Source of the DNA: Candidatus Sulfurimonas baltica
Lineage (GTDB): Bacteria > Campylobacterota > Campylobacteria > Campylobacterales > Sulfurimonadaceae
Direction: 5' to 3'
Assembly (NCBI RefSeq): GCF_015265455.1
Contig: NZ_CP054492.1
Span: 372,001 to 436,000 of the forward strand
DNA length: 64,000 nt
Positions 1 to 64,000 of this stretch are shown in pieces. Under the pieces are notes generated by a model. That model saw only the letters and a program-made list of their open reading frames with translations, did not search any database and was not told the origin of the DNA. Both the position numbers and the translations under genes were made by a program. The first letter of the stretch is position 1. Each line of letters begins with the position of its first letter.

Positions 1-763
1 TGAAATCTAGATTGTCATAATATCTCTCCATATCTTCAACTCCAGTTCCCTCTGCCCATGGTAAAGTTACAGCAACAGCTGTCCCACCTTTTGGATTTGG
101 AGTTTTTTTGAAATAATATTCAACATGACATTGAGCACAAACCATCGTTCTCATATCTTGCTGAGTTGCGTCTTCTAGTTTCATCTTACCTTCAGCTTCT
201 AAGCCTTCAGCCAAATATTTTCTGTTAACTTGTAGTTCCATAGTATTAGGATTATGACAATCAACACATCCTATTGGATTAATAATATCTGAGCCGTATT
301 TAGACCATTTACCAGTGTAGTATTCCGCATCGCCTTTTGTAGCCATGATTTTTGGAACTTCTGGAGACTTACAAGTCCAGCATGCAGTTGGCATAGGTCC
401 AGTTTTTTCATCTACTGGAGCACCAGTTCTTAATGAATTTCTATTGTCTTCAACAGCATAAGCATGACCTCTTGGAGCATTGTAATCTTTAGCAAAACCA
501 TAACCTGCAAATAGAACTACTAACTCAGGATACTCTTTTAGCAAATCATCAATGTCATCACTTTTTTCTGTTTGTTTCCATGAATCATATTGTCTTGGAT
601 AGTGCTTTCTAAACTCTTCATTTCTTGTTTCCCATCTATCTATCTTTGGAACACTATTAATTTGTGCTTGCTCTTTTTTACCTTCATTAATTGAAGCAAT
701 CAATATGCCCATTAGACCAATTGCTACAGCTGAAATGACAAATAAAATTTTAAACTTGTTCAT
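1..763 (-). CDS. nrfA: Ammonia-forming cytochrome c nitrite reductase NrfA (partial, N-terminal 254 residues)
   Basis: Periplasmic multiheme enzyme that reduces nitrite to ammonium with six electrons. The window holds the N-terminal part; the 3' end runs off the left edge. Residues 1-25 form a signal/anchor helix. The family-diagnostic CWTCK heme motif (lysine-ligated catalytic heme) lies at about 128-132, followed by CVDCH at 166-170 and CAQCH at 209-213. The ATG at 763 is 10 bp downstream of the nrfH stop, so the order nrfH-nrfA forms one transcription unit on the minus strand. The CXXCK motif makes the assignment firm. Confidence 0.95.
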   Translation of the reverse strand, partial: MNKFKILFVISAVAIGLMGILIASINEGKKEQAQINSVPKIDRWETRNEEFRKHYPRQYDSWKQTEKSDDIDDLLKEYPELVVLFAGYGFAKDYNAPRGHAYAVEDNRNSLRTGAPVDEKTGPMPTACWTCKSPEVPKIMATKGDAEYYTGKWSKYGSDIINPIGCVDCHNPNTMELQVNRKYLAEGLEAEGKMKLEDATQQDMRTMVCAQCHVEYYFKKTPNPKGGTAVAVTLPWAEGTGVEDMERYYDNLDF

Positions 764-773
764 TCTAAACCCC

Positions 774-1310
774 TTATTTTATTTTTTCTTTTACACCAAG
801 GTTATATGGTGTTGAAGTTAAACTTCTTACTTTACCATGAGGAGTATATTTATGACACTCCCAACATTTACGCTCATTTTTTAGACTTTTATTACTATTG
901 CTGTGACCTCTTATCGCATTAACAGCCATTACGGAAGTTAAGTTGCTGTGACAACGAATACAGTTTTCTTGAACACGATTAGCTCCATCCTCACTTATGG
1001 TAAGATTATTACCATATGATTTTAGTGTCATAGCGACTGAGTGATTCCATCCATCTTTAGCTTTTGCAGCATATTTTTTTACCGCATCTCCAACAGGAAG
1101 GTGACAATCAACACATGTAGCCACATCTTTATGTGAACTTCTTGACCAAGTTGCATAAGCTGAGTTCATTGTATGACAATTAACACAAGCTCTAGGATCA
1201 CTTGACAAGTATGACAGTGCTTTTGAGGCATCTAAAGTGTAAACAAAAAAACCAATAGCAATAAGAAAAGTTAAAATTGAGCCATACATAATAACTACAT
1301 TTTTTTTCAT
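774..1310 (-). CDS. nrfH: NrfH, NapC/NirT-type tetraheme quinol dehydrogenase
   Basis: Membrane-anchored cytochrome that passes electrons from menaquinol to NrfA. The 178-residue protein has one N-terminal transmembrane helix (about 6-25) and four c-heme motifs: CVNCH (42-46), CVDCH (66-70), CIRCH (117-121) and CWECH (149-153). The first motif is followed by Met48, matching the CXXCHXM pattern of the unusual heme 1 in NrfH. It sits directly upstream of nrfA with a 10-bp gap, the standard arrangement for the NrfHA complex. Confidence 0.95.
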   Translation of the reverse strand: MKKNVVIMYGSILTFLIAIGFFVYTLDASKALSYLSSDPRACVNCHTMNSAYATWSRSSHKDVATCVDCHLPVGDAVKKYAAKAKDGWNHSVAMTLKSYGNNLTISEDGANRVQENCIRCHSNLTSVMAVNAIRGHSNSNKSLKNERKCWECHKYTPHGKVRSLTSTPYNLGVKEKIK

Positions 1311-1537
1311 TTCTTATCCTTTGAGTAAACATAGAGTCTATAATTGTATATAACGTAAAAAATTATAAACAACTACATTATGAATGAGTATTCAGATGGA
1401 AGTATAGCAAATTTTTTTTAAGAAAATTATTAATAGTAGTTATATATAATTATCTATAATTATCTATAGTATAAATAAACCTAAGACAATTTACGATATT
1501 ATTTGAGCCAATGTAAAATCTAAAAAAAGGTTGTTCT

Positions 1538-2440
1538 ATGAAATTTCTTCTATTAAACGTGTTGCTTTTAAACTCTCTCTTTGCTTTTGAATATACCCTC
1601 TCTGAAACAAAAGTAAACTCTAATACATATTGCTTTTTTGGCTTGCCAGAAGTTATGAATGAGGTGAATAATGGAAATATCTCAAACTCTTGTTATGTAA
1701 ATATGGGTGATAGTTATATCGTTATAGACAGTGGTCCTTCATATCTTTATGCAAAAAGTACACATGCAAAGATGAAAGAGATTAAGGACTTGCCAATATC
1801 TTATCTTATAAACACACACGGGCATGATGACCATTACTTGGGTAATGCTTACTACAAAGAGATCGGGGTAGAGATTGTAGGTTCAAAAGAGTTTAAAAAT
1901 GTAGAAAAAGTTCAAGAGACTAGAATGCAAAGCAAAATCTCTAAAGAGGCTTATGCAGGAACTACACAAGTTTTTCCAAGCACATTTGTAGATGGTGCAA
2001 AAGTTTTAGAACTAAACGGTATAAAAATCTACCTTGAAGCTGTAGATAAAAGAGCACACTCAAACAGTGATATATTTATTCATATACCTCAGTATGAAAC
2101 AGTTTTTGCAGGAGATTTGGTTTTTAGTGAAAGAATCCCTGTTATCAGAGATGGAAATTTAAGAAACTGGATTGAAGCTCTGGAGAAAATAAAAACTATA
2201 AACGTTAAGTACATCATAGGCGGACATGGAGAGATAGTAGATAAAAGCTCGATAGATGCAACTTACAGATATTTGACTAATCTTACTCAGAAGGTTGCTC
2301 TTGCTTTGGAGAATGGTGTGGAACTTGATGATGCAGTTGAGAGTATAAAAATGGAAGATTTTAAAGAGTATAAAACTTACTATGAGCAGCATAAGCCAAA
2401 TGTTGCAATAGCATATAGAAAACTAGAGTGGGAGCAATAA
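1538..2440 (+). CDS. Exported metallo-beta-lactamase-fold hydrolase
   Basis: The 300-residue protein starts with a signal peptide (about 1-16, LFA-F cleavage likely) and carries the metal-binding HxHxDH signature as THGHDDH at 93-99, then AHSNSD near 174 and a GGHG motif near 228-231. This is the zinc-hydrolase core in the periplasmic form related to class B beta-lactamases and quinoprotein-relay-type MBL proteins. The substrate cannot be told from sequence, and similarity to true carbapenemases is not implied. It is divergent from nrfH, with a 227-bp AT-rich intergenic region rich in TTATCTATA repeats. Confidence 0.8.
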   Translation: MKFLLLNVLLLNSLFAFEYTLSETKVNSNTYCFFGLPEVMNEVNNGNISNSCYVNMGDSYIVIDSGPSYLYAKSTHAKMKEIKDLPISYLINTHGHDDHYLGNAYYKEIGVEIVGSKEFKNVEKVQETRMQSKISKEAYAGTTQVFPSTFVDGAKVLELNGIKIYLEAVDKRAHSNSDIFIHIPQYETVFAGDLVFSERIPVIRDGNLRNWIEALEKIKTINVKYIIGGHGEIVDKSSIDATYRYLTNLTQKVALALENGVELDDAVESIKMEDFKEYKTYYEQHKPNVAIAYRKLEWEQ

Positions 2441-2492
2441 GTTTGAAGTTACAAATGCTTTTTAGTAATATTTTGTGTAAAGAGTTATATAG

Positions 2493-3044
2493 ATGATTAT
2501 TTACATACACGGTTTTGGTGGAAGCGGAGAAGGTAGCAAAGCAAAAGCTTTTAGAGATTACTTTAAAAGTTTAGATGAGGACTTTATAGCTCCGTCTTTG
2601 TCTTATATTCCAGAATTAGCCATACAAACTTTAGAAGAGTTAATAGAGTCTTATAAAGGAGAGGTTAAGCTTATAGGCTCATCTTTGGGCGGATTTTATA
2701 CTATATATTTAGCTAAAAAGCATGAGCTAAAGGGTGTTCTTATAAACCCGTCTATATTTCCTTATGAAACGCTTGGTAAACTTATAGGCTATGCAACAAG
2801 CTTTTATGATGAGAGCAGTTTTGAGTGGAAAGATTCTCATATAAAAATGCTCAAAAACTACAAAGTAGATGAAGTAAATCAAAATAATTTTATGCTATTG
2901 GTTCAAAAGGGCGATGAGGTTCTTGACTATAAAGAGGCTGTCAATAAATTTGTAAATGCAAGTGTAATTGCAGAAGAGGGTGGCAGTCATGGTTATGATC
3001 ACATTGAGAGACACTTTGAAAGAATAAGAGAGTTTATATGTTAA
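2493..3044 (+). CDS. YqiA/YcfP-like alpha/beta-hydrolase esterase
   Basis: A 183-residue cytoplasmic alpha/beta hydrolase. The N-terminal IYIHGFGGSG is the oxyanion-hole region, GSSLGG at about 62-67 is the nucleophile elbow (Ser64), and a late GGSHGYDH motif near 164-171 supplies the catalytic histidine. Length and motif order match the UPF0227 family (E. coli YqiA/YcfP), whose members have esterase activity on short acyl substrates. The physiological substrate is unknown. The gap to the upstream MBL gene is 52 bp, so co-transcription is possible. Confidence 0.8.
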   Translation: MIIYIHGFGGSGEGSKAKAFRDYFKSLDEDFIAPSLSYIPELAIQTLEELIESYKGEVKLIGSSLGGFYTIYLAKKHELKGVLINPSIFPYETLGKLIGYATSFYDESSFEWKDSHIKMLKNYKVDEVNQNNFMLLVQKGDEVLDYKEAVNKFVNASVIAEEGGSHGYDHIERHFERIREFIC

Positions 3045-3109
3045 AGTGCGTTAGTTAAATGCAATCTTGATATGATTGCACTTATATAATTATATGTTTG
3101 GAGTCGGTG

Positions 3110-3373
3110 ATGAAATTTTCAGTAGCTGTATTGAGTGTTTTTTTTATAGCAATAGAGTTATGTGCTCAAGTAAAATGGATTTCTATAGAACCTCAAAAGC
3201 CAAACAAAGAGGCCCAGCCAAAGATTAGTCTGCCACAACTTCAGCCTGTCAGTAATCTGTTTGAAAATGTAAAAATTATTCAACACCTACTGAATAAAAC
3301 AAGTGCTGAAAAAGAGCCTAAAGCCGATAGTAAAAAAAATTGGTACATTATAAAAAACAGTGAGAACAGATGA
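3110..3373 (+). CDS. Small exported protein of unknown function
   Basis: An 87-residue product with a clear signal peptide (hydrophobic run about 3-18, ending LCAQ) and a lysine- and proline-rich mature part. The ATG at 3110 is preferred to an in-frame TTG at 3098 because GGAG at 3100-3103 sits six bases before it. The stop overlaps the next start (ATGA), so it is translationally coupled to the following membrane protein. I recognise no family. Confidence 0.6.
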   Translation: MKFSVAVLSVFFIAIELCAQVKWISIEPQKPNKEAQPKISLPQLQPVSNLFENVKIIQHLLNKTSAEKEPKADSKKNWYIIKNSENR

Positions 3374-3825
3374 TTGATATAGTTCTGTATATTCATATTT
3401 TAGCTGCAACTGCCTGGATAGGTGGTGCTTTACTACTTTTTATTCTTGGAATATTTTTAAAGGGAAAAGAAGCACAGGCCCAAACATATGAACATCTTGG
3501 ACCACTATACGGATATTTTGAGGTGTTTTGGCTTATAGTGTTATTGACAACAGGTAGCTTTTTATTTATTAACTTCAACCTTATAGAGGTACTTACGCTT
3601 GATATAAATGAGTCCAAACTTGGTTACATGATGAGCCATAAACTATTTTATGTTGGTGCAATAACTGTATTTACTATAGTTCATATGAGGATAGCTCTAA
3701 AAACGCATAAAAAAGGACGTACTATTTTGCAAAACTTGGTCTCGAGAGGAAGTTCTTTGATGATATTTTTCTTGAACCTTGGGATATTGTGGTTTGCAAT
3801 GCAATTGAGGCATATTCTTTCTTAA
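3370..3825 (+). CDS. Four-helix integral membrane protein, CopD/DUF2269-like
   Basis: A 151-residue membrane protein with about four transmembrane helices. The first holds the pattern HILAATAWIGGALLL, and later helices hold SHKLFYVGA and VHMRI, with histidines at helix positions that resemble the CopD/DUF2269/HemJ-like superfamily of heme- or copper-associated membrane proteins. Residue-level function is not assignable. It overlaps the preceding small exported protein gene by 4 bp and forms a two-gene unit with it. Confidence 0.6.
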   Translation: MIDIVLYIHILAATAWIGGALLLFILGIFLKGKEAQAQTYEHLGPLYGYFEVFWLIVLLTTGSFLFINFNLIEVLTLDINESKLGYMMSHKLFYVGAITVFTIVHMRIALKTHKKGRTILQNLVSRGSSLMIFFLNLGILWFAMQLRHILS

Positions 3826-3908
3826 AAAAGCTATATTATTTATATGATTGTATATTAAGTAAGAGATAGAGGCAAAGTTATTAGAATCTATGTTTGTGTA
3901 ATCTGAAG

Positions 3909-3984
3909 TGGTGCTCAATACTGGGTTCGAACCAGTGGCTTCTTCCATGTCATGGAAGCACTCTACCGCTGAGTTAATCGAGCA
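3909..3984 (-). tRNA. tRNA-Val (GAC)
   Basis: Reading the minus strand gives a complete cloverleaf: acceptor TGCTCGA paired with the 3' arm before an encoded CCA, a D arm with AGCGGTAGAG, anticodon stem CTTCC/GGAAG with loop ATGACAT (anticodon GAC), and a T arm with GGTTCGAAC. The mature length including CCA is 76 nt. Confidence 0.9.
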
Positions 3985-4101
3985 AGAGCGTAATTCTAGC
4001 AAAAAATACTTAAATTAATTTTTTTTATCAAGCTTAATGCAAAGTTCCTAAAAATCTAAATCAGAGTTGGATATTTACTTTTAATTTAGGTTTATTAAGT
4101 G

Positions 4102-4107
4102 TATAAT
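4102..4107 (+). promoter_or_regulatory. Putative sigma-70 -10 box for pckA
   Basis: A perfect TATAAT hexamer lies 35 bp upstream of the pckA ATG in an AT-rich region. No strong -35 is visible, which is usual for campylobacterotal promoters. Confidence 0.5.
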
Positions 4108-4142
4108 TTCGCCATAATTAAAAAGCACCCAAAAGGTAATTT

Positions 4143-5726
4143 ATGAAGTTAGTTGAGTTAGAAGCAATAGGTCTAAAAAATGTTGGTAATGTTTATCATA
4201 ACCTAAGTTATGAAGAGTTAATTCAACATGAACTTGACAATAACGAATGTGCTCTTACCAAAAAAGGTGCAACAGCTGTTGACACAGGTATTTTCACTGG
4301 ACGTAGCCCAAAAGATAAATATTTTGTAGATAGAGAGCCATCGAACAAACATATCGCTTGGGGTGATATAAATAAAAAAATTTCTTCTGAAATTTTTGAT
4401 GAACTTTTAATAATAGCTCAAGAACAACTCTCAAATAAAGATATTTACGTAACTGATGTTTTTTGTGGAGCAAGTGCTGCTTCAAAAAGATCAGTTCGTT
4501 TTGTGTCTGAAATAGCATGGCAATCACACTTTGTTAAGAACATGTTTATTCGTCCTGAGCCGCCGGAACTTGAAGTTTTTAAGTCAGATTTTACTGTTTT
4601 AAACGCATGTAAAGCGGTAAATGACAAATGGAAAGAACATGGTATGAACTCTGAAGTATTCGTACTGTTTGATGTTGAGAGAAATATAGCCATCATTGGT
4701 GGCACATGGTACGGTGGTGAGATGAAAAAAGGTATTTTTTCAATGATGAACTACTGGTTACCATTAGAAAATAAACTTCCTATGCACTGTTCAGCAAATG
4801 TTGGAAAAGATGGTGATACTGCACTTTTCTTTGGTCTTAGCGGAACTGGAAAAACAACTTTATCTACTGACCCACATCGTGCATTGATTGGTGATGATGA
4901 ACATGGTTGGGATAACTATGGTGTATTTAACTTTGAGGGTGGATGTTACGCAAAAGTAATTAACCTTGATGGAAATAGTGAACCAGAAATATATAATGCT
5001 ATTAGAACAGACGCTCTTTTAGAAAATGTAGTAATGTATGGAGAGGGTGAGGTTGACTATGAAGATAGCTCAAAAACTGAAAACACTCGTGTTTCATACC
5101 CTATTGAGCACATAGAAAATCATGAACCGACTCTACATGCAGGACACCCTAAAAACATCATCTTTTTAACAGCCGATGCTTTTGGTGTTTTACCTCCTGT
5201 GTCAAAACTTACTAAAGAGCAAGCAATGTACTATTTCCTAAGCGGATATACTGCAAAAGTTGCTGGAACTGAACGTGGTATTACTGAGCCAGTTGCAACT
5301 TTCTCGGCTTGTTTTGGTGAGGCTTTTTTACCACTACACCCAACTGAATATGCAAAACTTTTAGGTAAGAAAATTGATGAGCATGGTTCAAATGTATATC
5401 TAGTTAACACTGGCTGGACGGGTGGAATTTATGGTGTTGGTCATAGAATGAGCATAAAAGACACTCGTGCTTGTATCAACGCAATTTTAGATGGAAGTAT
5501 TCAAAATAGTGAGTTTGATACTACTAAAACATTTAGATTACATGTACCAAGAACGCTTGGAGGATTAAACCCAGAAATATTAAATCCTCGTAACGCTTGG
5601 AAAGACAAAGATGAGTTTGATAAAACAAGAGATACTTTAGCTGAGATGTTTATTAAAAATTATAAAAAATACAACGATGGAGAGCATGAAGATTACTCTC
5701 CAGCAGGACCAATAGTAGGAAGTTAA
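4143..5726 (+). CDS. pckA: Phosphoenolpyruvate carboxykinase (ATP)
   Basis: Interconverts oxaloacetate plus ATP with PEP, CO2 and ADP at the gluconeogenic branch. The 527-residue length fits ATP-type PEPCK. The nucleotide-binding P-loop GLSGTGKTT lies at about 231-239, the kinase-2 metal site IGDDEHGW at about 247-254, and the N-terminal GRSPKDKY substrate motif near 53-60. The ATG has AAGG about six bases upstream and a TATAAT promoter. The gene is convergent with the DedA gene. Confidence 0.97.
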
Positions 5727-5733
5727 TTCCTAC
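5713..5733. terminator. Hairpin between pckA and the DedA gene
   Basis: AGTAGGAA and its complement TTCCTACT flank a short loop that contains the pckA stop codon. Its place between two convergent genes suggests a shared bidirectional terminator. The T-run is weak, so this is a structural inference. Confidence 0.4.
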
Positions 5734-5745
5734 TTAGTATAAAAA

Positions 5746-6312
5746 TTATTTAACTTTTCTTTTTGTGGCTTGAGTCATATAGAGCCATAAAGCCCCACCA
5801 AAAACTACAAGTATGATTGGTGCTATCCAAGGTTTATCACCAATTAACTCTGCAACTTTTATTAAATAGCTGCCTGAGTAGTAGCTCCCAAGTCCAACAA
5901 CTAAAGCCCATACTGCAGCACTTGCAACATTTAAAATAGCAAATTTTTTGAAGTCATATTTAGTAAGACCGATAGCAATAGGGACAAGAGTTTTTATCCC
6001 ATATACAAACTTTTGAATAAGTATTATCCAAGAACCATTTTTTTTCATCATAATATGAGCAAGAGCCAGCTTTCTTCTATGCTTGCGAAGACCATCCATC
6101 ATCATACTCTTCTGATACCTAGCCATGTAGAAAAGTAAAAAATCACCTAAAGAATTTGCCACAAAAGCTATGGACATTGAAAGAGTTAAATCCATTTTCC
6201 CCATAAATGACAAAACACCGGCACCAATAAGTGCTACAAAGCCACCGCCAAGCGAGTATAAAAATAGTCCTATATATCCATAAGTTGTTAAATTGCTAAA
6301 TGTATCTTCCAT
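5746..6312 (-). CDS. DedA-family (SNARE-associated/VTT) membrane protein
   Basis: A 188-residue polytopic membrane protein with the DedA/VTT pattern: N-terminal helix, re-entrant segments (GGGFVALIGAGVLSF and ALVVGLGSYYSG), and a central FVYGIKTLVPIAIGL region where many DedA proteins have FxRFxPxxR. Members act in envelope homeostasis and some are undecaprenyl-phosphate flippases; the specific role here is not known. It lies 13 bp downstream of uvrB on the same strand and is probably co-transcribed with it. Confidence 0.85.
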   Translation of the reverse strand: MEDTFSNLTTYGYIGLFLYSLGGGFVALIGAGVLSFMGKMDLTLSMSIAFVANSLGDFLLFYMARYQKSMMMDGLRKHRRKLALAHIMMKKNGSWIILIQKFVYGIKTLVPIAIGLTKYDFKKFAILNVASAAVWALVVGLGSYYSGSYLIKVAELIGDKPWIAPIILVVFGGALWLYMTQATKRKVK

Positions 6313-6325
6313 GTTTTAAATCTTC

Positions 6326-8308
6326 CTAAAGTTTTTTAATTTTTGTTATCTCATCACGAAGACGAGCTGCCTCTTCGAAGTTTAACTCACGAGCAGCTTC
6401 TTTCATCTTAAGCGAGAGTTCTTTAACCATTGCTTTTCTTTCTGATGCCGGTATTTTATCCATTTTTTTATGTTTTTGATAAATAGCACCATGATCTTCT
6501 ACTTTTAGGTTTGCATCTAATTTACGAATAGTGGTTGTAGGAGTTATATTATGCTTTTTATTATGTGCCTCTTGAATCTCTCTTCTTGCTGTTGTTTTGT
6601 CTATTGCCCTTTGCATAGAGCCAGTGATTTTGTTGGCATATAAAATAACTCTGCCGTTTGAGTTTCTAGCACCACGACCGATTGTTTGCACAAGAGCGGT
6701 TTCGCTTCGCAAAAACCCCTCTTTGTCAGCATCTAAAATAGCCACAAGAGAAACTTCTGGCAAATCTAGACCTTCCCTGAGAAGATTTATACCTATTAGT
6801 ACATCGAATTCTCCAAGTCTAAGTGATCGTATGATTTGGTTTCTCTCAATTGTATCAATATCTGAGTGCATATATTGAACTTTTATTCCCAAATCTGCTA
6901 AATACTTTGTAAGCGCCTCAGCCATTTTTTTCGTAAGAACAGTTATAAGAACACGTTCATCTTTAACTGTTATTTTTTTAATTTCATCGTGAATATCTTC
7001 AACCTGATTATCAGAAGGTTTTATCTCTATAATTGGGTCAAGTAATCCAGTAGGGCGAATAATTTGCTTAGCAATAACACTTGACATCTCTAGCTCATAC
7101 TGAGCGGGTGTAGCTGAAACAAAAAGATAATGAGGAGCTTTATTTATATATTCATCTGCTTTTAGCGGTCTGTTATCTAAAGCACTAGGAAGTCTGAAAC
7201 CGTAATCAACCAAGACATCTTTTCTGGCTCTATCACCTGCGTACATCCCGCGATACTGAGGAAGAGATACATGTGATTCATCGACTATGACTAAATAATC
7301 TTTGTGATTGACCTCAAAGTAGTCAAGTAGTGTAAATGGAGCTTCCCCAGGTTTTTTGTTTGTCAAAAGTCTTGAGTAGTTCTCAACCCCTTTACACATA
7401 CCTGTTGTTTGAAGCATCTCTAAATCAAACTCAACTCTCTGCTTTAGTCTTTGGTGTTCAAGCAGTTTTCCCTCTTTTTGAAAGTAAGCAAGTCTTTCAT
7501 CAAGCTCTTCTTCTATCCGTTTAATGGCTACGGACATCTTCTCTTGGCTTACACTAAATTGTGAAGTTGCATAGATAGTGACTTGTTTATGCTCTTCTAG
7601 TCTCTTGTTATCTATAATCTCAAAAGTGTATATAGCTTCAATCTCATCACCAAAAAATTCTATGCGTATAGCTTCTTGCTCAAAATATGGAGGGTATATA
7701 TCTATGCTCTCTCCGTTAACTCTTATGTGTCCGGTGTCAAAATAGCTGTCATTTCTACTATAGCCCATCTCGACCAAACGAAGAAGAAGTTTCTTTTGAG
7801 GAATCTCATCACCCACTTCTAAAACCTGAACCATATTTTGATACTCCTCAGGGTCTCCTAAACCATAGTTAGCCGATACAGAAGCAATAACTATAACATC
7901 ATCATAACTCAGAAGGTTTGCAGTCGAAGATAGCCTCATGCGCTCAAGCTCATCATTGATAGCACTATCTTTTTCTATGAATAAATCTTGACGAGGTATG
8001 TAAGCCTCAGGCTGATAATAATCATAATATGATACAAAATATTCTACATGTGCATTTGGGAAGAAACCTCTAAACTCACTATACAGCTGAGCCGCTAAAG
8101 TTTTGTTATGAGTCATAATAATAGTAGGCATCTTAACATTCTCTATAACCTTAGCCATAGTGTACGTTTTACCGCTACCTGTTACACCTTCAAGTGTTTG
8201 GTAACGATTACCTTTTAGAATAGAACCACTTAACTCTTTTATAGCAGTAGGTTGATCACCTGCTGGTTCATAAGGAGTATTTGCTTTAAAATTTATTGAG
8301 TTTTTCAT
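6326..8308 (-). CDS. uvrB: UvrB, excinuclease ABC subunit B (host gene of the cassette array)
   Basis: Damage-verifying helicase-like subunit of nucleotide excision repair. The full-length 660-residue protein has Walker A GVTGSGKT (42-49), the beta-hairpin motif [12 protein letters not shown] (94-105), a DESHVSLPQ Walker B region near 343, helicase motifs including QTIGRGARN near 540, and a C-terminal UVR domain. The reading frame is intact although codons 99-104 are the integration site of the adjacent array. The first 104 codons therefore belong to the most recently inserted cassette, and the rest to the chromosome. ATG at 8308 is preceded by TATAAT only 8 bp upstream, suggesting a leaderless transcript. 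Confidence 0.97.
7998..8014 (-). other. Core attachment site inside uvrB (active end of array)
   Basis: The 17-bp core ATGTAAGCCTCAGGCTG encodes QPEAYI (residues 99-104) on the minus strand. It contains the near-palindrome AGCCT-C-AGGCT. To its left the sequence is native uvrB (ACGAGGT); the other copies have a different left flank, usually ending GTGC or TGTGA. Confidence 0.75.
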
Positions 8309-8316
8309 TGGTGAAA

Positions 8317-8322
8317 TTATAG
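8317..8322 (-). promoter_or_regulatory. uvrB -10 box carried by the cassette
   Basis: TATAAT on the minus strand, 8 bp before the uvrB ATG, would place the transcription start at or beside the start codon. The identity between cassette 1 and the displaced fragment at 27277 ends just beyond this box, so the promoter core travels with the cassette. Confidence 0.6.
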
Positions 8323-8370
8323 CGAAATTGCTGTTTTTCTAGTGAAAATAGGTGCTTTTTTAGAGATACG

Positions 8371-8387
8371 GCTGCCATAATGCTGCC
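8371..8387 (+). repeat. Left hexamer pair of cassette 1
   Basis: GCTGCC at 8371 and 8382, 11 bp apart, followed by GAGAAAT. It begins 373 bp after the core at 7998. Confidence 0.7.
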
Positions 8388-8498
8388 GAGAAATTATTTG
8401 TGATATATTTAAAGTACATTATGTATTGTTGTTACTTTGTGCTATTATTTTGTTGAATACAAGTTTAATAGTAGATATCCTCCAAAGGTTATAAATTA

Positions 8499-11400
8499 AT
8501 GATTCCACAAAATATATCAAGAGAGCACATAGATAAAGCAATTAACGATATTGATAGACAAGGTATTGATAAACAAAGAGATTCCTCAAAGTATAATTTA
8601 ATTTACAACGGTAAAACTTATCCTCCTAAGCTTGTTGTATCACTTGCTAATAAGTATGCCAATGGATTAGAATTAAGTTCTAACGATTTTTCTGGAGGGA
8701 AAGAAGTGAATTCTTTTTTAGAAAATTTAGGTTTTATTATTAAAGATAAAGATGATCCAGTAAAAGTATTACTAGAAGAATATAAAAAAAGAATTTCCAC
8801 TACTCACTTAAAAGATGAAGTCTATAAATGGGAAATTGCAAAAAAATATAATCATCGTCCTGATATTAATGTTTCTGACTTTCATAAAGAAATAAAAAGT
8901 ATTAAATTTGGAAACTTGGTATATCAAATGGGTGTTGCAGTCCTTGGACATTTAGCAGAAAAAAAACCAGAAGAATTAAGAGAACAATTCAAGCAACTAT
9001 TTGACGAAAGTATAGAATTAGGTGTTCGTGTGCAAACATTTAATAGTGATACACTAAGAGTATATCGTTCTTTAGGCGAGACGTTACAACATCATCAAGA
9101 TGAACGATCGATATCTACATATTTAACATTTTACGATTCGAGTAAATATACTTATTATAAAAATTCTTATTATAAAAAATACTGTACTTTATTGGGTGTC
9201 AAGGTAGCTAAAACAAACCAAAAATATGTGCATTACTTATCTTTAGTAGATGAATTGATCAGTAAATATATAATTAATGATACCGAATTAATAGAGTTAG
9301 TTAAAAGCTTAATCCCAGAATACTATGATGGTACAAATCATAATATTTTAGCACAAGATATCTTATATCAAATGCTTGATCAAAATGAAGATGTGGATAA
9401 CGAAGAAACTACCAATTATAAAGAGCTATATATTGAATGGATGAAGCAACAGGCTAATAGTGAAAGTAGTAATAAACTCGGATCATACCTTAAAGCCATA
9501 GAGATACTATCTGATCAACTTCAATATGAAATTTTTGAAACAGTTGATAAAGATAAGTTGAATTTCCTATACAAAGACTTATTAAAAGATCAAAAAAAAG
9601 AGAATGGTAAGTATTATCATAAAGAAGCACCATCATATGGAAATGGTGGTTATTTTTCAGCATCGATTAAATCATATGTTGAATTTTTAGATTCATTACA
9701 AAGTATAGATACTTTTGACAAAGTAAAAAATAAATTTGATCAAAATGATTTTAATACATATATAAAATATATAAAAAAGATTGTTGATGAATTAAACATT
9801 TCGCGCGATGATCAAAGAGTTGTATTTGGTGTGGGAAATGATCGTTTAAATTTTACTATTGGTCAAAGGTATTGTTTTAATCTGTATGCTTCAAATGATA
9901 AAGGGATATATGGTGTTATCTCAAGAACTAAACTACTCGATGAAAGTGAGCCATTTAATGGAAGTCCACCTAAGCCATATTATAATTACTACAAAATATT
10001 TTCACCTACTGGCGATGAATGGTTATCAATAGTATCAGCAATGAAAAGTGAATTAGATAGAACCACTCAATCTGGATTTAAAAAATACAATAATTTAAAT
10101 TTTGAAAACTATATCTTTAAAAATATGAAATCTACAGGAAGTGATATGCATAAACTAAATACGATAATTTATGGACCTCCGGGAACAGGTAAAACATACA
10201 ATACAATTAATAAAGCTCTTGAAATAATTGATGGATATATTCCAGATAATAGAGAAGATGCAAAATTAAAATTTGAGCAGTATCAGCGAGATGGTCAAAT
10301 TGAATTTATAACCTTTCATCAGAGTTACGGATATGAAGAGTTTGTTGAAGGTATCAGAGCAGATTTAAATAGTGATGAGATTAAATACAAGCTTGAAGAG
10401 GGTATATTTCAAGTTATCGCTAATCGAGCAAAAGATAATTATTTGAATAGTAAAAAAACAGCAGCGGAACTATCAAAAGAAGTGTCACTTAATCAAAGAA
10501 TTGAAGACTTTATAAATAATGCTATTGAAGGTCAAATTGAATTTGAAAAGACGAAAGGTGGAAAATTCTTTATCAAAGATGTGAATGATAAAAAGATTTC
10601 TATATATGCAAACGATTCAAATTATAACGAAAACACATTGGAGTTAAATGTAGATGAACTATATAAAATATTAGCTTCTTCTTTAGAGATAAAAACATCT
10701 AGACAATTAGCAAAAGAGATATTCGGAATTAACAATCAAAGACAAAAAGATACCTATTATTTTTCAATTTATAAAGAGTTTCAAAAAGTTAAGTTAGATG
10801 TTGTTGAAGAGATTGAAAGTCAAGAAGATGAGAAAAAATATGTACTAGTAATTGACGAAATTAATCGTGGAAATATTTCAAAGATTTTTGGAGAGTTAAT
10901 CACACTTATTGAAACATCAAAACGAATAGGTGCTGATGAGGAAGTGCAGCTACAGCTGCCATATTCAAAGAAGATGTTTGGTGTACCAAACAACTTATAT
11001 ATAATCGGAACAATGAATACAGCTGATAGAAGTATTGCTTTAATGGATACAGCACTCAGAAGACGATTCGACTTTGAAGAGATGATGCCGCAACATAACC
11101 TAGATAGTATTAGTACGAATGTAGAGAATAGTGGTGTAAATCTTCAAGAGATACTTCGGGTAATTAACAGTCGAGTTGAGTACTTATATGATAGGGACCA
11201 TACAATAGGGCATGCGTACTTCATAGGTATAGATACGTTCAAAGAACTTGACAATGTAATGAGAAATAAAATAATTCCATTACTCCAAGAGTATTTTTAT
11301 GATGATTGGGAAAAAATACAGATTGTATTAGGGGATCATGTAAAACAGCTTGCCAAGTTAGATTCAGAACAAGACAAAATTCACGATTATCAATTCATAC

Positions 11401-11525
11401 AAAGTGAAAAGCTTTTAGAGAAAAATGTTCTTGGATTTAATCATGAAGATATTGAAGATGATCAGATTGGTTATAAAATCAGTGATACATTCACTTTAAA
11501 AATGTATGAAAAGATATGTAAATAA
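8499..11525 (+). CDS. mcrB: McrB-like GTP-dependent AAA+ subunit of a type IV restriction system
   Basis: A 1008-residue protein. Residues 1-80 (IPQNISREHIDKAI, YPPKLVVSLA, FSGGKEVNSFLENLGF) match the ScoMcrA-like N-terminal head domain. A long middle region (about 100-530) may recognise modified DNA. The AAA+ module has Walker A GPPGTGKT at 559-566, Walker B VLVIDEINRGN near 785, and the McrB sensor motif MNTADRS near 838 followed by ALRRRF. With McrC it would cleave DNA carrying modified bases. ATG at 8499 lies 112 bp inside the left hexamer pair, making this the first cargo gene. Confidence 0.9.
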   Translation: MIPQNISREHIDKAINDIDRQGIDKQRDSSKYNLIYNGKTYPPKLVVSLANKYANGLELSSNDFSGGKEVNSFLENLGFIIKDKDDPVKVLLEEYKKRISTTHLKDEVYKWEIAKKYNHRPDINVSDFHKEIKSIKFGNLVYQMGVAVLGHLAEKKPEELREQFKQLFDESIELGVRVQTFNSDTLRVYRSLGETLQHHQDERSISTYLTFYDSSKYTYYKNSYYKKYCTLLGVKVAKTNQKYVHYLSLVDELISKYIINDTELIELVKSLIPEYYDGTNHNILAQDILYQMLDQNEDVDNEETTNYKELYIEWMKQQANSESSNKLGSYLKAIEILSDQLQYEIFETVDKDKLNFLYKDLLKDQKKENGKYYHKEAPSYGNGGYFSASIKSYVEFLDSLQSIDTFDKVKNKFDQNDFNTYIKYIKKIVDELNISRDDQRVVFGVGNDRLNFTIGQRYCFNLYASNDKGIYGVISRTKLLDESEPFNGSPPKPYYNYYKIFSPTGDEWLSIVSAMKSELDRTTQSGFKKYNNLNFENYIFKNMKSTGSDMHKLNTIIYGPPGTGKTYNTINKALEIIDGYIPDNREDAKLKFEQYQRDGQIEFITFHQSYGYEEFVEGIRADLNSDEIKYKLEEGIFQVIANRAKDNYLNSKKTAAELSKEVSLNQRIEDFINNAIEGQIEFEKTKGGKFFIKDVNDKKISIYANDSNYNENTLELNVDELYKILASSLEIKTSRQLAKEIFGINNQRQKDTYYFSIYKEFQKVKLDVVEEIESQEDEKKYVLVIDEINRGNISKIFGELITLIETSKRIGADEEVQLQLPYSKKMFGVPNNLYIIGTMNTADRSIALMDTALRRRFDFEEMMPQHNLDSISTNVENSGVNLQEILRVINSRVEYLYDRDHTIGHAYFIGIDTFKELDNVMRNKIIPLLQEYFYDDWEKIQIVLGDHVKQLAKLDSEQDKIHDYQFIQSEKLLEKNVLGFNHEDIEDDQIGYKISDTFTLKMYEKICK

Positions 11526-11530
11526 TATAA

Positions 11531-12799
11531 ATGAAAATTTTAAAAGCACATATTACACTTAGTGAATATAGCTATATATTTATAGGCAGTGAAGATATTG
11601 GTAATAATAAGGCAGTGGATAAAAAGACCTTCGATGAAGTAGAATCATTTGTGCTGCAAAATAGTGATACGGTTCAATATTTAAAGTTAGGTCAAAATAA
11701 GTTACATAAATATCTACAAGCTCAAAACTATGTAGGTGTTATTCAAACTAAAAGTGGAGTAACAATAGAGATACTTCCAAAAATTGCTAGAAATACAGAT
11801 GATGCTAAATCTAAAAATATTTTAATTAAGATGCTAAAGACTCTTAGAAAATCTCCTTTTAAAAATTTTAATACAGCGAACTTAAAAGCATCAAATTTAC
11901 CATTACTCGAGATTTTCATTACTATGTTTTTAGTCGAACTAGAAAAGCTTATTCAAAAAGGTATCAAGTCTGATTATATTGATAAAGAAGATAACTTAAG
12001 CTTTTTGAAGGGTAAGTTAAAAATTAAAGAACATATGCAAAAAAACCTTATTCATAAAGAAAAATTCTATGTTGAGTATCAAGAGTTCATTCAAGATAGA
12101 GTAGAAAATAGACTGATTAAAACAGCACTAGAATATTTATATAAAAAGTCAAAAGCTAACAATAATAAGAAAAGAATTCGAGAATTTTTATTTGTATTTG
12201 ATGATATCAAAGTGTCTCACAACATAAAAGAAGACTTTAAAAAAATAAGACTTGATAGACAGATGAATGATTATGCACTTGTCTTGCAATGGGCTAAAAT
12301 ATTTTTATATAAAAATTCATTTTCTCCATATAAGGGTAAGGAAGTTACTTTTGCATTACTTTTTGATATGAACTTGCTTTTTGAAGATTATGTAGGGCAT
12401 ATGTTAAAGAAAAATGGTTTAGAAGTTTCACTGCAAGATAGAGAACACCATTTAGCTTATTTAGACTCAAACACTGGAAAGTTTCAATTAAAACCTGACA
12501 TCGTAGTTAGACATGATGCGGAAGTGATTATTGCTGATACTAAGTGGAAACTACTCAGCGAAGATAAAACTCATCAAGGAGTAAGTCAGGCAGATATGTA
12601 TCAGTTGTATGCATATGGCACAAAATATACAAGTCCTAAGTGTGAAAATATGTATTTGATTTATCCGAAAAATGAGAGTGAACTTACGGAGCATCAATAT
12701 CATTATCAAAAAGATATGGGTGGATTAAAATTAAAAGTTTTATTTTTTGATTTAGAGAATCCAGAGGATGAAGTGTTTTATGAATATTTTAGAAGATAA
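11531..12799 (+). CDS. mcrC: McrC-like PD-(D/E)XK nuclease subunit
   Basis: A 422-residue nuclease partner of McrB, starting 5 bp after the mcrB stop. The N-terminal half has the McrC pattern (LKLGQNKLHKYLQAQNYVGV, then ITIEILPKI-like sequence). The C-terminal PD-(D/E)XK core is visible as LKPDIVV (Asp322) and ADTKWK (Asp336, Lys338), with QLYAYGTKY after it. The catalytic residues are intact, so the pair is predicted active. It overlaps the next small gene. Confidence 0.9.
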   Translation: MKILKAHITLSEYSYIFIGSEDIGNNKAVDKKTFDEVESFVLQNSDTVQYLKLGQNKLHKYLQAQNYVGVIQTKSGVTIEILPKIARNTDDAKSKNILIKMLKTLRKSPFKNFNTANLKASNLPLLEIFITMFLVELEKLIQKGIKSDYIDKEDNLSFLKGKLKIKEHMQKNLIHKEKFYVEYQEFIQDRVENRLIKTALEYLYKKSKANNNKKRIREFLFVFDDIKVSHNIKEDFKKIRLDRQMNDYALVLQWAKIFLYKNSFSPYKGKEVTFALLFDMNLLFEDYVGHMLKKNGLEVSLQDREHHLAYLDSNTGKFQLKPDIVVRHDAEVIIADTKWKLLSEDKTHQGVSQADMYQLYAYGTKYTSPKCENMYLIYPKNESELTEHQYHYQKDMGGLKLKVLFFDLENPEDEVFYEYFRR

Positions 12800-13091
12800 A
12801 TTACAAAACTTTATAGAAGAATCTTCTTGGACTTTTGCTAAAACCTATTCTGATACTTGGCCTCATTGGTATATCGTTCAAGAACAAGTAGATAACGAAT
12901 TATTTTTAAAGTTGGCAGACTATATAGATGATAATGGATATAAAGAATTTTTTTACTCAAAGCAGATGACTTTTTTTGATTATGGAAAACATACATATTG
13001 GCATATGGAAAATATAATTAATCGATGTTTACTTGCTAATACATATCATAGAAGAGTGGTTGATGGTAGATTGCCTAAAGAAAAAAATTAG
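12768..13091 (+). CDS. Small protein downstream of McrC, unknown function
   Basis: A 107-residue, aromatic-rich protein (FAKTYSDTWPHWYIV, FDYGKHTYWHM, INRC near the end) overlapping the 3' end of mcrC by 32 bp. An alternative ATG lies at 12780. The pattern of an N-terminal AKTxxxxPHWY-like stretch and a YWHM..IINR tail reminds me of small proteins found beside restriction genes, but I cannot name the family with confidence. Translational coupling to McrBC suggests an accessory role. Its stop overlaps the end of the convergent integrase by 4 bp. Confidence 0.6.
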   Translation: MKCFMNILEDKLQNFIEESSWTFAKTYSDTWPHWYIVQEQVDNELFLKLADYIDDNGYKEFFYSKQMTFFDYGKHTYWHMENIINRCLLANTYHRRVVDGRLPKEKN

Positions 13092-14215
13092 TATATTCCT
13101 TCTACAGCTGATACTTTATTCGCCTCACTTAGTTTCATATAGCGAAGGGTCATATTAACGTCCATATGATTCATCAGTTTTTTTATTTCAAACAGTGGTA
13201 CTTGATTTATAGCTAAATGAGAAGCGAAAGTGTGGCGAAGGGTGTGATTGCAAACTCTATGTTTTGCATCATCAATATCTAATCCCTCATTAAACATTTC
13301 GTTATAAATCGGTCGCATGTGATAACCAACGATACGATGTGTTAATTTTCTTCCCTTGTTCCAAAAGATGTAATGGCTTTGTAGAAATGTGTCTATAAAA
13401 ATATAATCTTCAGACAAAAATATTTTAGAGTTTAAATAAGCCGTATACCAGCTTTTATTCTTAGTATCGAAGATTTGTACTGTTTGAGTCTTTAAATCGA
13501 TATTTGAGCGTTTTATATTGAGTATAGAGCTAGCTCTAGCTCCTGTGCTAAGAGCGAACTTCACAAAGTAAAGTAAAAGCTTGGCTATCGCAGGTTTATT
13601 ATCATAAGTATTATCTTCTAGTACAAAAATTAAATTGCGAATTTCATCTAAAGTTAGATACCTTTCGCGAGCATTATCTACATGAATTGTACTTTCTATA
13701 CCTCTAGCATTATTTATAAGATTTGGTAGATACTCTCTTTTTATGAAGTTGTAAATGCTGGATAATATACTAATATGCATAGCTGTAGTAGCTGGTGCAT
13801 GAGTCTGTAGTTTGTAAATTTTATACTCATGTATCTGAGTGTTACTAATATCTTTTAAATCTGTTTTAGCTCCAAAAAAATTAAGAAGATGGTTTTGAAA
13901 TTTTAGATGGGAGTTTCGATAATCGCTAGTTTGCTTCAATTCTAAATATTTAAAATATAAGTCACCAGCATCTTTTAATGTGAATGTTTTTTTAACAGAA
14001 CTATGGGTATCTATATCATTGAGTATCTTCTGCTTTTCACTCTGCATAAATTCATATGCCAATTTCTCACTATATCCAGCTGATTTATAACCGCACTTGA
14101 AACGAGAGTAGTTTCCTTTTTTGGTTTTGTATGAGCAGTAGTAGATGGTGTCGAGGTTTGTTATTCGATGGCTGATGCCTGTGTACTTTTTACTTTTGAT
14201 GTATTGTGTTTTCAA
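13088..14215 (-). CDS. Tyrosine recombinase/phage-type integrase (candidate cassette recombinase)
   Basis: A 375-residue integrase with an N-terminal SAM-like core-binding region (about 75-165) and a catalytic domain holding Arg227 (STGARASS), His324-x-x-Arg327 (HTLRH), His350 (LMNH) and Tyr359 (LRYMKLS), a complete active-site set. A truncated relative lies in an older part of the array at 28841-29271, linking this recombinase type to the cassettes. It is encoded against the direction of mcrBC. The second integrase at 20658 is an alternative candidate for the activity. Confidence 0.9.
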   Translation of the reverse strand: MKTQYIKSKKYTGISHRITNLDTIYYCSYKTKKGNYSRFKCGYKSAGYSEKLAYEFMQSEKQKILNDIDTHSSVKKTFTLKDAGDLYFKYLELKQTSDYRNSHLKFQNHLLNFFGAKTDLKDISNTQIHEYKIYKLQTHAPATTAMHISILSSIYNFIKREYLPNLINNARGIESTIHVDNARERYLTLDEIRNLIFVLEDNTYDNKPAIAKLLLYFVKFALSTGARASSILNIKRSNIDLKTQTVQIFDTKNKSWYTAYLNSKIFLSEDYIFIDTFLQSHYIFWNKGRKLTHRIVGYHMRPIYNEMFNEGLDIDDAKHRVCNHTLRHTFASHLAINQVPLFEIKKLMNHMDVNMTLRYMKLSEANKVSAVEGIY

Positions 14216-14302
14216 GTTGATACTCTTTTTTAAAGATTATCACTGGTTTGGACTGAGAGATTTGGTAAAAGTGTTTAAGGTGTCTATGGTGGGTAAGGTG
14301 TT
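14216..14302. repeat. GGTG-rich intergenic stretch upstream of the integrase
   Basis: Short purine-rich repeats (GGTGTCTATGGTGGGTAAGGTG, split across 14279-14300) resemble the GGGTG cluster at 19224-19306. This may be a binding region at the border of the replication module. Confidence 0.3.
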
Positions 14303-15526
14303 TTAAGTGTAAATTATACTTTGACCATCTTTGTCATGTCGAAAATTGATTATTTTTTCCTCAACAAGCCAATGCTTATCAAGCACTTGAGTAATCTTTT
14401 CATAGTTAGATGCAATATTTTTATTTTTTATTTTCTTTATTTTTTTATTAGAAATATTATCAACTGCATTAGCCAAATTATTTATTCTATTAACATCCAA
14501 CCCTAACTCTATACCTATTAAAATTGTACTTAAGTGCTTAAAGTCTTTTCTGACACTAAAAAGGCTTTTATATAGTAAAAGTTGAGTGTATAAATAAGTA
14601 GATCCATATAAATGTCGTAGTTCATTGATTTTTTTAGGAAAGTCTTTTTTTGCTCCAATATTTTGAAAATATTTAACATAGAAAGTAGTTGTACATGATT
14701 TATTTAGAGCCATATATAAATCATAAAATATATACACTTCCTCTTTTTTGGGACTAATTTTTACTTTTTCAATGTAATCATCTAGCATAAAAGATAAAAA
14801 ATTATCTTTTTTATGCATTCGCCATTTTCTTTCATCTGATGTCAAAAGTGCTAAAAATACAAAAGATAAGTTTTCTATATTATTGATGAGATTAGTTTTT
14901 ACTTCTTCAAATGTTTTTTTATTACTTGTTTTAGGTGCAATGTCTGTGAACTCATTTGGAAGAGAAATTTCCCCAATCATTTCCGCTACATACTCAAAAG
15001 TATTATTTAGTATTTTTTGAGCTTCTGTTGGAGTCCTCATCCATACTTGATTAATTGATTCTAGTCTATCATTATCACTACATCGTGTTAGCAATCTTTT
15101 ATGTGTTAGTTCTAATATCTCTTCAACAATTGGATAATCACGATATTTTTTTTCTTTTATTTGGAACAGTTTATCATGGCAGATATCATGAATACAACCT
15201 AGGTTTTTTTCGCACATCATAATGATGTCTATTTGTCTTATCTGCATTTGTAACTGTTTAAAAGTTACTAATGCTTCGCTGTATTCTTTCGTCCCTTTCT
15301 TTAAATTTATATTGATGTTGAAACGAAAGCCTTCTAAATCAGCTACAAAATCACATAAAAAATCTTCATCATTGGAACTATTATTTAGATTTTTGCTATG
15401 CAACACTTCTTTGTAAAGTTGAAAATATTCATCACTAATGGATGTGTCATACTCTTTTACGAGCTCTTTGAAATACACATGATGATATAGACGCCTCAAA
15501 TAGTATGCAATATAACTTTTATCCAT
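14303..15526 (-). CDS. Hypothetical protein, 407 aa
   Basis: An alpha-helical, lysine-rich cytoplasmic protein with no signal peptide or membrane segments and no motif I recognise. It has a central ERKWRMHKKDNF stretch and a lysine-rich region near 365-380 (KKIKKIKNKNI). It is transcribed divergently from the primase-like operon. Codon use is as AT-rich as its surroundings. It could be a partition or defence component, but nothing in the sequence decides this. Confidence 0.6.
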   Translation of the reverse strand: MDKSYIAYYLRRLYHHVYFKELVKEYDTSISDEYFQLYKEVLHSKNLNNSSNDEDFLCDFVADLEGFRFNININLKKGTKEYSEALVTFKQLQMQIRQIDIIMMCEKNLGCIHDICHDKLFQIKEKKYRDYPIVEEILELTHKRLLTRCSDNDRLESINQVWMRTPTEAQKILNNTFEYVAEMIGEISLPNEFTDIAPKTSNKKTFEEVKTNLINNIENLSFVFLALLTSDERKWRMHKKDNFLSFMLDDYIEKVKISPKKEEVYIFYDLYMALNKSCTTTFYVKYFQNIGAKKDFPKKINELRHLYGSTYLYTQLLLYKSLFSVRKDFKHLSTILIGIELGLDVNRINNLANAVDNISNKKIKKIKNKNIASNYEKITQVLDKHWLVEEKIINFRHDKDGQSIIYT

Positions 15527-15842
15527 TTTACCTCTTGAAGTACAATAGTATCTAATTTAATTTAAAACATACCCCCTAGTCCAATATTTTTATAATCACA
15601 GCTCAACAGCACTTCCCTATACTTCCCAAACATAAATGGAGTTCCTAATAAGTTCCTTATTTATTACAGATTGAAGTTTAGAGTTGATGCGCAAACTCTT
15701 CATCTTCAGTCGTGTTCTTTGACTTATTATTGTTAAATCGGGATCTATACAACCGCTCTAAGTGACCCAGACTTCTCTCAATTTTCAGGAGAGAGGCTTA
15801 CCCCTTCGCAAGAAGGTACAAACAGTTGACAAGGAGTCAATT
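15527..15842. other. Intergenic region upstream of the primase-like operon
   Basis: About 315 bp between divergent genes. I see no gene, but the strong AAGGAG at 15831-15836 serves the TTG start at 15843. No clear iterons are visible here. Confidence 0.4.
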
Positions 15843-16190
15843 TTGAAAAAAGAATTAAACACAAGTAATACTATGAAGTCGGAAGTAGTTTTAGGTAAAG
15901 AACCAAAATTTATAATCCGTCCATTAACAGAGGCTGAAATAGCTAACAAGCAGACTGAAACAGAAGTAGCCTTCTATATGAATAGTCAATACAAAAGAGA
16001 TGGGATGAATGCATCTACACATAAAGATGGGTTGCTTTGGAAACATGAAGATTCAATGTTGCGTCCAGCTATCTATAATTTAGCAATGGCATTTCTTAAT
16101 GCAGGTAATGAAGATATGGCATTTATTCTTTTAAATGACTTGGCAGATAATGGTTATCAGCCCGCACTAGAACTTACGGGAGGACTTTAA
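15843..16190 (+). CDS. Hypothetical protein, first gene of the primase-like operon
   Basis: About 115 residues from a TTG at 15843, chosen because AAGGAG lies six bases upstream; the open frame extends to 15762 without a ribosome site. The C-terminal half (RPAIYNLAMAFLNAGNEDMAFILLNDLADNGYQPALEL) looks like a single TPR/SEL1-like helical hairpin. It is followed one base later by the next gene. Function unknown. Confidence 0.6.
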   Translation: MKKELNTSNTMKSEVVLGKEPKFIIRPLTEAEIANKQTETEVAFYMNSQYKRDGMNASTHKDGLLWKHEDSMLRPAIYNLAMAFLNAGNEDMAFILLNDLADNGYQPALELTGGL

Positions 16191-16191
16191 G

Positions 16192-16734
16192 ATGGTACCT
16201 ACACTACCTACTATAAATGTATATGTAATCGTTGATGAAGATGTTGTGAGTTTTGAAATAAGTAGCTCTCTTCCTGAATTAATTTGTGATGTCCTTTTAA
16301 GTAATATCAACACAAAAAACAACATAAGCAGAAATGATTTTGAGATTTTTATAAATAACTATTATGGAAAATTAGCTCAAGCATTAAAAATAAATATTTG
16401 TGTCGAAGTAAGATATGGAAACCTACTGTATGCTGGACTACAATTTCCACCAACTCTTTTAATATCAAGAAGTGCGCAACAGTTAGATTTACATTCTTAC
16501 GAGATCTCAGAAGATTTTTCTACATCAACTATAGGTCTGATATTAAATCCAAAAGGTTATTTAACACATAAAGGCCTCAAGGCAAAAATCTCAAATTTTT
16601 CTACTTCAGAAATAGAACTTTATAAAATGCTTGACCTCTATTCACTTAAACTTCTACATATAGTCCACAGTAATAAGGGACGTTACCTTCGAAATAGCAT
16701 AAATAATCAAGATTACCTTGCTGATATATTCTGA
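16192..16734 (+). CDS. Hypothetical protein, second gene of the primase-like operon
   Basis: A 180-residue protein with no motif I recognise. ATG at 16192 is preceded by GGGAGGA. Its TGA overlaps the ATG of the primase-like gene (TGATG), so the two are translationally coupled and probably act together in replication. Confidence 0.6.
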   Translation: MVPTLPTINVYVIVDEDVVSFEISSSLPELICDVLLSNINTKNNISRNDFEIFINNYYGKLAQALKINICVEVRYGNLLYAGLQFPPTLLISRSAQQLDLHSYEISEDFSTSTIGLILNPKGYLTHKGLKAKISNFSTSEIELYKMLDLYSLKLLHIVHSNKGRYLRNSINNQDYLADIF

Positions 16735-18050
16735 TGCAAATCTTTTTCACACAATTCACCTCACTGACAAAACCAGTAGTGAAGAGTTATAAAAAAGACT
16801 TTACCAAGAGTATAGGTGCTGCTATGCATCTATCTCGTTATCAAAGATTGCAAGTTCCAAATCTAAAAGCCTTTGATGAGTACCTAAAGCAAATGAGTAG
16901 CTTCGACACGATAACTCTTGGATTAGCTACTGAGGTTTCGGGCTTATCCAAGACAGCTAAAGCCTATAGTGAAATAGAAAATCCGGATTTTATCTTTAGA
17001 GGTAAAAATCACATCAAATATTTCAATGATTTGTACCCATATACTGAGGGTGCGTATTCACTCTATTTTTTTGATATTGATTATGATGAGTCTCAGCCAC
17101 AACACTTTAGAATGAGTACAGTAGAGGAAGTTAGAGCCTCATTAATACTTTTAGTTCCGGCATTAAAAGATTGTGCAATGTTAATCCGTCCTAGCTCATC
17201 TGCTGGAATATACAACAGTCAAACAGGTGAAAAACGGAGTGATAAACCATCGTGGCATATTTATCTAATTGTTGCGAATGCAACAGCTCAAAGTATAGAT
17301 GACTTTAGTGAATATATAAAACGAAGAGCAAATAGAGATGATGTGAATCTTGCATACATAAAAGAGAGTAAATCAGGAGCAAAACTTGAGAGATATTATG
17401 TAGATTTAGCAGTAGCTGACGCCTCTAGGCTTATTGTCGAAGCCAGCCCAACATTAGAGTATCCACTCTCAAAGAAAGTTATAGACAGTACGATTATTGA
17501 GGGTGAGGTGTTAGATTTAACAGCTATCCCTATCGGAGATGAAAAAGATTACAGAAAAAGCACTCAGAAATATATTTCGGGCACCATACACACACACTCC
17601 ACAAAAAATACTTTTATACCTAAATCGTATAATGGAGTAATCCTTATCTCTGAAGAAGATAAAGGCAGAGTTCTTTCTATTTACAGTTACCTAAATGATA
17701 CTTCCAGAGCTGAAACATCCGTTGTTAAAAAGTATCTGAGCCAAACACTTATTGCAGCATATTTAACTTTTTTAGGTTTTACAGTTGACGCAAATTTTAA
17801 GTTCAAAATGAGAGATGAAACGACGTCATCTGCATCAATCTCACATACAAATTTAATCAAAGATTTCGGTGGAACCTTCTCCGGAAATATTATCAGTTTT
17901 CTGATGAAACTATACTCGCTCTCTTTTATAGAAGCGTGGAGTTACTTTCAGAACTGCTTCGGTAAAAATCTCAAACTATCAGTGAAAACACAAGTTGCTT
18001 TACCAGATGCTAAGGCATTTGAGAAGAGCTTATCAAAAAATATTAAATAA
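16734..18050 (+). CDS. Primase-like (archaeo-eukaryotic primase type) replication protein
   Basis: A 438-residue protein with features of the AEP superfamily: an acidic pair in YFFDIDYDE (Asp114, Asp116) and an SWHIYL segment (His175) where AEPs carry the sxH nucleotide-binding motif, followed by RYYVDLAVADASRL and a late helical domain. The motifs fit small plasmid or integrative-element primases that start DNA synthesis. No helicase domain is attached. The assignment is by motif pattern only and other nucleotidyltransferase-like folds are possible. Confidence 0.5.
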   Translation: MQIFFTQFTSLTKPVVKSYKKDFTKSIGAAMHLSRYQRLQVPNLKAFDEYLKQMSSFDTITLGLATEVSGLSKTAKAYSEIENPDFIFRGKNHIKYFNDLYPYTEGAYSLYFFDIDYDESQPQHFRMSTVEEVRASLILLVPALKDCAMLIRPSSSAGIYNSQTGEKRSDKPSWHIYLIVANATAQSIDDFSEYIKRRANRDDVNLAYIKESKSGAKLERYYVDLAVADASRLIVEASPTLEYPLSKKVIDSTIIEGEVLDLTAIPIGDEKDYRKSTQKYISGTIHTHSTKNTFIPKSYNGVILISEEDKGRVLSIYSYLNDTSRAETSVVKKYLSQTLIAAYLTFLGFTVDANFKFKMRDETTSSASISHTNLIKDFGGTFSGNIISFLMKLYSLSFIEAWSYFQNCFGKNLKLSVKTQVALPDAKAFEKSLSKNIK

Positions 18051-18067
18051 AAAAAAGGAAAATTAAA

Positions 18068-19222
18068 ATGAATTTTAAAGAAGAATTAACTGCACAAGAG
18101 CCTATCGTATCAGAATCTGTGACAGTAAAACAAACAATGGTTTCAAATGGCATACAAAAAATAGAGCTGACAGTAGAATATATTGCATCCCAAATACTAT
18201 TACTTTTTACTATGCTCAAGAGTATTAATGCACCTATGGGGCAAAGATATAGTATGAAAAGTTTATGGCAACTTTTAAGCAATATCCCAATGCCTAAAGC
18301 TACAGGAACAGAACTCCGAAAAGAGCTTGAGGAACTTGGATTTGTAGCTGGTGCGAATGGTTCCATTCCAACTTTTGCAGATTTAGAAAACTGCAGAGGG
18401 CTTATTCAGTTTGCTATTTTCGATAATGATAGCTACATCATTCCTAAACTAGATACGACAAATATGAATCCTTCAGATTTAGAACTCTATACAAAAACAT
18501 ATGCGGAGTTTGCTCTTAATTTTAAAACATCTGAATGGGAAGACACAGTAAAGAAAATAGGTCTAACCCTTCCAGATGAATATAACCCAGAAAATATTAC
18601 TATTTATGGGGAGGAACTTGAAGATTTAGAAGATAGAAAACTCACAATGCCTGAAGTTACAGATTTTTTGCCTGAAGATGCCTACCTGATTGCATATACA
18701 GGTCATCCATATTTTTATGTAACGACGAGGCAAGCTTTAGCTCATTCACTTAAAGCTATTGCTCTTATACCGATGGATATCGTACCGATTTTTTATCAAA
18801 CTTTTAACGGAGGGACTTGGACAGAGCAGGAACTCGAAGCAGGTAAAAAACAAGATGTGACTTATCCTTTTGGCGAGTATCTACCAAAAGGTGCTCAATT
18901 TGAAATGCTCGATGGTGATTTCTGGTTAAGTATATTTACCATTACTGCCTACTTGGTGCTTATAAAAACTCGGCTTTATCAAAAGTACATTGCTATCGAT
19001 AATACTGGCGGTCATAGATTTGATGTTGTAACATATAACATTTTTCATGAACAAACGGAAGAGACATTCGCGTACAATTGTGAACACCATATTTTCCCCT
19101 TTATATCGAAAGAAATAGATGCTTCGGTACTTTTATTTTTAAAAGAGGATTTGGTGCAAAATTTAGAAATTGATACTACTCTTATTGCAAAAGTTATAGA
19201 TCAAAAAATTGCTTCACTCTAA
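18068..19222 (+). CDS. Hypothetical protein, last gene of the primase-like operon
   Basis: A 384-residue protein 17 bp after the primase-like gene, with AAAGGAAAA before the ATG. I recognise no domain. There is a possible short helix-turn-helix-like segment near 60-95 (MKSLWQLLSNIPMPKATGTELRKELEELGF). Position at the end of the operon and just before a GGGTG repeat cluster suggests a replication or copy-number role, which is inference. Confidence 0.5.
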   Translation: MNFKEELTAQEPIVSESVTVKQTMVSNGIQKIELTVEYIASQILLLFTMLKSINAPMGQRYSMKSLWQLLSNIPMPKATGTELRKELEELGFVAGANGSIPTFADLENCRGLIQFAIFDNDSYIIPKLDTTNMNPSDLELYTKTYAEFALNFKTSEWEDTVKKIGLTLPDEYNPENITIYGEELEDLEDRKLTMPEVTDFLPEDAYLIAYTGHPYFYVTTRQALAHSLKAIALIPMDIVPIFYQTFNGGTWTEQELEAGKKQDVTYPFGEYLPKGAQFEMLDGDFWLSIFTITAYLVLIKTRLYQKYIAIDNTGGHRFDVVTYNIFHEQTEETFAYNCEHHIFPFISKEIDASVLLFLKEDLVQNLEIDTTLIAKVIDQKIASL

Positions 19223-19223
19223 A

Positions 19224-19306
19224 AGTGGGTTATGTGAGGTGGGTGAAGTGGGTGTTCTTCATACCCACCTAAAACACCCACAACACCCATTCCACTTTTT
19301 ATTATT
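19224..19306. repeat. GGGTG/CACCC repeat cluster, possible origin or binding array
   Basis: Directly after the operon the + strand has repeated GTGGGT/GTGGGTG units and then ACCCACC, CACCCA and CACCCA units, so the pentamer occurs about three times in each orientation, with a potential AGGTGGGT/ACCCACCT hairpin. This could be an iteron-like origin for an excised circular form, or a terminator. Confidence 0.45.
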
Positions 19307-19446
19307 AAAAAAAATGAGCAGCAAATTTTATGCTACTCATTTGTATTTCTCTATCTTTGTAGGCTCTTATATTTATTTCTATATATCCTACAAATGCAAA
19401 GTAATAATAATCTTCATAATCCCATATTGGGTTACTCTCTTTCATT

Positions 19447-19749
19447 TCAATTCAACTCTTTTATATCTCCATATCGCGTTTGTTTGAAATATAAATCTCT
19501 TTCAACTTTAAGTCCTAATGGACCTCTTACACTTTCTAACTCATCTAGACTTACATTACCTAGCTCATCATTCATGCCTTGAACATAGCAAAACATTATT
19601 CTGTCCTCTTTATCGTATTCTAATACCCACCATGTCCAATTGGCATCTGGGGTAAAGAATTTTGCATAAACTATTTTATTTTCTAATTTTATATCTTCCG
19701 TTGCATATAGCTTCGGAATCATCTTTTCTAACTCTTTTGTTATTAACAT
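19447..19749 (-). CDS. DUF2958 family protein
   Basis: A 100-residue protein matching the DUF2958 pattern: MIPKLYATEDIKLENKIVYAKFFTP, a tryptophan pair in NWTWW, and the C-terminal ELESVRGPLGLKVERDLYF. Members are common on plasmids, phages and conjugative elements; their biochemical role is not established. It supports a mobile origin for this part of cassette 1. Confidence 0.85.
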   Translation of the reverse strand: MLITKELEKMIPKLYATEDIKLENKIVYAKFFTPDANWTWWVLEYDKEDRIMFCYVQGMNDELGNVSLDELESVRGPLGLKVERDLYFKQTRYGDIKELN

Positions 19750-19794
19750 TTTAAGCTCCTTGAGATATAAGTAATTATTATATCTTAATTATTT

Positions 19795-19866
19795 ATTTCT
19801 ATGGTATTAATGGCTAATTTCTCCCATACTATAGGGCTTTGTAGTCTCTTTTAATACCATAGAAAT
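19795..19866. repeat. Perfect 16-bp inverted repeat with 40-nt loop
   Basis: ATTTCTATGGTATTAA at 19795-19810 is the exact reverse complement of 19851-19866. It lies alone in a 383-bp gene-free stretch (19750-20132) between the DUF2958 gene and a small ORF. It is not followed by a T-run, so it may be a recombination, replication or regulator-binding site rather than a terminator. Confidence 0.6.
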
Positions 19867-20132
19867 GACGAAGATATTTACATGGAGAGGTTCTAATATC
19901 AATAATATATTTTGTGGTTAAGTGATCTGAACAAATGATTAATATGGAATTATTACAGACTTACAAAAGTAAGCAAATTCTTAAATTTATTAAAATAATT
20001 CCCAATGTAAATTTGAGTCCAAATGAATAGCTTTCGTTTGATGTATATGTTTATCAAATCACTCAAATCCTCTTGCCGCAGATTTCAAGGAACTAAACAA
20101 ATAATAAATAAAATTCAAAAAAGGTTTAAATT

Positions 20133-20279
20133 ATGGAAATCACACTCACACAAAAAGAACATGAATATTTGCTACAGGCGGTAGCGAAGATGGAACAGGA
20201 TAAAAAGGATGGCAAAGAAGTAAAAGCTCCACCAATGTCATATGAAACACAAGTCGCTCTCAAAATTGTAGGGCTTTAA
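20133..20279 (+). CDS. Small hypothetical protein, 48 aa
   Basis: ATG at 20133 preceded by AAAAGG, reading MEITLTQKEHEYLLQAV and ending KIVGL. Lysine/glutamate-rich and probably a helical small protein. No family recognised. It is convergent with the next gene. Confidence 0.45.
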   Translation: MEITLTQKEHEYLLQAVAKMEQDKKDGKEVKAPPMSYETQVALKIVGL

Positions 20280-20296
20280 ATAGCGCAGTCGATACA

Positions 20297-20593
20297 TTAA
20301 TTTGTATCGGCTGTACTTTCTTGTGGCTCGATTCCGTCCAACCTGTCCATGCTGTCCACCCATATTTTAAGTCTGTGAGAAAAAGATTCAAGAACACCAT
20401 CAAGTTTTTGTTCAATCAAAAACAGCTCATGCACTTTAGAGACATAAGCTCTGAGAAGCTCTTTTCGAGAAATATTGTGAGTTTTAAAGTCTTGATGCAT
20501 TTGAACTGAAAGCCAAATAGTAAAACTGTCTTGAACTGTGATGTCATAATTTTTGGAGTTGACCATTACAGTGAGAGTATTTGTTTTTTGCAT
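20297..20593 (-). CDS. Hypothetical protein, 98 aa
   Basis: A 98-residue cytoplasmic protein with an N-terminal beta-like stretch (NTLTVMVNSKNYDITVQDSF) and a helical C-terminus. AGGAGA lies upstream of the ATG. It sits between the small ORF and the short integrase, in the same orientation as the latter. No family recognised. Confidence 0.5.
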   Translation of the reverse strand: MQKTNTLTVMVNSKNYDITVQDSFTIWLSVQMHQDFKTHNISRKELLRAYVSKVHELFLIEQKLDGVLESFSHRLKIWVDSMDRLDGIEPQESTADTN

Positions 20594-20657
20594 TTGAATG
20601 AATCTCCTTTTCGTTTATAGGAGATTATAGGAGATGGTTTGTAAAAGCTTGTGGAAG

Positions 20658-21236
20658 TTATCTTACAAGTGAATTCTTTATATCGTCCTCTGTGGGGCGA
20701 ATGTACCCTAAAGTTGTATTTATGTTTTTATGCCCAATGAAACTTTGGATGATACGAGGATTTACACTTCGAGAACCCATTTCAGTTATAAGCCCTTGTC
20801 GAAATGAGTGAGATGTGAAACCAGTTCCCAAGATTTGCTTCATATATTTATTTACGAGTTGAATTAAACTAATCTCATGAAAAGTCTTTTTTGGATTTCC
20901 CCATGATGTGATACAAAAGTTATCAAGTTCATTTTCAGCGTAAGTAAAATATTTCTTTATTTCTTTAATTGCACTCTCTGAAAAATATAAAACGCGTTCC
21001 ATTTTAGTTTTATGAGATATTACAACTGTTTCACCATTTTGAATGATGTCATCTACATGGCTGTACTTAATCTGCGTAATTTCATTTACACGTAAACCAG
21101 AATAGTAAAGTAATGAAAATATTTTAAAAAAGCGTTTTTGATTGAACTCTTTAATATCTTCATCGCCTCTTGCATAAGCCATCAACTTTTTATACTCTTT
21201 CTCTGTTATGCTCTTTTTAATTCTCTGAATTTTCAT
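20658..21236 (-). CDS. Short tyrosine recombinase (catalytic domain only)
   Basis: 192 residues from the ATG at 21236, chosen because GGAGA lies five bases upstream; the open frame extends to 21311. It has Arg49 (YSGLRVNE), a basic Lys76, His143-x-x-Arg146 (HSFRQ), His169 (IGHK) and Tyr178 (LGYIRP), a complete active-site set, but no N-terminal core-binding domain. Such minimal integrases occur on small mobile elements. It may be the recombinase of a nested element or a resolvase for the circular form. Confidence 0.8.
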   Translation of the reverse strand: MKIQRIKKSITEKEYKKLMAYARGDEDIKEFNQKRFFKIFSLLYYSGLRVNEITQIKYSHVDDIIQNGETVVISHKTKMERVLYFSESAIKEIKKYFTYAENELDNFCITSWGNPKKTFHEISLIQLVNKYMKQILGTGFTSHSFRQGLITEMGSRSVNPRIIQSFIGHKNINTTLGYIRPTEDDIKNSLVR

Positions 21237-21613
21237 TTTGTCTCCAATTACTATAATTTCTACTGATATAGAGGATTTTATAGTATCCAATCTGACATAC
21301 TGATACCACATAGAGAGTAAAGCTCGCTATAGCTTCAATGATTAGGTTTTATTAGAATTTATAGTAATTGAATTGTATGGCTGTTATTTATTTCAAGGAC
21401 TGAAGACAAAGAGAAAAGACACTATCGAAGCCATATTGTTCTGTATGGTATAAGTAATGTATTCTCATGTGGCAAGATTCTGACTTTGTGAGACTAGCAT
21501 CAGTTTTATTTTAACAACTAAATAATTATTAAAAATACCAGTAAATAGTTTAATTATTACCGATTAATAAATTTTTCAGTATGTTACAATGTTGTTAGAA
21601 AAGGAGATATTTT
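21237..21613. other. Intergenic region between the short integrase and the regulator gene
   Basis: About 375 bp between divergent genes. No gene or strong repeat is visible. AAGGAGA at 21601-21607 is the ribosome site of the regulator. The promoter and operator of the restriction operon should lie in the last 100 bp. Confidence 0.3.
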
Positions 21614-22126
21614 ATGAGCTTTGAAGAATTCACTTATGAATTTGGAACTTTGATTAAACAATCTAGAAACACTAGAGGCATGAGTCTACAAGCTCTGGCT
21701 TTAGAGACTGGGATTGTATATGACCAAATACAAAAAATTGAAAGTGCCAAACATGGAGGTGTTTTAATTAACACATATGTAAAGTTGCTTTCTGGTTTAA
21801 AAGTGAGTTTGTCGTTTACAAAAAATGATTCTATTAGAACTAAGTTAATACCTGTTTCAAATGAAGTTTTGATATTTATAGATGAAATATTTTTAGGACT
21901 TTCAAGTGATTCATCTTTACAGTTTTTAAATATGAATTATCCCTTGTTTATGAAGCATATTGGTGAGTTACTTATGCAAAAGAGAAAAGGTTTAAACTTG
22001 ACTCAAAAGCAACTTGCAAAAAAAGCAAATATCTCTAACACAACACTTGTCCACATAGAAGGTGGAGAACATAGTTTTAGACTAGCTACTTTACATAAAA
22101 TAGCTACAGTTCTAAACAATAGATAA
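21614..22126 (+). CDS. Double HTH (XRE-type) regulator of the restriction system
   Basis: A 170-residue protein with two Cro/C1-type helix-turn-helix domains: residues about 8-60 (LIKQSRNTRGMSLQALALETGI) and about 113-168 (LLMQKRKGLNLTQKQLAKKANI). It is placed like a restriction-modification controller (C) protein, directly upstream of the endonuclease gene with a 12-bp gap. Two HTH domains in one chain is unusual for C proteins, which are normally single-domain dimers of about 80 residues. It would delay or repress endonuclease expression; this is inferred from context. Confidence 0.75.
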   Translation: MSFEEFTYEFGTLIKQSRNTRGMSLQALALETGIVYDQIQKIESAKHGGVLINTYVKLLSGLKVSLSFTKNDSIRTKLIPVSNEVLIFIDEIFLGLSSDSSLQFLNMNYPLFMKHIGELLMQKRKGLNLTQKQLAKKANISNTTLVHIEGGEHSFRLATLHKIATVLNNR

Positions 22127-22138
22127 AGGAAATAAACA

Positions 22139-23326
22139 ATGGTATTTACCGCAAATACAAATGAGCAAGCTTATATAGATGTTTTAGAAAACTCTACTCA
22201 TAATGAGTATGTGTTAATTAGAATGACTCCAACAATGTTGCAAAAGTCAATTATTGATGCTTCTGAACCACTAAGAATGCTATTAAAAGAGAATCTAGAG
22301 ATAGATTATGTAACTATGGAACAAGGTTCTGAAAATGGATTAAAAGATGAAGTTGAGCTTTTAACTAATGGTGAATTTGTAACCAAAGAGGTTAGTTTTT
22401 ATAGACCTAAAACAAAAAGTGGAGATCCACGATTTTGGATTTATTCTTTAAAGAAAGTTTTGGAAGCTTTTGACTTATTATTACTAACAGTATGGGATGG
22501 TAAATTATATGCTATCCCTCTTAAAGGAGATATTGAAGAGTTTAAACACACACTTAGCACGATCTTTAAAATTGATGCCGATAACTTACCTGAAGCAGTA
22601 TTAGAACTTCAAGCAAAAACAAAAGAGCTATTTAATAGAGGATATATAAAAACAATGAGAGGTGGAGATACTGGAATTGGTTTTACTTTTGAATCGCTTT
22701 TGGGAATTGTAGCTAACTCTAGTAAAGAACCTGACTACAAAGGTGTCGAAATTAAATGTTCCAGACAAAACAACACGACTCTTCAAACACTTTTTGCTAA
22801 AACTCCAAATTATGCAAAGCTAAGCAATAAAAGAACATCACTTGTAAAAGATTATGGTTATTGGGACGACGAGAACAAAAGATACGCCCTCTACATTACA
22901 ATAAACACTATTCAAGAAAACTCAAAAGGCTGGCAGCTAACTATTGATTCAGAAACACAAAAAATATATGTTACTAAAAATGGAGAACGAGTAGTTTATT
23001 ATGATTATAAAACTTTAAGAGATGCTCTTGCTGCTAAACATAAGCAGACTGTTTTTATAAAAGCATTATCAGAAAATAGAAAAAGTAAAAATGATGTGAA
23101 TGAAACATTTTTATATGAGTCTGCTCTTTATTGTGAGGATAGCTCTTTTATTAACTTTATGAGTTTGATGGAAATGGGGAATGTGAGTTTAGATTTTGCA
23201 ATCCACCATGACCCAGAAACAGGTAAAACAAGAGACCATGGATTCTTGTGGAGAATAGGTAAGCAGCATATACCAACACTTTTCAAACGACAAGTCAAGT
23301 TATGTATTAAAGATACGGACTGTTAA
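22139..23326 (+). CDS. MvaI/BcnI-family type II restriction endonuclease
   Basis: The C-terminal part carries GDTGIGFTFESLLG and PDYKGVEIKCSR. Catalytic candidates Glu185, Asp199, Glu204 and Lys206 keep the spacing I recall for MvaI (Glu36, Asp50, Glu55, Lys57). MvaI and BcnI cut CCWGG and CCSGG as monomers, so a CCNGG-type target is likely. At 395 residues it has about 150 extra N-terminal residues compared with MvaI; this extension is of unknown function. It is convergent with the methyltransferase gene with a 4-bp overlap. Confidence 0.85.
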   Translation: MVFTANTNEQAYIDVLENSTHNEYVLIRMTPTMLQKSIIDASEPLRMLLKENLEIDYVTMEQGSENGLKDEVELLTNGEFVTKEVSFYRPKTKSGDPRFWIYSLKKVLEAFDLLLLTVWDGKLYAIPLKGDIEEFKHTLSTIFKIDADNLPEAVLELQAKTKELFNRGYIKTMRGGDTGIGFTFESLLGIVANSSKEPDYKGVEIKCSRQNNTTLQTLFAKTPNYAKLSNKRTSLVKDYGYWDDENKRYALYITINTIQENSKGWQLTIDSETQKIYVTKNGERVVYYDYKTLRDALAAKHKQTVFIKALSENRKSKNDVNETFLYESALYCEDSSFINFMSLMEMGNVSLDFAIHHDPETGKTRDHGFLWRIGKQHIPTLFKRQVKLCIKDTDC

Positions 23327-24726
23327 CTCTTATCTAATATTTTCTTTATATGCTCTGCTATAGCTTTTGCCATTAACGGAGGTACTGCATTACCTACTTG
23401 TGTATATTGTGGTACATCAATTCTTCTTCTAGCCCCACCTGTAGTCTCTTTAGACCTAAACTCAAAATAGTCTGGGAATGATTGAAATCTAGCTTGCTCT
23501 CTTACTGTCATAGTTCTTGGAACTATAGGGTGTATAACATCATCTGGAACACTAACAACTGTTGGTGATGGAGAATTTAGCTTAAGTGGTCTTTGTGAAT
23601 GCTTCTTCGTTTCAAGACTGATTATTAAAGCTATGAGTTCTCCTTCCGTATTCGCTAATATTGTTCCATCTGGCGAAGTAGCTGGAAAAGTACATTTATT
23701 AATTTCTAAATCAATTTGGTCATAAAAAACTTTATCTTTTGTTGCTGAGTATTTGGCTGCTAGATTGAAAACTTTTGTAGTAATGCCGTTAAGTGCAAAA
23801 TACTGATATAGTCTAAATCTTAATTGTGTCTTTTCTGAATGCTGTCTTAGATTATTGTTTTCACAATGTGCATTATTTCCTTTAATAGTCTTTTTAAAAC
23901 CGCTTTTGCTATTGAGTTTATCGAGGTATCTGGAATTATCTTCTGGTTCGGCAAAGAAGTCTCCAATAGCATCTTTTACTGATAGTATATCTTTCTCTTT
24001 AATGGTTGGAATAGGACAAAGGGGAGAACCTTCGTTGCCTTTAAAATAATCACTAGAATTCCAAATGTCGTCTGTGGCAAATAAATTCTGCTTATCTGCA
24101 ATATCTTTTCTGATAGCTAATAGTAAAACTCTTGGTCTATATTGTGGGACACCATAATGCATCGCATTTAATTGGAGTTCTTGCACAACATATTGAGTTG
24201 ATTCTTTATCTTCTCCAAAACCTGTTTCCAAAAGATTTTTAATTTTTGTAAATGGAGCATCTTCATCGTGCTTGGAGAAGCGACTTCTCATTCCAAGAAC
24301 ATTTTCCATTAGTACAGCTTTAGGTTTGAAAATTTCTACATATTCTAAAAATTGCCATGGTAATTCATTTCTGTGGTCTTTTGGATTTCGTTTCCCAGCC
24401 AATGAAAACCCTTGACATGGTGGACCACCAACAATTAAATCTATCTCTCCAAGGTTTTCTTTTGTGGCTTTTAATAGTTCAGGTTTTTCTAGCAGAGAGA
24501 TAGTTTCACCAATGTATAAACCAGCTTTTAATTTATCTTCTGCAGATTTAAGAAGGTATTTATTCCACTCATCTGGAGCTTTAATATTTTTTATAAGATT
24601 GTGATAAAAAGTTTCACCAGCCATAGGAGACTTCTCTACAGCAAACCCAAGTTCAAAACCAGCTGTTTCAAACCCTAGTGAAAGTCCACCACAACCAGCA
24701 AATAAATCTATATATTTTTTTTTCAT
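23323..24726 (-). CDS. DNA cytosine-5 methyltransferase (Dcm-type)
   Basis: A 467-residue C5 methyltransferase with motif I DLFAGCGGLSLGFE at about 7-20, catalytic motif IV GGPPCQGFSLAGKR near 98-111, motif VI MENV near 139, motif VIII YRPRVLLLAIR near 196, and motifs IX-X including QVGNAVPPLMAKAI near the C-terminus. The variable region between VIII and IX is long, so it holds a target-recognition domain. Lying tail-to-tail with the MvaI-like enzyme, it should protect the same site. MvaI and BcnI, as I recall, pair with N4-cytosine enzymes, so a C5 partner is a variation. Confidence 0.9.
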   Translation of the reverse strand: MKKKYIDLFAGCGGLSLGFETAGFELGFAVEKSPMAGETFYHNLIKNIKAPDEWNKYLLKSAEDKLKAGLYIGETISLLEKPELLKATKENLGEIDLIVGGPPCQGFSLAGKRNPKDHRNELPWQFLEYVEIFKPKAVLMENVLGMRSRFSKHDEDAPFTKIKNLLETGFGEDKESTQYVVQELQLNAMHYGVPQYRPRVLLLAIRKDIADKQNLFATDDIWNSSDYFKGNEGSPLCPIPTIKEKDILSVKDAIGDFFAEPEDNSRYLDKLNSKSGFKKTIKGNNAHCENNNLRQHSEKTQLRFRLYQYFALNGITTKVFNLAAKYSATKDKVFYDQIDLEINKCTFPATSPDGTILANTEGELIALIISLETKKHSQRPLKLNSPSPTVVSVPDDVIHPIVPRTMTVREQARFQSFPDYFEFRSKETTGGARRRIDVPQYTQVGNAVPPLMAKAIAEHIKKILDKS

Positions 24727-24870
24727 AATGGAATTATATCTGTAATGATTTTAAAAGTCCAGGTATATTGCAATTTGCTATTTTTATATGCTATTTATGT
24801 AGATGTTACTTCATTTATTAAATAATTTGCTATCATTGTATTAATTAAAATTAACATAAGAAGTGTAAAA

Positions 24871-25926
24871 ATGAACTCTCGAGATATAGAAGAAAAATTT
24901 AATTATTCACAAAGTTCGCTGGTATTACAACAATCGGACTTATCATTACAGTCTATTGCTGATATGGTAAAAAATGAAGCAATTGATGTATCACCAAAAT
25001 ATCAACGAAGAGAAAGATGGACTACAAATAAAGAATCAAGTCTAATAGAATCCTTTTTACTTAATATTCCTGTTCCGCCTATTTACTTAGCAGAAGCAGA
25101 GTATGGAAAATATTCTGTAATTGACGGCAAGCAAAGAGTGACTGCAATTTATAGGTTTTTATATGAAAATTTAAAACTTCAAAACTTGGATAAGTTTACT
25201 GAACTCGAGGGATACACTTTTAATGATTTACCCGCTGCACTTTCTAATGCTTTAAAAATCAGACCTTACTTGAGAGTTGTAACAATGCTAAGACAATCTA
25301 ATTCTGAACTAAAACACGAAGTTTTCTTGAGACTAAATAAAGCCGGTGTTGCTTTAAATGCACAAGAAATAAGGAATGTTGCATTCAGTGGAAAATTTAA
25401 CGATATGTTACTTATGCTCTCAGAGATTGGATATTTCAAAGAACAATTAAATAGTGATGAAACGACAAAAATGTATAAAGAAATGACAGATGTTCAATAT
25501 GTATTACGCTTTTTTACGCTTCTTAATAGTTGGAGTAATTTTCCCGGAAATATGGATATAGCGATGGATACATTTATGGCAACAAAATTAAAAAGTAATG
25601 ATTTGAGTATTGAAGATGAAGAGCATAAATTTAAAAGTTCATTAGAATTTTGTGAAACTATCTGGGGGGATAAAGGTTTTAAAAAACCAGATGGAACGAG
25701 TCGAGTTCTTCAAGGTTATTATGATATTCAAATGGTTTGTTCAGCTATGTTAACCAATGAAGAAAGAATTAATGCATTAAGCAAAGCCGAACATGTAAAA
25801 CAAGCTCTGATATCTAAATTAGAAACAGATGAAAAATTTTCTAAATCTTTAATTGAATTTACGTCAAATAGTAAAAGTGTATATTATAGAATTGATGAGT
25901 TCTATAAGATATTAAGAGACATATAA
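24871..25926 (+). CDS. DUF262 (ParB/Srx-fold, DGQQR) protein
   Basis: A 351-residue protein with the DUF262 N-terminal module: SIADMV, YQRRERWTTNKESSLIESFLLN, PPIYL, and DGKQR at 85-89, which takes the place of the canonical DGQQR motif, followed by FLRLNKAGVALNAQEIRN. This is the domain of the GmrS half of GmrSD and of SspE/BrxU-type nucleases, where it binds or hydrolyses nucleotides. No C-terminal HNH (DUF1524) domain is present here. Instead the next gene, starting at the very next base, encodes a HEPN protein, so the two likely form one defence pair. Confidence 0.8.
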   Translation: MNSRDIEEKFNYSQSSLVLQQSDLSLQSIADMVKNEAIDVSPKYQRRERWTTNKESSLIESFLLNIPVPPIYLAEAEYGKYSVIDGKQRVTAIYRFLYENLKLQNLDKFTELEGYTFNDLPAALSNALKIRPYLRVVTMLRQSNSELKHEVFLRLNKAGVALNAQEIRNVAFSGKFNDMLLMLSEIGYFKEQLNSDETTKMYKEMTDVQYVLRFFTLLNSWSNFPGNMDIAMDTFMATKLKSNDLSIEDEEHKFKSSLEFCETIWGDKGFKKPDGTSRVLQGYYDIQMVCSAMLTNEERINALSKAEHVKQALISKLETDEKFSKSLIEFTSNSKSVYYRIDEFYKILRDI

Positions 25927-26850
25927 GTGTCTGCTAAACAGGAGTTGTTTGATAGACTTCAGTATCTAGATTTAACAATTAAAGAGCCTTATTTAGTTGA
26001 CAATGGAGTTGGAATTAACAATCACAATGGTATTGCTAATTTATTAAGAAAAGGTCTTGGGATTGTTGCTTTTAATATTTTGGAAGATTATATAAAAAAA
26101 AGAACTTCAGAAGCTTTAGTTACTTTATCTAGTTCAAATGTTCAATTTACAAGTTTGCCAGAATCATTGCAAAATGCATCAATAAGAGGTGCTTTAAATT
26201 CATTAAACTCTAAAGCTAATATGCTCAAAAAGAATGGTGGTAATTGGCAAGCTTTAATTCAAGATGAAGCTTTAAAAATACATTCTACAAAAAATCCAAC
26301 ATTTCAGTTGTCTGATTTTTCATTAGTGTCATCAGGTTCAAATGTCACTGATACAGAAATTGCAGATGTTATAAGAGCATTTGGTATTACCGGGGGTTGG
26401 AATAAACTAGGAGAAGTGTCTACTAAGATAGGGAGTGGTATACCAATCTTAATTCAGGTATTTAAAAATGCTACATCAAGACGACATAGTGCTGCTCATG
26501 ATGCAACTTTTCAATATAATTATGGATGGTTAGAAGAAATTAAAAATGATATCATTTCTATATCTTCTGCATTTGATATTTTACTGATTGCTAGAAATAG
26601 ACAAATTAATGCTAACTATAGTATCCCAATCGATAATCATACTATTGAAAATGCTCTTAACTTTCGTTTTTTAGAAACTGTTTCTGGTACTACTAGATAT
26701 AGAGAAACAACTGTAATATCAGGGAAAGCAAGAAAAATATGGGATAGTTTAGATGCAGCTCTCATTTTTTTAAAACCAAGACTGCTTGCAAAAGATGAAT
26801 TTTTAATTATTCTAAATGAGCAAAAGCGAATTATTGACTGGCACTCATAA
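25927..26850 (+). CDS. HEPN-domain (RiboL-PSP/MAE_28990-like) nuclease, partner of DUF262
   Basis: A 307-residue protein from a GTG start with zero spacing after the DUF262 stop. It carries SRRHSAAHD, the HEPN R-x4-6-H ribonuclease motif (Arg186, His191), and an N-terminal helical region with FNILEDYIKKR. The pattern fits the RiboL-PSP/MAE_28990 HEPN group that is often encoded beside DUF262 proteins. It would be the toxic RNase effector, with DUF262 as sensor or regulator. It is the last cargo gene of cassette 1, ending 11 bp before the right hexamer pair. Confidence 0.7.
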   Translation: MSAKQELFDRLQYLDLTIKEPYLVDNGVGINNHNGIANLLRKGLGIVAFNILEDYIKKRTSEALVTLSSSNVQFTSLPESLQNASIRGALNSLNSKANMLKKNGGNWQALIQDEALKIHSTKNPTFQLSDFSLVSSGSNVTDTEIADVIRAFGITGGWNKLGEVSTKIGSGIPILIQVFKNATSRRHSAAHDATFQYNYGWLEEIKNDIISISSAFDILLIARNRQINANYSIPIDNHTIENALNFRFLETVSGTTRYRETTVISGKARKIWDSLDAALIFLKPRLLAKDEFLIILNEQKRIIDWHS

Positions 26851-26861
26851 ACAATAAAACG

Positions 26862-26878
26862 GCTGCCAATAAGCTGTC
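26862..26878 (+). repeat. Right hexamer pair of cassette 1
   Basis: GCTGCC at 26862 and GCTGTC at 26873, 11 bp apart, followed by GAAACCAT. The conserved box ACCTTAGAAACAAACAG follows at about 26919, and the core begins 105 bp after the pair start. Confidence 0.7.
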
Positions 26879-26944
26879 GAAACCATTCTAAACAAAAACC
26901 TAAAACACTCTAAACACCTTAGAAACAAACAGTTTTAAAAGATA

Positions 26945-27277
26945 CTAGGCAGCTATACCTTTGTGAATGTAAGCCTCAGGCTGATAATAATCATAATATG
27001 ATACAAAATATTCTACATGTGCATTTGGGAAGAAACCTCTAAACTCACTATACAGCTGAGCCGCTAAAGTTTTGTTATGAGTCATAATAATAGTAGGCAT
27101 CTTAACATTCTCTATAACCTTAGCCATAGTGTACGTTTTACCGCTACCTGTTACACCTTCAAGTGTTTGGTAACGATTACCTTTTAGAATAGAACCACTT
27201 AACTCTTTTATAGCAGTAGGTTGATCACCTGCTGGTTCATAAGGAGTATTTGCTTTAAAATTTATTGAGTTTTTCAT
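26945..27277 (-). pseudogene. uvrB': Displaced uvrB 5' fragment (codons 1-104 plus 6 foreign codons)
   Basis: Starting at ATG 27277 the frame encodes UvrB residues 1-104, then HKGIAA and a stop. The uvrB portion and its TATAAT box read as identical to the functional 5' end at 8012-8308. Walker A is retained, so if expressed this would be an N-terminal UvrB peptide. It marks where uvrB joined the older array before cassette 1 entered. Confidence 0.85.
26967..26983 (-). other. Core attachment site between cassettes 1 and 2
   Basis: Exact 17-bp core. Its left flank is the cassette-type TTTGTGA rather than native uvrB; its right flank is uvrB. Confidence 0.75.
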
Positions 27278-27338
27278 TGGTGAAATTATAGCATTTAGTT
27301 GTGAATGGTTTGGATTTGAGGTGATTTTATTGCATATG

Positions 27339-27355
27339 GCTGCTATCAGGCTGCC
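27339..27355 (+). repeat. Left hexamer pair of cassette 2
   Basis: GCTGCT at 27339 and GCTGCC at 27350, 11 bp apart, followed by GAGAAATT. Confidence 0.65.
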
Positions 27356-27437
27356 GAGAAATTTAAGGATTTATGCTACTTAGTTACCAAAAGATATCAT
27401 ATTTATGTCCCTTATCATAAATTTTTAATATATACTT

Positions 27438-27470
27438 AAAAAAAATGATTAACTTTTAATCATTTTTTTT
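27438..27470. terminator. Bidirectional A/T hairpin in cassette 2
   Basis: An A-run, ATGATTA, a short loop, TAATCAT and a T-run form a symmetrical intrinsic-terminator-like hairpin between the uvrB fragment and the small ORF. It would insulate cargo from neighbouring transcription. Confidence 0.6.
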
Positions 27471-27526
27471 AAAACTTGAATAAAAATAGATTTTTGTGGC
27501 TATAATTCTGTTTCAAATTTTAATGA

Positions 27527-27751
27527 GTGAGGAAAAGCTTGTATATTAGCATTAGTAAAAAACCTTCAAAAGAAGAAATAGCAGCGTTTAACATGAAAGT
27601 TATTGAAGAAGACACAATAGTAGACTATAAGATTGAACTTGCCTCTCTTGATCAGGCAGTAAAAAAGCAGTTTTGTGAATCCTATGGTTTAGCACAAAAA
27701 AAAACTGAGAGTGTCATTAACATTACACTTAGTTATAATCATGAAGTTTAA
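27527..27751 (+). CDS. Small cassette protein, 70-74 aa, unknown function
   Basis: The frame can start at GTG 27527 or, better, at TTG 27539, which has GAGGA a few bases upstream. The product reads LYISISKKPSKEEIAAF, then a charged body ending LSYNHEV. A one-residue variant lies at 42299. An overlapping ATG at 27523 encodes only MSEEKLVY before a stop, a possible leader peptide or sign of a frameshift. The sole cargo of two cassettes, it may be an antitoxin-like or regulatory protein; no family recognised. Confidence 0.5.
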   Translation: MRKSLYISISKKPSKEEIAAFNMKVIEEDTIVDYKIELASLDQAVKKQFCESYGLAQKKTESVINITLSYNHEV

Positions 27752-27879
27752 TTGTCTTTGTAAACTGTCATAATCTCTAATTGTAGACGAAGGACCAAAA
27801 ATTATCAGTATAACGCAAGTTGTATCCATATTTTAAGAAATTTTGGTATCAAGATAATGTCGAAATTAGCTCCGATTCT

Positions 27880-28043
27880 ATAACCTTAGCCATAGTGTAC
27901 GTTTTACCGCTACCTGTAACACCTTCTAGGGTTTGATAACGATTACCTTTTAGTATAGAGTCAGTTAATTCTTTAATAGCAGTAGGCTGGTCACCTGCTG
28001 GCTCATATGGAGTATTTGCTTTAAAATTGATTGAGTTTTTCAT
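27880..28043 (-). pseudogene. uvrB': uvrB 5' fragment, divergent copy (codons 1-55 region)
   Basis: ATG at 28043 opens a frame matching UvrB residues 1 to about 56 (AKVIE), then an unrelated tail. It differs from the current uvrB mostly at third codon positions (for example KELTDSI for KELSGSI), so it came from a different uvrB lineage. It keeps a TATAAT at the usual distance from the ATG. Confidence 0.8.
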
Positions 28044-28104
28044 TGATAAGATTATAGCATTTAGTTGTGAATGGTTTGGATTTGAGGTGATTTTATTGCA
28101 TATG

Positions 28105-28121
28105 GCTGCTATCAGGCTGCC
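28105..28121 (+). repeat. Left hexamer pair of cassette 3
   Basis: GCTGCT at 28105 and GCTGCC at 28116, 11 bp apart, followed by GAAATATT. Confidence 0.6.
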
Positions 28122-28217
28122 GAAATATTATTTATTACTGAGTTCTTATAGGCTACTTTAAACACCATACATTACGGTATTTAAAGTTGTGTTTGTAATA
28201 ACAAGAAAGTAATATAT

Positions 28218-28529
28218 TTAGTTATTAGCAGATACAGTTGCTTTCTCATAATTATTGATAAGCTCTAAGTTATAAGTTGTAACCCATTTATGAAGAGATA
28301 TTGCATCTAGTACCCACCAGACAAGCATCGCTAGTAAACCAATATAACCAACAACAATGATCATAGTAAGAAAGCTTAAAATACTAATAATAAGCATAGT
28401 GGCACCATTACTTTTACCCATATAAAAACGATGCGCTCCAAAAAGTCCAAGAAACCACCACATTATATATGCTATAACAGCACTCTTTTTCTTTTCCTCT
28501 AGTCTCATTTGTTCTATATTTACGCTCAT
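28218..28529 (-). CDS. TM2-domain membrane protein
   Basis: A 103-residue protein with the TM2 signature: two transmembrane helices around a short turn, WWFLGLFGAHRFYMGK, then GATMLIISIL and a WWVLDAISL motif. TM2 proteins are widespread small membrane proteins with no settled function. AGGAT precedes the ATG. It is the first cargo gene after the hexamer pair of the third cassette. Confidence 0.8.
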   Translation of the reverse strand: MSVNIEQMRLEEKKKSAVIAYIMWWFLGLFGAHRFYMGKSNGATMLIISILSFLTMIIVVGYIGLLAMLVWWVLDAISLHKWVTTYNLELINNYEKATVSANN

Positions 28530-28676
28530 GTTTTCATCCTTATATAATAAACTTTAACCATTATTATTACTTTCTATATATAAGTCAAGTTTAATATGAA
28601 AACATATTAAAAATAATTATAATTGTTACAAAAAGAGACTTAATTATGATAAATCCATAAGGTTTATTCCAAATGA

Positions 28677-28838
28677 TTTATATCGTTGGGTTTTGGAAAA
28701 CACAGTACTAAAACTTTATACCAAGTATATAATGAAGACTTACAGTATTTTAACTGGTTGTTTGAGGAAGGAGGTTTGCAGTTTGGACATAAGAAAACTT
28801 CACCAAATATTGAATATACCACAGAAGATACATATTGA
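28677..28838 (+). pseudogene. Remnant of an ExoX-like C-terminal domain protein
   Basis: An open stretch of 53 codons without a start reads GFGKHSTKTLYQVYNEDLQYF, then NWLFEEGG, and ends in TGA. The pattern FGKHxxKTLxxVYxxDxxYxxWL matches the small domain found at the C-terminus of ExoX-like exonucleases and DUF3820-type proteins. The upstream part is missing, so it is a tail fragment directly abutting the integrase remnant. Confidence 0.5.
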
Positions 28839-28840
28839 TT

Positions 28841-29271
28841 CTAATAAATGCCTTCTACAGCAGATACCTTATTCGCCTCACTTAGCTTCATATAGCGAAG
28901 GGTCATGGAGACACTTCTATGATTCATAAGCTTCTGTATCTCAAATAATGGCACTTGATTTATCGCTAAGTGAGAAGCAAAAGTGTGGCGAAGCGTGTGG
29001 TTGCAAACTCTAAACTTATAATCATCATCTGCTAACCCTTGATTAAACATATCGTTATAAATTGGTCTCATATGATAAGCAACAATACGATGTGTTAATT
29101 TTCTCTCTCGATTATAAAAAATAAAATCATTAAACCTAAAACTATCTATAAAGATAAAATTCTCCGAGTTGAAAATCTTAGAGTTCATATATGCGGTATA
29201 CCAGCTTTTATTCTTAGTATCGAAGATTTGTACTGTTTGAGTCTTTAAATCGATATTTGAGTGCGCATGAC
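28841..29271 (-). pseudogene. C-terminal remnant of a cassette-type integrase
   Basis: The frame corresponds to residues from about 237 to 375 of the integrase at 13088 and keeps HTLRH, LMNH and LRYMKLS, but the N-terminal part with Arg227 is gone. It is cut at 29271 by the IS21-family element. About 80 bp next to the break read as identical to 13450-13509 and neighbours, while the rest is clearly diverged, indicating a mosaic origin. Confidence 0.85.
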
Positions 29272-29368
29272 GTTCAAACGGGCCACCAATCGCGGAGACA
29301 TCCGGCCACCCTCTAAGAGGATATTTTCTGTAGCATCATTTTAGCATAAAGTGGCCGGATGTTGATTT

Positions 29369-30121
29369 TCAATACTCTACATTTTCGGCTAATGAGTTGA
29401 TTTTTCTCATAGATGGTCCACTAAGTTGTATCCTATGCGATGAGTGAACAATCCTATCTAAAATTGCATCTGCAACTGTATTGTTATTGAGATAATTATA
29501 CCACTCACTCACAGGAAGTTGAGACGTGATGATAGTTGAGTTTATGGATGTTCTATCTTCAATAATTTCAAATAAATTTGTTGCATCATTATCTGCCATT
29601 GGTATAACGCCGAAATCATCAAGTACCAGCAATTGAAATCGTGAATACTTTTTTAGAACATTGATATATGTTCCATCAATTCGAGCAAGTCGTATCTCTT
29701 CAAGTAGTGATGGCATCCGCACGTAAGAGACCTTGTATGAATAATGAATCGCATGATTGGCATAGGCTTGAGCTAAATAACTCTTGCCTGTACCAGTTTT
29801 TCCAGTGATAATAATATTTTGTTTTGCAGTAATGAAATTAAGTTGAGCAAGAGATTGGATTTGTGCTTTATCCAAATGCCTTTTTGGATTATACTCTATA
29901 GCATCAAGTGCTGCTTGTTTGTCTTTAATCTTAGAAAGTCTGTGATTCATTGTAATTTTTTTATTTTTTAAAAAGAGGTCTTGCGCGTCAAGGAGTTGGT
30001 ATAGCCTTTCTTCGAAACTCATTTTTGTATAGTTGATATCCTCACACTGTCTCTCATAAGATTCTTTTAACCCTTTATAGCCTAAATCTTCTATCTTCTC
30101 TTGTAGTTGTGAATGTGTCAT
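29369..30121 (-). CDS. istB: IstB-like transposition helper ATPase (copy A)
   Basis: A 250-residue AAA+ ATPase with Walker A GKTGTGKS at 107-114 and Walker B LLVLDDFGV near 165, followed by DRTSINSTIITSQ and a sensor region. Helper of the IstA transposase. It follows istA by 18 bp on the same strand, the usual IS21 order. Intact. Confidence 0.9.
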   Translation of the reverse strand: MTHSQLQEKIEDLGYKGLKESYERQCEDINYTKMSFEERLYQLLDAQDLFLKNKKITMNHRLSKIKDKQAALDAIEYNPKRHLDKAQIQSLAQLNFITAKQNIIITGKTGTGKSYLAQAYANHAIHYSYKVSYVRMPSLLEEIRLARIDGTYINVLKKYSRFQLLVLDDFGVIPMADNDATNLFEIIEDRTSINSTIITSQLPVSEWYNYLNNNTVADAILDRIVHSSHRIQLSGPSMRKINSLAENVEY

Positions 30122-30139
30122 TTTTTAAATCCTTGTTTT

Positions 30140-31708
30140 TTATTTGTACTCATCAGCACCACGAAGGTTTTCGTGTGTATTGAAAAGTGTAGGTATCATA
30201 TAGTCTCTATTATTTGAACTTTTTTGTAAGTAGAGTCTTTTGTCCAGCACTGAACGAATTGACTTGACTCTTGTAAGCTTATGCTCTATTGCATACATTA
30301 AGGCTAATTCAAACTCTGTATTTCCATACTCTTTTGCCATTTTTAGAACAGACATAATCTTTCTAAACGCTTGTTCTTTATACCCCACAGATTCAAAGCA
30401 ATCTTCTATAAACACAGAGCTGTACTCTCCAATACTTTTTGCCCAAGAACGTAAGCGTTCTGGATTCCATTTGTTATGGATATATTCATGATCTGGGGAA
30501 CGATGCTCATTGAGGGTAGAGAATGTACCGACTGTTCTTAATCTTGGATGTGTTGCAATAATTTCATTGCTGTAGTATATTCGCACATGATGTGTGGAAT
30601 ATCGAACTTCAACCTCTTTTTGCATATATTGAAATGGCACTGAGTAGTTGCACTTTTCTAACGTAATGTGATAATCAATGCCTACTTTGGCTCGTTTGTA
30701 TTGCTCATAGATATAGCGATTCGCAGGGAGTGCTTGGAGCTCATCTTTCTCAAGTTCTTCAAAGAGTTGTGTACGGCTCTTATTGATATGTTTCATCACT
30801 TTATTGTTGTATCTATCCATAAGAGAAGCTATAGCATCATTAAGCTCATCTACACTAAAAAACTTTGTATGACGAAAGCAGGCTAAAATATATCGTTGTA
30901 TCCCTTGAACTCCTTGTTCAGCTTTGGACTTATCTTTAGGTTTATAAGGACGCGCTGGTTCTACTCTCATAGAGTAATGCCTTGCTAATGCTGCGTAACT
31001 TTCATTGATAACTATTCCATTTTTATTGTTGGAGATGACAGCACTTTTAAGATTATCTGGGACTACGATCTGCGGCACTCCACCAAAGAATAGGTAAGCT
31101 AAAGTATGTGAAAGTATAAAGTCTTCTTGTTTTTGGCTAGGTGTTGCGTGTACAAATGTGTAACCACTAGCACTAAGTACTGCAACAAATATTTGTGCAC
31201 TATCTATTTCACCAGTTTTTTGGTTATAAATAGGGATAGTAACACCACTATAATCTACAAACACCTTCTCTCCTGCTATATGTATTTGACGCATTGATGG
31301 ATTGAGTCTTTGTTTATAACGTCTGTAGTAAACCCGAAACTGTGTGTATGCATACGCTTGTTCACTATATGTTGCTTTATACTCTTCCCATAGAAGCATC
31401 AGTGTAACTTTTGTTTTTTTCTTACGCTTCATCTCTTGATGAACGCTATTGTAGTCTGGCATTATTTTAGAAGGATTTGGAGTAATAGTTGTGGATGTTA
31501 TACCAAATAGTTTTTGATTGAGTGTTTCATCATTGATGTTTGTAAGCATTTCATACGTAACAATATCACTTTCATTACATCGCTTGATATACTCTTGTAC
31601 TGTTGTTCTAGCTACACCTGTAGCCCCTTGAATTTTTCGAGCAGAGAGGTTTGCAAGCAAATACAATCTCAATACTTCTCTTATCTGTTTCATATCTATT
31701 TTCCTCAT
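30140..31708 (-). CDS. istA: IstA-like DDE transposase (copy A)
   Basis: A 522-residue transposase with an N-terminal HTH (LSARKIQGATGVARTTVQEYIKR split over about 21-43), the rve integrase core starting at KVFVDYSGVTIPI with its catalytic Asp, PDNLKSAV (second Asp) and a conserved region with KSKAEQGVQ (Glu), and a C-terminal beta-barrel region. Full length for the family. Confidence 0.9.
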   Translation of the reverse strand: MRKIDMKQIREVLRLYLLANLSARKIQGATGVARTTVQEYIKRCNESDIVTYEMLTNINDETLNQKLFGITSTTITPNPSKIMPDYNSVHQEMKRKKKTKVTLMLLWEEYKATYSEQAYAYTQFRVYYRRYKQRLNPSMRQIHIAGEKVFVDYSGVTIPIYNQKTGEIDSAQIFVAVLSASGYTFVHATPSQKQEDFILSHTLAYLFFGGVPQIVVPDNLKSAVISNNKNGIVINESYAALARHYSMRVEPARPYKPKDKSKAEQGVQGIQRYILACFRHTKFFSVDELNDAIASLMDRYNNKVMKHINKSRTQLFEELEKDELQALPANRYIYEQYKRAKVGIDYHITLEKCNYSVPFQYMQKEVEVRYSTHHVRIYYSNEIIATHPRLRTVGTFSTLNEHRSPDHEYIHNKWNPERLRSWAKSIGEYSSVFIEDCFESVGYKEQAFRKIMSVLKMAKEYGNTEFELALMYAIEHKLTRVKSIRSVLDKRLYLQKSSNNRDYMIPTLFNTHENLRGADEYK

Positions 31709-31905
31709 TGCAACACCTTTGTAAATTTTACAAAGAGTGTAGGTAAATTTAGAAAATATCTCTTAGAGTATTCAGCTAATTCTTAACTGAATATAAAATC
31801 GCGGACTCAGGCACAAAGTGGCCAGATAAGCTCCGTCATCACTGGCCGGATGTCAAGCGACATGGGTGGCCGGATAAAAACGCGATGGGTGGCCAGTTTG
31901 GTGCG

Positions 31906-32193
31906 TTTTTTGCAGCTTACACAGGATATTATGTAGAAATAATACCTAAGAAGCCAAAACAGTTTAATGTACTATTTACCCCACCAGACAATACAACTGG
32001 AAGTAATAGACCCTATAGAGAAGATATTAGAAAAATAGATGGTAAAAGCTTTTATGAATTACTTACAAATGATAAGAATGCTATATATGATATGTATGAG
32101 AAAATTTCTAATCTTTTAGCTAAAAATTTAAAAATGCAGTCTAGTGAGCAATTTATTGATTTGCTAAACAGAGCTTATGGTCAAAAAAAATAA
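31906..32193 (+). pseudogene. C-terminal remnant of a type II restriction endonuclease (Eco47II/Sau96I-like)
   Basis: About 95 codons reading YVEIIPKKP, FTPPDNTTG, IRKIDGKSFYELLT and NAIYDMYEKI. This order resembles the end of Eco47II-family enzymes, which cut GGNCC. The N-terminal two thirds are missing, removed at the junction with the IS21-family element. No partner methyltransferase is nearby. The family call is from recalled pattern and is moderate. Confidence 0.5.
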
Positions 32194-32264
32194 TACAAAC
32201 AGGTAAATTATGATTTCAAATACTCTAATCAAAAGTAGACTTAATTAAAAAAAGGAGAAAACTG

Positions 32265-33003
32265 ATGGAATCATTTAAACCATTTTAAACTATTATATGA
32301 TATCATTTTATAACTTATACTTATAGGATTATTTATATTATCGTTATCAAAAAAAATAAATGCAACAGTTGATGGACAGCAACATACTTACCTAGGCTTT
32401 GGCCTCATGATGGTAGGATTAATTTTATTAACTATTCCTGTTGAACATTTTATAAATTCAACCTATTATAAGGTTTCATTGAGCAGTGTAGGAATAAATA
32501 TGGTAGCCTACTTTTCCTCAATATTATTTATGTACTTCACGTTACTTTGGACAGAAAATGATGTAATTAAACTAACCCCTATTCATACAACTTTTATACT
32601 AGCACCAATTTTTATATTAGAAATAACTATGATCTTATTTTTATACTACTCAATTGCACAAGGATTGTCAAGTTTTGGTATTGTTAAACTCCCCACTCTT
32701 ACTAAAGACTCGATAGATAAAAATATATGGATGTATAATTTTATAATGGCAATATATTTTGTTTATCGAGTACTCATATATAAAGTAGATTACAAGGAGT
32801 TGCTTACTCTTCGTAATCTATCTCTAATTTCAATCACAGTAGCTTTTCTTACAGTTCTGGAAACAAAAATGACAAATTCTCCTTACAATATTTTTGAGAC
32901 TCTTATATTAAAATATGGAGAAAGTAATTTCATCTATGTTTTAGAATTTATTGGGATTTTACTTTTATATATGATATTCTTTAAAGTAACGAGTAGAAAG
33001 TAA
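32265..33003 (+). pseudogene. Membrane protein gene with broken 5' end
   Basis: The frame from 32407 encodes a 198-residue protein with about six hydrophobic helices and no family I recognise. An ATG with an excellent GGAG site lies at 32265, but its frame stops after MESFKPF. A one-base shift would join it to KLLYDIIL, then an in-frame TAA, then LILIGLFILSL and the main frame. The original N-terminal helix thus appears lost to a frameshift plus a nonsense codon. An internal start at 32407 is possible. Confidence 0.55.
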
Positions 33004-33176
33004 ATTTTGTATTTTAAAAATATAATTGTGCCTTTAGTTTTTAACATTAGCTATATTACTTATGGTAACACGTGTATAATCTTCTAAATTTTGTGTTATT
33101 AGTTAGTCATAGAATAAAGATAATAGTGTTACTCTGGAATGTCCCCTATAAACTAGACATATATTTAGCAAACACA

Positions 33177-33193
33177 GCTGCCGATTAGCTGCC
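33177..33193 (+). repeat. Right hexamer pair of cassette 3
   Basis: GCTGCC at 33177 and 33188, 11 bp apart, followed by GAAACAAT. The core starts 105 bp after the pair start. Confidence 0.7.
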
Positions 33194-33281
33194 GAAACAA
33201 TCCAAGAAGAAATCATAAAACACTCTAAACACCTTAGAAACAAAGATTTCTAAGCGTGCCTATGCTGCTAAGTTAGAGTGC

Positions 33282-33298
33282 ATGTAAGCCTCAGGTTG
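33282..33298 (-). other. Core attachment site between cassettes 3 and 4
   Basis: ATGTAAGCCTCAGGTTG, one mismatch to the uvrB core, preceded by AGAGTGC. No uvrB fragment follows, so this cassette has lost or never had one. Confidence 0.65.
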
Positions 33299-33562
33299 AT
33301 TTTCGTTATGCTTCATATTTAACTTCATTCTGTTTTAATATGATTATATTACTAAAACAGAATAAAATTACCTGTATTGTGAGTTATTAAAAGGTAATAA
33401 AATAGTTCATTTTAATGTTCGTTAAGTTCGAATAAATTAAATATTACTAGTTAATCTTGACAAGTATGAAATTTGAAGTTTTCTTCTAACCATGGATTTT
33501 CTCCATAGTTCTTAAATTAAGCTCAATATTGTACTCCAAATATTTGACTTAGACTGTAAAAT

Positions 33563-35170
33563 TTAATACTTTAGTTGTACTAGTAATATATCTAAATTAT
33601 CAAATTTTTGATTTGTATCACTCATTAGTGCTCTGAGCATTTCTTTATCATTTTTCTTTTTGTCAATATAATAAACAACCATAGTAATTGATAAACCAGT
33701 AATAGCACCAACAAACACAGCAGTGATAACATCAGCAAAAGGTTCTAAAAAAGCAGTTCCTCTTATCAACTTATCTATATATTCTTCAGCCATTACACCT
33801 AAACTAACAATTAATCCACTGGCAATTAATTTTTTCGCCTCATGCATAGCATCTTCATAGCTCATGTTTTCAGGTGGAAATGTAAGTAACTTAACAGCCC
33901 TAAATAATGAGAACATTCCTTCCCTTATAATTCTAATAACTCTTTTTCCAGTTGTTACAAACATATTAATAACAGTAGTTGCTAAATTTGATATAAATCC
34001 TGAGATAAAACCATCTTTAAAAGCTATAGCTGCCTCTTTCCATTTAGCACTTACTCTAGTCGCTATTTTTTTTAACCTATCTTTTAATACAACAAAAAAT
34101 CTATCATCATCAAAGCCATGAGTAAAACCATTTTTGTATATATCTAAAATCTCATCAAATACAGCAGTAAAGAACTCAGTTATGATGAGACCTAACGCCT
34201 GCTGTATTCCCATTTTAGCACCTTCTTTTCCTCCTGCTAATACAGTATCTTTAGCAAATTTACCACTAGTATAATATTTCTCATTTATTTCTTTATCATA
34301 TTCTTTTCTAGCTTTATCATCTAATTCTTTTACTTTTTCCTCATCAACTTCTGTTACTCTTTTTAATCTAGCTAGCCCCTTTTCTTCTTCAGGAGTTAAG
34401 TCTTGTTTTGCTTCTAGGTTATTTATTTTTTCTTTATTTATTTGTACTCTATTTAAAAAATCTGTAGCAGAGTCTTCTTGTTTTGAACCATTAACACTTT
34501 GTGATGTTGCTGTAAAATTACTATCTTTATTAGCTAATTCACTACCATCTAAACCAGCTAATACTCTACCATCATCATCATGGACTTCTTTTGCAGCAAT
34601 TACATGTTCTACTTGATCATTTGTATCTTTATCAAATAAATTTCCGGTATAACCATCAACAAGTTTTCCTTCTTCCTTAAGTTGTGTATTTTTTTGTCTT
34701 TCATCAGCATAATTTGAATTATTGTCATGATAATCTTTAGAAATATAATCTCCTTTATCATCATAATTTAGTTTTGCCTCATCTGTTGCATATACACCAT
34801 TTTTATATTCTATTCCATCAGAATCTATAAAGTCCTTATTACGTACATTATGAATTGTATCAACATTTCCACCAGCCTTATCATATGCTGCGACAACTTT
34901 ACCTAGCCCAAATGGAGTTACAATAGAATTTATAACTTCTTTTTTACAATCGTTTATAAGCTGATTAAACCTTTCATCATTAAAGTCTTTTTTAAATTTA
35001 ACTAAAAAATCTTCTGCTTCATCTTTTGAAACATTAAAATCATATTTAAAATCATAATGCTCATCAAAACTTGCATATACTTCTGCAATCGAAGTATTAT
35101 TTAGATTACCTTTAATTAAAACTTTTTGTTTTAAATTTTTTCTTCTATTGTGTCTATCCACTCTTGACAT
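33563..35170 (-). CDS. Large membrane-associated protein of the TerB-like module, unknown family
   Basis: A 535-residue protein. The N-terminal half is hydrophilic and acidic, with a segment YTGNLFDKDTNDQVEHVIAA, then AKEVHDDDGR, that has the look of an HNH-type EHxxxxxE nuclease or processing region. A coiled-coil-like stretch covers about 245-300 (LTPEEEKGLARLKR). The C-terminal half has several hydrophobic or amphipathic helices (about 310-345, 385-410, 450-510). The gene lies 29 bp downstream of the TerB-like gene on the same strand, so they form a two-gene unit. A toxin or defence effector is possible; function not assigned. Confidence 0.6.
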   Translation of the reverse strand: MSRVDRHNRRKNLKQKVLIKGNLNNTSIAEVYASFDEHYDFKYDFNVSKDEAEDFLVKFKKDFNDERFNQLINDCKKEVINSIVTPFGLGKVVAAYDKAGGNVDTIHNVRNKDFIDSDGIEYKNGVYATDEAKLNYDDKGDYISKDYHDNNSNYADERQKNTQLKEEGKLVDGYTGNLFDKDTNDQVEHVIAAKEVHDDDGRVLAGLDGSELANKDSNFTATSQSVNGSKQEDSATDFLNRVQINKEKINNLEAKQDLTPEEEKGLARLKRVTEVDEEKVKELDDKARKEYDKEINEKYYTSGKFAKDTVLAGGKEGAKMGIQQALGLIITEFFTAVFDEILDIYKNGFTHGFDDDRFFVVLKDRLKKIATRVSAKWKEAAIAFKDGFISGFISNLATTVINMFVTTGKRVIRIIREGMFSLFRAVKLLTFPPENMSYEDAMHEAKKLIASGLIVSLGVMAEEYIDKLIRGTAFLEPFADVITAVFVGAITGLSITMVVYYIDKKKNDKEMLRALMSDTNQKFDNLDILLVQLKY

Positions 35171-35199
35171 AGGAACACCTTTTTTATTATTTAAATAAA

Positions 35200-35895
35200 T
35201 TAAGCAGCTAAATTATTTTGTATTTCTTGTAAAAACTTTTTGCTTATATCATCTTTTTCTTCTACATAGTTATCAGCATCTAACTCAACAATGGCATCAA
35301 AACCTAGTAAAAACTTCTCTTCTTTTGGATGGATACCATCAACTTCCATAGTAATTAAAATTAAATCTCTAATACTATTATAATTTTTAGGATTGACTTT
35401 TTTTAGATATTCATATGATTCAGCAAAACTAGGTGGGTTATCCCTCAAAGTACGAATAGCATTTTTGACATGTTCTGGATATGATGAGCTTGCAATACCA
35501 CCTACAAACTCATCAATTTCTGCTAACTCTGCTTCGGATACATGTCCATCAGCATTCGCTACAGCCATTCCTATTGCTGTTGAAGCAATTATATAATTAA
35601 AGTATTCCTTATCTCCCTGAAATTCAATAATAGCTTCTTTAATAGCTTTTTCATATTTTTCTGCTTTCCTATTTGAGGCAGTTTCTTTCTCTTCTTTTTC
35701 TTTTTCTTCTTTACGTGATAAAATAGCACCTGCAGTAGCACCAACAGCTGCTGCACCAGCTGCAGCTACCCCGGCTCCAGCTAAAGAAGCACCTAATGTC
35801 ACTGCACCTAAAATTGAACCACCACCTGTAAATGGTGCCGCAGCAACAGCACCTATTCCTAACGCTGCTAAACCTAAAATTTTACCAAAACCCAT
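35200..35895 (-). CDS. TerB-like domain protein with glycine-zipper N-terminus
   Basis: 231 residues from the ATG at 35895, preferred because AGGAGA lies just upstream; the frame extends to 35925. Residues 1-62 are a Gly/Ala-rich, membrane-inserting glycine-zipper-like segment, followed by a charged linker of KE repeats, then a TerB-like helical domain (IGMAVANADGHVSEAELAEI and MEVDGIHPKEEKFL, the two DG-containing metal-binding loops). TerB proteins are linked to tellurite and phage stress systems at membranes. It pairs with the large downstream protein. Confidence 0.7.
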   Translation of the reverse strand: MGFGKILGLAALGIGAVAAAPFTGGGSILGAVTLGASLAGAGVAAAGAAAVGATAGAILSRKEEKEKEEKETASNRKAEKYEKAIKEAIIEFQGDKEYFNYIIASTAIGMAVANADGHVSEAELAEIDEFVGGIASSSYPEHVKNAIRTLRDNPPSFAESYEYLKKVNPKNYNSIRDLILITMEVDGIHPKEEKFLLGFDAIVELDADNYVEEKDDISKKFLQEIQNNLAA

Positions 35896-35968
35896 ATCAT
35901 TCTCCTGTATAAATATAATATTCATTATAGTAACATTTTTCTTTTTGTGACCTACTTCATATAATTTT

Positions 35969-36400
35969 CTAAGAATTTCTTATTTTATTGTAACCTAATG
36001 TAAAACTATCTTCATCACATAATATTTGATTATAATGTTTCATAGCCATAGAAAACCTTTTATAGCTATCTTCTGCATTTTTGCTTATAGTTTTTTCTGA
36101 GCCAAATGTTAGATAAATATTGTAGCCTTGGGCGGCTCTTTTACCAATCACAAAGCCTCTTCTGTATTGTCTATATATTTGAAGCCTTATTTTGAAGATT
36201 TGGTAAATATTTACATCAATCCTGCTCTTTTTTCAATGTCCAAAACTTTTTTATAATGTTTATATTTCTTTATAGAGCCTACAAAAATATTGCACATAAC
36301 TAAGCTGCAACTAAATCTACATGTATAGTATCTTTTTGTGTCGCTTGTCCCATCGCTTTTACTAGAAGTGATAGTATTTCAACTTGATTAATACTTTGCC
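35969..36400 (-). pseudogene. Decayed coding remnant of unknown family
   Basis: Minus-strand frames contain protein-like stretches broken by stops: QSINQVEILSLLVKAMGQAT with QKDTIHVDLVAA, then VGSIKKYKHYKKVLDIEKRA, then RQYRRGFVIGKRAAQGYNIY running to a stop at 35969. Together they look like one gene with a frameshift and nonsense codons. No family recognised. Confidence 0.35.
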
Positions 36401-36430
36401 ATTGGTCAAATAGTTTTAAATGTCTCTAAG

Positions 36431-36544
36431 GATGAAATTATTATGATTCAGAACAGACTTAACCATAGACCTAGAAAAGTACTTGGATATAAAACTCCAT
36501 ATGAAGTATTTTTTAGTGAAATGAGTAGAAAGCTAGCTAGTTAA
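36431..36544 (+). pseudogene. IS30-family transposase C-terminal remnant
   Basis: Thirty-seven codons reading QNRLNHRPRKVLGYKTPYEVF and ending in TAA, the hallmark C-terminus of IS30-type transposases (LNxRPRKxLGYxTPxEVF). The rest of the element is absent. Confidence 0.8.
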
Positions 36545-36609
36545 TTTAGGTGGAAATTGCACTTGATATTAGAATTGGCGATTCTAATTCATCAGTTATC
36601 TGCTCATCA

Positions 36610-36891
36610 CTAAAACTTCTGCTTCTCAAGTTTCAAATCAGTTGTTATGTCATTGTTTTCAATGTTATGTTTTTGTAAAAACTCTTGATATTCTCGCATT
36701 GATGTTTTATAGATATTTTTTTTGAACTTATGAAACTCTTTTGATTTTATTGAATTTTTCACTGTTCCACTATCAGCTTTTTCAAATGTAGATGACTCAT
36801 TATCCCAAGGACAACCTTCTTCATCGCATATCTCTTTTATGGCATAACTAACGACTGCTAATGTAACTTCACCTATTATTAATGGTATCAT
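36610..36891 (-). CDS. Small hypothetical protein, 93 aa
   Basis: A hydrophobic N-terminal helix (IPLIIGEVTLAVVSYAI) is followed by an acidic and lysine-rich tail with a CDEEGCPW motif. AGGAG-like sequence (AGGAGAAAGAC) precedes the ATG. Probably membrane-associated. No family recognised; orientation matches the TerB-like module but the IS30 remnant lies between. Confidence 0.5.
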   Translation of the reverse strand: MIPLIIGEVTLAVVSYAIKEICDEEGCPWDNESSTFEKADSGTVKNSIKSKEFHKFKKNIYKTSMREYQEFLQKHNIENNDITTDLKLEKQKF

Positions 36892-37020
36892 GTCTTTCTC
36901 CTCTTTTTGTTGTAGAGAAAGTATATGATTAGTAAGCGAAAGATTAGTTCGTTTTATGCGTCTAGATATTATTTATAAAATAAAGTTGATTTAAAATTTG
37001 AAGTAAGAGAAGTTTGTAGC

Positions 37021-37054
37021 AATTAAAGAACTTGGACTATCAAGTTCTTTAATT
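37021..37054. terminator. Strong hairpin, probable terminator
   Basis: AATTAAAGAACTTG pairs with CAAGTTCTTTAATT around a six-base loop, a perfect 14-bp stem, followed on the + strand by GTTTTATATTTTA. It lies just after the end of the WYL pseudogene. Confidence 0.6.
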
Positions 37055-37085
37055 GTTTTATATTTTACCTAAAAACTTTAAAAGA

Positions 37086-37448
37086 TTACATTGAAACATA
37101 CACTTTTAGTTCATCTAATAGTTTTTCTTGTAAATATTCTGGTTCTATAATTTTTATGTGTGGCATCCAATACCTTACTATTTTTAAAATCTCATCATCA
37201 TAGGATACTTTTGTTTGCAGTACAAGTTTTTCTTTTGTATTTTTCAGAACAGTTTGATTTGGAAGAAGTTATCTTCTTAAAAAATATTCAGACACATCTA
37301 CATCTATTTCTAAAATAACATTGATACTATCTTGCGAAAACCAATTTGCTTGATTTTTATTTATTATCTCTAAAAACTCTCTATTTGCTTGAAACTTATT
37401 TTCTGTTTTTTGTTCGGCACTGTATGTTTGACCCTTTTTTCGACTCAT
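37086..37448 (-). pseudogene. Remnant of a WYL-domain transcriptional regulator with nonsense codon
   Basis: A 121-codon frame, interrupted by an in-frame TAA at 37269-37271. After the stop the frame continues with LLPNQTVLKN, VSYDDEILKIVRYWMPHIKI and LQEKLLDELKVYV, the typical end of WYL regulators. The start MSRKKGQTYSAEQKTE resembles an IS3-type OrfA start, so the 5' end may be a fusion. The central part of a normal 300-residue WYL protein is missing. Confidence 0.6.
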
Positions 37449-37496
37449 GATTTATCTCCATATTTCGTATTATTTTAACTTTTTTGAAAATAAACC

Positions 37497-37997
37497 TTGT
37501 TGAATTGGTGTCTTAAATATTCAGGCCATTATATATCAATGAAACAAGCGGATGATTTAATAACGGTAAGCCCATATATGGATGAAAAATTAGCTTCAGG
37601 TTGGATAAGTAATGCAAAAGTTTTAAGAAGTAATAAAACTACCAATATTACTTCTTTATGCTATTTGGGTGAAGGTTCACTGTTTAATGTACTCCAATCT
37701 ATTGGTATACCATTAGTGATAGAAAATGGAGATGCACGAAGTTCTGAGTTTAATAGTATTAAACAATCATTATTTCTATATCCTGTAATGTCAACTTTTT
37801 TAAATACTCTTCTCAATGAAGAGAATAAAGCAGCATGTAAACTCTGTGCGTATTGTGCTAATAATACTGATATTATGAATTATGATACTTTATGTGATGC
37901 CTTTCCATGGAATAAGAAAGTTAACGAAAAAAAAATGTGTCCCTTTTTAGATATAAAAAGGATGTGGGGGTTTGAAAATAAAATTCTTAACAGGTGA
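37497..37997 (+). CDS. Hypothetical protein, probably 5'-truncated
   Basis: The longest start is a TTG at 37497 with no clear ribosome site, directly after an in-frame stop. The 166-residue product has a cysteine cluster ACKLCAYC and a second KMCPFLD near the C-terminus, which could bind metal. No family recognised. It ends just before the right hexamer pair of cassette 4, the normal place for a last cargo gene. Confidence 0.4.
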   Translation: MLNWCLKYSGHYISMKQADDLITVSPYMDEKLASGWISNAKVLRSNKTTNITSLCYLGEGSLFNVLQSIGIPLVIENGDARSSEFNSIKQSLFLYPVMSTFLNTLLNEENKAACKLCAYCANNTDIMNYDTLCDAFPWNKKVNEKKMCPFLDIKRMWGFENKILNR

Positions 37998-38035
37998 TGA
38001 TAAGTAACATCAATTAAAATAATTTTAACTAAACA

Positions 38036-38052
38036 GCTGTCAATAAGCTGCC
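38036..38052 (+). repeat. Right hexamer pair of cassette 4
   Basis: GCTGTC at 38036 and GCTGCC at 38047, 11 bp apart, followed by GAAACCAT; 105 bp before the core at 38141. Confidence 0.7.
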
Positions 38053-38140
38053 GAAACCATCCCACTCAAAAACCTAAAACACTCTAGACACCTTAGAAAC
38101 AAACAGTTTTAAGAGTAATTATGCTACTAAGTTAGAGTGC

Positions 38141-38157
38141 ATGTAAGCTTCTGGCTG
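38141..38157 (-). other. Core attachment site at the start of toxin-antitoxin cassette 5
   Basis: ATGTAAGCTTCTGGCTG, two or three mismatches to the uvrB core, preceded by AGAGTGC. Confidence 0.65.
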
Positions 38158-38183
38158 GTTTTTATCACAAATATACTATATGA

Positions 38184-38456
38184 TTATCTATCTTGCCATT
38201 TAAAAATGTCTAATACTTTAATTTCTTCATCTTCAACTTTATAAATGATGGTGTAACCTTTAAAAATCAAATCTCTATATTTTTTATCTTCAAAATAGAT
38301 AGATGGTCTGCACATAAAGGGAGATTTTGAGAGTAGTTTTATCTTGTCTTTTAAATCTTTGTTAAATTTTTTAGAAGCTGATTTTTTGTCTTTTGCAATA
38401 GTTGTTAATATTTTAAATAACGGGTCAGAGAAACTTATCTCGATTATAATTTTCAA
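38184..38456 (-). CDS. RelE/ParE-superfamily toxin, first copy
   Basis: A 90-residue toxin with the RelE/ParE fold pattern: basic helix pair (LFKILTTIAKDKKSASKKF), then SPFMCRPSIYFEDKKYRDLI, GYTIIYKVEDEEIKVLDIF and a C-terminal KWQDR. It either cleaves ribosome-bound mRNA or poisons gyrase; the group cannot be split by eye. The antitoxin gene lies one base upstream. Confidence 0.8.
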   Translation of the reverse strand: MKIIIEISFSDPLFKILTTIAKDKKSASKKFNKDLKDKIKLLSKSPFMCRPSIYFEDKKYRDLIFKGYTIIYKVEDEEIKVLDIFKWQDR

Positions 38457-38457
38457 A

Positions 38458-38691
38458 TTATAAAGCTTCTATTTTCTTATCCATATCTGAGAAAAATGTA
38501 TCAGCTGAAATATAGTTACCATTAGACTCTGCATCAAAAACTCTTTTTTGAACTTCTTCGATAGATGATACAATATAATCTTCTTGTTTTGTGTCTTCAA
38601 CTAAGCTAAGTTCATTAGTCTGAAATTGATTAATAAAAGATAAAACTTGAGAGTATATAGTTTCATTGACTTGTAGTTTCATAGTATGCAT
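38458..38691 (-). CDS. Antitoxin of the RelE/ParE-type pair, first copy
   Basis: A 77-residue protein with an N-terminal MKLQVNETIYSQVLSFI, an acidic middle and a C-terminal toxin-binding helix (SADTFFSDMDKKIEAL). The length and order (antitoxin first, one-base gap) match type II modules. AAAGG lies before the first ATG. It likely represses its own promoter. Confidence 0.75.
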   Translation of the reverse strand: MHTMKLQVNETIYSQVLSFINQFQTNELSLVEDTKQEDYIVSSIEEVQKRVFDAESNGNYISADTFFSDMDKKIEAL

Positions 38692-38781
38692 AACATTACC
38701 TTTTATAAATAAATTTTACTAGATTATTATAGCAAAATACATTTGTATATTTTTGAAATAATTTTATTAGCTTGAAACTTG

Positions 38782-38798
38782 GCTGCCAAAAAGCTGCC
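38782..38798 (+). repeat. Right hexamer pair of cassette 5
   Basis: GCTGCC at 38782 and 38793, 11 bp apart; 105 bp before the core at 38887. Confidence 0.7.
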
Positions 38799-38886
38799 AA
38801 AACCATCTCACTTAAAAATCTAATACACTTTAAACACCGTAAAAACAAACAGTTCTAAGGGATATTAAGCTACTAGCCCTCTGTGC

Positions 38887-38903
38887 ATGTAAGCTTCTGG
38901 CTG
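38887..38903 (-). other. Core attachment site between cassettes 5 and 6
   Basis: ATGTAAGCTTCTGGCTG preceded by CTCTGTGC. Exactly 746 bp after the previous core. Confidence 0.65.
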
Positions 38904-38929
38904 GTTTTTATCACAAATATACTATATGA

Positions 38930-39202
38930 TTATCTATCTTGCCATTTAAAAATGTCTAATACTTTAATTTCTTCATCTTCAACTTTATAAATGATGGTGT
39001 AACCTTTAAAAATCAAATCTCTATATTTTTTATCTTCAAAATAGATAGATGGTCTGCACATAAAGGGAGATTTTGAGAGTAGTTTTATCTTGTCTTTTAA
39101 ATCTTTGTTAAATTTTTTAGAAGCTGATTTTTTGTCTTTTGCAATAGTTGTTAATATTTTAAATAACGGGTCAGAGAAACTTATCTCGATTATAATTTTC
39201 AA
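38930..39202 (-). CDS. RelE/ParE-superfamily toxin, second copy
   Basis: Same 90-residue protein as the copy at 38184, residue for residue. See that entry for motifs. Recent duplication. Confidence 0.8.
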   Translation of the reverse strand: MKIIIEISFSDPLFKILTTIAKDKKSASKKFNKDLKDKIKLLSKSPFMCRPSIYFEDKKYRDLIFKGYTIIYKVEDEEIKVLDIFKWQDR

Positions 39203-39203
39203 A

Positions 39204-39437
39204 TTATAAAGCTTCTATTTTCTTATCCATATCTGAGAAAAATGTATCAGCTGAAATATAGTTACCATTAGACTCTGCATCAAAAACTCTTTTTTGAACT
39301 TCTTCGATAGATGATACAATATAATCTTCTTGTTTTGTGTCTTCAACTAAGCTAAGTTCATTAGTCTGAAATTGATTAATAAAAGATAAAACTTGAGAGT
39401 ATATAGTTTCATTGACTTGTAGTTTCATAGTATGCAT
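39204..39437 (-). CDS. Antitoxin, second copy
   Basis: Same 77-residue protein as the copy at 38458, with the same upstream AAAGG and one-base gap to the toxin. Confidence 0.75.
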   Translation of the reverse strand: MHTMKLQVNETIYSQVLSFINQFQTNELSLVEDTKQEDYIVSSIEEVQKRVFDAESNGNYISADTFFSDMDKKIEAL

Positions 39438-39527
39438 AACATTACCTTTTATAAATAAATTTTACTAGATTATTATAGCAAAATACATTTGTATATTTTT
39501 GAAATAATTTTATTAGCTTGAAACTTG

Positions 39528-39544
39528 GCTGCCAAAAAGCTGCC
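39528..39544 (+). repeat. Right hexamer pair of cassette 6
   Basis: GCTGCC at 39528 and 39539, 11 bp apart; 105 bp before the core at 39633. Confidence 0.7.
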
Positions 39545-39610
39545 AAAACCATCTCACTTAAAAATCTAATACACTTTAAACACCGTAAAAACAAACAGTT
39601 CTAAGGGATA

Positions 39611-39943
39611 TTAAGCTACTAGCCCTCTGTGCATGTAAGCCTCAGGCTGATAATAATCATAGTAAGACACAAAATACTCAACATGTGCATCAGGAAAGAA
39701 ACCTCTAAACTCACTATACAGCTGAGCAGCTAAAGTTTTGTTATGAGTCATAATAATAGTAGGCATCTTAACATTCTCTATAACCTTAGCCATAGTGTAC
39801 GTTTTACCGCTACCTGTTACACCTTCAAGTGTTTGGTAACGATTACCTTTTAGAATAGAACCACTTAACTCTTTTATAGCAGTAGGTTGATCACCTGCTG
39901 GTTCATAAGGAGTATTTGCTTTAAAATTTATTGAGTTTTTCAT
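39611..39943 (-). pseudogene. uvrB': uvrB 5' fragment, mosaic copy
   Basis: From ATG 39943 the frame encodes UvrB residues 1-103, then MHRGLVA and stop. Most matches the current uvrB exactly, but the segment nearest the core (39650-39725) has many synonymous differences and N85D, so the copy joins two uvrB lineages. Confidence 0.85.
39633..39649 (-). other. Core attachment site between cassettes 6 and 7
   Basis: Exact 17-bp core preceded by CTCTGTGC. Confidence 0.75.
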
Positions 39944-40004
39944 TGGTGAAATTATAGCATTTAGTTGTGAATGGTTTGGATTTGAGGTGATTTTATTGCA
40001 TATG

Positions 40005-40012
40005 GCTGCTAT
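40005..40012 (+). repeat. Half of the left hexamer pair of cassette 7, split by an insertion
   Basis: GCTGCT at 40005; its partner GCTGCC is at 42122 after the insertion sequence. Removing the element and one GCTAT restores the 11-bp spacing. Confidence 0.65.
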
Positions 40013-40085
40013 TGTCAAGAGCGGAGTTAAATTCGGCAGTTTTTCGTAAGAAATATTACGAATTGTAACCTTAAGCGACGATGGT

Positions 40086-40892
40086 TTAATTTATCCCTTT
40101 GATTGATTTTTTGGCTTTAAACTTATACAAGTCTGAATCTACCATTCCCTCCTCTTTTTTTTCTTTCAATCGATATGAATCTCCAAGTATATTTATAATA
40201 TGAGAGTGGTGTAAAAGTCTGTCTAAAATAGCTGTAGTAACAACTTTATCATTTGCAAATATTCCACTCCATTGGCTAAACACAAGATTTGAAGTGACAA
40301 TTGTTGCTCCTCTTTCATAGCGTTTGGATATTACTTGAAAAAAGTGATGGGCATCTTCTTTGCTCATTGGAAAGTAGCCTATTTCATCTATTACAAGCAG
40401 AGATGGTGTCATGATAGACTGACGGATAAAAGAGTCATAGCGTTTCTCTTTTTTGGCATTGCTCATCTGCATAATAAGGTCAGAGATTGTTATAAATCTG
40501 GCTTTGATGCGTTTTTGAACAGCTTGATAAGCAAGTGCTATTGCTAAGTGAGTTTTACCAACTCCAGACTGGCCAAGTAATATAATGTTCTCTTTGCGTT
40601 TGATGAACTCAAGAGTGGAGAGTTCTTCTATCTGTCTACGATTAACTCCGACAGTGAAATCAAAGTCAAACTGCTCAAGTGTTTTTATAGTTGGAAATCC
40701 TGCCATTTTTGTGAGCGTTGCACGCGAACGAGTAGCTCTGCTGTCTGCTTCGAGTTTTAGCACTTCATAAAGATATTCACTATATTTCCAACCTTCTTTT
40801 GCTGCACGGTTTCCAAGCTCATGATGAAACTCGTTAAACATTGGCAGTTGCAACTCTTTACACAAATATTCTATCTTCTCATTTAGTTCCAT
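40086..40892 (-). CDS. istB: IstB-like helper ATPase (copy B)
   Basis: A 268-residue AAA+ ATPase with Walker A GQSGVGKT at 107-114, Walker [12 protein letters not shown] near 172 and [18 protein letters not shown]. It overlaps the end of istA by 10 bp, the usual translational coupling in IS21 elements. Intact. Confidence 0.9.
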
Positions 40893-41989
40893 AAAGCACC
40901 TCCAACTGCATAAGCAGGAATAAGCATATAAGCCATAACAGGGATAAACTCATCATAGCTTTGTAAATCACGATTTGGAATATGAATGGTAATTCTATTG
41001 GATGTTTGGCTATTTTTTGATACACTTTGTGCTGTAGCTTTTATTGGGTGGATACCGTGATAAGGCTTCGGTAGAGGTAGCAAATGCAATTGCTCTTCTG
41101 CCAACATATCAAATGGCTTATGCATAGTTGTTTGATGTATTCTAGAGTTAGCTGTGAAATCCAGCCAATCCATAACTTCCGCATTTGCATTCTCCAAGGT
41201 CATTTTATAACCCATCATAGAGAGTCTAGTTTTAAACATGTTGTGAAAACTGTATCTCAAATAGTGATTAAATCTCTCAACCTTGCCCTTAGTTTGAGCA
41301 CGATATGGCTTACAAACTTTAAGTTGCATTCCGCAATGTTTCTCTGCAAAGTCTCGAAACTGCTCATTAAATTTATGCTTACCAAATCCATAAGCATTTC
41401 TTTTAATAATTACTGTCTTCATGTTGTCATATAGACCTTCTTGTGGAACTCCACCGAAGTAACTAAATGCGTTCATATGACATTTTATTAGGGTTTCTAC
41501 TTTTTCATCAGATACATACTCAACATATGACGCTCGAGAATAGCCCATTGTTGCCACAAATGCAGACAAGCCTTCTTTTGGAAATTCTACCCAGTCAACT
41601 TGCATCTGTTTACCAGGGTCTGTCTCAAACCTAACTAGCGGTTCTTCATCTTTTACTTTTTGGCGGAGCTCATGACGAAGCACAACATCATTCATCCAGC
41701 GAAGTGAACCTCTATAGCCTAATTTCTGAATCTCTTGATAAATTGACGATGAAGGAATAGAAACACCTAGTTTATGTGCCTCTTCTAGCATTCTGGCAAT
41801 ATTTGGAAGGTATGGATCAACTGTTGTTTCAACTGCATCTCGTTTAATGACTGGAACATAGCCTTCAGGCATCTTTGCATATTTAGCAACTGTATCTCTG
41901 TTAATGCCTAGTTTACGAGCTATGGCACTTTTACTAAGTCCATCTTTGAGCATTTTATGAATCATTTTTACTTCACCTTTTTTAAGCAT
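40883..41989 (-). CDS. istA: IstA-like DDE transposase (copy B)
   Basis: A 368-residue transposase with an N-terminal HTH (KDGLSKSAIARKLGINRDTV), rve core with MQVDWVEF (first Asp), LYDNMKTVI (second Asp) and TKGKVERFNHYLR (Glu). It is shorter than many IstA proteins, with a reduced C-terminus, but the catalytic triad is intact. Confidence 0.9.
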   Translation of the reverse strand: MLKKGEVKMIHKMLKDGLSKSAIARKLGINRDTVAKYAKMPEGYVPVIKRDAVETTVDPYLPNIARMLEEAHKLGVSIPSSSIYQEIQKLGYRGSLRWMNDVVLRHELRQKVKDEEPLVRFETDPGKQMQVDWVEFPKEGLSAFVATMGYSRASYVEYVSDEKVETLIKCHMNAFSYFGGVPQEGLYDNMKTVIIKRNAYGFGKHKFNEQFRDFAEKHCGMQLKVCKPYRAQTKGKVERFNHYLRYSFHNMFKTRLSMMGYKMTLENANAEVMDWLDFTANSRIHQTTMHKPFDMLAEEQLHLLPLPKPYHGIHPIKATAQSVSKNSQTSNRITIHIPNRDLQSYDEFIPVMAYMLIPAYAVGGALWN

Positions 41990-42121
41990 TCATCTCCTTC
42001 CAAATTTTTGAAAAAAGACTTTAACAAAATTAATTTGTTTCTTTAAGCTTTTGGTTGTAAAAACTACTTTTTAGCAGCTTTCCGTACTGCCTATTTTAAC
42101 TCCGCCGATGACAGCTATCAG

Positions 42122-42127
42122 GCTGCC
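42122..42127 (+). repeat. Second half of the split left hexamer pair of cassette 7
   Basis: GCTGCC followed by GAGAAATT, as in cassette 2. Confidence 0.6.
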
Positions 42128-42209
42128 GAGAAATTTAAGGATTTATGCTACTTAGTTACCAAAAGATATCATATTTATGTCCCTTATCATAAATTTTTAA
42201 TATATACTT

Positions 42210-42242
42210 AAAAAAAATGATTAACTTTTAATCATTTTTTTT
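42210..42242. terminator. Bidirectional A/T hairpin in cassette 7
   Basis: Same hairpin as at 27438-27470, upstream of the second 74-aa ORF. Confidence 0.6.
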
Positions 42243-42298
42243 AAAACTTGAATAAAAATAGATTTTTGTGGCTATAATTCTGTTTCAAATTTTAATGA

Positions 42299-42523
42299 GT
42301 GAGGAAAAGCTTGTATATTAGCATTAGTAAAAAACCTTCAAAAGAAGAAATAGCAGCGTTTAACATGAAAGTTATTGAAGAAGACACAATAGTAGACTAT
42401 AAGATTGAACTTGCCTCTCTTGATCAGGCAGTAAAAAAGCAGTTTTGTGAATCCTATGGTTTAGCACAAGAAAAAACTGAGAGTGTCATTAACATTACAC
42501 TTAGTTATAATCATGAAGTTTAA
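42299..42523 (+). CDS. Small cassette protein, second copy
   Basis: Identical to the ORF at 27527 except AQEKTE for AQKKTE. The start question is the same: GTG 42299 or TTG 42311. Retention of an open frame in both copies, with a coding change, argues that it is a real gene. Confidence 0.5.
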   Translation: MRKSLYISISKKPSKEEIAAFNMKVIEEDTIVDYKIELASLDQAVKKQFCESYGLAQEKTESVINITLSYNHEV

Positions 42524-42649
42524 TTGTCTTTGTAAACTGTCATAATCTCTAATTGTAGACGAAGGACCAAAAATTATCAGTATAACGCAAGTTGTATCCA
42601 TATTTTAAGAAATTTTGGTATCAAGATAATGTCGAAATTAGCTCCGATT

Positions 42650-42726
42650 CTATAACCTTAGCCATAGTGTACGTTTTACCGCTACCTGTAACACCTTCTA
42701 GGGTTTGATAACGATTACCTTTTAGA
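42650..42726 (-). pseudogene. uvrB': Short uvrB 5' remnant
   Basis: Matches uvrB codons for about residues 31-56 ([20 protein letters not shown] region) and then changes abruptly to unrelated sequence near 42727. The start codon part is lost. Confidence 0.75.
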
Positions 42727-42835
42727 ACTAAATCATCATTATCCATAGTGGCTTCAAAATCTACTATTTTAATCATATCAGTACATTTTGAACAATGCCT
42801 TTTTGTCAAATTTTATCATTATTACTCCAATAATA

Positions 42836-43132
42836 TTAATCTATTTCAAGATTTGATTCATCTAAATCAATATATTTGTAAATCATAATAGTACTAACAC
42901 TATTTGGATGAATTATATAAATAATTTTCATGCCATCTAAAATAACTTCTCTGATATTTTCATCATCAAATGTAGCATTTATTTTACCTATGTATGGATG
43001 CTGAAGCATGTCTCTAATTCTAGATACTAACTTTATGGTATATGATTTAGCTCGAGAGGGATTGTCTTTTGAAATGTGACTTTTTAGTTTGAATATAAAT
43101 TCTTTAGAGTCATGAGAAAAGTTAATTTTCAT
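42836..43132 (-). CDS. ParE/RelE-type toxin, third module
   Basis: A 98-residue protein with a ParE-like order: basic helix-helix (AKSYTIKLVSRIRDMLQHP), YIGKINATFDDENIREVIL and DGMKIIYIIHPNSVSTIMI. Different in sequence from the duplicated toxin. The antitoxin is 5 bp upstream. Confidence 0.75.
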   Translation of the reverse strand: MKINFSHDSKEFIFKLKSHISKDNPSRAKSYTIKLVSRIRDMLQHPYIGKINATFDDENIREVILDGMKIIYIIHPNSVSTIMIYKYIDLDESNLEID

Positions 43133-43137
43133 TTAGA

Positions 43138-43344
43138 TTATTTATTTAGCTCTTCAAGTAATTCTTCAGATGAATAAACACTGCCATTTTCAATCTGCTC
43201 TAAACCTTTTAAAATACCAGCTTTTTCATATTTATAAATTGAATCATCTATAATCTCTATAGATTCACCTTGTTTAGTTAAAGACTCTAAAAAAGATAAT
43301 ATTTTTTGAGACACACTCTCTGAAGCATTTAGATGCAAAGTCAT
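43138..43344 (-). CDS. Antitoxin of the third module
   Basis: A 68-residue protein starting MTLHLNASESVSQKILSFL, with an acidic C-terminus (EQIENGSVYSSEELLEEL). AGGTAAT precedes the ATG. Its N-terminal layout is like the antitoxin at 38458, suggesting distant kinship. Confidence 0.7.
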   Translation of the reverse strand: MTLHLNASESVSQKILSFLESLTKQGESIEIIDDSIYKYEKAGILKGLEQIENGSVYSSEELLEELNK

Positions 43345-43409
43345 TGGATTACCTCTTTAATTTTTGTTACTAATATTATATCGGATTTTAATAAATTCCC
43401 TCAAACACA

Positions 43410-43426
43410 GCTGCCGATTAGCTGCC
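43410..43426 (+). repeat. Right hexamer pair after the third toxin-antitoxin module
   Basis: GCTGCC at 43410 and 43421, 11 bp apart, followed by GAAACCAG and a shortened right-end box. The core that should follow 105 bp later is gone. Confidence 0.65.
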
Positions 43427-43473
43427 GAAACCAGCCCACTCAAAAACCTAAAACACCTTAAAAAAACGCTTCT

Positions 43474-43530
43474 AAGAACCTCTAAACTCACTATACAGTT
43501 TAGCCGCTAAAGTTTTGTTATGAGTCCTAA
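43474..43530 (-). pseudogene. uvrB': Decayed uvrB 5' remnant
   Basis: About 57 bp matching the uvrB segment for residues 68-86, with a few changes. It overlaps the stop region of the lipocalin gene. Confidence 0.65.
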
Positions 43531-44039
43531 TATTCTTGCACTGTCCAATGCAACTTGCTTATATCAAAATCAAGACTAGATGCTTTATTTAGTACTTTAT
43601 TTTTGGTAGTGTTGTCTATTTTAGAATCACGTGCTAATATCCACATGTATTTCCTTGAAGGATCACCAATTAACGCATATTGGTAGTTCTCATCTAAATC
43701 TAAAATCCAATAATCACCATAAAAAGGTTTAAAAAAACTCACCTTTAGTTTTGAGTTTGTTTTATCAGTCGTATATGCGGTTCCAATTGATTCCTTATAT
43801 TGATTATCTTCTTTCATACATTTGTTAATTACTTTTATATCACCATTGTCTTTTAGTGAATAATTTGCAGTAACGTTGGAACATCCCTTCTCAAACCAGT
43901 GCTCGAACCTTGCTATTTCATACCATGTTCCTAGGTATCTATTTAGATTTACTTCATCAACAGTAGTCAACGACTTAGTATGGTTAGAACATCCTGCAAA
44001 AAGTAAAAAATTTAAAATTGATAATATAATTTGACGCAT
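43527..44039 (-). CDS. Outer-membrane lipocalin (Blc-like lipoprotein)
   Basis: A 170-residue lipoprotein: signal with lipobox LLFAGC (Cys about 17), lipocalin motif RYLGTWYEIARFEHWFEKGC near 34-53, a second conserved YWILDLDENYQYALIGDPS and a C-terminal W (LHWTVQEY). Blc-type lipocalins bind lysophospholipids or fatty acids at the outer membrane. It is the last gene of a minus-strand cluster with photolyase. Confidence 0.85.
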   Translation of the reverse strand: MRQIILSILNFLLFAGCSNHTKSLTTVDEVNLNRYLGTWYEIARFEHWFEKGCSNVTANYSLKDNGDIKVINKCMKEDNQYKESIGTAYTTDKTNSKLKVSFFKPFYGDYWILDLDENYQYALIGDPSRKYMWILARDSKIDNTTKNKVLNKASSLDFDISKLHWTVQEY

Positions 44040-44090
44040 AATAGCTCCCTTTCTAAGATTATTTCATATTTAGTATTATAAAAAGCATAA

Positions 44091-44549
44091 TCATACTATT
44101 TTTGTATCTTCTATTATATGTTTAGTGATTTTATGTCTATAGTCAAACATTTTTCTAAGTTCATATGATATAAAAAAGTTAAGCATAGAGCCAATTAAAC
44201 CAAAGGGCACTTCATATTCAACTACATCTTTTAGTTCGCATAAACCATTTTCTTTTTGTATGAAAATATGAGAATGCTTCCAATATTTAAAAGGTGATCT
44301 TATCGCTAAATCCTCTAGTAAATTTGGAGATTGAAGTTTATTGATTTTGACTTCCCAGATAATAGGAATGAAATTTTTAACAGTTTTTAGCTTAAGTGTC
44401 TCACCCTCTTTAGGAATAAAATCTTTATTTAAAAGTGTAACCTCCACACCTGGAGGAGTTATGTTTTTTAAATTTTTTACATCAAGATGAAAATCAAATA
44501 AATCTTGTATATCACACTTTAATAATGAATTTTTTTCATATCTTTTCAT
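44091..44549 (-). CDS. SRPBCC (START-like) fold protein
   Basis: A 152-residue protein with the SRPBCC cell-division-inhibitor-like layout: DIQDLFDFHLDVKNLKNITPPG, then FIPIIWEVKI, FKYWKHSHIF, ELKDVVEYEVPFG and a C-terminal amphipathic helix. Such proteins are often next to photolyase genes. The start overlaps the end of the photolyase gene by 4 bp, giving a coupled unit. Ligand unknown. Confidence 0.75.
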   Translation of the reverse strand: MKRYEKNSLLKCDIQDLFDFHLDVKNLKNITPPGVEVTLLNKDFIPKEGETLKLKTVKNFIPIIWEVKINKLQSPNLLEDLAIRSPFKYWKHSHIFIQKENGLCELKDVVEYEVPFGLIGSMLNFFISYELRKMFDYRHKITKHIIEDTKIV

Positions 44550-45904
44550 TTGTATTCCTTAAATATTTCAACAGCCTTTTTGGCAACCTCTTTGTGAACC
44601 ACTATAGGTTTAGGGTAATCTTGTATATTTGTACTAAAAAGATACTCTTCATCATGTAAGTATTTTGACTCTATGTCAAAAAGTTCTGGTATATACTTTT
44701 TGATATAAAGTGCATCTTTATCATACTTTTTACTCTGCAAATATGGATTAAAAACTCTAAAGTAAGGCTGTGGATCAACTCCAGTTCCAGCACTCCATTG
44801 CCATGAAAGAACATTACTCGCCTTGTCATAGTCTAGGAGATATTTTGCAAAAAACTTCTCACCCCACTGCCAAGGCAAAAGCAGGTCTTTAGTGAAAAAT
44901 GAGGCTATTATCATACGCACTCGGTTATGTATATTTCCAGTTTGCAACAATTCGCGAACTCCTGCATCAATGATTGGGACACCTGTTTTAGCACTACAAA
45001 AGAGCTCATACATTTCATTGTTTTTTATTCCGTTAAAACTGTACTTATAGTTTTCATATTCGATGTTTGGAAAATGAAATAAAAGATAAGCATAAAAATC
45101 TCTAAAAATAAGTTGACGAATAAAAGGTTCAGTACCACTACTTTTTAATGAAAATACAAAACGTAAAACCTCTCTTATCCCGATAGTTCCGAACCTTATG
45201 TCTACACTTAAATTTGAACTAGCATCAATACTAAAATAATCTCTTTGTTCTTTATAATTATCTATTTTATTTTTTAGTGCTTTTAATTTAAGATGAGGCT
45301 CAACTATATTTAGGATTACTTCTTCAAATCCTTTGTTTTGAATTTTGATAGCGACTTTTGAAACATTCATAGTCTCATTTATTTTTGTAATTACATCATA
45401 ATCTGTCTCGATTAAACTATTTGTAGATACTTCATACTCTTGAATGTCTTTAGACTCTAAAAGAGCTCTTGCTTTTTTATAAAAAGGAGTAAATACAAGG
45501 TAAGGTGTACCATCATCTTTTGAGATTTCATCAGTTTTAAAAATGTAAGTATCTTCAATATAGTGAAAAGGGAGTTTATGTGAGATGTGTAAATCTCTCT
45601 CTTTTGCATAACTATCATAGTCTGGAGATGCGACAACTTCATAGAAACTATTCTCTTTTAATAGATACTCAAAAATAATCTCTGGTTTACCATAAAATAT
45701 TTTTAAATTAAGTCCGTAAGACAATAACTCTTGTTTTAGTTTTTTAACATAATAAAATATGAAAGAGAGTCTTTTATCATCTTTATTTAGACTCTCTAGG
45801 ATGTTGGTATCAAAAATAAAGATAGGTAAAACATCACCATCTAATGATAAAAGAGGATTGTCTTCTACCCGTAAGTCACGTCTAAACCAAAGGATTCGTT
45901 TCAT
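44546..45904 (-). CDS. phrB: Deoxyribodipyrimidine photolyase (class I CPD)
   Basis: A 452-residue light-driven repair enzyme with an N-terminal antenna-domain start (RILWFRRDLRVEDNPLL) and a C-terminal FAD domain containing FIRQLIFRDFYAYLLF, TGVPIIDAGVRELLQTG, HNRVRMIIASFFTKDLL and DYDKASNVLSWQWSAGTGVD. These are the FAD- and CPD-binding motifs of class I photolyases. It shares 4-bp overlaps with both neighbours. It is a second UV-repair gene in an array rooted in uvrB. Confidence 0.92.
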   Translation of the reverse strand: MKRILWFRRDLRVEDNPLLSLDGDVLPIFIFDTNILESLNKDDKRLSFIFYYVKKLKQELLSYGLNLKIFYGKPEIIFEYLLKENSFYEVVASPDYDSYAKERDLHISHKLPFHYIEDTYIFKTDEISKDDGTPYLVFTPFYKKARALLESKDIQEYEVSTNSLIETDYDVITKINETMNVSKVAIKIQNKGFEEVILNIVEPHLKLKALKNKIDNYKEQRDYFSIDASSNLSVDIRFGTIGIREVLRFVFSLKSSGTEPFIRQLIFRDFYAYLLFHFPNIEYENYKYSFNGIKNNEMYELFCSAKTGVPIIDAGVRELLQTGNIHNRVRMIIASFFTKDLLLPWQWGEKFFAKYLLDYDKASNVLSWQWSAGTGVDPQPYFRVFNPYLQSKKYDKDALYIKKYIPELFDIESKYLHDEEYLFSTNIQDYPKPIVVHKEVAKKAVEIFKEYK

Positions 45905-46845
45905 TTTACACTTTTTATATCTGAACGAAGTGCCAACTCTTTAGGGTATGGATTTAAAAAAGTCTGCTCTAGTAGATAGGTTACATTGTACTTTGTTACA
46001 TAAAGTTTTAGAGTGCTTAGAGGGACAATAACAGGAATAATTTTATTTGCGTAATCATCTATATGTTCATGCAATATTTTTTTTTCATTAGAATCTAAAA
46101 AGGTTTTTAAAAAACCGGCCATATGCTCAAGGACATTTCTAGTTTTTCCTATACTGCTTTTTTTAGATATAGCTGTTTTAAAAACATATTCATACTCACT
46201 TAAAATATCTGAAAATTCTTTAGGCTCATGATTACCGACAATTCGTCCTAGTTCTCTATAAAGCGTTTCATCTTTGGATTGAAGCATAAATTTTGAGTGT
46301 TGATGATAAAGTACTAAATCTTTCATTTTTGCACTTTGTTTAAATCTCTCAAAGCTGTCATATGCAAATACCTGCATTATAAAATTTTCTCTCAGCCATG
46401 AATCTTGGAGTCTTCCTTCCTCTTCCATTGGTAGAAGAGGAAATTCTTTTTTGCATAAGGAAGCAAACATTCCGTCATCTTTTCCTTCTGCAAAACCATT
46501 CTCCAAATAGACCTTTGAACTCATTAAACCACAGGTTGGGGATTTTGACTTAAAAACAATTCCTACAACATTGTTTGTTTTCACTTTTTCTAAATCATTT
46601 TTTGAGCTTTGTAGCAGAGTGTCAGTTAAATTTTCGCCAGTTTTATTTGAAATGATTTTTAAATTTTCATTATCTTTTACCATTCTAATAGATGGTCTAG
46701 GACTTCCAAAAGCAAAGTTCTCAGGACAAAAAGAGATAAATTCAGCATATTTACTTAACTCATCCATTATAAATTCATCACGTTTGTGCCCTTTATCAAA
46801 ACGAACTTTTTCGCCCAATAAACAAGCCGATATTGCTATTTTCAT
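45901..46845 (-). CDS. DUF523 and DUF1722 fusion protein (YbgA-like)
   Basis: A 314-residue protein. Residues 1-145 are DUF523 (ISACLLGEKVRFDKGHKRD, FCPE, GIVFKSKSPTCGL with conserved cysteines) and about 180-300 are DUF1722 (YHQHSKFMLQSKD, LEHMAGFLKTFL). The same fusion is commonly found next to photolyase genes, as here (4-bp overlap). Biochemical role unsettled; the conserved cysteines suggest metal or thiol chemistry. Confidence 0.85.
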   Translation of the reverse strand: MKIAISACLLGEKVRFDKGHKRDEFIMDELSKYAEFISFCPENFAFGSPRPSIRMVKDNENLKIISNKTGENLTDTLLQSSKNDLEKVKTNNVVGIVFKSKSPTCGLMSSKVYLENGFAEGKDDGMFASLCKKEFPLLPMEEEGRLQDSWLRENFIMQVFAYDSFERFKQSAKMKDLVLYHQHSKFMLQSKDETLYRELGRIVGNHEPKEFSDILSEYEYVFKTAISKKSSIGKTRNVLEHMAGFLKTFLDSNEKKILHEHIDDYANKIIPVIVPLSTLKLYVTKYNVTYLLEQTFLNPYPKELALRSDIKSVK

Positions 46846-46922
46846 GATTTGACCTTAAAGTGATTTTATATTACTATTAAGATACTTTATATCATAATAA
46901 CACATAATAAAAAATATTTATA

Positions 46923-46939
46923 GCTGCCGATACGCTGCC
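46923..46939 (+). repeat. Isolated hexamer pair
   Basis: GCTGCC at 46923 and 46934, 11 bp apart, followed by AAAACAAT. It marks an old cassette boundary between the photolyase cluster and the anion transporter gene. No core remains nearby. Confidence 0.6.
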
Positions 46940-47129
46940 AAAACAATAATTTAATTGTAAATTTTTTTATTTTAAGATAAGTTGTTCTATAATCAAAGAC
47001 AATAAATTAATCTTGATTTTAATGAGATAAATTACGTTGTACTGTATCTTCGAATTTTGGTTCTTCTTTTTTAGAGTTTGAGAGATAGCAGTAGTAAATT
47101 AGAAAGATAATAATGAAAAAGTTTATAGA

Positions 47130-48587
47130 TTGTTAGATACGAGACGACATATAAGTAAGTTGATTGATCATGCTTATCATTTATCGCAAAAATTTGTTTT
47201 TATAGCATTTGGAGTATCATTTTTATTAGCTTTTGCTCTTGCGTTTATACCTACATATTCATTAAAGCAAGATGCTGTTTATACATTGTTTATATTACTC
47301 TTTGCAGCTGGACTTTGGGTAAGTGAAGCAATTCCAGCTTTTGCAGTATCATTGTTGATTATCGCATTGGAAATTGTTCTTTTGGGTTTTCCAAACTTTG
47401 ATTTTGCTACCCCTTCGGATAATTGGAAAGTTTATCTACAACCTTGGTCCTCACCTTTAATATTTCTATTTTTAGCTGGTTTTATTATGGCAGCGGCCGC
47501 TTCTAAAACAAAGCTTGATATCTGGTTAGCTAAAAAAATACTTTTTTATGTAGGTGGTAAGCCTCATAATATAATCACTGGACTTATAGGTATTACATTT
47601 GTACTGTCAATGTTCATTTCAAACACAGCTACAGCTGCTATGATGATGACTATTCTTATTCCTATGTTAACACATATTAAAGAATCAAATCCATTTAAAA
47701 AGTCAATTTTTTTAGCTGTTGTGGTTGGAGCAAATCTAGGTGGTATGGCTACTATTATTGGAACTCCGCCAAATGCAATAGCCGTTGGAATATTGGGGCA
47801 AAATGCACCATCATTTATAGGTTGGATGGGTATGGCTTTGCCTCCAGCTTTGGTAGTTACTTTGATTTTACGTTTTGTAATACTTAAACTATATCCATCA
47901 AATCAACCTTTTATAGACTTTAAAATTATAAAAGAGGTAGAACATTTTGATGATTCTACAAAGAAGTTTTCAAAGATACCAACAGTTCCTAGTTGGAAAA
48001 AAAATGTAACAATAACTATATTTACACTTACAATATTGATGTGGCTAAGTGGTCCTCTGCATCATGTACCAACTACAGTTGTGTCTCTAATACCAATTAT
48101 AGGATTTACTCTGTTTGGGATTATAGATGCTGATGATATATCTAGTATTAGATGGGATGTTATTATATTAATTATTGGCGGTTTAAGTTTAGGCCTTGCC
48201 GTATCAAAAACAGGGCTTGACTTATGGTTTGCTACACTTATTTCAACAGACGGGTTATCGATACTTTTAATTATGTTTATTTTTTCATATTTAATTGTTG
48301 TTATATCAAATTTTATGAGTAATACTGCTGCTGCAAATATTATGCTTCCAATAGTGATAGCAATAGCGATAACAATAAGCGAACAATCAACTCAAATGGT
48401 CGTAGTAGGAGTTACACTGAGTGCCTCTTTTGCTATGAGCTTGGTAGTATCAACCCCACCAAATGCCATCATATATGCAAGCAAAAAAGTAGATTCTAAA
48501 GATTTCTTAATTCTTGGAGCTATTACAGCTCTTATCGGACCCGTTACTGTAATTGGATGGTTATATTGTGTTGATATTATTTTTTAA
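47130..48587 (+). CDS. Anion:sodium symporter (SLC13/DASS family)
   Basis: A 485-residue, roughly 12-helix transporter with DASS hallmarks: SNTATAAMMMTILIPM near 166-181, NLGGMATIIGTPPNAIA near 200-216, and the repeat-related SNFMSNTAAANIMLPI and STPPNAIIYAS in the second half. It would import dicarboxylates, sulfate or similar anions with sodium. The start is uncertain: TTG 47130 has no good ribosome site, while an ATG at about 47113 reads only MKKFIDC before a stop, so a one-base frameshift at the 5' end is possible. Confidence 0.85.
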   Translation: MLDTRRHISKLIDHAYHLSQKFVFIAFGVSFLLAFALAFIPTYSLKQDAVYTLFILLFAAGLWVSEAIPAFAVSLLIIALEIVLLGFPNFDFATPSDNWKVYLQPWSSPLIFLFLAGFIMAAAASKTKLDIWLAKKILFYVGGKPHNIITGLIGITFVLSMFISNTATAAMMMTILIPMLTHIKESNPFKKSIFLAVVVGANLGGMATIIGTPPNAIAVGILGQNAPSFIGWMGMALPPALVVTLILRFVILKLYPSNQPFIDFKIIKEVEHFDDSTKKFSKIPTVPSWKKNVTITIFTLTILMWLSGPLHHVPTTVVSLIPIIGFTLFGIIDADDISSIRWDVIILIIGGLSLGLAVSKTGLDLWFATLISTDGLSILLIMFIFSYLIVVISNFMSNTAAANIMLPIVIAIAITISEQSTQMVVVGVTLSASFAMSLVVSTPPNAIIYASKKVDSKDFLILGAITALIGPVTVIGWLYCVDIIF

Positions 48588-48617
48588 TACACAAGAAGAA
48601 GTAAACCAAAGTATTCG

Positions 48618-48733
48618 GAAAGAACGAAACTAACTATACAGCTGGGTCGCTAAAGTTTGTTGTGACTCATAATGATAGTAGGCATCTTAACATTCTCTAT
48701 ACCCTTCAAGAGCTTGGTGAAATTATAGATAAA
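48618..48733 (-). pseudogene. uvrB': Decayed uvrB 5' remnant
   Basis: Matches the uvrB antisense segment from about codon 85 to codon 53, then jumps to CACCTTCAAG-like and GGTGAAATTATAG sequence at the uvrB start, with an internal deletion and many substitutions. The -10 region is still recognisable. Confidence 0.7.
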
Positions 48734-48765
48734 AGTAGATAGCAATCATGTTTTTGAGAGGTGTG

Positions 48766-48782
48766 GCTGTCAAATAGCTGCC
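48766..48782 (+). repeat. Hexamer pair before the hemerythrin gene
   Basis: GCTGTC at 48766 and GCTGCC at 48777, 11 bp apart, about 35 bp after the uvrB remnant, as in complete left ends. Confidence 0.6.
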
Positions 48783-48874
48783 AATATATTAGTTAATACT
48801 TAGGTTTTAGCTTGGCTTATCGGAGACATTTCAATGAGACATTAGGATATAATATACAAAAAGGTGGATTTAGT

Positions 48875-49717
48875 ATGCACGAATTATCTTGGAAGTCAGA
48901 GTATAAAATTGGTCACCCTCTCATAGACCGTGAGCATAAACATCTTTTTGAAATCGCACTAGAAGCTTTTGTCCCCGTTGCACCTGAATTACGAAAAAAG
49001 AAGATTAGAAAAACTATTCTTGAGCTCAATGAGTATATGAAACTACACTTTATGCATGAAGAAAGTTTCATGAGAGTTATTGAGTATCCAGATTTTAATC
49101 ATCATTTACTAATTCACCAAGGTATTATAAAAAAAATGCAAGATTTGATTGCTAATTTAGCATCTATTGGTATTAAAGAGTTTGAAAAAGATTTAGCTCA
49201 CTTTATAGAAGTAGCACTTGTGGGGCATATACTTCAAGAAGATACAAAGATTCAAAAGTATTATGAAAAGAAAAAAAGTCAACGCCATGTTATACATTGG
49301 CATTCATCATACCTAGTGGGACAGGAAGATATAGATAATGAGCACCAAATGTTGTTTAAAATTGCGAATGAAGCTTTCGCGGATAGCGAACTAACTATAC
49401 ATAAAGAAAAAGTTAAAGAAACAATTATAAAGCTTGCACTATATGTTCAAAAACATTTTGATCATGAAGAGAGTTATATGCTAGAGATAGGTTATCCTCA
49501 GTTAAAGCATCATTGTGAGATACATGGAAAAATAATAGATCAGATGAATCAATTTATAAAAGAAATTACTACTATGGACATTCAAGCATTTGAATTAGAA
49601 CTTGCTATATTTATAGAAAAATGGATAGTACAACATATATTGCATGAGGATAAGAAGATTAAACATTTTTTGGATAAAGGTGATGACATTCAAATCATAA
49701 ATTTAGAAGAGATATAA
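48875..49717 (+). CDS. Double-domain bacteriohemerythrin
   Basis: 280 residues from ATG 48875, which has AAGGTGG seven bases upstream; the frame extends to 48812. Two hemerythrin domains each show the di-iron pattern: first DREHKHLFEIA, HFMHEESFM, HHLLIHQ, HILQED; second DNEHQMLFKIA, HFDHEESYM, HHCEIH, HILHED. They bind oxygen and could sense or deliver it in a microaerophile. The tandem form probably arose by internal duplication. Confidence 0.9.
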   Translation: MHELSWKSEYKIGHPLIDREHKHLFEIALEAFVPVAPELRKKKIRKTILELNEYMKLHFMHEESFMRVIEYPDFNHHLLIHQGIIKKMQDLIANLASIGIKEFEKDLAHFIEVALVGHILQEDTKIQKYYEKKKSQRHVIHWHSSYLVGQEDIDNEHQMLFKIANEAFADSELTIHKEKVKETIIKLALYVQKHFDHEESYMLEIGYPQLKHHCEIHGKIIDQMNQFIKEITTMDIQAFELELAIFIEKWIVQHILHEDKKIKHFLDKGDDIQIINLEEI

Positions 49718-49770
49718 AGCTTATAGAGGTTTTCCATAAACATTTTCGAATGAGAAAATATCCAAGACAA

Positions 49771-49860
49771 CTTAACATTCTATGTAGCCTTAGCCATAGG
49801 ATTTGTTTTCCGCTACCTGCAACACCTTCAAGTTTTTTAATAATAAGTAAATATTATAGC
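49771..49860 (-). pseudogene. uvrB': Decayed uvrB 5' remnant
   Basis: CTTAACATTCT, CCTTAGCCATAG and TTTTCCGCTACCTGCAACACC correspond to uvrB codons about 36-62, with deletions. It separates the hemerythrin and chemoreceptor genes; no hexamer pair remains. Confidence 0.65.
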
Positions 49861-49915
49861 AGTCAAACTTAGGAATACTAATTGCTATAATTATTAATTA
49901 TACATTGGAGAGAAT

Positions 49916-52051
49916 ATGAGCCCTACAATAAGAAATTTACTGTTAACAACCTTTTCAATATTAATTGTTGTGTTTGCAACAATATACTTTATACACAAAG
50001 AACATGAACAAGCAATAGTCCATACAAAAGAGATAATCAAGAAAGAACAAATAGATATAGTTTTTGCAAATAAAAAGATGCAATTAGAACAAGCTTTTAA
50101 AAAGATGTATGAGAGCGCTAGAACTATATCACTACTACCTTCTGTTAGAGATATTGATGGAGGAAATAGAAAAAGTGAAGATGAAGACATAGTAAAAGAT
50201 GGCACATTCTCTGAAGATGCTTTTGCAACTGTTCAGCAAATATATAATGACTTGGTATCCAATGTAAACGTATCTGAAATTTATGCTATTGCTGATGGAC
50301 TAAACTTTGAAAAAGGTGAGTTTCCTTTTTTTATGTTTGATTCTTTAGTTATGGGCAATGAAGAAGAAGAGGGAGAAAGCGCTGAAGTAAACCCAGATTT
50401 CCCAGAAGAAGCGGAAGAGGCTGAGTATATATACTATCCTATTCAAATAAACTATTTTAAAGAAAAATTTCCACTATTTAACTATAAAACTTTAAATGAT
50501 ATTCCGGCGGTATTTTCACCGCTTCTAAGGACTTGTGATAATACTCAATACCAATCTAAATCAACTGGAAATGTTCAAGAGAGCTACGGAATACTCTACT
50601 CTATACCTTTTTATAATAAAAAAAATGAGATAAAAGGAATTATATCTATAATTTTTAGAAAAAATCTTTTAGAATCACTATTAGTAAATGTTCCTTTTAT
50701 AATAATTACTGATAAAGATAAAAAAGAAGCAAAAGCACAAAACTTTGAAATGCCAAAAGAGCCTGTAAAATTTCTTATATATAATACAAAATATAATATT
50801 AACATTAATGATAGAAGAAATAAGAGTATTCTAAACTTTGCACAAAGCAAAGATAAAAATCCTGATAATTTTTACGAAACTATACTCAACACTACGGGTG
50901 ATAGTGAATGGAAACTTTTTATGGAGATTCCAAAAAGCCTCTATGATAAAAATCTACAAAATGAAAATGATATTTATAGATTAAAAATTGGTGTGGTTGT
51001 ATTTATCGGTTTTGTATTAATAATATTTTTGATATACAGAACAAGAAAAATATCAAGTTATACAAATAAAGGAATGCAAGAGTTCGAATATATTGTAAAA
51101 GATATAGTTGAAGGCGAAGGAAATCTAAAAAATAGAATAAAAACATCAGGTGGGATAATCGGTCAAATTGCTGGACATTTCAATGATTTTATATCTGAAA
51201 TCAGCAACATCATAAAATTCTCCAAAGAGAGTACTCAAAGATTAAAATCTTCAAGCCAAGATTTAACAAATGATGTAAATAATTTAGCAAAAAATATCTC
51301 TTTGCAGGTTGAAGAGACAACAAAAAGCAAAGAGATTTTATCTATTACGGATAAAAGTATCGAAGAGAGTTTTTTGATGACGAAGCAAAATAGCCATAGC
51401 CTTCAAGAGACATATTCCGTTTTAGATGAACTAGCACAAAGCCTAAAAAATGTAATGAGTCAAGTCGAAGCAAATAGCCATAAACAAAATGAGATGGCAG
51501 GATCAATGGGAGAACTAAACAAACAAGCCGATGAGATAAAACAGATATTAAATATTATAGGTGATATTGCTGATCAAACAAATCTACTCGCTCTTAATGC
51601 AGCGATAGAAGCAGCAAGGGCAGGTGAACACGGTAGAGGTTTCGCGGTAGTTGCTGATGAGGTAAGAAAACTAGCAGAGAGAACACAAAAAAGCCTTGGT
51701 GAAATCAGAGCAACAACAAATGTCATTACACAAAGCATAAATACTGTAAGTGAAGAACTTGAGCAAAATTCACAAGAGATACTAGATGTTTCTAATCATG
51801 CAAAAAATCTTGTAGAAAAATCAGATAAAACAAAAAGTGAATTAACAAAAACAATTGAGAACACCACAGAGCTTATATCAAAAAACAATGAAGTCAAAAA
51901 CAACCTCGATTTACTTATAGATAGTATTGAAAATATAACTGAGTTTGCACAAAAAAATAAAACTTCGAGTTTAGATATTCAAAATGTTGCGGATTTACTT
52001 AATAGAAGCGCAAATGAATTTGATGAAAAACTAAAAAAGTATAAAATCTAA
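49916..52051 (+). CDS. Methyl-accepting chemotaxis protein
   Basis: A 711-residue chemoreceptor: TM1 about 6-24, a periplasmic Cache-like sensory region (about 30-355) containing an acidic stretch [22 protein letters not shown]2 about 358-378, HAMP-like linker, and a cytoplasmic signalling domain with the hairpin tip [20 protein letters not shown] near 556-575 and [23 protein letters not shown] precedes the ATG. The ligand is not predictable. It is cargo between two uvrB remnants. Confidence 0.93.
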
Positions 52052-52172
52052 CCGTGGTGATATAAAAGCCGATAAAAGCATTTGTGATTCTGTGTTGAAG
52101 CTTTAGGCTCGCACAAGACCTTAATGAAAATCCAAAGAATGGCTACAATTTAAAAACCATGAAGAACAACTT

Positions 52173-52257
52173 GTAAAATATTCTACATGTGTATTTAATA
52201 GTAGTAGTCTGCTTACCAGCTGGTTCATAAGGAGTATTTGCTTTAAAATTGATGTTT
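52173..52257 (-). pseudogene. uvrB': Oldest recognisable uvrB 5' remnant
   Basis: AAAATATTCTACATGTG and CAGCTGGTTCATAAGGAGTA, then TTTGCTTTAAAATTGATG, match two separate parts of the uvrB start region, with about 200 bp deleted between. It is the most decayed copy and the last before core genes resume. Confidence 0.7.
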
Positions 52258-52280
52258 TTCTGGAGAAAACGAGAGATATC

Positions 52281-52297
52281 GCAAGCATAAAGCTGTC
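52281..52297 (+). repeat. Degenerate hexamer pair at the right limit of the array
   Basis: GCAAGC at 52281 and GCTGTC at 52292, still 11 bp apart, followed by GAGAAAAT as in left ends. Confidence 0.45.
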
Positions 52298-52380
52298 GAG
52301 AAAATATTTATGATTGTGCTATACTCTATTATAAATATTTTTATATGATTATTAATAGTAAATAACCGGAGTAGTTGTAG

Positions 52381-53226
52381 ATGACATTTGAGCGTTTAAT
52401 AGAAAATATAGATGATATGCCGCAGTTGTCAGATATCGCGAGAGTAATGCAGAGTTTTTACTCTTTAGGTATTGATCATGTAGATATGAAAAAGTTAGTA
52501 AGAATGATCGAGTCCGATGTAATGTTAACTGCAAATATTTTAAAGATGATTAACTCTCCATATTATGGATTTAAAAATAAGATATCTTCAGTGCCTCAAG
52601 CCGTCACACTCTTTGGTACTCAAAAAATTTATGGACTAGTAATTCATTTTGCTATGAGTAATCAGTTAAAAGCAGATACGGCAATTTATGGGTTTAACAA
52701 TGCACAGTTTAATGAGATGTGTATTATCCAGAGTTCACTTATGATGCAGTGGTATGCAAAAGTTAATTTAAGAGATACTCATATACTCACATCATTAGCT
52801 TTAATCATGGAATCAGGAAAGTTAATCGTATCTAAAGAGTTGCACGGAAGTGATTATATTGAAGTCTATAGAGAAGGTTTTTTAGCTTGTACAAATATTC
52901 AAGATTTTGAAAGAGAGTTTCTAGGTACAACTTCATACTATCTAAGCGCGATACTATTTTCGCACTGGAATTTAGAGCCAGTTTATGCAGAGGTATTAAG
53001 AGAATTGGATTTAAATGAGCAAGAGAAAGCTTCAAAAGAGAATGATAAAATTACTAAAAAGTATGCAGCTGCTATTGAAGTTATTAGAACAGCTGTAAAC
53101 CTAAAAGAGGTTTTAACAGATGAGTCTATAAAAAAAGCTTGTGTTAAAGTTCAAGAGATGGGACTTGATTCTGAACATTTTGAAGCTGTGGCCTTAAGAA
53201 TCAAAAAAAGAGTACTCAAAGATTAA
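52381..53226 (+). CDS. HDOD-domain signalling protein
   Basis: A 281-residue protein with the HDOD pattern: MPQLSDIARVMQSFYS, DVMLTANILKMINSPYYGF and ISSVPQAVTLFGTQKI within the first 90 residues, the degenerate HD-type fold found in signalling proteins. The last few codons and stop lie inside a 29-bp stretch shared with the upstream chemoreceptor gene, so the native C-terminus may have been replaced. It is either core DNA or the oldest cassette cargo. Confidence 0.85.
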   Translation: MTFERLIENIDDMPQLSDIARVMQSFYSLGIDHVDMKKLVRMIESDVMLTANILKMINSPYYGFKNKISSVPQAVTLFGTQKIYGLVIHFAMSNQLKADTAIYGFNNAQFNEMCIIQSSLMMQWYAKVNLRDTHILTSLALIMESGKLIVSKELHGSDYIEVYREGFLACTNIQDFEREFLGTTSYYLSAILFSHWNLEPVYAEVLRELDLNEQEKASKENDKITKKYAAAIEVIRTAVNLKEVLTDESIKKACVKVQEMGLDSEHFEAVALRIKKRVLKD

Positions 53227-53262
53227 AATCTTCAAGCACAGGTTTGAGAAATGTTGCGGCTT
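53208..53262 (+). pseudogene. Chemoreceptor-gene-derived scrap after the HDOD gene
   Basis: A 29-bp stretch beginning AGAGTACTCAAAG matches 51228-51256 in the chemoreceptor gene, and AAATGTTGCGG nearby matches a later part (about 51982). The order is conserved with the middle deleted. Confidence 0.5.
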
Positions 53263-53359
53263 TACGTTTTTTATTACATCACTATTAATATAAAGTAAAA
53301 AAGTCATGTAAAAATAGAGTTGTAAATTGTTAAATAGTTTCTGGAAGTTAATTGTGAGT

Positions 53360-53385
53360 CGCTCTGAAGGAGAACCTCCAGAGCG
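53360..53385. terminator. GC-rich hairpin between convergent genes
   Basis: CGCTCTGAAGG and CCTCCAGAGCG pair with one mismatch around a short AGAA loop, between the HDOD gene and the convergent DUF3494 gene. The following T-run is weak. Confidence 0.45.
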
Positions 53386-53412
53386 GATTTGATGTTTTGT
53401 AGACTGCTGGTT

Positions 53413-54861
53413 TTAATTAGCAGGTTGCGTAACAGCGTTGGCATCTAGTGTAACTGCTGTTTGAGCTAAGAGTCTACCGTTAACTCTTGCACCAGTATTT
53501 ACCACAATACCTTTTTGTGCCAATACTATACCTTTGAAATCAGATGTTGTTCCAAGAGATACACCAGTGCCTCCTGCAACTTGCCAGAAGATGTTTTTAG
53601 CTAATGCGCCGCCTGCAAGAGTTACAATAGCACCATTGTTTACAGTGAGGTCTCCTGCTATTTGAAAAATCCAGATGTCAGTTGCACTACCAGTAATAGT
53701 TACCCCAACATCTGTTATTAAAACATCTGTTCCCCATTTATAGAGACCTGGATTAAGAATCTTACCACTCACGTCACCTGCATAAAGTTCAATATAATCA
53801 GGCACTGCAAGTCCGGCTGCATCTGTATATGCTGTTTCCATGTCACTTACTGACGTGGTTAGGTTAGATGGAATTGGAGCTGTCATATTGGCCGCATATA
53901 TCTTCCCTGTCACTAAAGATGATGTTGAATATGTGCCATCACTGAAAAGAGTATCAGAAAATCCGGTTATGTAAGTTCTAGCAGCCGGACTAACGCCTAT
54001 GTCACCAGTGATAGCTGTAGTACCTGTTGTAGATATTGCCGTCTTAGCAAGGATTACGTAATCTCCAGCTGTGCCTAGATTCACTGCTGTTTGAGCTGCC
54101 GCTACCCCAGCTCCTGTTGTAAAAACCCAAACTTTAGCAACTGCTAAAGCATTGCCAGCTAGGTCTGTGACGCTAGTATTGATTGTAGCAGTATATTCAG
54201 TTATAGCAGAAAGATTTGCATCAGGATTAAATACCATGGTGTTGCTAGAGTAACTTACTGTGCCTGTAATATATGTAGGACCGGCTGCAGCTAATGTAAA
54301 AGTAGCTGCACTTACTGTTGAAGGATCTAGTGCTTCACTAAAGAGAGCACTTACACTTCTGTCTGTCGGCACATTTGTAGCATTAGTATCAGGATTTGTA
54401 GACGTCACAGTAGGTGCAATAGAGTCTATTGTTGTTCCTGTTGTAAAGCTCCAAACCATATCAGTTGCCAAAAGAGCACTACTATTTGAGTCAAGAACAC
54501 CAGTAGTTATTGTTGCAGTATATTGAGTACTAGCTGTAAGATTGGCACTAGGATTGAAGAGCATTGAGCTGTTGTTTTCATAGGTTACTACTCCTGCAAC
54601 TGCTGTAGTGCCATTTTTTAGTGTAAAAGTTGTCGTATCCACTGTGGAAGCATCAAGTAGTCTGTCAGGGATGGCAGAGATGCTTGTATTAAGTGCTACG
54701 CCTGTGGCACCATTAACAGGAGATGTAGGTATAACAGCGGGTGTATAAGTGGTTTCTGCTACTGCAGCATCATTGCTGCCACCGCATCCTGCTGAAAAAA
54801 TTGTCAGTACGAAAAGCATAGAGAAAATCGCTAAATTTGAATAGTGTTTGAATATTTTCAT
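53413..54861 (-). CDS. Lipoprotein with two Ig-like domains and a DUF3494 (ice-binding-like) domain
   Basis: A 482-residue surface protein. Signal peptide with lipobox FSAGC (Cys26). Two Big_5-type Ig-like repeats cover about 40-145 and 148-252 (each with ATxVxxxTSISA or ATNVPTDRSVSA and a WSFTTG or WVFTTG end). The C-terminal 225 residues match DUF3494: NLGTAGDYVILAKTAIST, TGDIGVSP, ILNPGLYKWGTDVLI, WIFQIAGDLTVN and FWQVAGGTGVSLG. DUF3494 domains bind ice or act in adhesion; which applies is unknown. GC content is higher than in neighbouring genes. Confidence 0.85.
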   Translation of the reverse strand: MKIFKHYSNLAIFSMLFVLTIFSAGCGGSNDAAVAETTYTPAVIPTSPVNGATGVALNTSISAIPDRLLDASTVDTTTFTLKNGTTAVAGVVTYENNSSMLFNPSANLTASTQYTATITTGVLDSNSSALLATDMVWSFTTGTTIDSIAPTVTSTNPDTNATNVPTDRSVSALFSEALDPSTVSAATFTLAAAGPTYITGTVSYSSNTMVFNPDANLSAITEYTATINTSVTDLAGNALAVAKVWVFTTGAGVAAAQTAVNLGTAGDYVILAKTAISTTGTTAITGDIGVSPAARTYITGFSDTLFSDGTYSTSSLVTGKIYAANMTAPIPSNLTTSVSDMETAYTDAAGLAVPDYIELYAGDVSGKILNPGLYKWGTDVLITDVGVTITGSATDIWIFQIAGDLTVNNGAIVTLAGGALAKNIFWQVAGGTGVSLGTTSDFKGIVLAQKGIVVNTGARVNGRLLAQTAVTLDANAVTQPAN

Positions 54862-55192
54862 TTGATTTGTCCTTTTGAAACGTAAATACTATGAATGTAT
54901 GTAGCCTTGCGAGTGGGTGAGTACAAATTCTGCAAGTATGTCAGGCTTACTGCTAGAGTTGTTTGACAGTATTACAATGTCATAAACCTAGTTTCTCTTA
55001 GAATGATTAAAATCATCGTCTAGAATTATTAAGTATACTTGAATAAAGACAACTAATGGATCAGATTAAATATTAATTAAATAAAACAAGTAATTCTGAA
55101 GTGTTGAATCACTTATTGCCCTTATGATAGTGGGTCAACAGTTTGTATTTTTGATATAATAACAAAAAATAATAATAGACCTAAGGAATACA
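54862..55192. other. Intergenic region between divergent genes
   Basis: About 330 bp upstream of both the DUF3494 and GGCT-like genes. No ORF supported. Promoters for both must lie here; TTTGATATAATAAC near 55152 could be a -10 for the rightward gene. Confidence 0.3.
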
Positions 55193-55741
55193 ATGAGTTA
55201 TTATCTTTTCGGATACGGATCTATCATGAGCCCAAAAAGTGCTTCACGTGGGATGAAAAAAGTTTTGCAAAAAGATGATTTTACTCATGTAGTTTTAAAC
55301 GGATATGTTAGAACATGGACGGCGGCAGAATCACTATTTTTTGAACAAACTCAAAAAGAATCAATAGGGGTGTTTTTAAACCTTAGTGAGAAGATTGGCA
55401 AGAAAGCCAACGGAGTACTGATACCTATCTCTGAAAAAGAACTAGAGCATATGAAAAAGAGAGAAAAAAATTACGACTGCGTAGATGTAACAAATAAAAT
55501 AGAAACATCATTAGAAAATATTTCGGTTTTTACTTTTATCACACCGTTGGAGCGTCAGGCAAAAACAGGAATGCCCAATGCCTATATTCCTGCGAAGTAT
55601 ATTGATATTTTACAAGATGCCTTTGACACATGGGGTGAAGATTTTGAAAATAGTTATAAGAGTACGACAGAGGATATGAATTTTACATTAATGCAAGGGC
55701 CTTACAGGTTTGTTGATGCTCAACAGCAAGAACATGTTTGA
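55193..55741 (+). CDS. Gamma-glutamylcyclotransferase-like (GGCT fold) protein
   Basis: A 182-residue protein opening with YYLFGYGSIMSPKSA, the GGCT/AIG2 glycine loop that binds the gamma-glutamyl group, then FLNLSEKIGKKANGVLIPIS and YDCVDVT. Family members cyclise gamma-glutamyl amines or peptides to 5-oxoproline. The exact substrate is unknown. It overlaps or abuts the TPR gene, so the two are probably co-transcribed. Confidence 0.7.
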   Translation: MSYYLFGYGSIMSPKSASRGMKKVLQKDDFTHVVLNGYVRTWTAAESLFFEQTQKESIGVFLNLSEKIGKKANGVLIPISEKELEHMKKREKNYDCVDVTNKIETSLENISVFTFITPLERQAKTGMPNAYIPAKYIDILQDAFDTWGEDFENSYKSTTEDMNFTLMQGPYRFVDAQQQEHV

Positions 55742-55749
55742 GTATAATA

Positions 55750-58035
55750 ATGAATACTAGTAATATAAAAAACATAGTGATACAAAGTTTTTCACTTCAT
55801 AATTCTAAGCGTTCAGGCAAAAAAAACTTTGTATATAAATCAGAGACAGAACTTGAGATTTCTCTTTTAGAAGATGATAATTTTGAGACTTTAGAAAAAA
55901 CACTTCTAGCACTACGTAAAAAGGGAAAGCTGTACTATAAACTTTTAGAATATTGGAGACATCTAATTGTAGTTATGGTGCCTGCCTTGGTTATTGCTAT
56001 TGGCTTTGCCTCCGTTTCTATCTATGAAGACACTTTTAAGCAGATGCTTTTTTCATTTCCACAAGCCTTTGGCTCAAAAGAGATAATTGCTGTAGTGATA
56101 TCTTTGTTCACTGTAGGTATGATAGCATTTCTTCCTGCTCTTATTGCCGGTGAAAATGGACATTTTGAAGAAAAAGTTCGTTCTTGGTTTAATCATGAAT
56201 ATCGTCTTGTTAAAAGGCTTGAGTTCTTGCTTAAAACACTCCTTAGCAGCAATAGTTCCTTACATGTATATAACGCAGATATATTTTGCGAAAAAAGCTG
56301 GATATGGACTGTGTTAATTCCTTCTGTTATAAAACAACCCAATTCACTTATCCTACATGTACGTCATGATATGAAAAATGAACTGAGTAAAAAATTAGAG
56401 CAAATTGCTAAAGATAGCTCATTATCAATAAATATAATATTCAAAGATGAAAAAATTTCAAAAGAGCCACTTAGTATAGAGATGCTTTCCAATGACGAGC
56501 AAAGATTTTTGGGAATACTTTACTTTTGTTCATTGTTTAATCTTCCTAAAGAGTGGAAAAAAGAAGAAGAGATAGAGCCATCTTCCATGGAGCGGTTATC
56601 TACTGTTTTTGCTGATTTTATTTTTGATATACTTGAAAAACAAGATAAATGGAAAAATAAAGTATCTTTTGAACATTTTTTACAGCGATGTATGCAAGAC
56701 TACGGTTTTTGTCAGTTTGAAGATGGAGAGTGGTATTTAAATAAACTGGAGAACAAACCAAATTCATACGAGAATGATTATACTACTTTATATAATTATC
56801 TTCATAGTCATTCTCAGGAGATTTTACATAAGCAAAGTGATGCTATAGGACTTATAATAGCATATGCTATTTTGCCATCCATGCATCAGGTCTCATCTTA
56901 TAAAAAACCATTGATCTCTTTGCTAATTGAAAAGCTTTATAAGAATGAACATTATTTTCTTGTCTCAAGGTATTGGCATAACATTGCAGGAGATATACCT
57001 GATATAAAAAAGCCTGCTCAAAGCTTTTCAGTAAATTCGACATCTTTATATAGAGAACTTAGTATAGAGAGCCTTGATGCGCTAGAGACACTGTTTGAAC
57101 GTGCAGGTATGTTTGACGAGGCACTTCTTTTGTCACACTTTTTATATAATTATGAACCATTTAAATACCATATAGGTATCGCCAGATTGTATGAGAGAAA
57201 AGGGGAGTTTACAAAAGCAATAAAAGAACTTGAAAGTGCAGAAAATTTAGATTTTTTTAATAAAGAGAGTCCTGTATATCTACTGTATCTTCAGTATCGT
57301 GCTTGGTTTATTGTTAGTGCTCGTGAAGAGGAAAAGAAAAAATGGGGACAAAAAGCGCTTGAGGAGTTTGAATCAGTATTAAACTCTTCAAATATTGGCA
57401 GACGAGATACCAAAATGCTTTGGCATCTTTATAACACTAAGGCTAATTATGCAGAATGGGAAGGCGACTACGAAAAAGCAATAGAAGCTTATGGAAAATG
57501 TCTTCTTATTCCAGGCGTAGGTTATTATGAATATGGAGGAACCTTTGTGAATATGGGTATATCTTACCGTCTTTTATCTGGAAATAAAAATTTTGAAGAA
57601 GCAAAAGAAATAGCACACCTTAGTAAGATTTATGGAGAAAAGGGGGTGAAGCTTAAGCGTATGCTTGGTGATGAAGATGAACTCCCGATAGCTTTACATA
57701 ATCAGGCTCTGAATAGGCTTACAGAATATATGCTTTCTCCATCTGAGTTACTTTTGCAAGAGGTTCTTCATGAGACTAAAGAGGCTTGCGCTATTTTAGA
57801 AAAAAATGGTGCAAAAAAGCGTTATGCAATGCTTTTAGCTGAAAGATACATAGCTTTTATTCTTTTAGGAAAAAATGTTGAAGGTGAGGAGGTTTTTAGA
57901 AGACTTCTACTATGGGTGCAAAACTCTTGTTCTTCAAAACAAGAGTGCATAGACATCTATAATATTTTTAATGTTTACTTAAATCTAGATCCACAAAAGA
58001 GTGCTTTTTTAATCAGTCACTCTCAACACTCTTAG
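55750..58035 (+). CDS. TPR-repeat membrane protein
   Basis: About 761 residues from ATG 55750; a TTG at 55738 would overlap the previous stop. Two transmembrane helices lie near 72-95 (LIVVMVPALVIAIGFASVSI) and 110-135 (ISLFTVGMIAFLPALIAG). A long helical region follows, with TPR-like repeats from about 435 to 620 (LFERAGMFDEALLLSHF, ARLYERKGEFTKAIKELESA, NYAEWEGDYEKAIEAYGKCL). Likely a membrane scaffold. Its 3' end overlaps the convergent proB by 23 bp. Confidence 0.7.
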   Translation: MNTSNIKNIVIQSFSLHNSKRSGKKNFVYKSETELEISLLEDDNFETLEKTLLALRKKGKLYYKLLEYWRHLIVVMVPALVIAIGFASVSIYEDTFKQMLFSFPQAFGSKEIIAVVISLFTVGMIAFLPALIAGENGHFEEKVRSWFNHEYRLVKRLEFLLKTLLSSNSSLHVYNADIFCEKSWIWTVLIPSVIKQPNSLILHVRHDMKNELSKKLEQIAKDSSLSINIIFKDEKISKEPLSIEMLSNDEQRFLGILYFCSLFNLPKEWKKEEEIEPSSMERLSTVFADFIFDILEKQDKWKNKVSFEHFLQRCMQDYGFCQFEDGEWYLNKLENKPNSYENDYTTLYNYLHSHSQEILHKQSDAIGLIIAYAILPSMHQVSSYKKPLISLLIEKLYKNEHYFLVSRYWHNIAGDIPDIKKPAQSFSVNSTSLYRELSIESLDALETLFERAGMFDEALLLSHFLYNYEPFKYHIGIARLYERKGEFTKAIKELESAENLDFFNKESPVYLLYLQYRAWFIVSAREEEKKKWGQKALEEFESVLNSSNIGRRDTKMLWHLYNTKANYAEWEGDYEKAIEAYGKCLLIPGVGYYEYGGTFVNMGISYRLLSGNKNFEEAKEIAHLSKIYGEKGVKLKRMLGDEDELPIALHNQALNRLTEYMLSPSELLLQEVLHETKEACAILEKNGAKKRYAMLLAERYIAFILLGKNVEGEEVFRRLLLWVQNSCSSKQECIDIYNIFNVYLNLDPQKSAFLISHSQHS

Positions 58036-58789
58036 GCTCAAATAGTGTTCCTAGGACATGTTTATCTCTCAAAAGAAATGATTCTGCTGCGCTAAGATCA
58101 AAGCCGTTGCATAAAAACATTTTCCTTCCACGCTTCAACAAGTAATCAGCGGCTTTTAGTTTTGTCACGATGCCGCCTGTTGCAAACTCATTGTTTGGTG
58201 TTGAAGTATCAACTAATGAGTTTTGCGGTATTTCATTCATAGTTTTATAAATTTTGGCATCTTCATATTCTCGTGGATTTTTGTCATAGTAACCATCAAT
58301 GTCACTTAAAATAACTAACATATCTGCATCAATCGCATATGCAACATTTGCTGAGAGTTGATCATTGTCACCAAAAAGTTGTTCCGGTGTAGATGTAATA
58401 TCGTTTTCATTAACAATAGGTAAAATATCATTTTCTAAATGCGCATCAATGATTTCCTGAAACATTTTAGTACGTTTTCTTGAATCAAAATCATCTTCAG
58501 TCAAGAGTATCTGAGCAGTGTCAATATCATAAATATCAAATTTCTTCTTATATGCTGTCATCAAAATTGGCTGACCGGCTGCTGCAAGAGCTTTTTTACC
58601 AATCTGTTTTCTTTTGTCAAGTTTCAATGTCGAGTACCCTGCAGCGACTGCTCCTGATGTAACTAATACTACAGCATACTTATCTTTAAGAGTTGCGATT
58701 AGTGTAACAAGATTTAGCATTCTTTCTTTGGCAATCTTGTTATTGTTTGTCAAAACAGCTGTCCCAACTTTTATAACTAGTCTTTTCAT
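58013..58789 (-). CDS. proB: Glutamate 5-kinase
   Basis: First step of proline synthesis: ATP-dependent phosphorylation of glutamate. 258 residues from ATG 58789 (MKRLVIKVGTAVL), which has AAGGA upstream; the frame extends to 58846. Kinase motifs include VLVTSGAVAAG, PIVNENDITS, FGDNDQLSANVA and LSDIDGYY. It lacks the C-terminal PUA domain of E. coli ProB, as is common in Campylobacterota. Confidence 0.93.
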   Translation of the reverse strand: MKRLVIKVGTAVLTNNNKIAKERMLNLVTLIATLKDKYAVVLVTSGAVAAGYSTLKLDKRKQIGKKALAAAGQPILMTAYKKKFDIYDIDTAQILLTEDDFDSRKRTKMFQEIIDAHLENDILPIVNENDITSTPEQLFGDNDQLSANVAYAIDADMLVILSDIDGYYDKNPREYEDAKIYKTMNEIPQNSLVDTSTPNNEFATGGIVTKLKAADYLLKRGRKMFLCNGFDLSAAESFLLRDKHVLGTLFEPKSVESD

Positions 58790-59085
58790 TATTTTCCTTG
58801 ATTTTTTTGATTTTATACTAAAGTTATTTAGACTGACAAAAAGCATCTAATATCTGATGTCATAGGCCTAAAATATGTACTTTACCGATGTGCTTTTTGA
58901 AATAGATAAAGTTCTTTGATAGCAGTTGGCATGTACAATTGTATCTGTTTATTATGAATGACTTGAAAATTGCTTGCTATGAGTGCAGAAAGTCAACTAG
59001 CAATTAAAGAGTTCCTCGCCTAGATAACTGCTTTTAAAGAGTTGAAATCATTATCTTAAATAAAAAAAAGGTATATAATAATATC

Positions 59086-59310
59086 ATGAAAATATGGATT
59101 TCCGATACACAGACTACAAGCCATCGTATAGTAAGACTCAGCAGTGAAGAACACAGTAATCATAGTTACGCTGGTAATTTTAATGACGATGAACTAAGAG
59201 GATTTTTTCTAGAGATACAAGATGATATGGATGTTGATAAAAACATTAAACTAATAAAATATTATGGCTATTTGCATCTTTTTATAATTGCTAAAAAGAA
59301 AGATAGATAA
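59086..59310 (+). CDS. Small hypothetical protein, 74 aa
   Basis: ATG 59086 with AAAAGG about 15 bases upstream. The product (MKIWISDTQTTSHRIVRLSS start, KYYGYLHLFIIAKKKDR end) is mixed alpha/beta and cytoplasmic. No family recognised. Confidence 0.45.
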   Translation: MKIWISDTQTTSHRIVRLSSEEHSNHSYAGNFNDDELRGFFLEIQDDMDVDKNIKLIKYYGYLHLFIIAKKKDR

Positions 59311-59439
59311 ACTTCTAGCACTTGAAAATATGAATAATGTTTTTTAAAAAAGTGTTTGAAAATATGTAGTGATAGACAAGCTAATCAGGTTAAGTATAGT
59401 AGTTTAGGGAAGGTTTGTGGATGATCATATATAATGAGT

Positions 59440-59816
59440 TGGTGGAGCTGTGGAGAATCGAACTCCAGTCCGAAACCACGCTACTCCTAACGTCTACATG
59501 CTTAGAAAAGCCGTTAAAGTTTAATCTTGCTTCACACAACTTGCAAAGCTACACAAGACGATCCTCTTGGGTTCATTCTACGTACGAGGCGGACGTAAAG
59601 TATATCTACATAAGGGTTATACTTCGAATCCTATTTATCTAGAGTCCATAGGTGAAGCAGCCCGTCCTCTAAGAGGGGGTAAAACTTATGCTACTGCGTA
59701 AGCTGGGCGGTAATTTGTATTGTTTGCGTTTAAGCAATTTTGAGCCGTGTAACGGAAATGCTCAGTCCGACATGCAGTTAAAAGCTACTTGATCCCGTCG
59801 AAACCAGGTCAGCCCC
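59440..59816 (-). ncRNA. ssrA: Transfer-messenger RNA
   Basis: On the minus strand the RNA begins GGGGCTGACCTGGTTTCGAC and ends with a tRNA-like T arm GGAGTTCGATTCTCC and an encoded CCA. The resume codon and tag read ANNTNYRPAYAVA then TAA, close to other campylobacterotal tags. Length is 377 nt including CCA. It rescues stalled ribosomes with SmpB. Confidence 0.95.
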
Positions 59817-59902
59817 AAATAAGCCCAATACAAAAGGCGTTGAGAATTATATCGAAGATTAAGTTTACAATATATTAATATTAAAATGATTTTGTATGAA
59901 GG

Positions 59903-59978
59903 TGGTGGCCAATCTCGGAATCGAACCAAGGACACAGTGATTTTCAGTCACTTGCTCTACCGACTGAGCTAATTGGCC
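59903..59978 (-). tRNA. tRNA-Phe (GAA), copy 1
   Basis: Minus strand: acceptor GGCCAAT paired with ATTGGCC, D arm AGCTCAGTCGGTAGAGC, anticodon loop CTGAAAA (GAA), T arm GGTTCGATTCC, encoded ACCA. Length 76 nt. Confidence 0.93.
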
Positions 59979-60008
59979 ATAATAAAATTTGGAAGTCTTT
60001 AAAAGTGG

Positions 60009-60084
60009 TGGTGGCCAATCTCGGAATCGAACCAAGGACACAGTGATTTTCAGTCACTTGCTCTACCGACTGAGCTAATTGGCC
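60009..60084 (-). tRNA. tRNA-Phe (GAA), copy 2
   Basis: Identical in sequence to copy 1, 106 bp upstream in the direction of transcription; a tandem pair. Confidence 0.93.
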
Positions 60085-60125
60085 ATCTTTTAAAGAGCGA
60101 AATTATAGCGACTGTGTACTGAATA

Positions 60126-61328
60126 CTAGCTTATAGTGTTAATTGCTTTTTTAAATTGATCGCCTCTTTGGGCATAAGAGCTAAATTCATCTAGGCTAGA
60201 GGCGGCAGGCGATAGCATTCCAACTTCGTTTTCTTTTAAATTTTTATTTATTTTATCTATTGCATCTGCTAAATTTTTACACAATTCAAATTTAATATTG
60301 TACTTTTTTGCCAATAGTGAAAGCTTCTCTTTGTTTGTTCCAATATTATATATTTCAACACTGCAATTTTTTAAGTATTCAAACAGTTCAGCTAAATCAA
60401 CGCCTTTGTCATCTCCACCCAAAATAAGATGTACATGTAGGGTTTTGTATCTCTGCAGGGCAGCGATAGTAGCATCTATATTGGTTGCTTTGGTATCATT
60501 AACCCATAGGCGGTTTTTGCTGTCTCTTAACTCCTCTTGCCTGTGAGGGTCAAGCTTAAAAGAGTTTATTTTTTCATAATCAACTCTGTCAAAAAGTATT
60601 TTATCAACAGCCATTGCCAAAAGAGCATCTGCTAGAAATGCACCTTTGAAGTTTACTCTTTCACTCTCTATGCAAAAATATGAAGCTAAGTCTTGTTCGT
60701 TTTTGTATGTAATGACATGTGCAGAAGTTGCTATATCTTTATATACATGTGGGATTATTGCTATTTCTCCCTCTTTCATTTTCATTATAGGTTTTAATTT
60801 TGCGTTAACATATTCATCCATAGAGCCGTGCCAGCTTAAATGGTCTGGATTTATCGGAAGTAAAACATAAATGTTTGGAACAGCTTGATTTGTATAGTGC
60901 ATTGTAAAAGAACTTGTCTCCAAAATCCATATATCAGCATCGGTACGCAAGTTTGCCAAAGGAATGCCTATGTTTCCGCCTGCTTGAGAGCCTCTGTCTT
61001 GAAGTAAATGTTGCATCATTTGAGTTGTGGTTGTTTTTCCATTTGTTCCGCTTATCCAAATGGTGAGCGGAGAGTTTTTTGCAAAGCAGTCATACTCACT
61101 TATAAGGTTTTTAGCTTTAGCAATAAGTGGATGAGATGGCGGAATTCCAGGGGAAGGAATCTCTAAATCAGAGTAATTTGGATTGAATTCTGATGACGGT
61201 TTAACTCTGAAACCATTTTCATCTTTGAATGGTTTTGAAACTTTATCATCATAAAAAACCGCATTTGGAAAAAGTTTTGTTAACGATTTTGTTGTATTCG
61301 CATAGCCAAAAAGAGAGACTCTTTGCAT
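60126..61328 (-). CDS. murD: UDP-N-acetylmuramoylalanine--D-glutamate ligase
   Basis: Adds D-glutamate to UDP-MurNAc-L-Ala in peptidoglycan precursor synthesis. 400 residues with ATP-binding WISGTNGKTTTTQMMQHLL near 91-110, LLPINPDHLSWHGS near 152, DPHRQEEL and NDTKATNIDATIAAL (Mur ligase signature) and LSPAASSLDEF near the C-terminus. Starts at the last base of the mraY stop, so it is tightly coupled to mraY. Confidence 0.95.
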   Translation of the reverse strand: MQRVSLFGYANTTKSLTKLFPNAVFYDDKVSKPFKDENGFRVKPSSEFNPNYSDLEIPSPGIPPSHPLIAKAKNLISEYDCFAKNSPLTIWISGTNGKTTTTQMMQHLLQDRGSQAGGNIGIPLANLRTDADIWILETSSFTMHYTNQAVPNIYVLLPINPDHLSWHGSMDEYVNAKLKPIMKMKEGEIAIIPHVYKDIATSAHVITYKNEQDLASYFCIESERVNFKGAFLADALLAMAVDKILFDRVDYEKINSFKLDPHRQEELRDSKNRLWVNDTKATNIDATIAALQRYKTLHVHLILGGDDKGVDLAELFEYLKNCSVEIYNIGTNKEKLSLLAKKYNIKFELCKNLADAIDKINKNLKENEVGMLSPAASSLDEFSSYAQRGDQFKKAINTIS

Positions 61329-62389
61329 TAGCGTATCTTTAGTGAAATTAATGCAATCATATTAGATAAAATTGCGATTATCCAAAATCTAACAATAATT
61401 TTATTTTCCGACCACTGTTTCATCTCAAAATGGTGATGAATTGGTGCCATCAAAAAAACTCTTTTTTTTCTAAGTTTGTAACTTCCAACTTGAAGAATAA
61501 CGGAAAGAGTCTCTATTACAAATATTAAGCCGATTAGAAGTAGAAGAATTTCACTTTTAGAAATTACTGCAAGGTATCCTAAAAAAGCTCCTATTGTTAG
61601 AGAACCACTATCTCCCATAAAAACTTCAGCAGGGTGGCAGTTATACCATAGAAAACCTGTAAGTGCGCCCATTAAAGCACTTGCTACTATAGCAACTTCA
61701 CCAACATTGAAATTGGGCATAAGAAGGTAAGAGCTTATCTTCGCATTGCCTGTTATATAGATGATAATAGCAAAAGAAGTAAGCGCTGCAAGCGAAGGAA
61801 CGGTTGCAAGTCCATCAAGTCCATCAGTAAGATTTACAGCATTTGAAGTTGAAATCATAACTATTGCCCAAAAAAAGATGGCGTATATCCCCATGTCAAA
61901 AACAGGATTTTTTATAAATGGAACATAGAGTTCAGTATTGAAGTCCGCAAATATGCATAAAAATGATGCAATAAAAAGAGAAGAAACTATTTGAAGCGTA
62001 AGTTTTGTTCTTGCTTTTAAACCTGCTAAATTTTCGTTTTTCTTAATTTTTGCATAATCATCTTTAAAGCCTATAATAGCGAATAATCCAAGAGTTAAAA
62101 TTGAACCGACAGCATAGATGTTTGAAAACTTAATGGTAATAAGAGATGCCAAAATAGTTGCAAAAATAAAAACAACTCCACCCATAGTCGGAGTTTTTGC
62201 TTTTTCTTTGTGTCTATCTGGCGCCCACTCGTTGATAGGCTGAACACTTGAAGTTCTTTGTGCCCACTTTATAAAACGGGGCATTAAAAACATTGTAAAA
62301 AAAAGAGCTAAAAAGAAAGAGATTCCAGCTCTTATAGTAATATATCCAAGTATGTTAATATTTAGTATTTCTGATAGCCAATAAAGCAA
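61328..62389 (-). CDS. mraY: Phospho-N-acetylmuramoyl-pentapeptide transferase
   Basis: Integral membrane enzyme making lipid I. 353 residues, about ten helices, with KAKTPTMGGVVF, NAVNLTDGLDGLATVP (catalytic Asp loop), VFMGDSGSLTIGAFLG and APIHHHFE. First gene of the mraY-murD unit and divergent from gpmI. Confidence 0.96.
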   Translation of the reverse strand: MLYWLSEILNINILGYITIRAGISFFLALFFTMFLMPRFIKWAQRTSSVQPINEWAPDRHKEKAKTPTMGGVVFIFATILASLITIKFSNIYAVGSILTLGLFAIIGFKDDYAKIKKNENLAGLKARTKLTLQIVSSLFIASFLCIFADFNTELYVPFIKNPVFDMGIYAIFFWAIVMISTSNAVNLTDGLDGLATVPSLAALTSFAIIIYITGNAKISSYLLMPNFNVGEVAIVASALMGALTGFLWYNCHPAEVFMGDSGSLTIGAFLGYLAVISKSEILLLLIGLIFVIETLSVILQVGSYKLRKKRVFLMAPIHHHFEMKQWSENKIIVRFWIIAILSNMIALISLKIR

Positions 62390-62463
62390 GTTGTTTATCC
62401 TTAATTATATAAAAACGACATTATAGTATAATTGCATAAAAGTTTTGTTTTGAAGGAAAAATT

Positions 62464-63939
62464 TTGAGTAAAAAAGTTGTTTTAGTCATAACAGATGGCA
62501 TAGGGTTTAGTTATAAGACCGATCATAATGCGTTTTACAATGCCAAAAAACCAACATATGATAAACTCTTTAGTGAAACTCCTCATTCACTTATTGATAC
62601 TTTTGGGCTCAGCGTTGGGCTTCCTGAAGGACAGATGGGAAATTCAGAAGTTGGGCATATGAGTATTGGGAGTGGAAGAATTTTGTATCAAGATTTGGTT
62701 AAAATCTCTTTGGCTTTAAGTGAAAATACTTTAAAAGACAATGTGGAGTTAAAAAATCTTTTTAACGCTTCTAGCAGATTGCATCTTATTGGACTTATGA
62801 GTGACGGCGGAGTTCACTCTCATATAGAACATTTTATGGGAATAGCTGATTTAGCTTCAAAAGAGGGAAAAGAGGTTTTTTTACATCTTATCACTGATGG
62901 AAGGGATGTCTCTCCAACTTCAGCGGGAAAATATATAAAGCTAGTCGAATCTCATCTCAATGAAAACATTAAGATAGCTACAATTTCCGGCCGTTTTTAC
63001 AGTATGGACAGAGATAACCGTTGGGCAAGAGTTCAAAGAGGTTATGAGGCAATTGTAAATGCAACTCCTAAAACAGACAATACGCCAGCTGGATATATTG
63101 GCTCATCATATGCCTTAGGCGATACAGATGAGTTTGTAGCTCCAGTGGCATTTGAAGGTTACGACGGGTTTGAAGATGGGGACAGCGTTTTAACTATAAA
63201 CTTTAGAAGTGACAGAATGAGAGAACTTGTTTCAGCCATTGCTGATAAAAACTTTGATGGATTTGCAAGAACACACAAGAAAGTTAATCTAGCAACAATT
63301 ACAGAATATGACAAAAGTTTTACATATCCGGTTCTATTTAGAAAAGACGCTCCAAAAAATACACTAGCCGAGGTTATCTCATCCAAAGGATTAAGACAGC
63401 TTCATACAGCAGAAACAGAAAAGTATGCACATGTGACCTTTTTCTTAAATGGTGGTATAGATGAGCCTTATGTTAATGAGACAAGAGTGCTGATTCCATC
63501 ACCAGATGTAAAAACTTACAATGAAAAACCTGAAATGAGTGCAAAGGAAGTTGGTTGTGCAGTTTTAAAAGCCATGGACGACGGTTATGACTTTGTAGTT
63601 GTAAACTTTGCAAACGGAGATATGGTTGGGCATACTGGTGATTTTGAAGCAGCAAAAATTGCAGTTACTGCTGTTGACACAGAACTTGGTAAAATTATGA
63701 AAAAAGCCAAAGAGGATAATTATGCTTTAATAATTACGTCTGACCATGGCAATTGTGAAGAGATGAGGGATGAAGCGGGAGATGTTTTGACAAATCATAC
63801 AGTTGGAAAAGTTTGGTGTTTTGTTCAAGCAGATGGAGTTACCAAGGTTGAGACTGGCGGCTTAAACAATATCGCGCCCACAGTTTTGAAACTTATGGAG
63901 ATAGAGATTCCAAAAGAGATGGATCATGCACTAATATAG
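62464..63939 (+). CDS. gpmI: 2,3-bisphosphoglycerate-independent phosphoglycerate mutase
   Basis: Interconverts 3- and 2-phosphoglycerate with two Mn ions. 491 residues from TTG 62464, which has AAGGAAA upstream. Motifs: VLVITDGIGFSY, MGNSEVGHMSIGSGRI with the phosphoserine Ser61, HLITDGRDVSPTS, NFRSDRMRE, and late VNFANGDMVGHTGD and TSDHGNCEEM metal sites. Full length. Confidence 0.95.
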   Translation: MSKKVVLVITDGIGFSYKTDHNAFYNAKKPTYDKLFSETPHSLIDTFGLSVGLPEGQMGNSEVGHMSIGSGRILYQDLVKISLALSENTLKDNVELKNLFNASSRLHLIGLMSDGGVHSHIEHFMGIADLASKEGKEVFLHLITDGRDVSPTSAGKYIKLVESHLNENIKIATISGRFYSMDRDNRWARVQRGYEAIVNATPKTDNTPAGYIGSSYALGDTDEFVAPVAFEGYDGFEDGDSVLTINFRSDRMRELVSAIADKNFDGFARTHKKVNLATITEYDKSFTYPVLFRKDAPKNTLAEVISSKGLRQLHTAETEKYAHVTFFLNGGIDEPYVNETRVLIPSPDVKTYNEKPEMSAKEVGCAVLKAMDDGYDFVVVNFANGDMVGHTGDFEAAKIAVTAVDTELGKIMKKAKEDNYALIITSDHGNCEEMRDEAGDVLTNHTVGKVWCFVQADGVTKVETGGLNNIAPTVLKLMEIEIPKEMDHALI

Positions 63940-63963
63940 TGCCAATTAAAAAAAAGGAAATAG

Positions 63964-64000
63964 ATGAAATTTAGTGGAAAAAATGTTTTAGTGACAGGTT
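63964..64000 (+). CDS. fabG: Start of a short-chain dehydrogenase, probably FabG (partial)
   Basis: Twelve codons reading MKFSGKNVLVTG, the beginning of a Rossmann-fold TGxxxGxG motif. AAAGGAAA precedes the ATG and gpmI ends 24 bp before. 3-oxoacyl-ACP reductase follows gpmI in related genomes, but the fragment alone only shows the SDR family. Confidence 0.6.
   Translation, partial: MKFSGKNVLVTG

Follow-up and report, generated by a model that had tools for sequence, protein, structure and literature searches.

A tyrosine recombinase and its probable role in integrative elements that stack at uvrB in Candidatus Sulfurimonas baltica

The gene at 13088-14215 (minus strand) of the window, the whole 64,000-nucleotide stretch of Candidatus Sulfurimonas baltica DNA analysed here, very probably encodes the site-specific recombinase of a family of integrative elements for which uvrB is the attachment gene and which stack there into an array. 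In the proposed mechanism, the product of this gene (INT) would join a circular unit to uvrB inside the sequence TGTAAGC, which lies in a core of GAGG and CCTC half-sites around the 8-bp TATGTAAG, within the codons for YQPEAYIP. Paired GCTGCC arm repeats with a spacing of 11 bp are probably bound by INT too; at the right end, one is placed outside the core at a distance of 102-105 bp, and the other lies 372 bp inside, 5' of uvrB. As the attachment region of a unit would bring codons 1-105 of uvrB and the DNA upstream, a full uvrB would be rebuilt and the old 5' end displaced outward. Repeated insertion at this one site would result in an array that grows next to uvrB, while older units would decay via insertion of IS elements and deletion. 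INT would presumably catalyse the excision of units as well as their joining, and units without an integrase, among them uvrB-less toxin-antitoxin and defence cassettes with the common right-end site, are probably moved in trans.

INT and its association with uvrB

The reading frame of INT is open over 375 codons, as the first-pass annotation had described for an intact tyrosine recombinase in cassette 1, and it starts with a TTG codon preceded by AAAAAAGAG. INT matched PF00589 (Phage_integrase; E 1e-20), the sole Pfam family found in it. The catalytic domain is intact with a complete R-K-H-R-H-Y set, and R227, K252, H324, R327, H350 and Y359 are invariant in an alignment of four intact homologues. 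No Pfam arm-binding domain was found in INT. A beta-beta-beta-alpha pattern at the N-terminus was seen only in a low-confidence AlphaFold model and, as this model is poor (pLDDT 48.5), an arm-binding domain like that of lambda- or Tn916-type integrases is only suggested. No excisionase was recognised for the uvrB elements. In cassette 1, a McrBC insert stands between INT and the uvrB end, which are 4.8 kb apart, compared with 0.8 kb in simple elements such as that of G018, where both arms are present and the distance from the end of INT to a uvrB 5' fragment is 0.77 kb.

It had been suggested that the uvrB units go with the larger integrase type, and this was supported when INT was searched for in 228 genomes of the same family. 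The search shows a sharp gap, with 12 other loci at about 62-84% identity, followed by C-terminal pieces at about 50% and then by matches at 38% and below; the four intact members group as one clade with a support of 0.99. Ten clade loci could be judged (G018, G151, G216, G200, G113, G162, G215, G050, G075 and G047, the piece in G200 being detected only by direct comparison). In the sequence, all ten adjoin uvrB or one of its 5' fragments, lying on its 5' side, in the same orientation and within about 4 kb. The clade loci on a second G018 contig and in G058 lie near contig ends with no uvrB there, and were left out of the ten. For INT-like loci at 25-37% identity, uvrB was found in the flanks, mostly about 9 kb per side, of none of 20 (Fisher p = 3e-8). 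The C-terminal relatives at about 50% identity (G119, G194, G038 and G207) were not beside uvrB in the sequence available.

When 85k bacterial and archaeal species were scanned, only three more full-length clade members were found, all in uncultured Campylobacterales-type genomes. None was found among the viral contigs of IMG/VR or the plasmids of PLSDB, so carriage of the clade by phages or plasmids is unsupported by these collections.

An active uvrB array in a genome lacking this integrase type had been named beforehand as evidence that would speak against the association. uvrB arrays were resolved in 15 genomes, with INT or a remnant in seven and neither in eight (G098, G133, G204, G137, G172, G175, G185 and G227), of which only G098 is complete. 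G098 does have a uvrB array and no clade member, but its array is degenerate, which points to loss or to supply in trans rather than to another recombinase. The arrays without INT can be explained by fragmented drafts and decay, and could also reflect supply in trans.

The core site, the arm repeats and the units of the array

The intact uvrB lies at 6326-8308 (minus strand), and its codons 1-105 (about 7990-8308) would have been supplied by the newest element. The core, an inverted repeat of GAGG-TATGTAAG-CCTC, is found at 7993-8008, and the left arm repeat, GGCTGCC-N5-GCTGCCGA, at 8370-8389 (plus strand), which places it 372 bp from the core and 62 bp upstream of where uvrB starts. At the far end of unit 1, the right-end site (26861-26983, plus strand) consists of an arm repeat, about 85 bp, and a core (ATGTAAGC at 26967). 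It is followed by the left arm repeat of the next older unit at 27338-27357 (plus strand), and another right-end site, at 33176-33298 (plus strand) with its core at 33282, opens a uvrB-less unit.

Displaced 5' fragments of uvrB were found on the minus strand at 26960-27277 (codons 1-106), 27855-28043 (codons 1-63, with a left arm at 28104) and 39626-39943 (codons 1-106), and there are other short pieces at 42627-42728, 43478-43531, 48557-48712 and 52194-52265. Every intact displaced copy ends in the codons for YQPEAYI. The displaced ends have one site of about 130 bp in common, the same site ends the uvrB-less units, and in both kinds of unit the changeover of sequence can be read directly within TGTA[A/C]GC. 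Arm and core are 102-105 bp apart at each of 12 displaced junctions, of which five belong to the window and the others to G018, G151, G216, G204 and G175, and a second copy of the arm is located at the inner end, about 61-62 bp 5' of the uvrB start. With up to one mismatch allowed, the arm repeat occurs eight times in the whole 2.74-Mb genome, always in the array and on one strand, whereas a reversed-pattern control gave no occurrence in the same genome, which speaks against a chance pattern. In some more diverged arrays (e.g. G200, G227 and G162), the core and its left flank are recognisable and the arm repeat was not found with the pattern used.

In the uvrB-less units, the core TGTAAGCTTCTGGCTGGTTTTTATCACAA is similar to that of uvrB, TGTAAGCCTCAGGCTGATAATAATCATAA, although there is no need to encode uvrB there, and the 20 bp adjoining the core are still uvrB-like without coding for uvrB. 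This likeness where uvrB is not encoded suggests that the stretch is a recombinase half-site. One such unit (4.9 kb, 33282-38140) contains PDC-M40B (33563-35170), a candidate gene for defence, together with a TerB-like gene (35200-35925). It is followed by two copies of a 746-bp toxin-antitoxin cassette on the minus strand, at 38141-38886, with its right-end site and a ParE/RelE-like toxin at 38184-38456, and at 38887-39632. The two copies are in exact tandem. As the bodies (641/641 bp) and the sites following them (105/105 bp) are identical, while the site preceding the first copy differs (82/105), the duplication is bounded exactly at the core; it could also have arisen via replication slippage or unequal exchange. 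Both the 746-bp and the 4.9-kb units lack an integrase and carry the common right-end site intact beside a related element, a layout like that of cis-mobilizable elements or accretion arrays. Similar toxin cassettes were found in the uvrB arrays of at least six other genomes (G200, G151, G216, G162, G227 and G185). The cargo in the window is mainly for defence, including McrBC, an MvaI/BcnI-type restriction-modification pair, a GmrSD-type protein, a HEPN protein, PDC-M40B and the toxin-antitoxin pair. Relaxase or conjugation genes, which would mark an ICE or IME, were not recognised among the cassette 1 proteins, each of which was searched in at least one of Pfam, PHROGs, NCBIfam and PADLOC.

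Comparison with the sister genome G098 shows on which side the array grows. The two genomes have the distal part of the array in common (43.5-48.7 and 49.8-52.1 kb of the window, at 96-97%), but G098 lacks the 35 kb next to uvrB in the window and has about 13 kb of other genes there instead, so new units have been added next to uvrB. A uvrB fragment with a TM2-type gene (27855-28700) lies near unit 1 in the window, and its homologue in G098 is in the distal array, indicating that this unit changed place within the array.

Decay is illustrated by a sister of INT in cassette 3. The first-pass annotation had recognised there the C-terminal third of a close relative, nearly identical to INT next to the break and diverged in the remainder, and each part of this description held. 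The remnant (28841-29261, minus strand) corresponds to INT residues 237-375, about the last 140 codons, with 82.7% amino acid identity and 80.9% DNA identity over 420 bp. Beside the break, 66 bp are identical and 76 of the first 80 bp match, while the remaining DNA ranges from 55 to 92% per 40 bp (about 79% across this remainder). The break coincides with the edge of an IS21-family element (29262-31880, outer ends approximate, minus strand; IstB 29369-30121, IstA 30140-31708), and as no N-terminal part of INT was found past this element, the sister gene is truncated rather than split. A second IS21-type element, at 40013-42107, is inserted within a left arm repeat (GGCTGCTAT / CTATCAGGCTGCC, with CTAT duplicated), and the sequence past it, 42108-42725, repeats 27336-27953 at 99.5%.

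The N-terminal part of uvrB shows a higher identity than the C-terminal part in G018, which belongs to another genus (81.3 vs 72.7%), and in G123 (86.7 vs 78.7%). This contrast would fit horizontal exchange of the 5' end, but it is only suggestive as the two parts of uvrB differ in conservation. Separately, G096 has three identical-scoring full-length uvrB matches on two contigs, two of them inverted on a contig of 36.6 kb, which is possibly an assembly artefact.

The small recombinase and other explanations for the array

The second integrase of cassette 1 (20658-21311, minus strand) had been described as having only a catalytic domain, and its 217 residues agree with this. The suggestion that it belongs to a nested replicon stands in one part: the gene is part of a replicon backbone, together with a primase-like protein (orf438, 16734-18050, plus strand), orf384, orf100 and orf98, and this backbone is found again at other sites, where the large integrase is a different one. 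Nesting of a second element is the less simple view, since cassette 1 has only one large integrase and is more simply seen as this replicon carrying a uvrB-type integrase. In the same genome, the region at 975-995 kb contains orf438 at 58% identity (at about 987 kb), orf384, the small recombinase and orf100 with a different large integrase. In G085, a 77% relative of the small recombinase is located at 735 kb and uvrB about 1.5 Mb away, at 2.275 Mb; the element containing this relative also has orf100, orf98, an orf142-like piece and a large integrase at 31%. The backbones at G000:C1:975000-994900 and in G085 (orf438, orf384, a DUF2958 protein and the small recombinase) have different large integrases and occupy different sites. 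The genome as a whole has a high integrase load, with 27 Phage_integrase matches in its 2.74 Mb.

It could be argued that the small recombinase drives integration at uvrB and that INT is cargo or a relic, as G204 has a 78% relative of the small recombinase 1.2 kb from a uvrB 5' fragment with no INT-clade member found, and G018 also encodes an 80% relative. We consider this improbable. The small recombinase has no arm-binding and core-binding part, its relatives recur away from uvrB in the same genome and in G085, where another large integrase is in the element, and G151 and G216 lack a close small recombinase but carry an intact INT at uvrB. Taken with the co-location of the INT clade and uvrB, the recurrence of the backbone with other large integrases indicates that the large integrase keeps to the target site, whereas the small one travels with the replicon and is not site-determining.

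A slightly less probable explanation is that the repeated uvrB 5' ends result from tandem duplication and homologous recombination, with the integrases hitch-hiking. Array copies within one genome are indeed similar (up to 97%), with patches of identity that look like gene conversion, and some segments are duplicated at 99.5%. However, in many species the fragments stop at the same TGTAAGC and a single conserved 130-bp site comes next, and sister genomes have unrelated genes in the proximal part.

We give even less credence to mobilisation of the units by a host Xer recombinase of the XerH type, as in Xer-dependent integrative elements. A 291-aa Xer-like recombinase is encoded about 17 kb from uvrB in the same genome (G000:C1:363002-363445) and at a similar distance in several relatives, and uvrB arrays without INT exist. 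Xer sites normally have no distant arm repeats, and no clear dif-like site was found at the junctions: the core ATGTAAGCCTCAGG is unlike the dif motif tried, for which there were scattered imperfect matches only. The co-location of the INT clade with uvrB would also be left unexplained. Just as improbable is a variant integron in which INT collects cassettes via folded single-stranded sites: the short cassettes with a common end site, the exact tandem copies, the toxin-antitoxin cassette and the one recombinase are integron-like, but INT scored 27.7 bits against the integron-integrase model TIGR02249 (cut-off 265), the right-end sites mostly fold no better than shuffled sequences (z +0.2 to -2.7 for five sites on both strands), and there is no attI, the anchor being a coding gene rebuilt by each large unit.

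Relation to known islands and meaning for the family

With INT as the recombinase, the array works as dusA-type islands with tandem accretion, not as an integron. The dusA islands and prophages are placed by a tyrosine integrase in the 5' portion of a conserved gene. They bring a replacement promoter and 5' coding end and leave the gene's own 5' end at the far junction, and tandem insertion has been reported (PMC4482086, PMC8409611). The insertion layout at uvrB is the same, with a new 5' coding end and upstream region supplied and the old end displaced. The differences are the target, the replacement of 105 codons instead of about 35, the long array with units down to about 0.75 kb, the paired GCTGCC arms at fixed distances and the narrow host group. 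The ssrA islands of Dehalococcoides are also in tandem at one gene, each with a repeat of the target gene and a conserved flanking motif, and many have no integrase (PMC3146451). They resemble the uvrB array in tandem accretion at one gene and in integrase-less units; however, they use CcrB-like serine recombinases at the 3' end of the tmRNA gene, whereas the enzyme here is a tyrosine recombinase and the target is a protein gene, entered in its 5' part. SXT enters the 5' end of a protein gene, prfC, and supplies a new promoter and N-terminus (Hochhut and Waldor 1999, as described in PMC8409611). The uvrB elements likewise enter the 5' part of a protein gene and supply its new 5' end, but SXT is a large self-transmissible ICE, while in the uvrB arrays no conjugation genes were recognised and minimal units are present. 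Ordered short cassettes, a common recombination site and one recombinase are features in common with integrons, from which the array differs by having no integron-integrase signature, folded attC-like site or attI. In a full-text literature search, no paper was found on uvrB as an integration gene, nor did the literature searched contain this combination of features at uvrB, with units as small as 0.75 kb.

A more tentative and somewhat doubtful extension is that a single integrase works in trans, stacking toxin-antitoxin and defence units of 0.75-5 kb that have no integrase of their own in an array anchored at uvrB and thereby doing the job of an integron with ordinary double-stranded sites, while larger units keep exchanging uvrB codons 1-105 between lineages.

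To summarise, a probable recombinase, together with core and arm sites, can be named for a defence island that has been built repeatedly in one Campylobacterales-type family, which makes excision and the trapping of new cassettes directly testable. uvrB is added to the genes used for integration, and it is cut in its most conserved codons. The array also illustrates how roughly one sixth of a core repair gene can be exchanged by mobile elements, which possibly pass that part between lineages.
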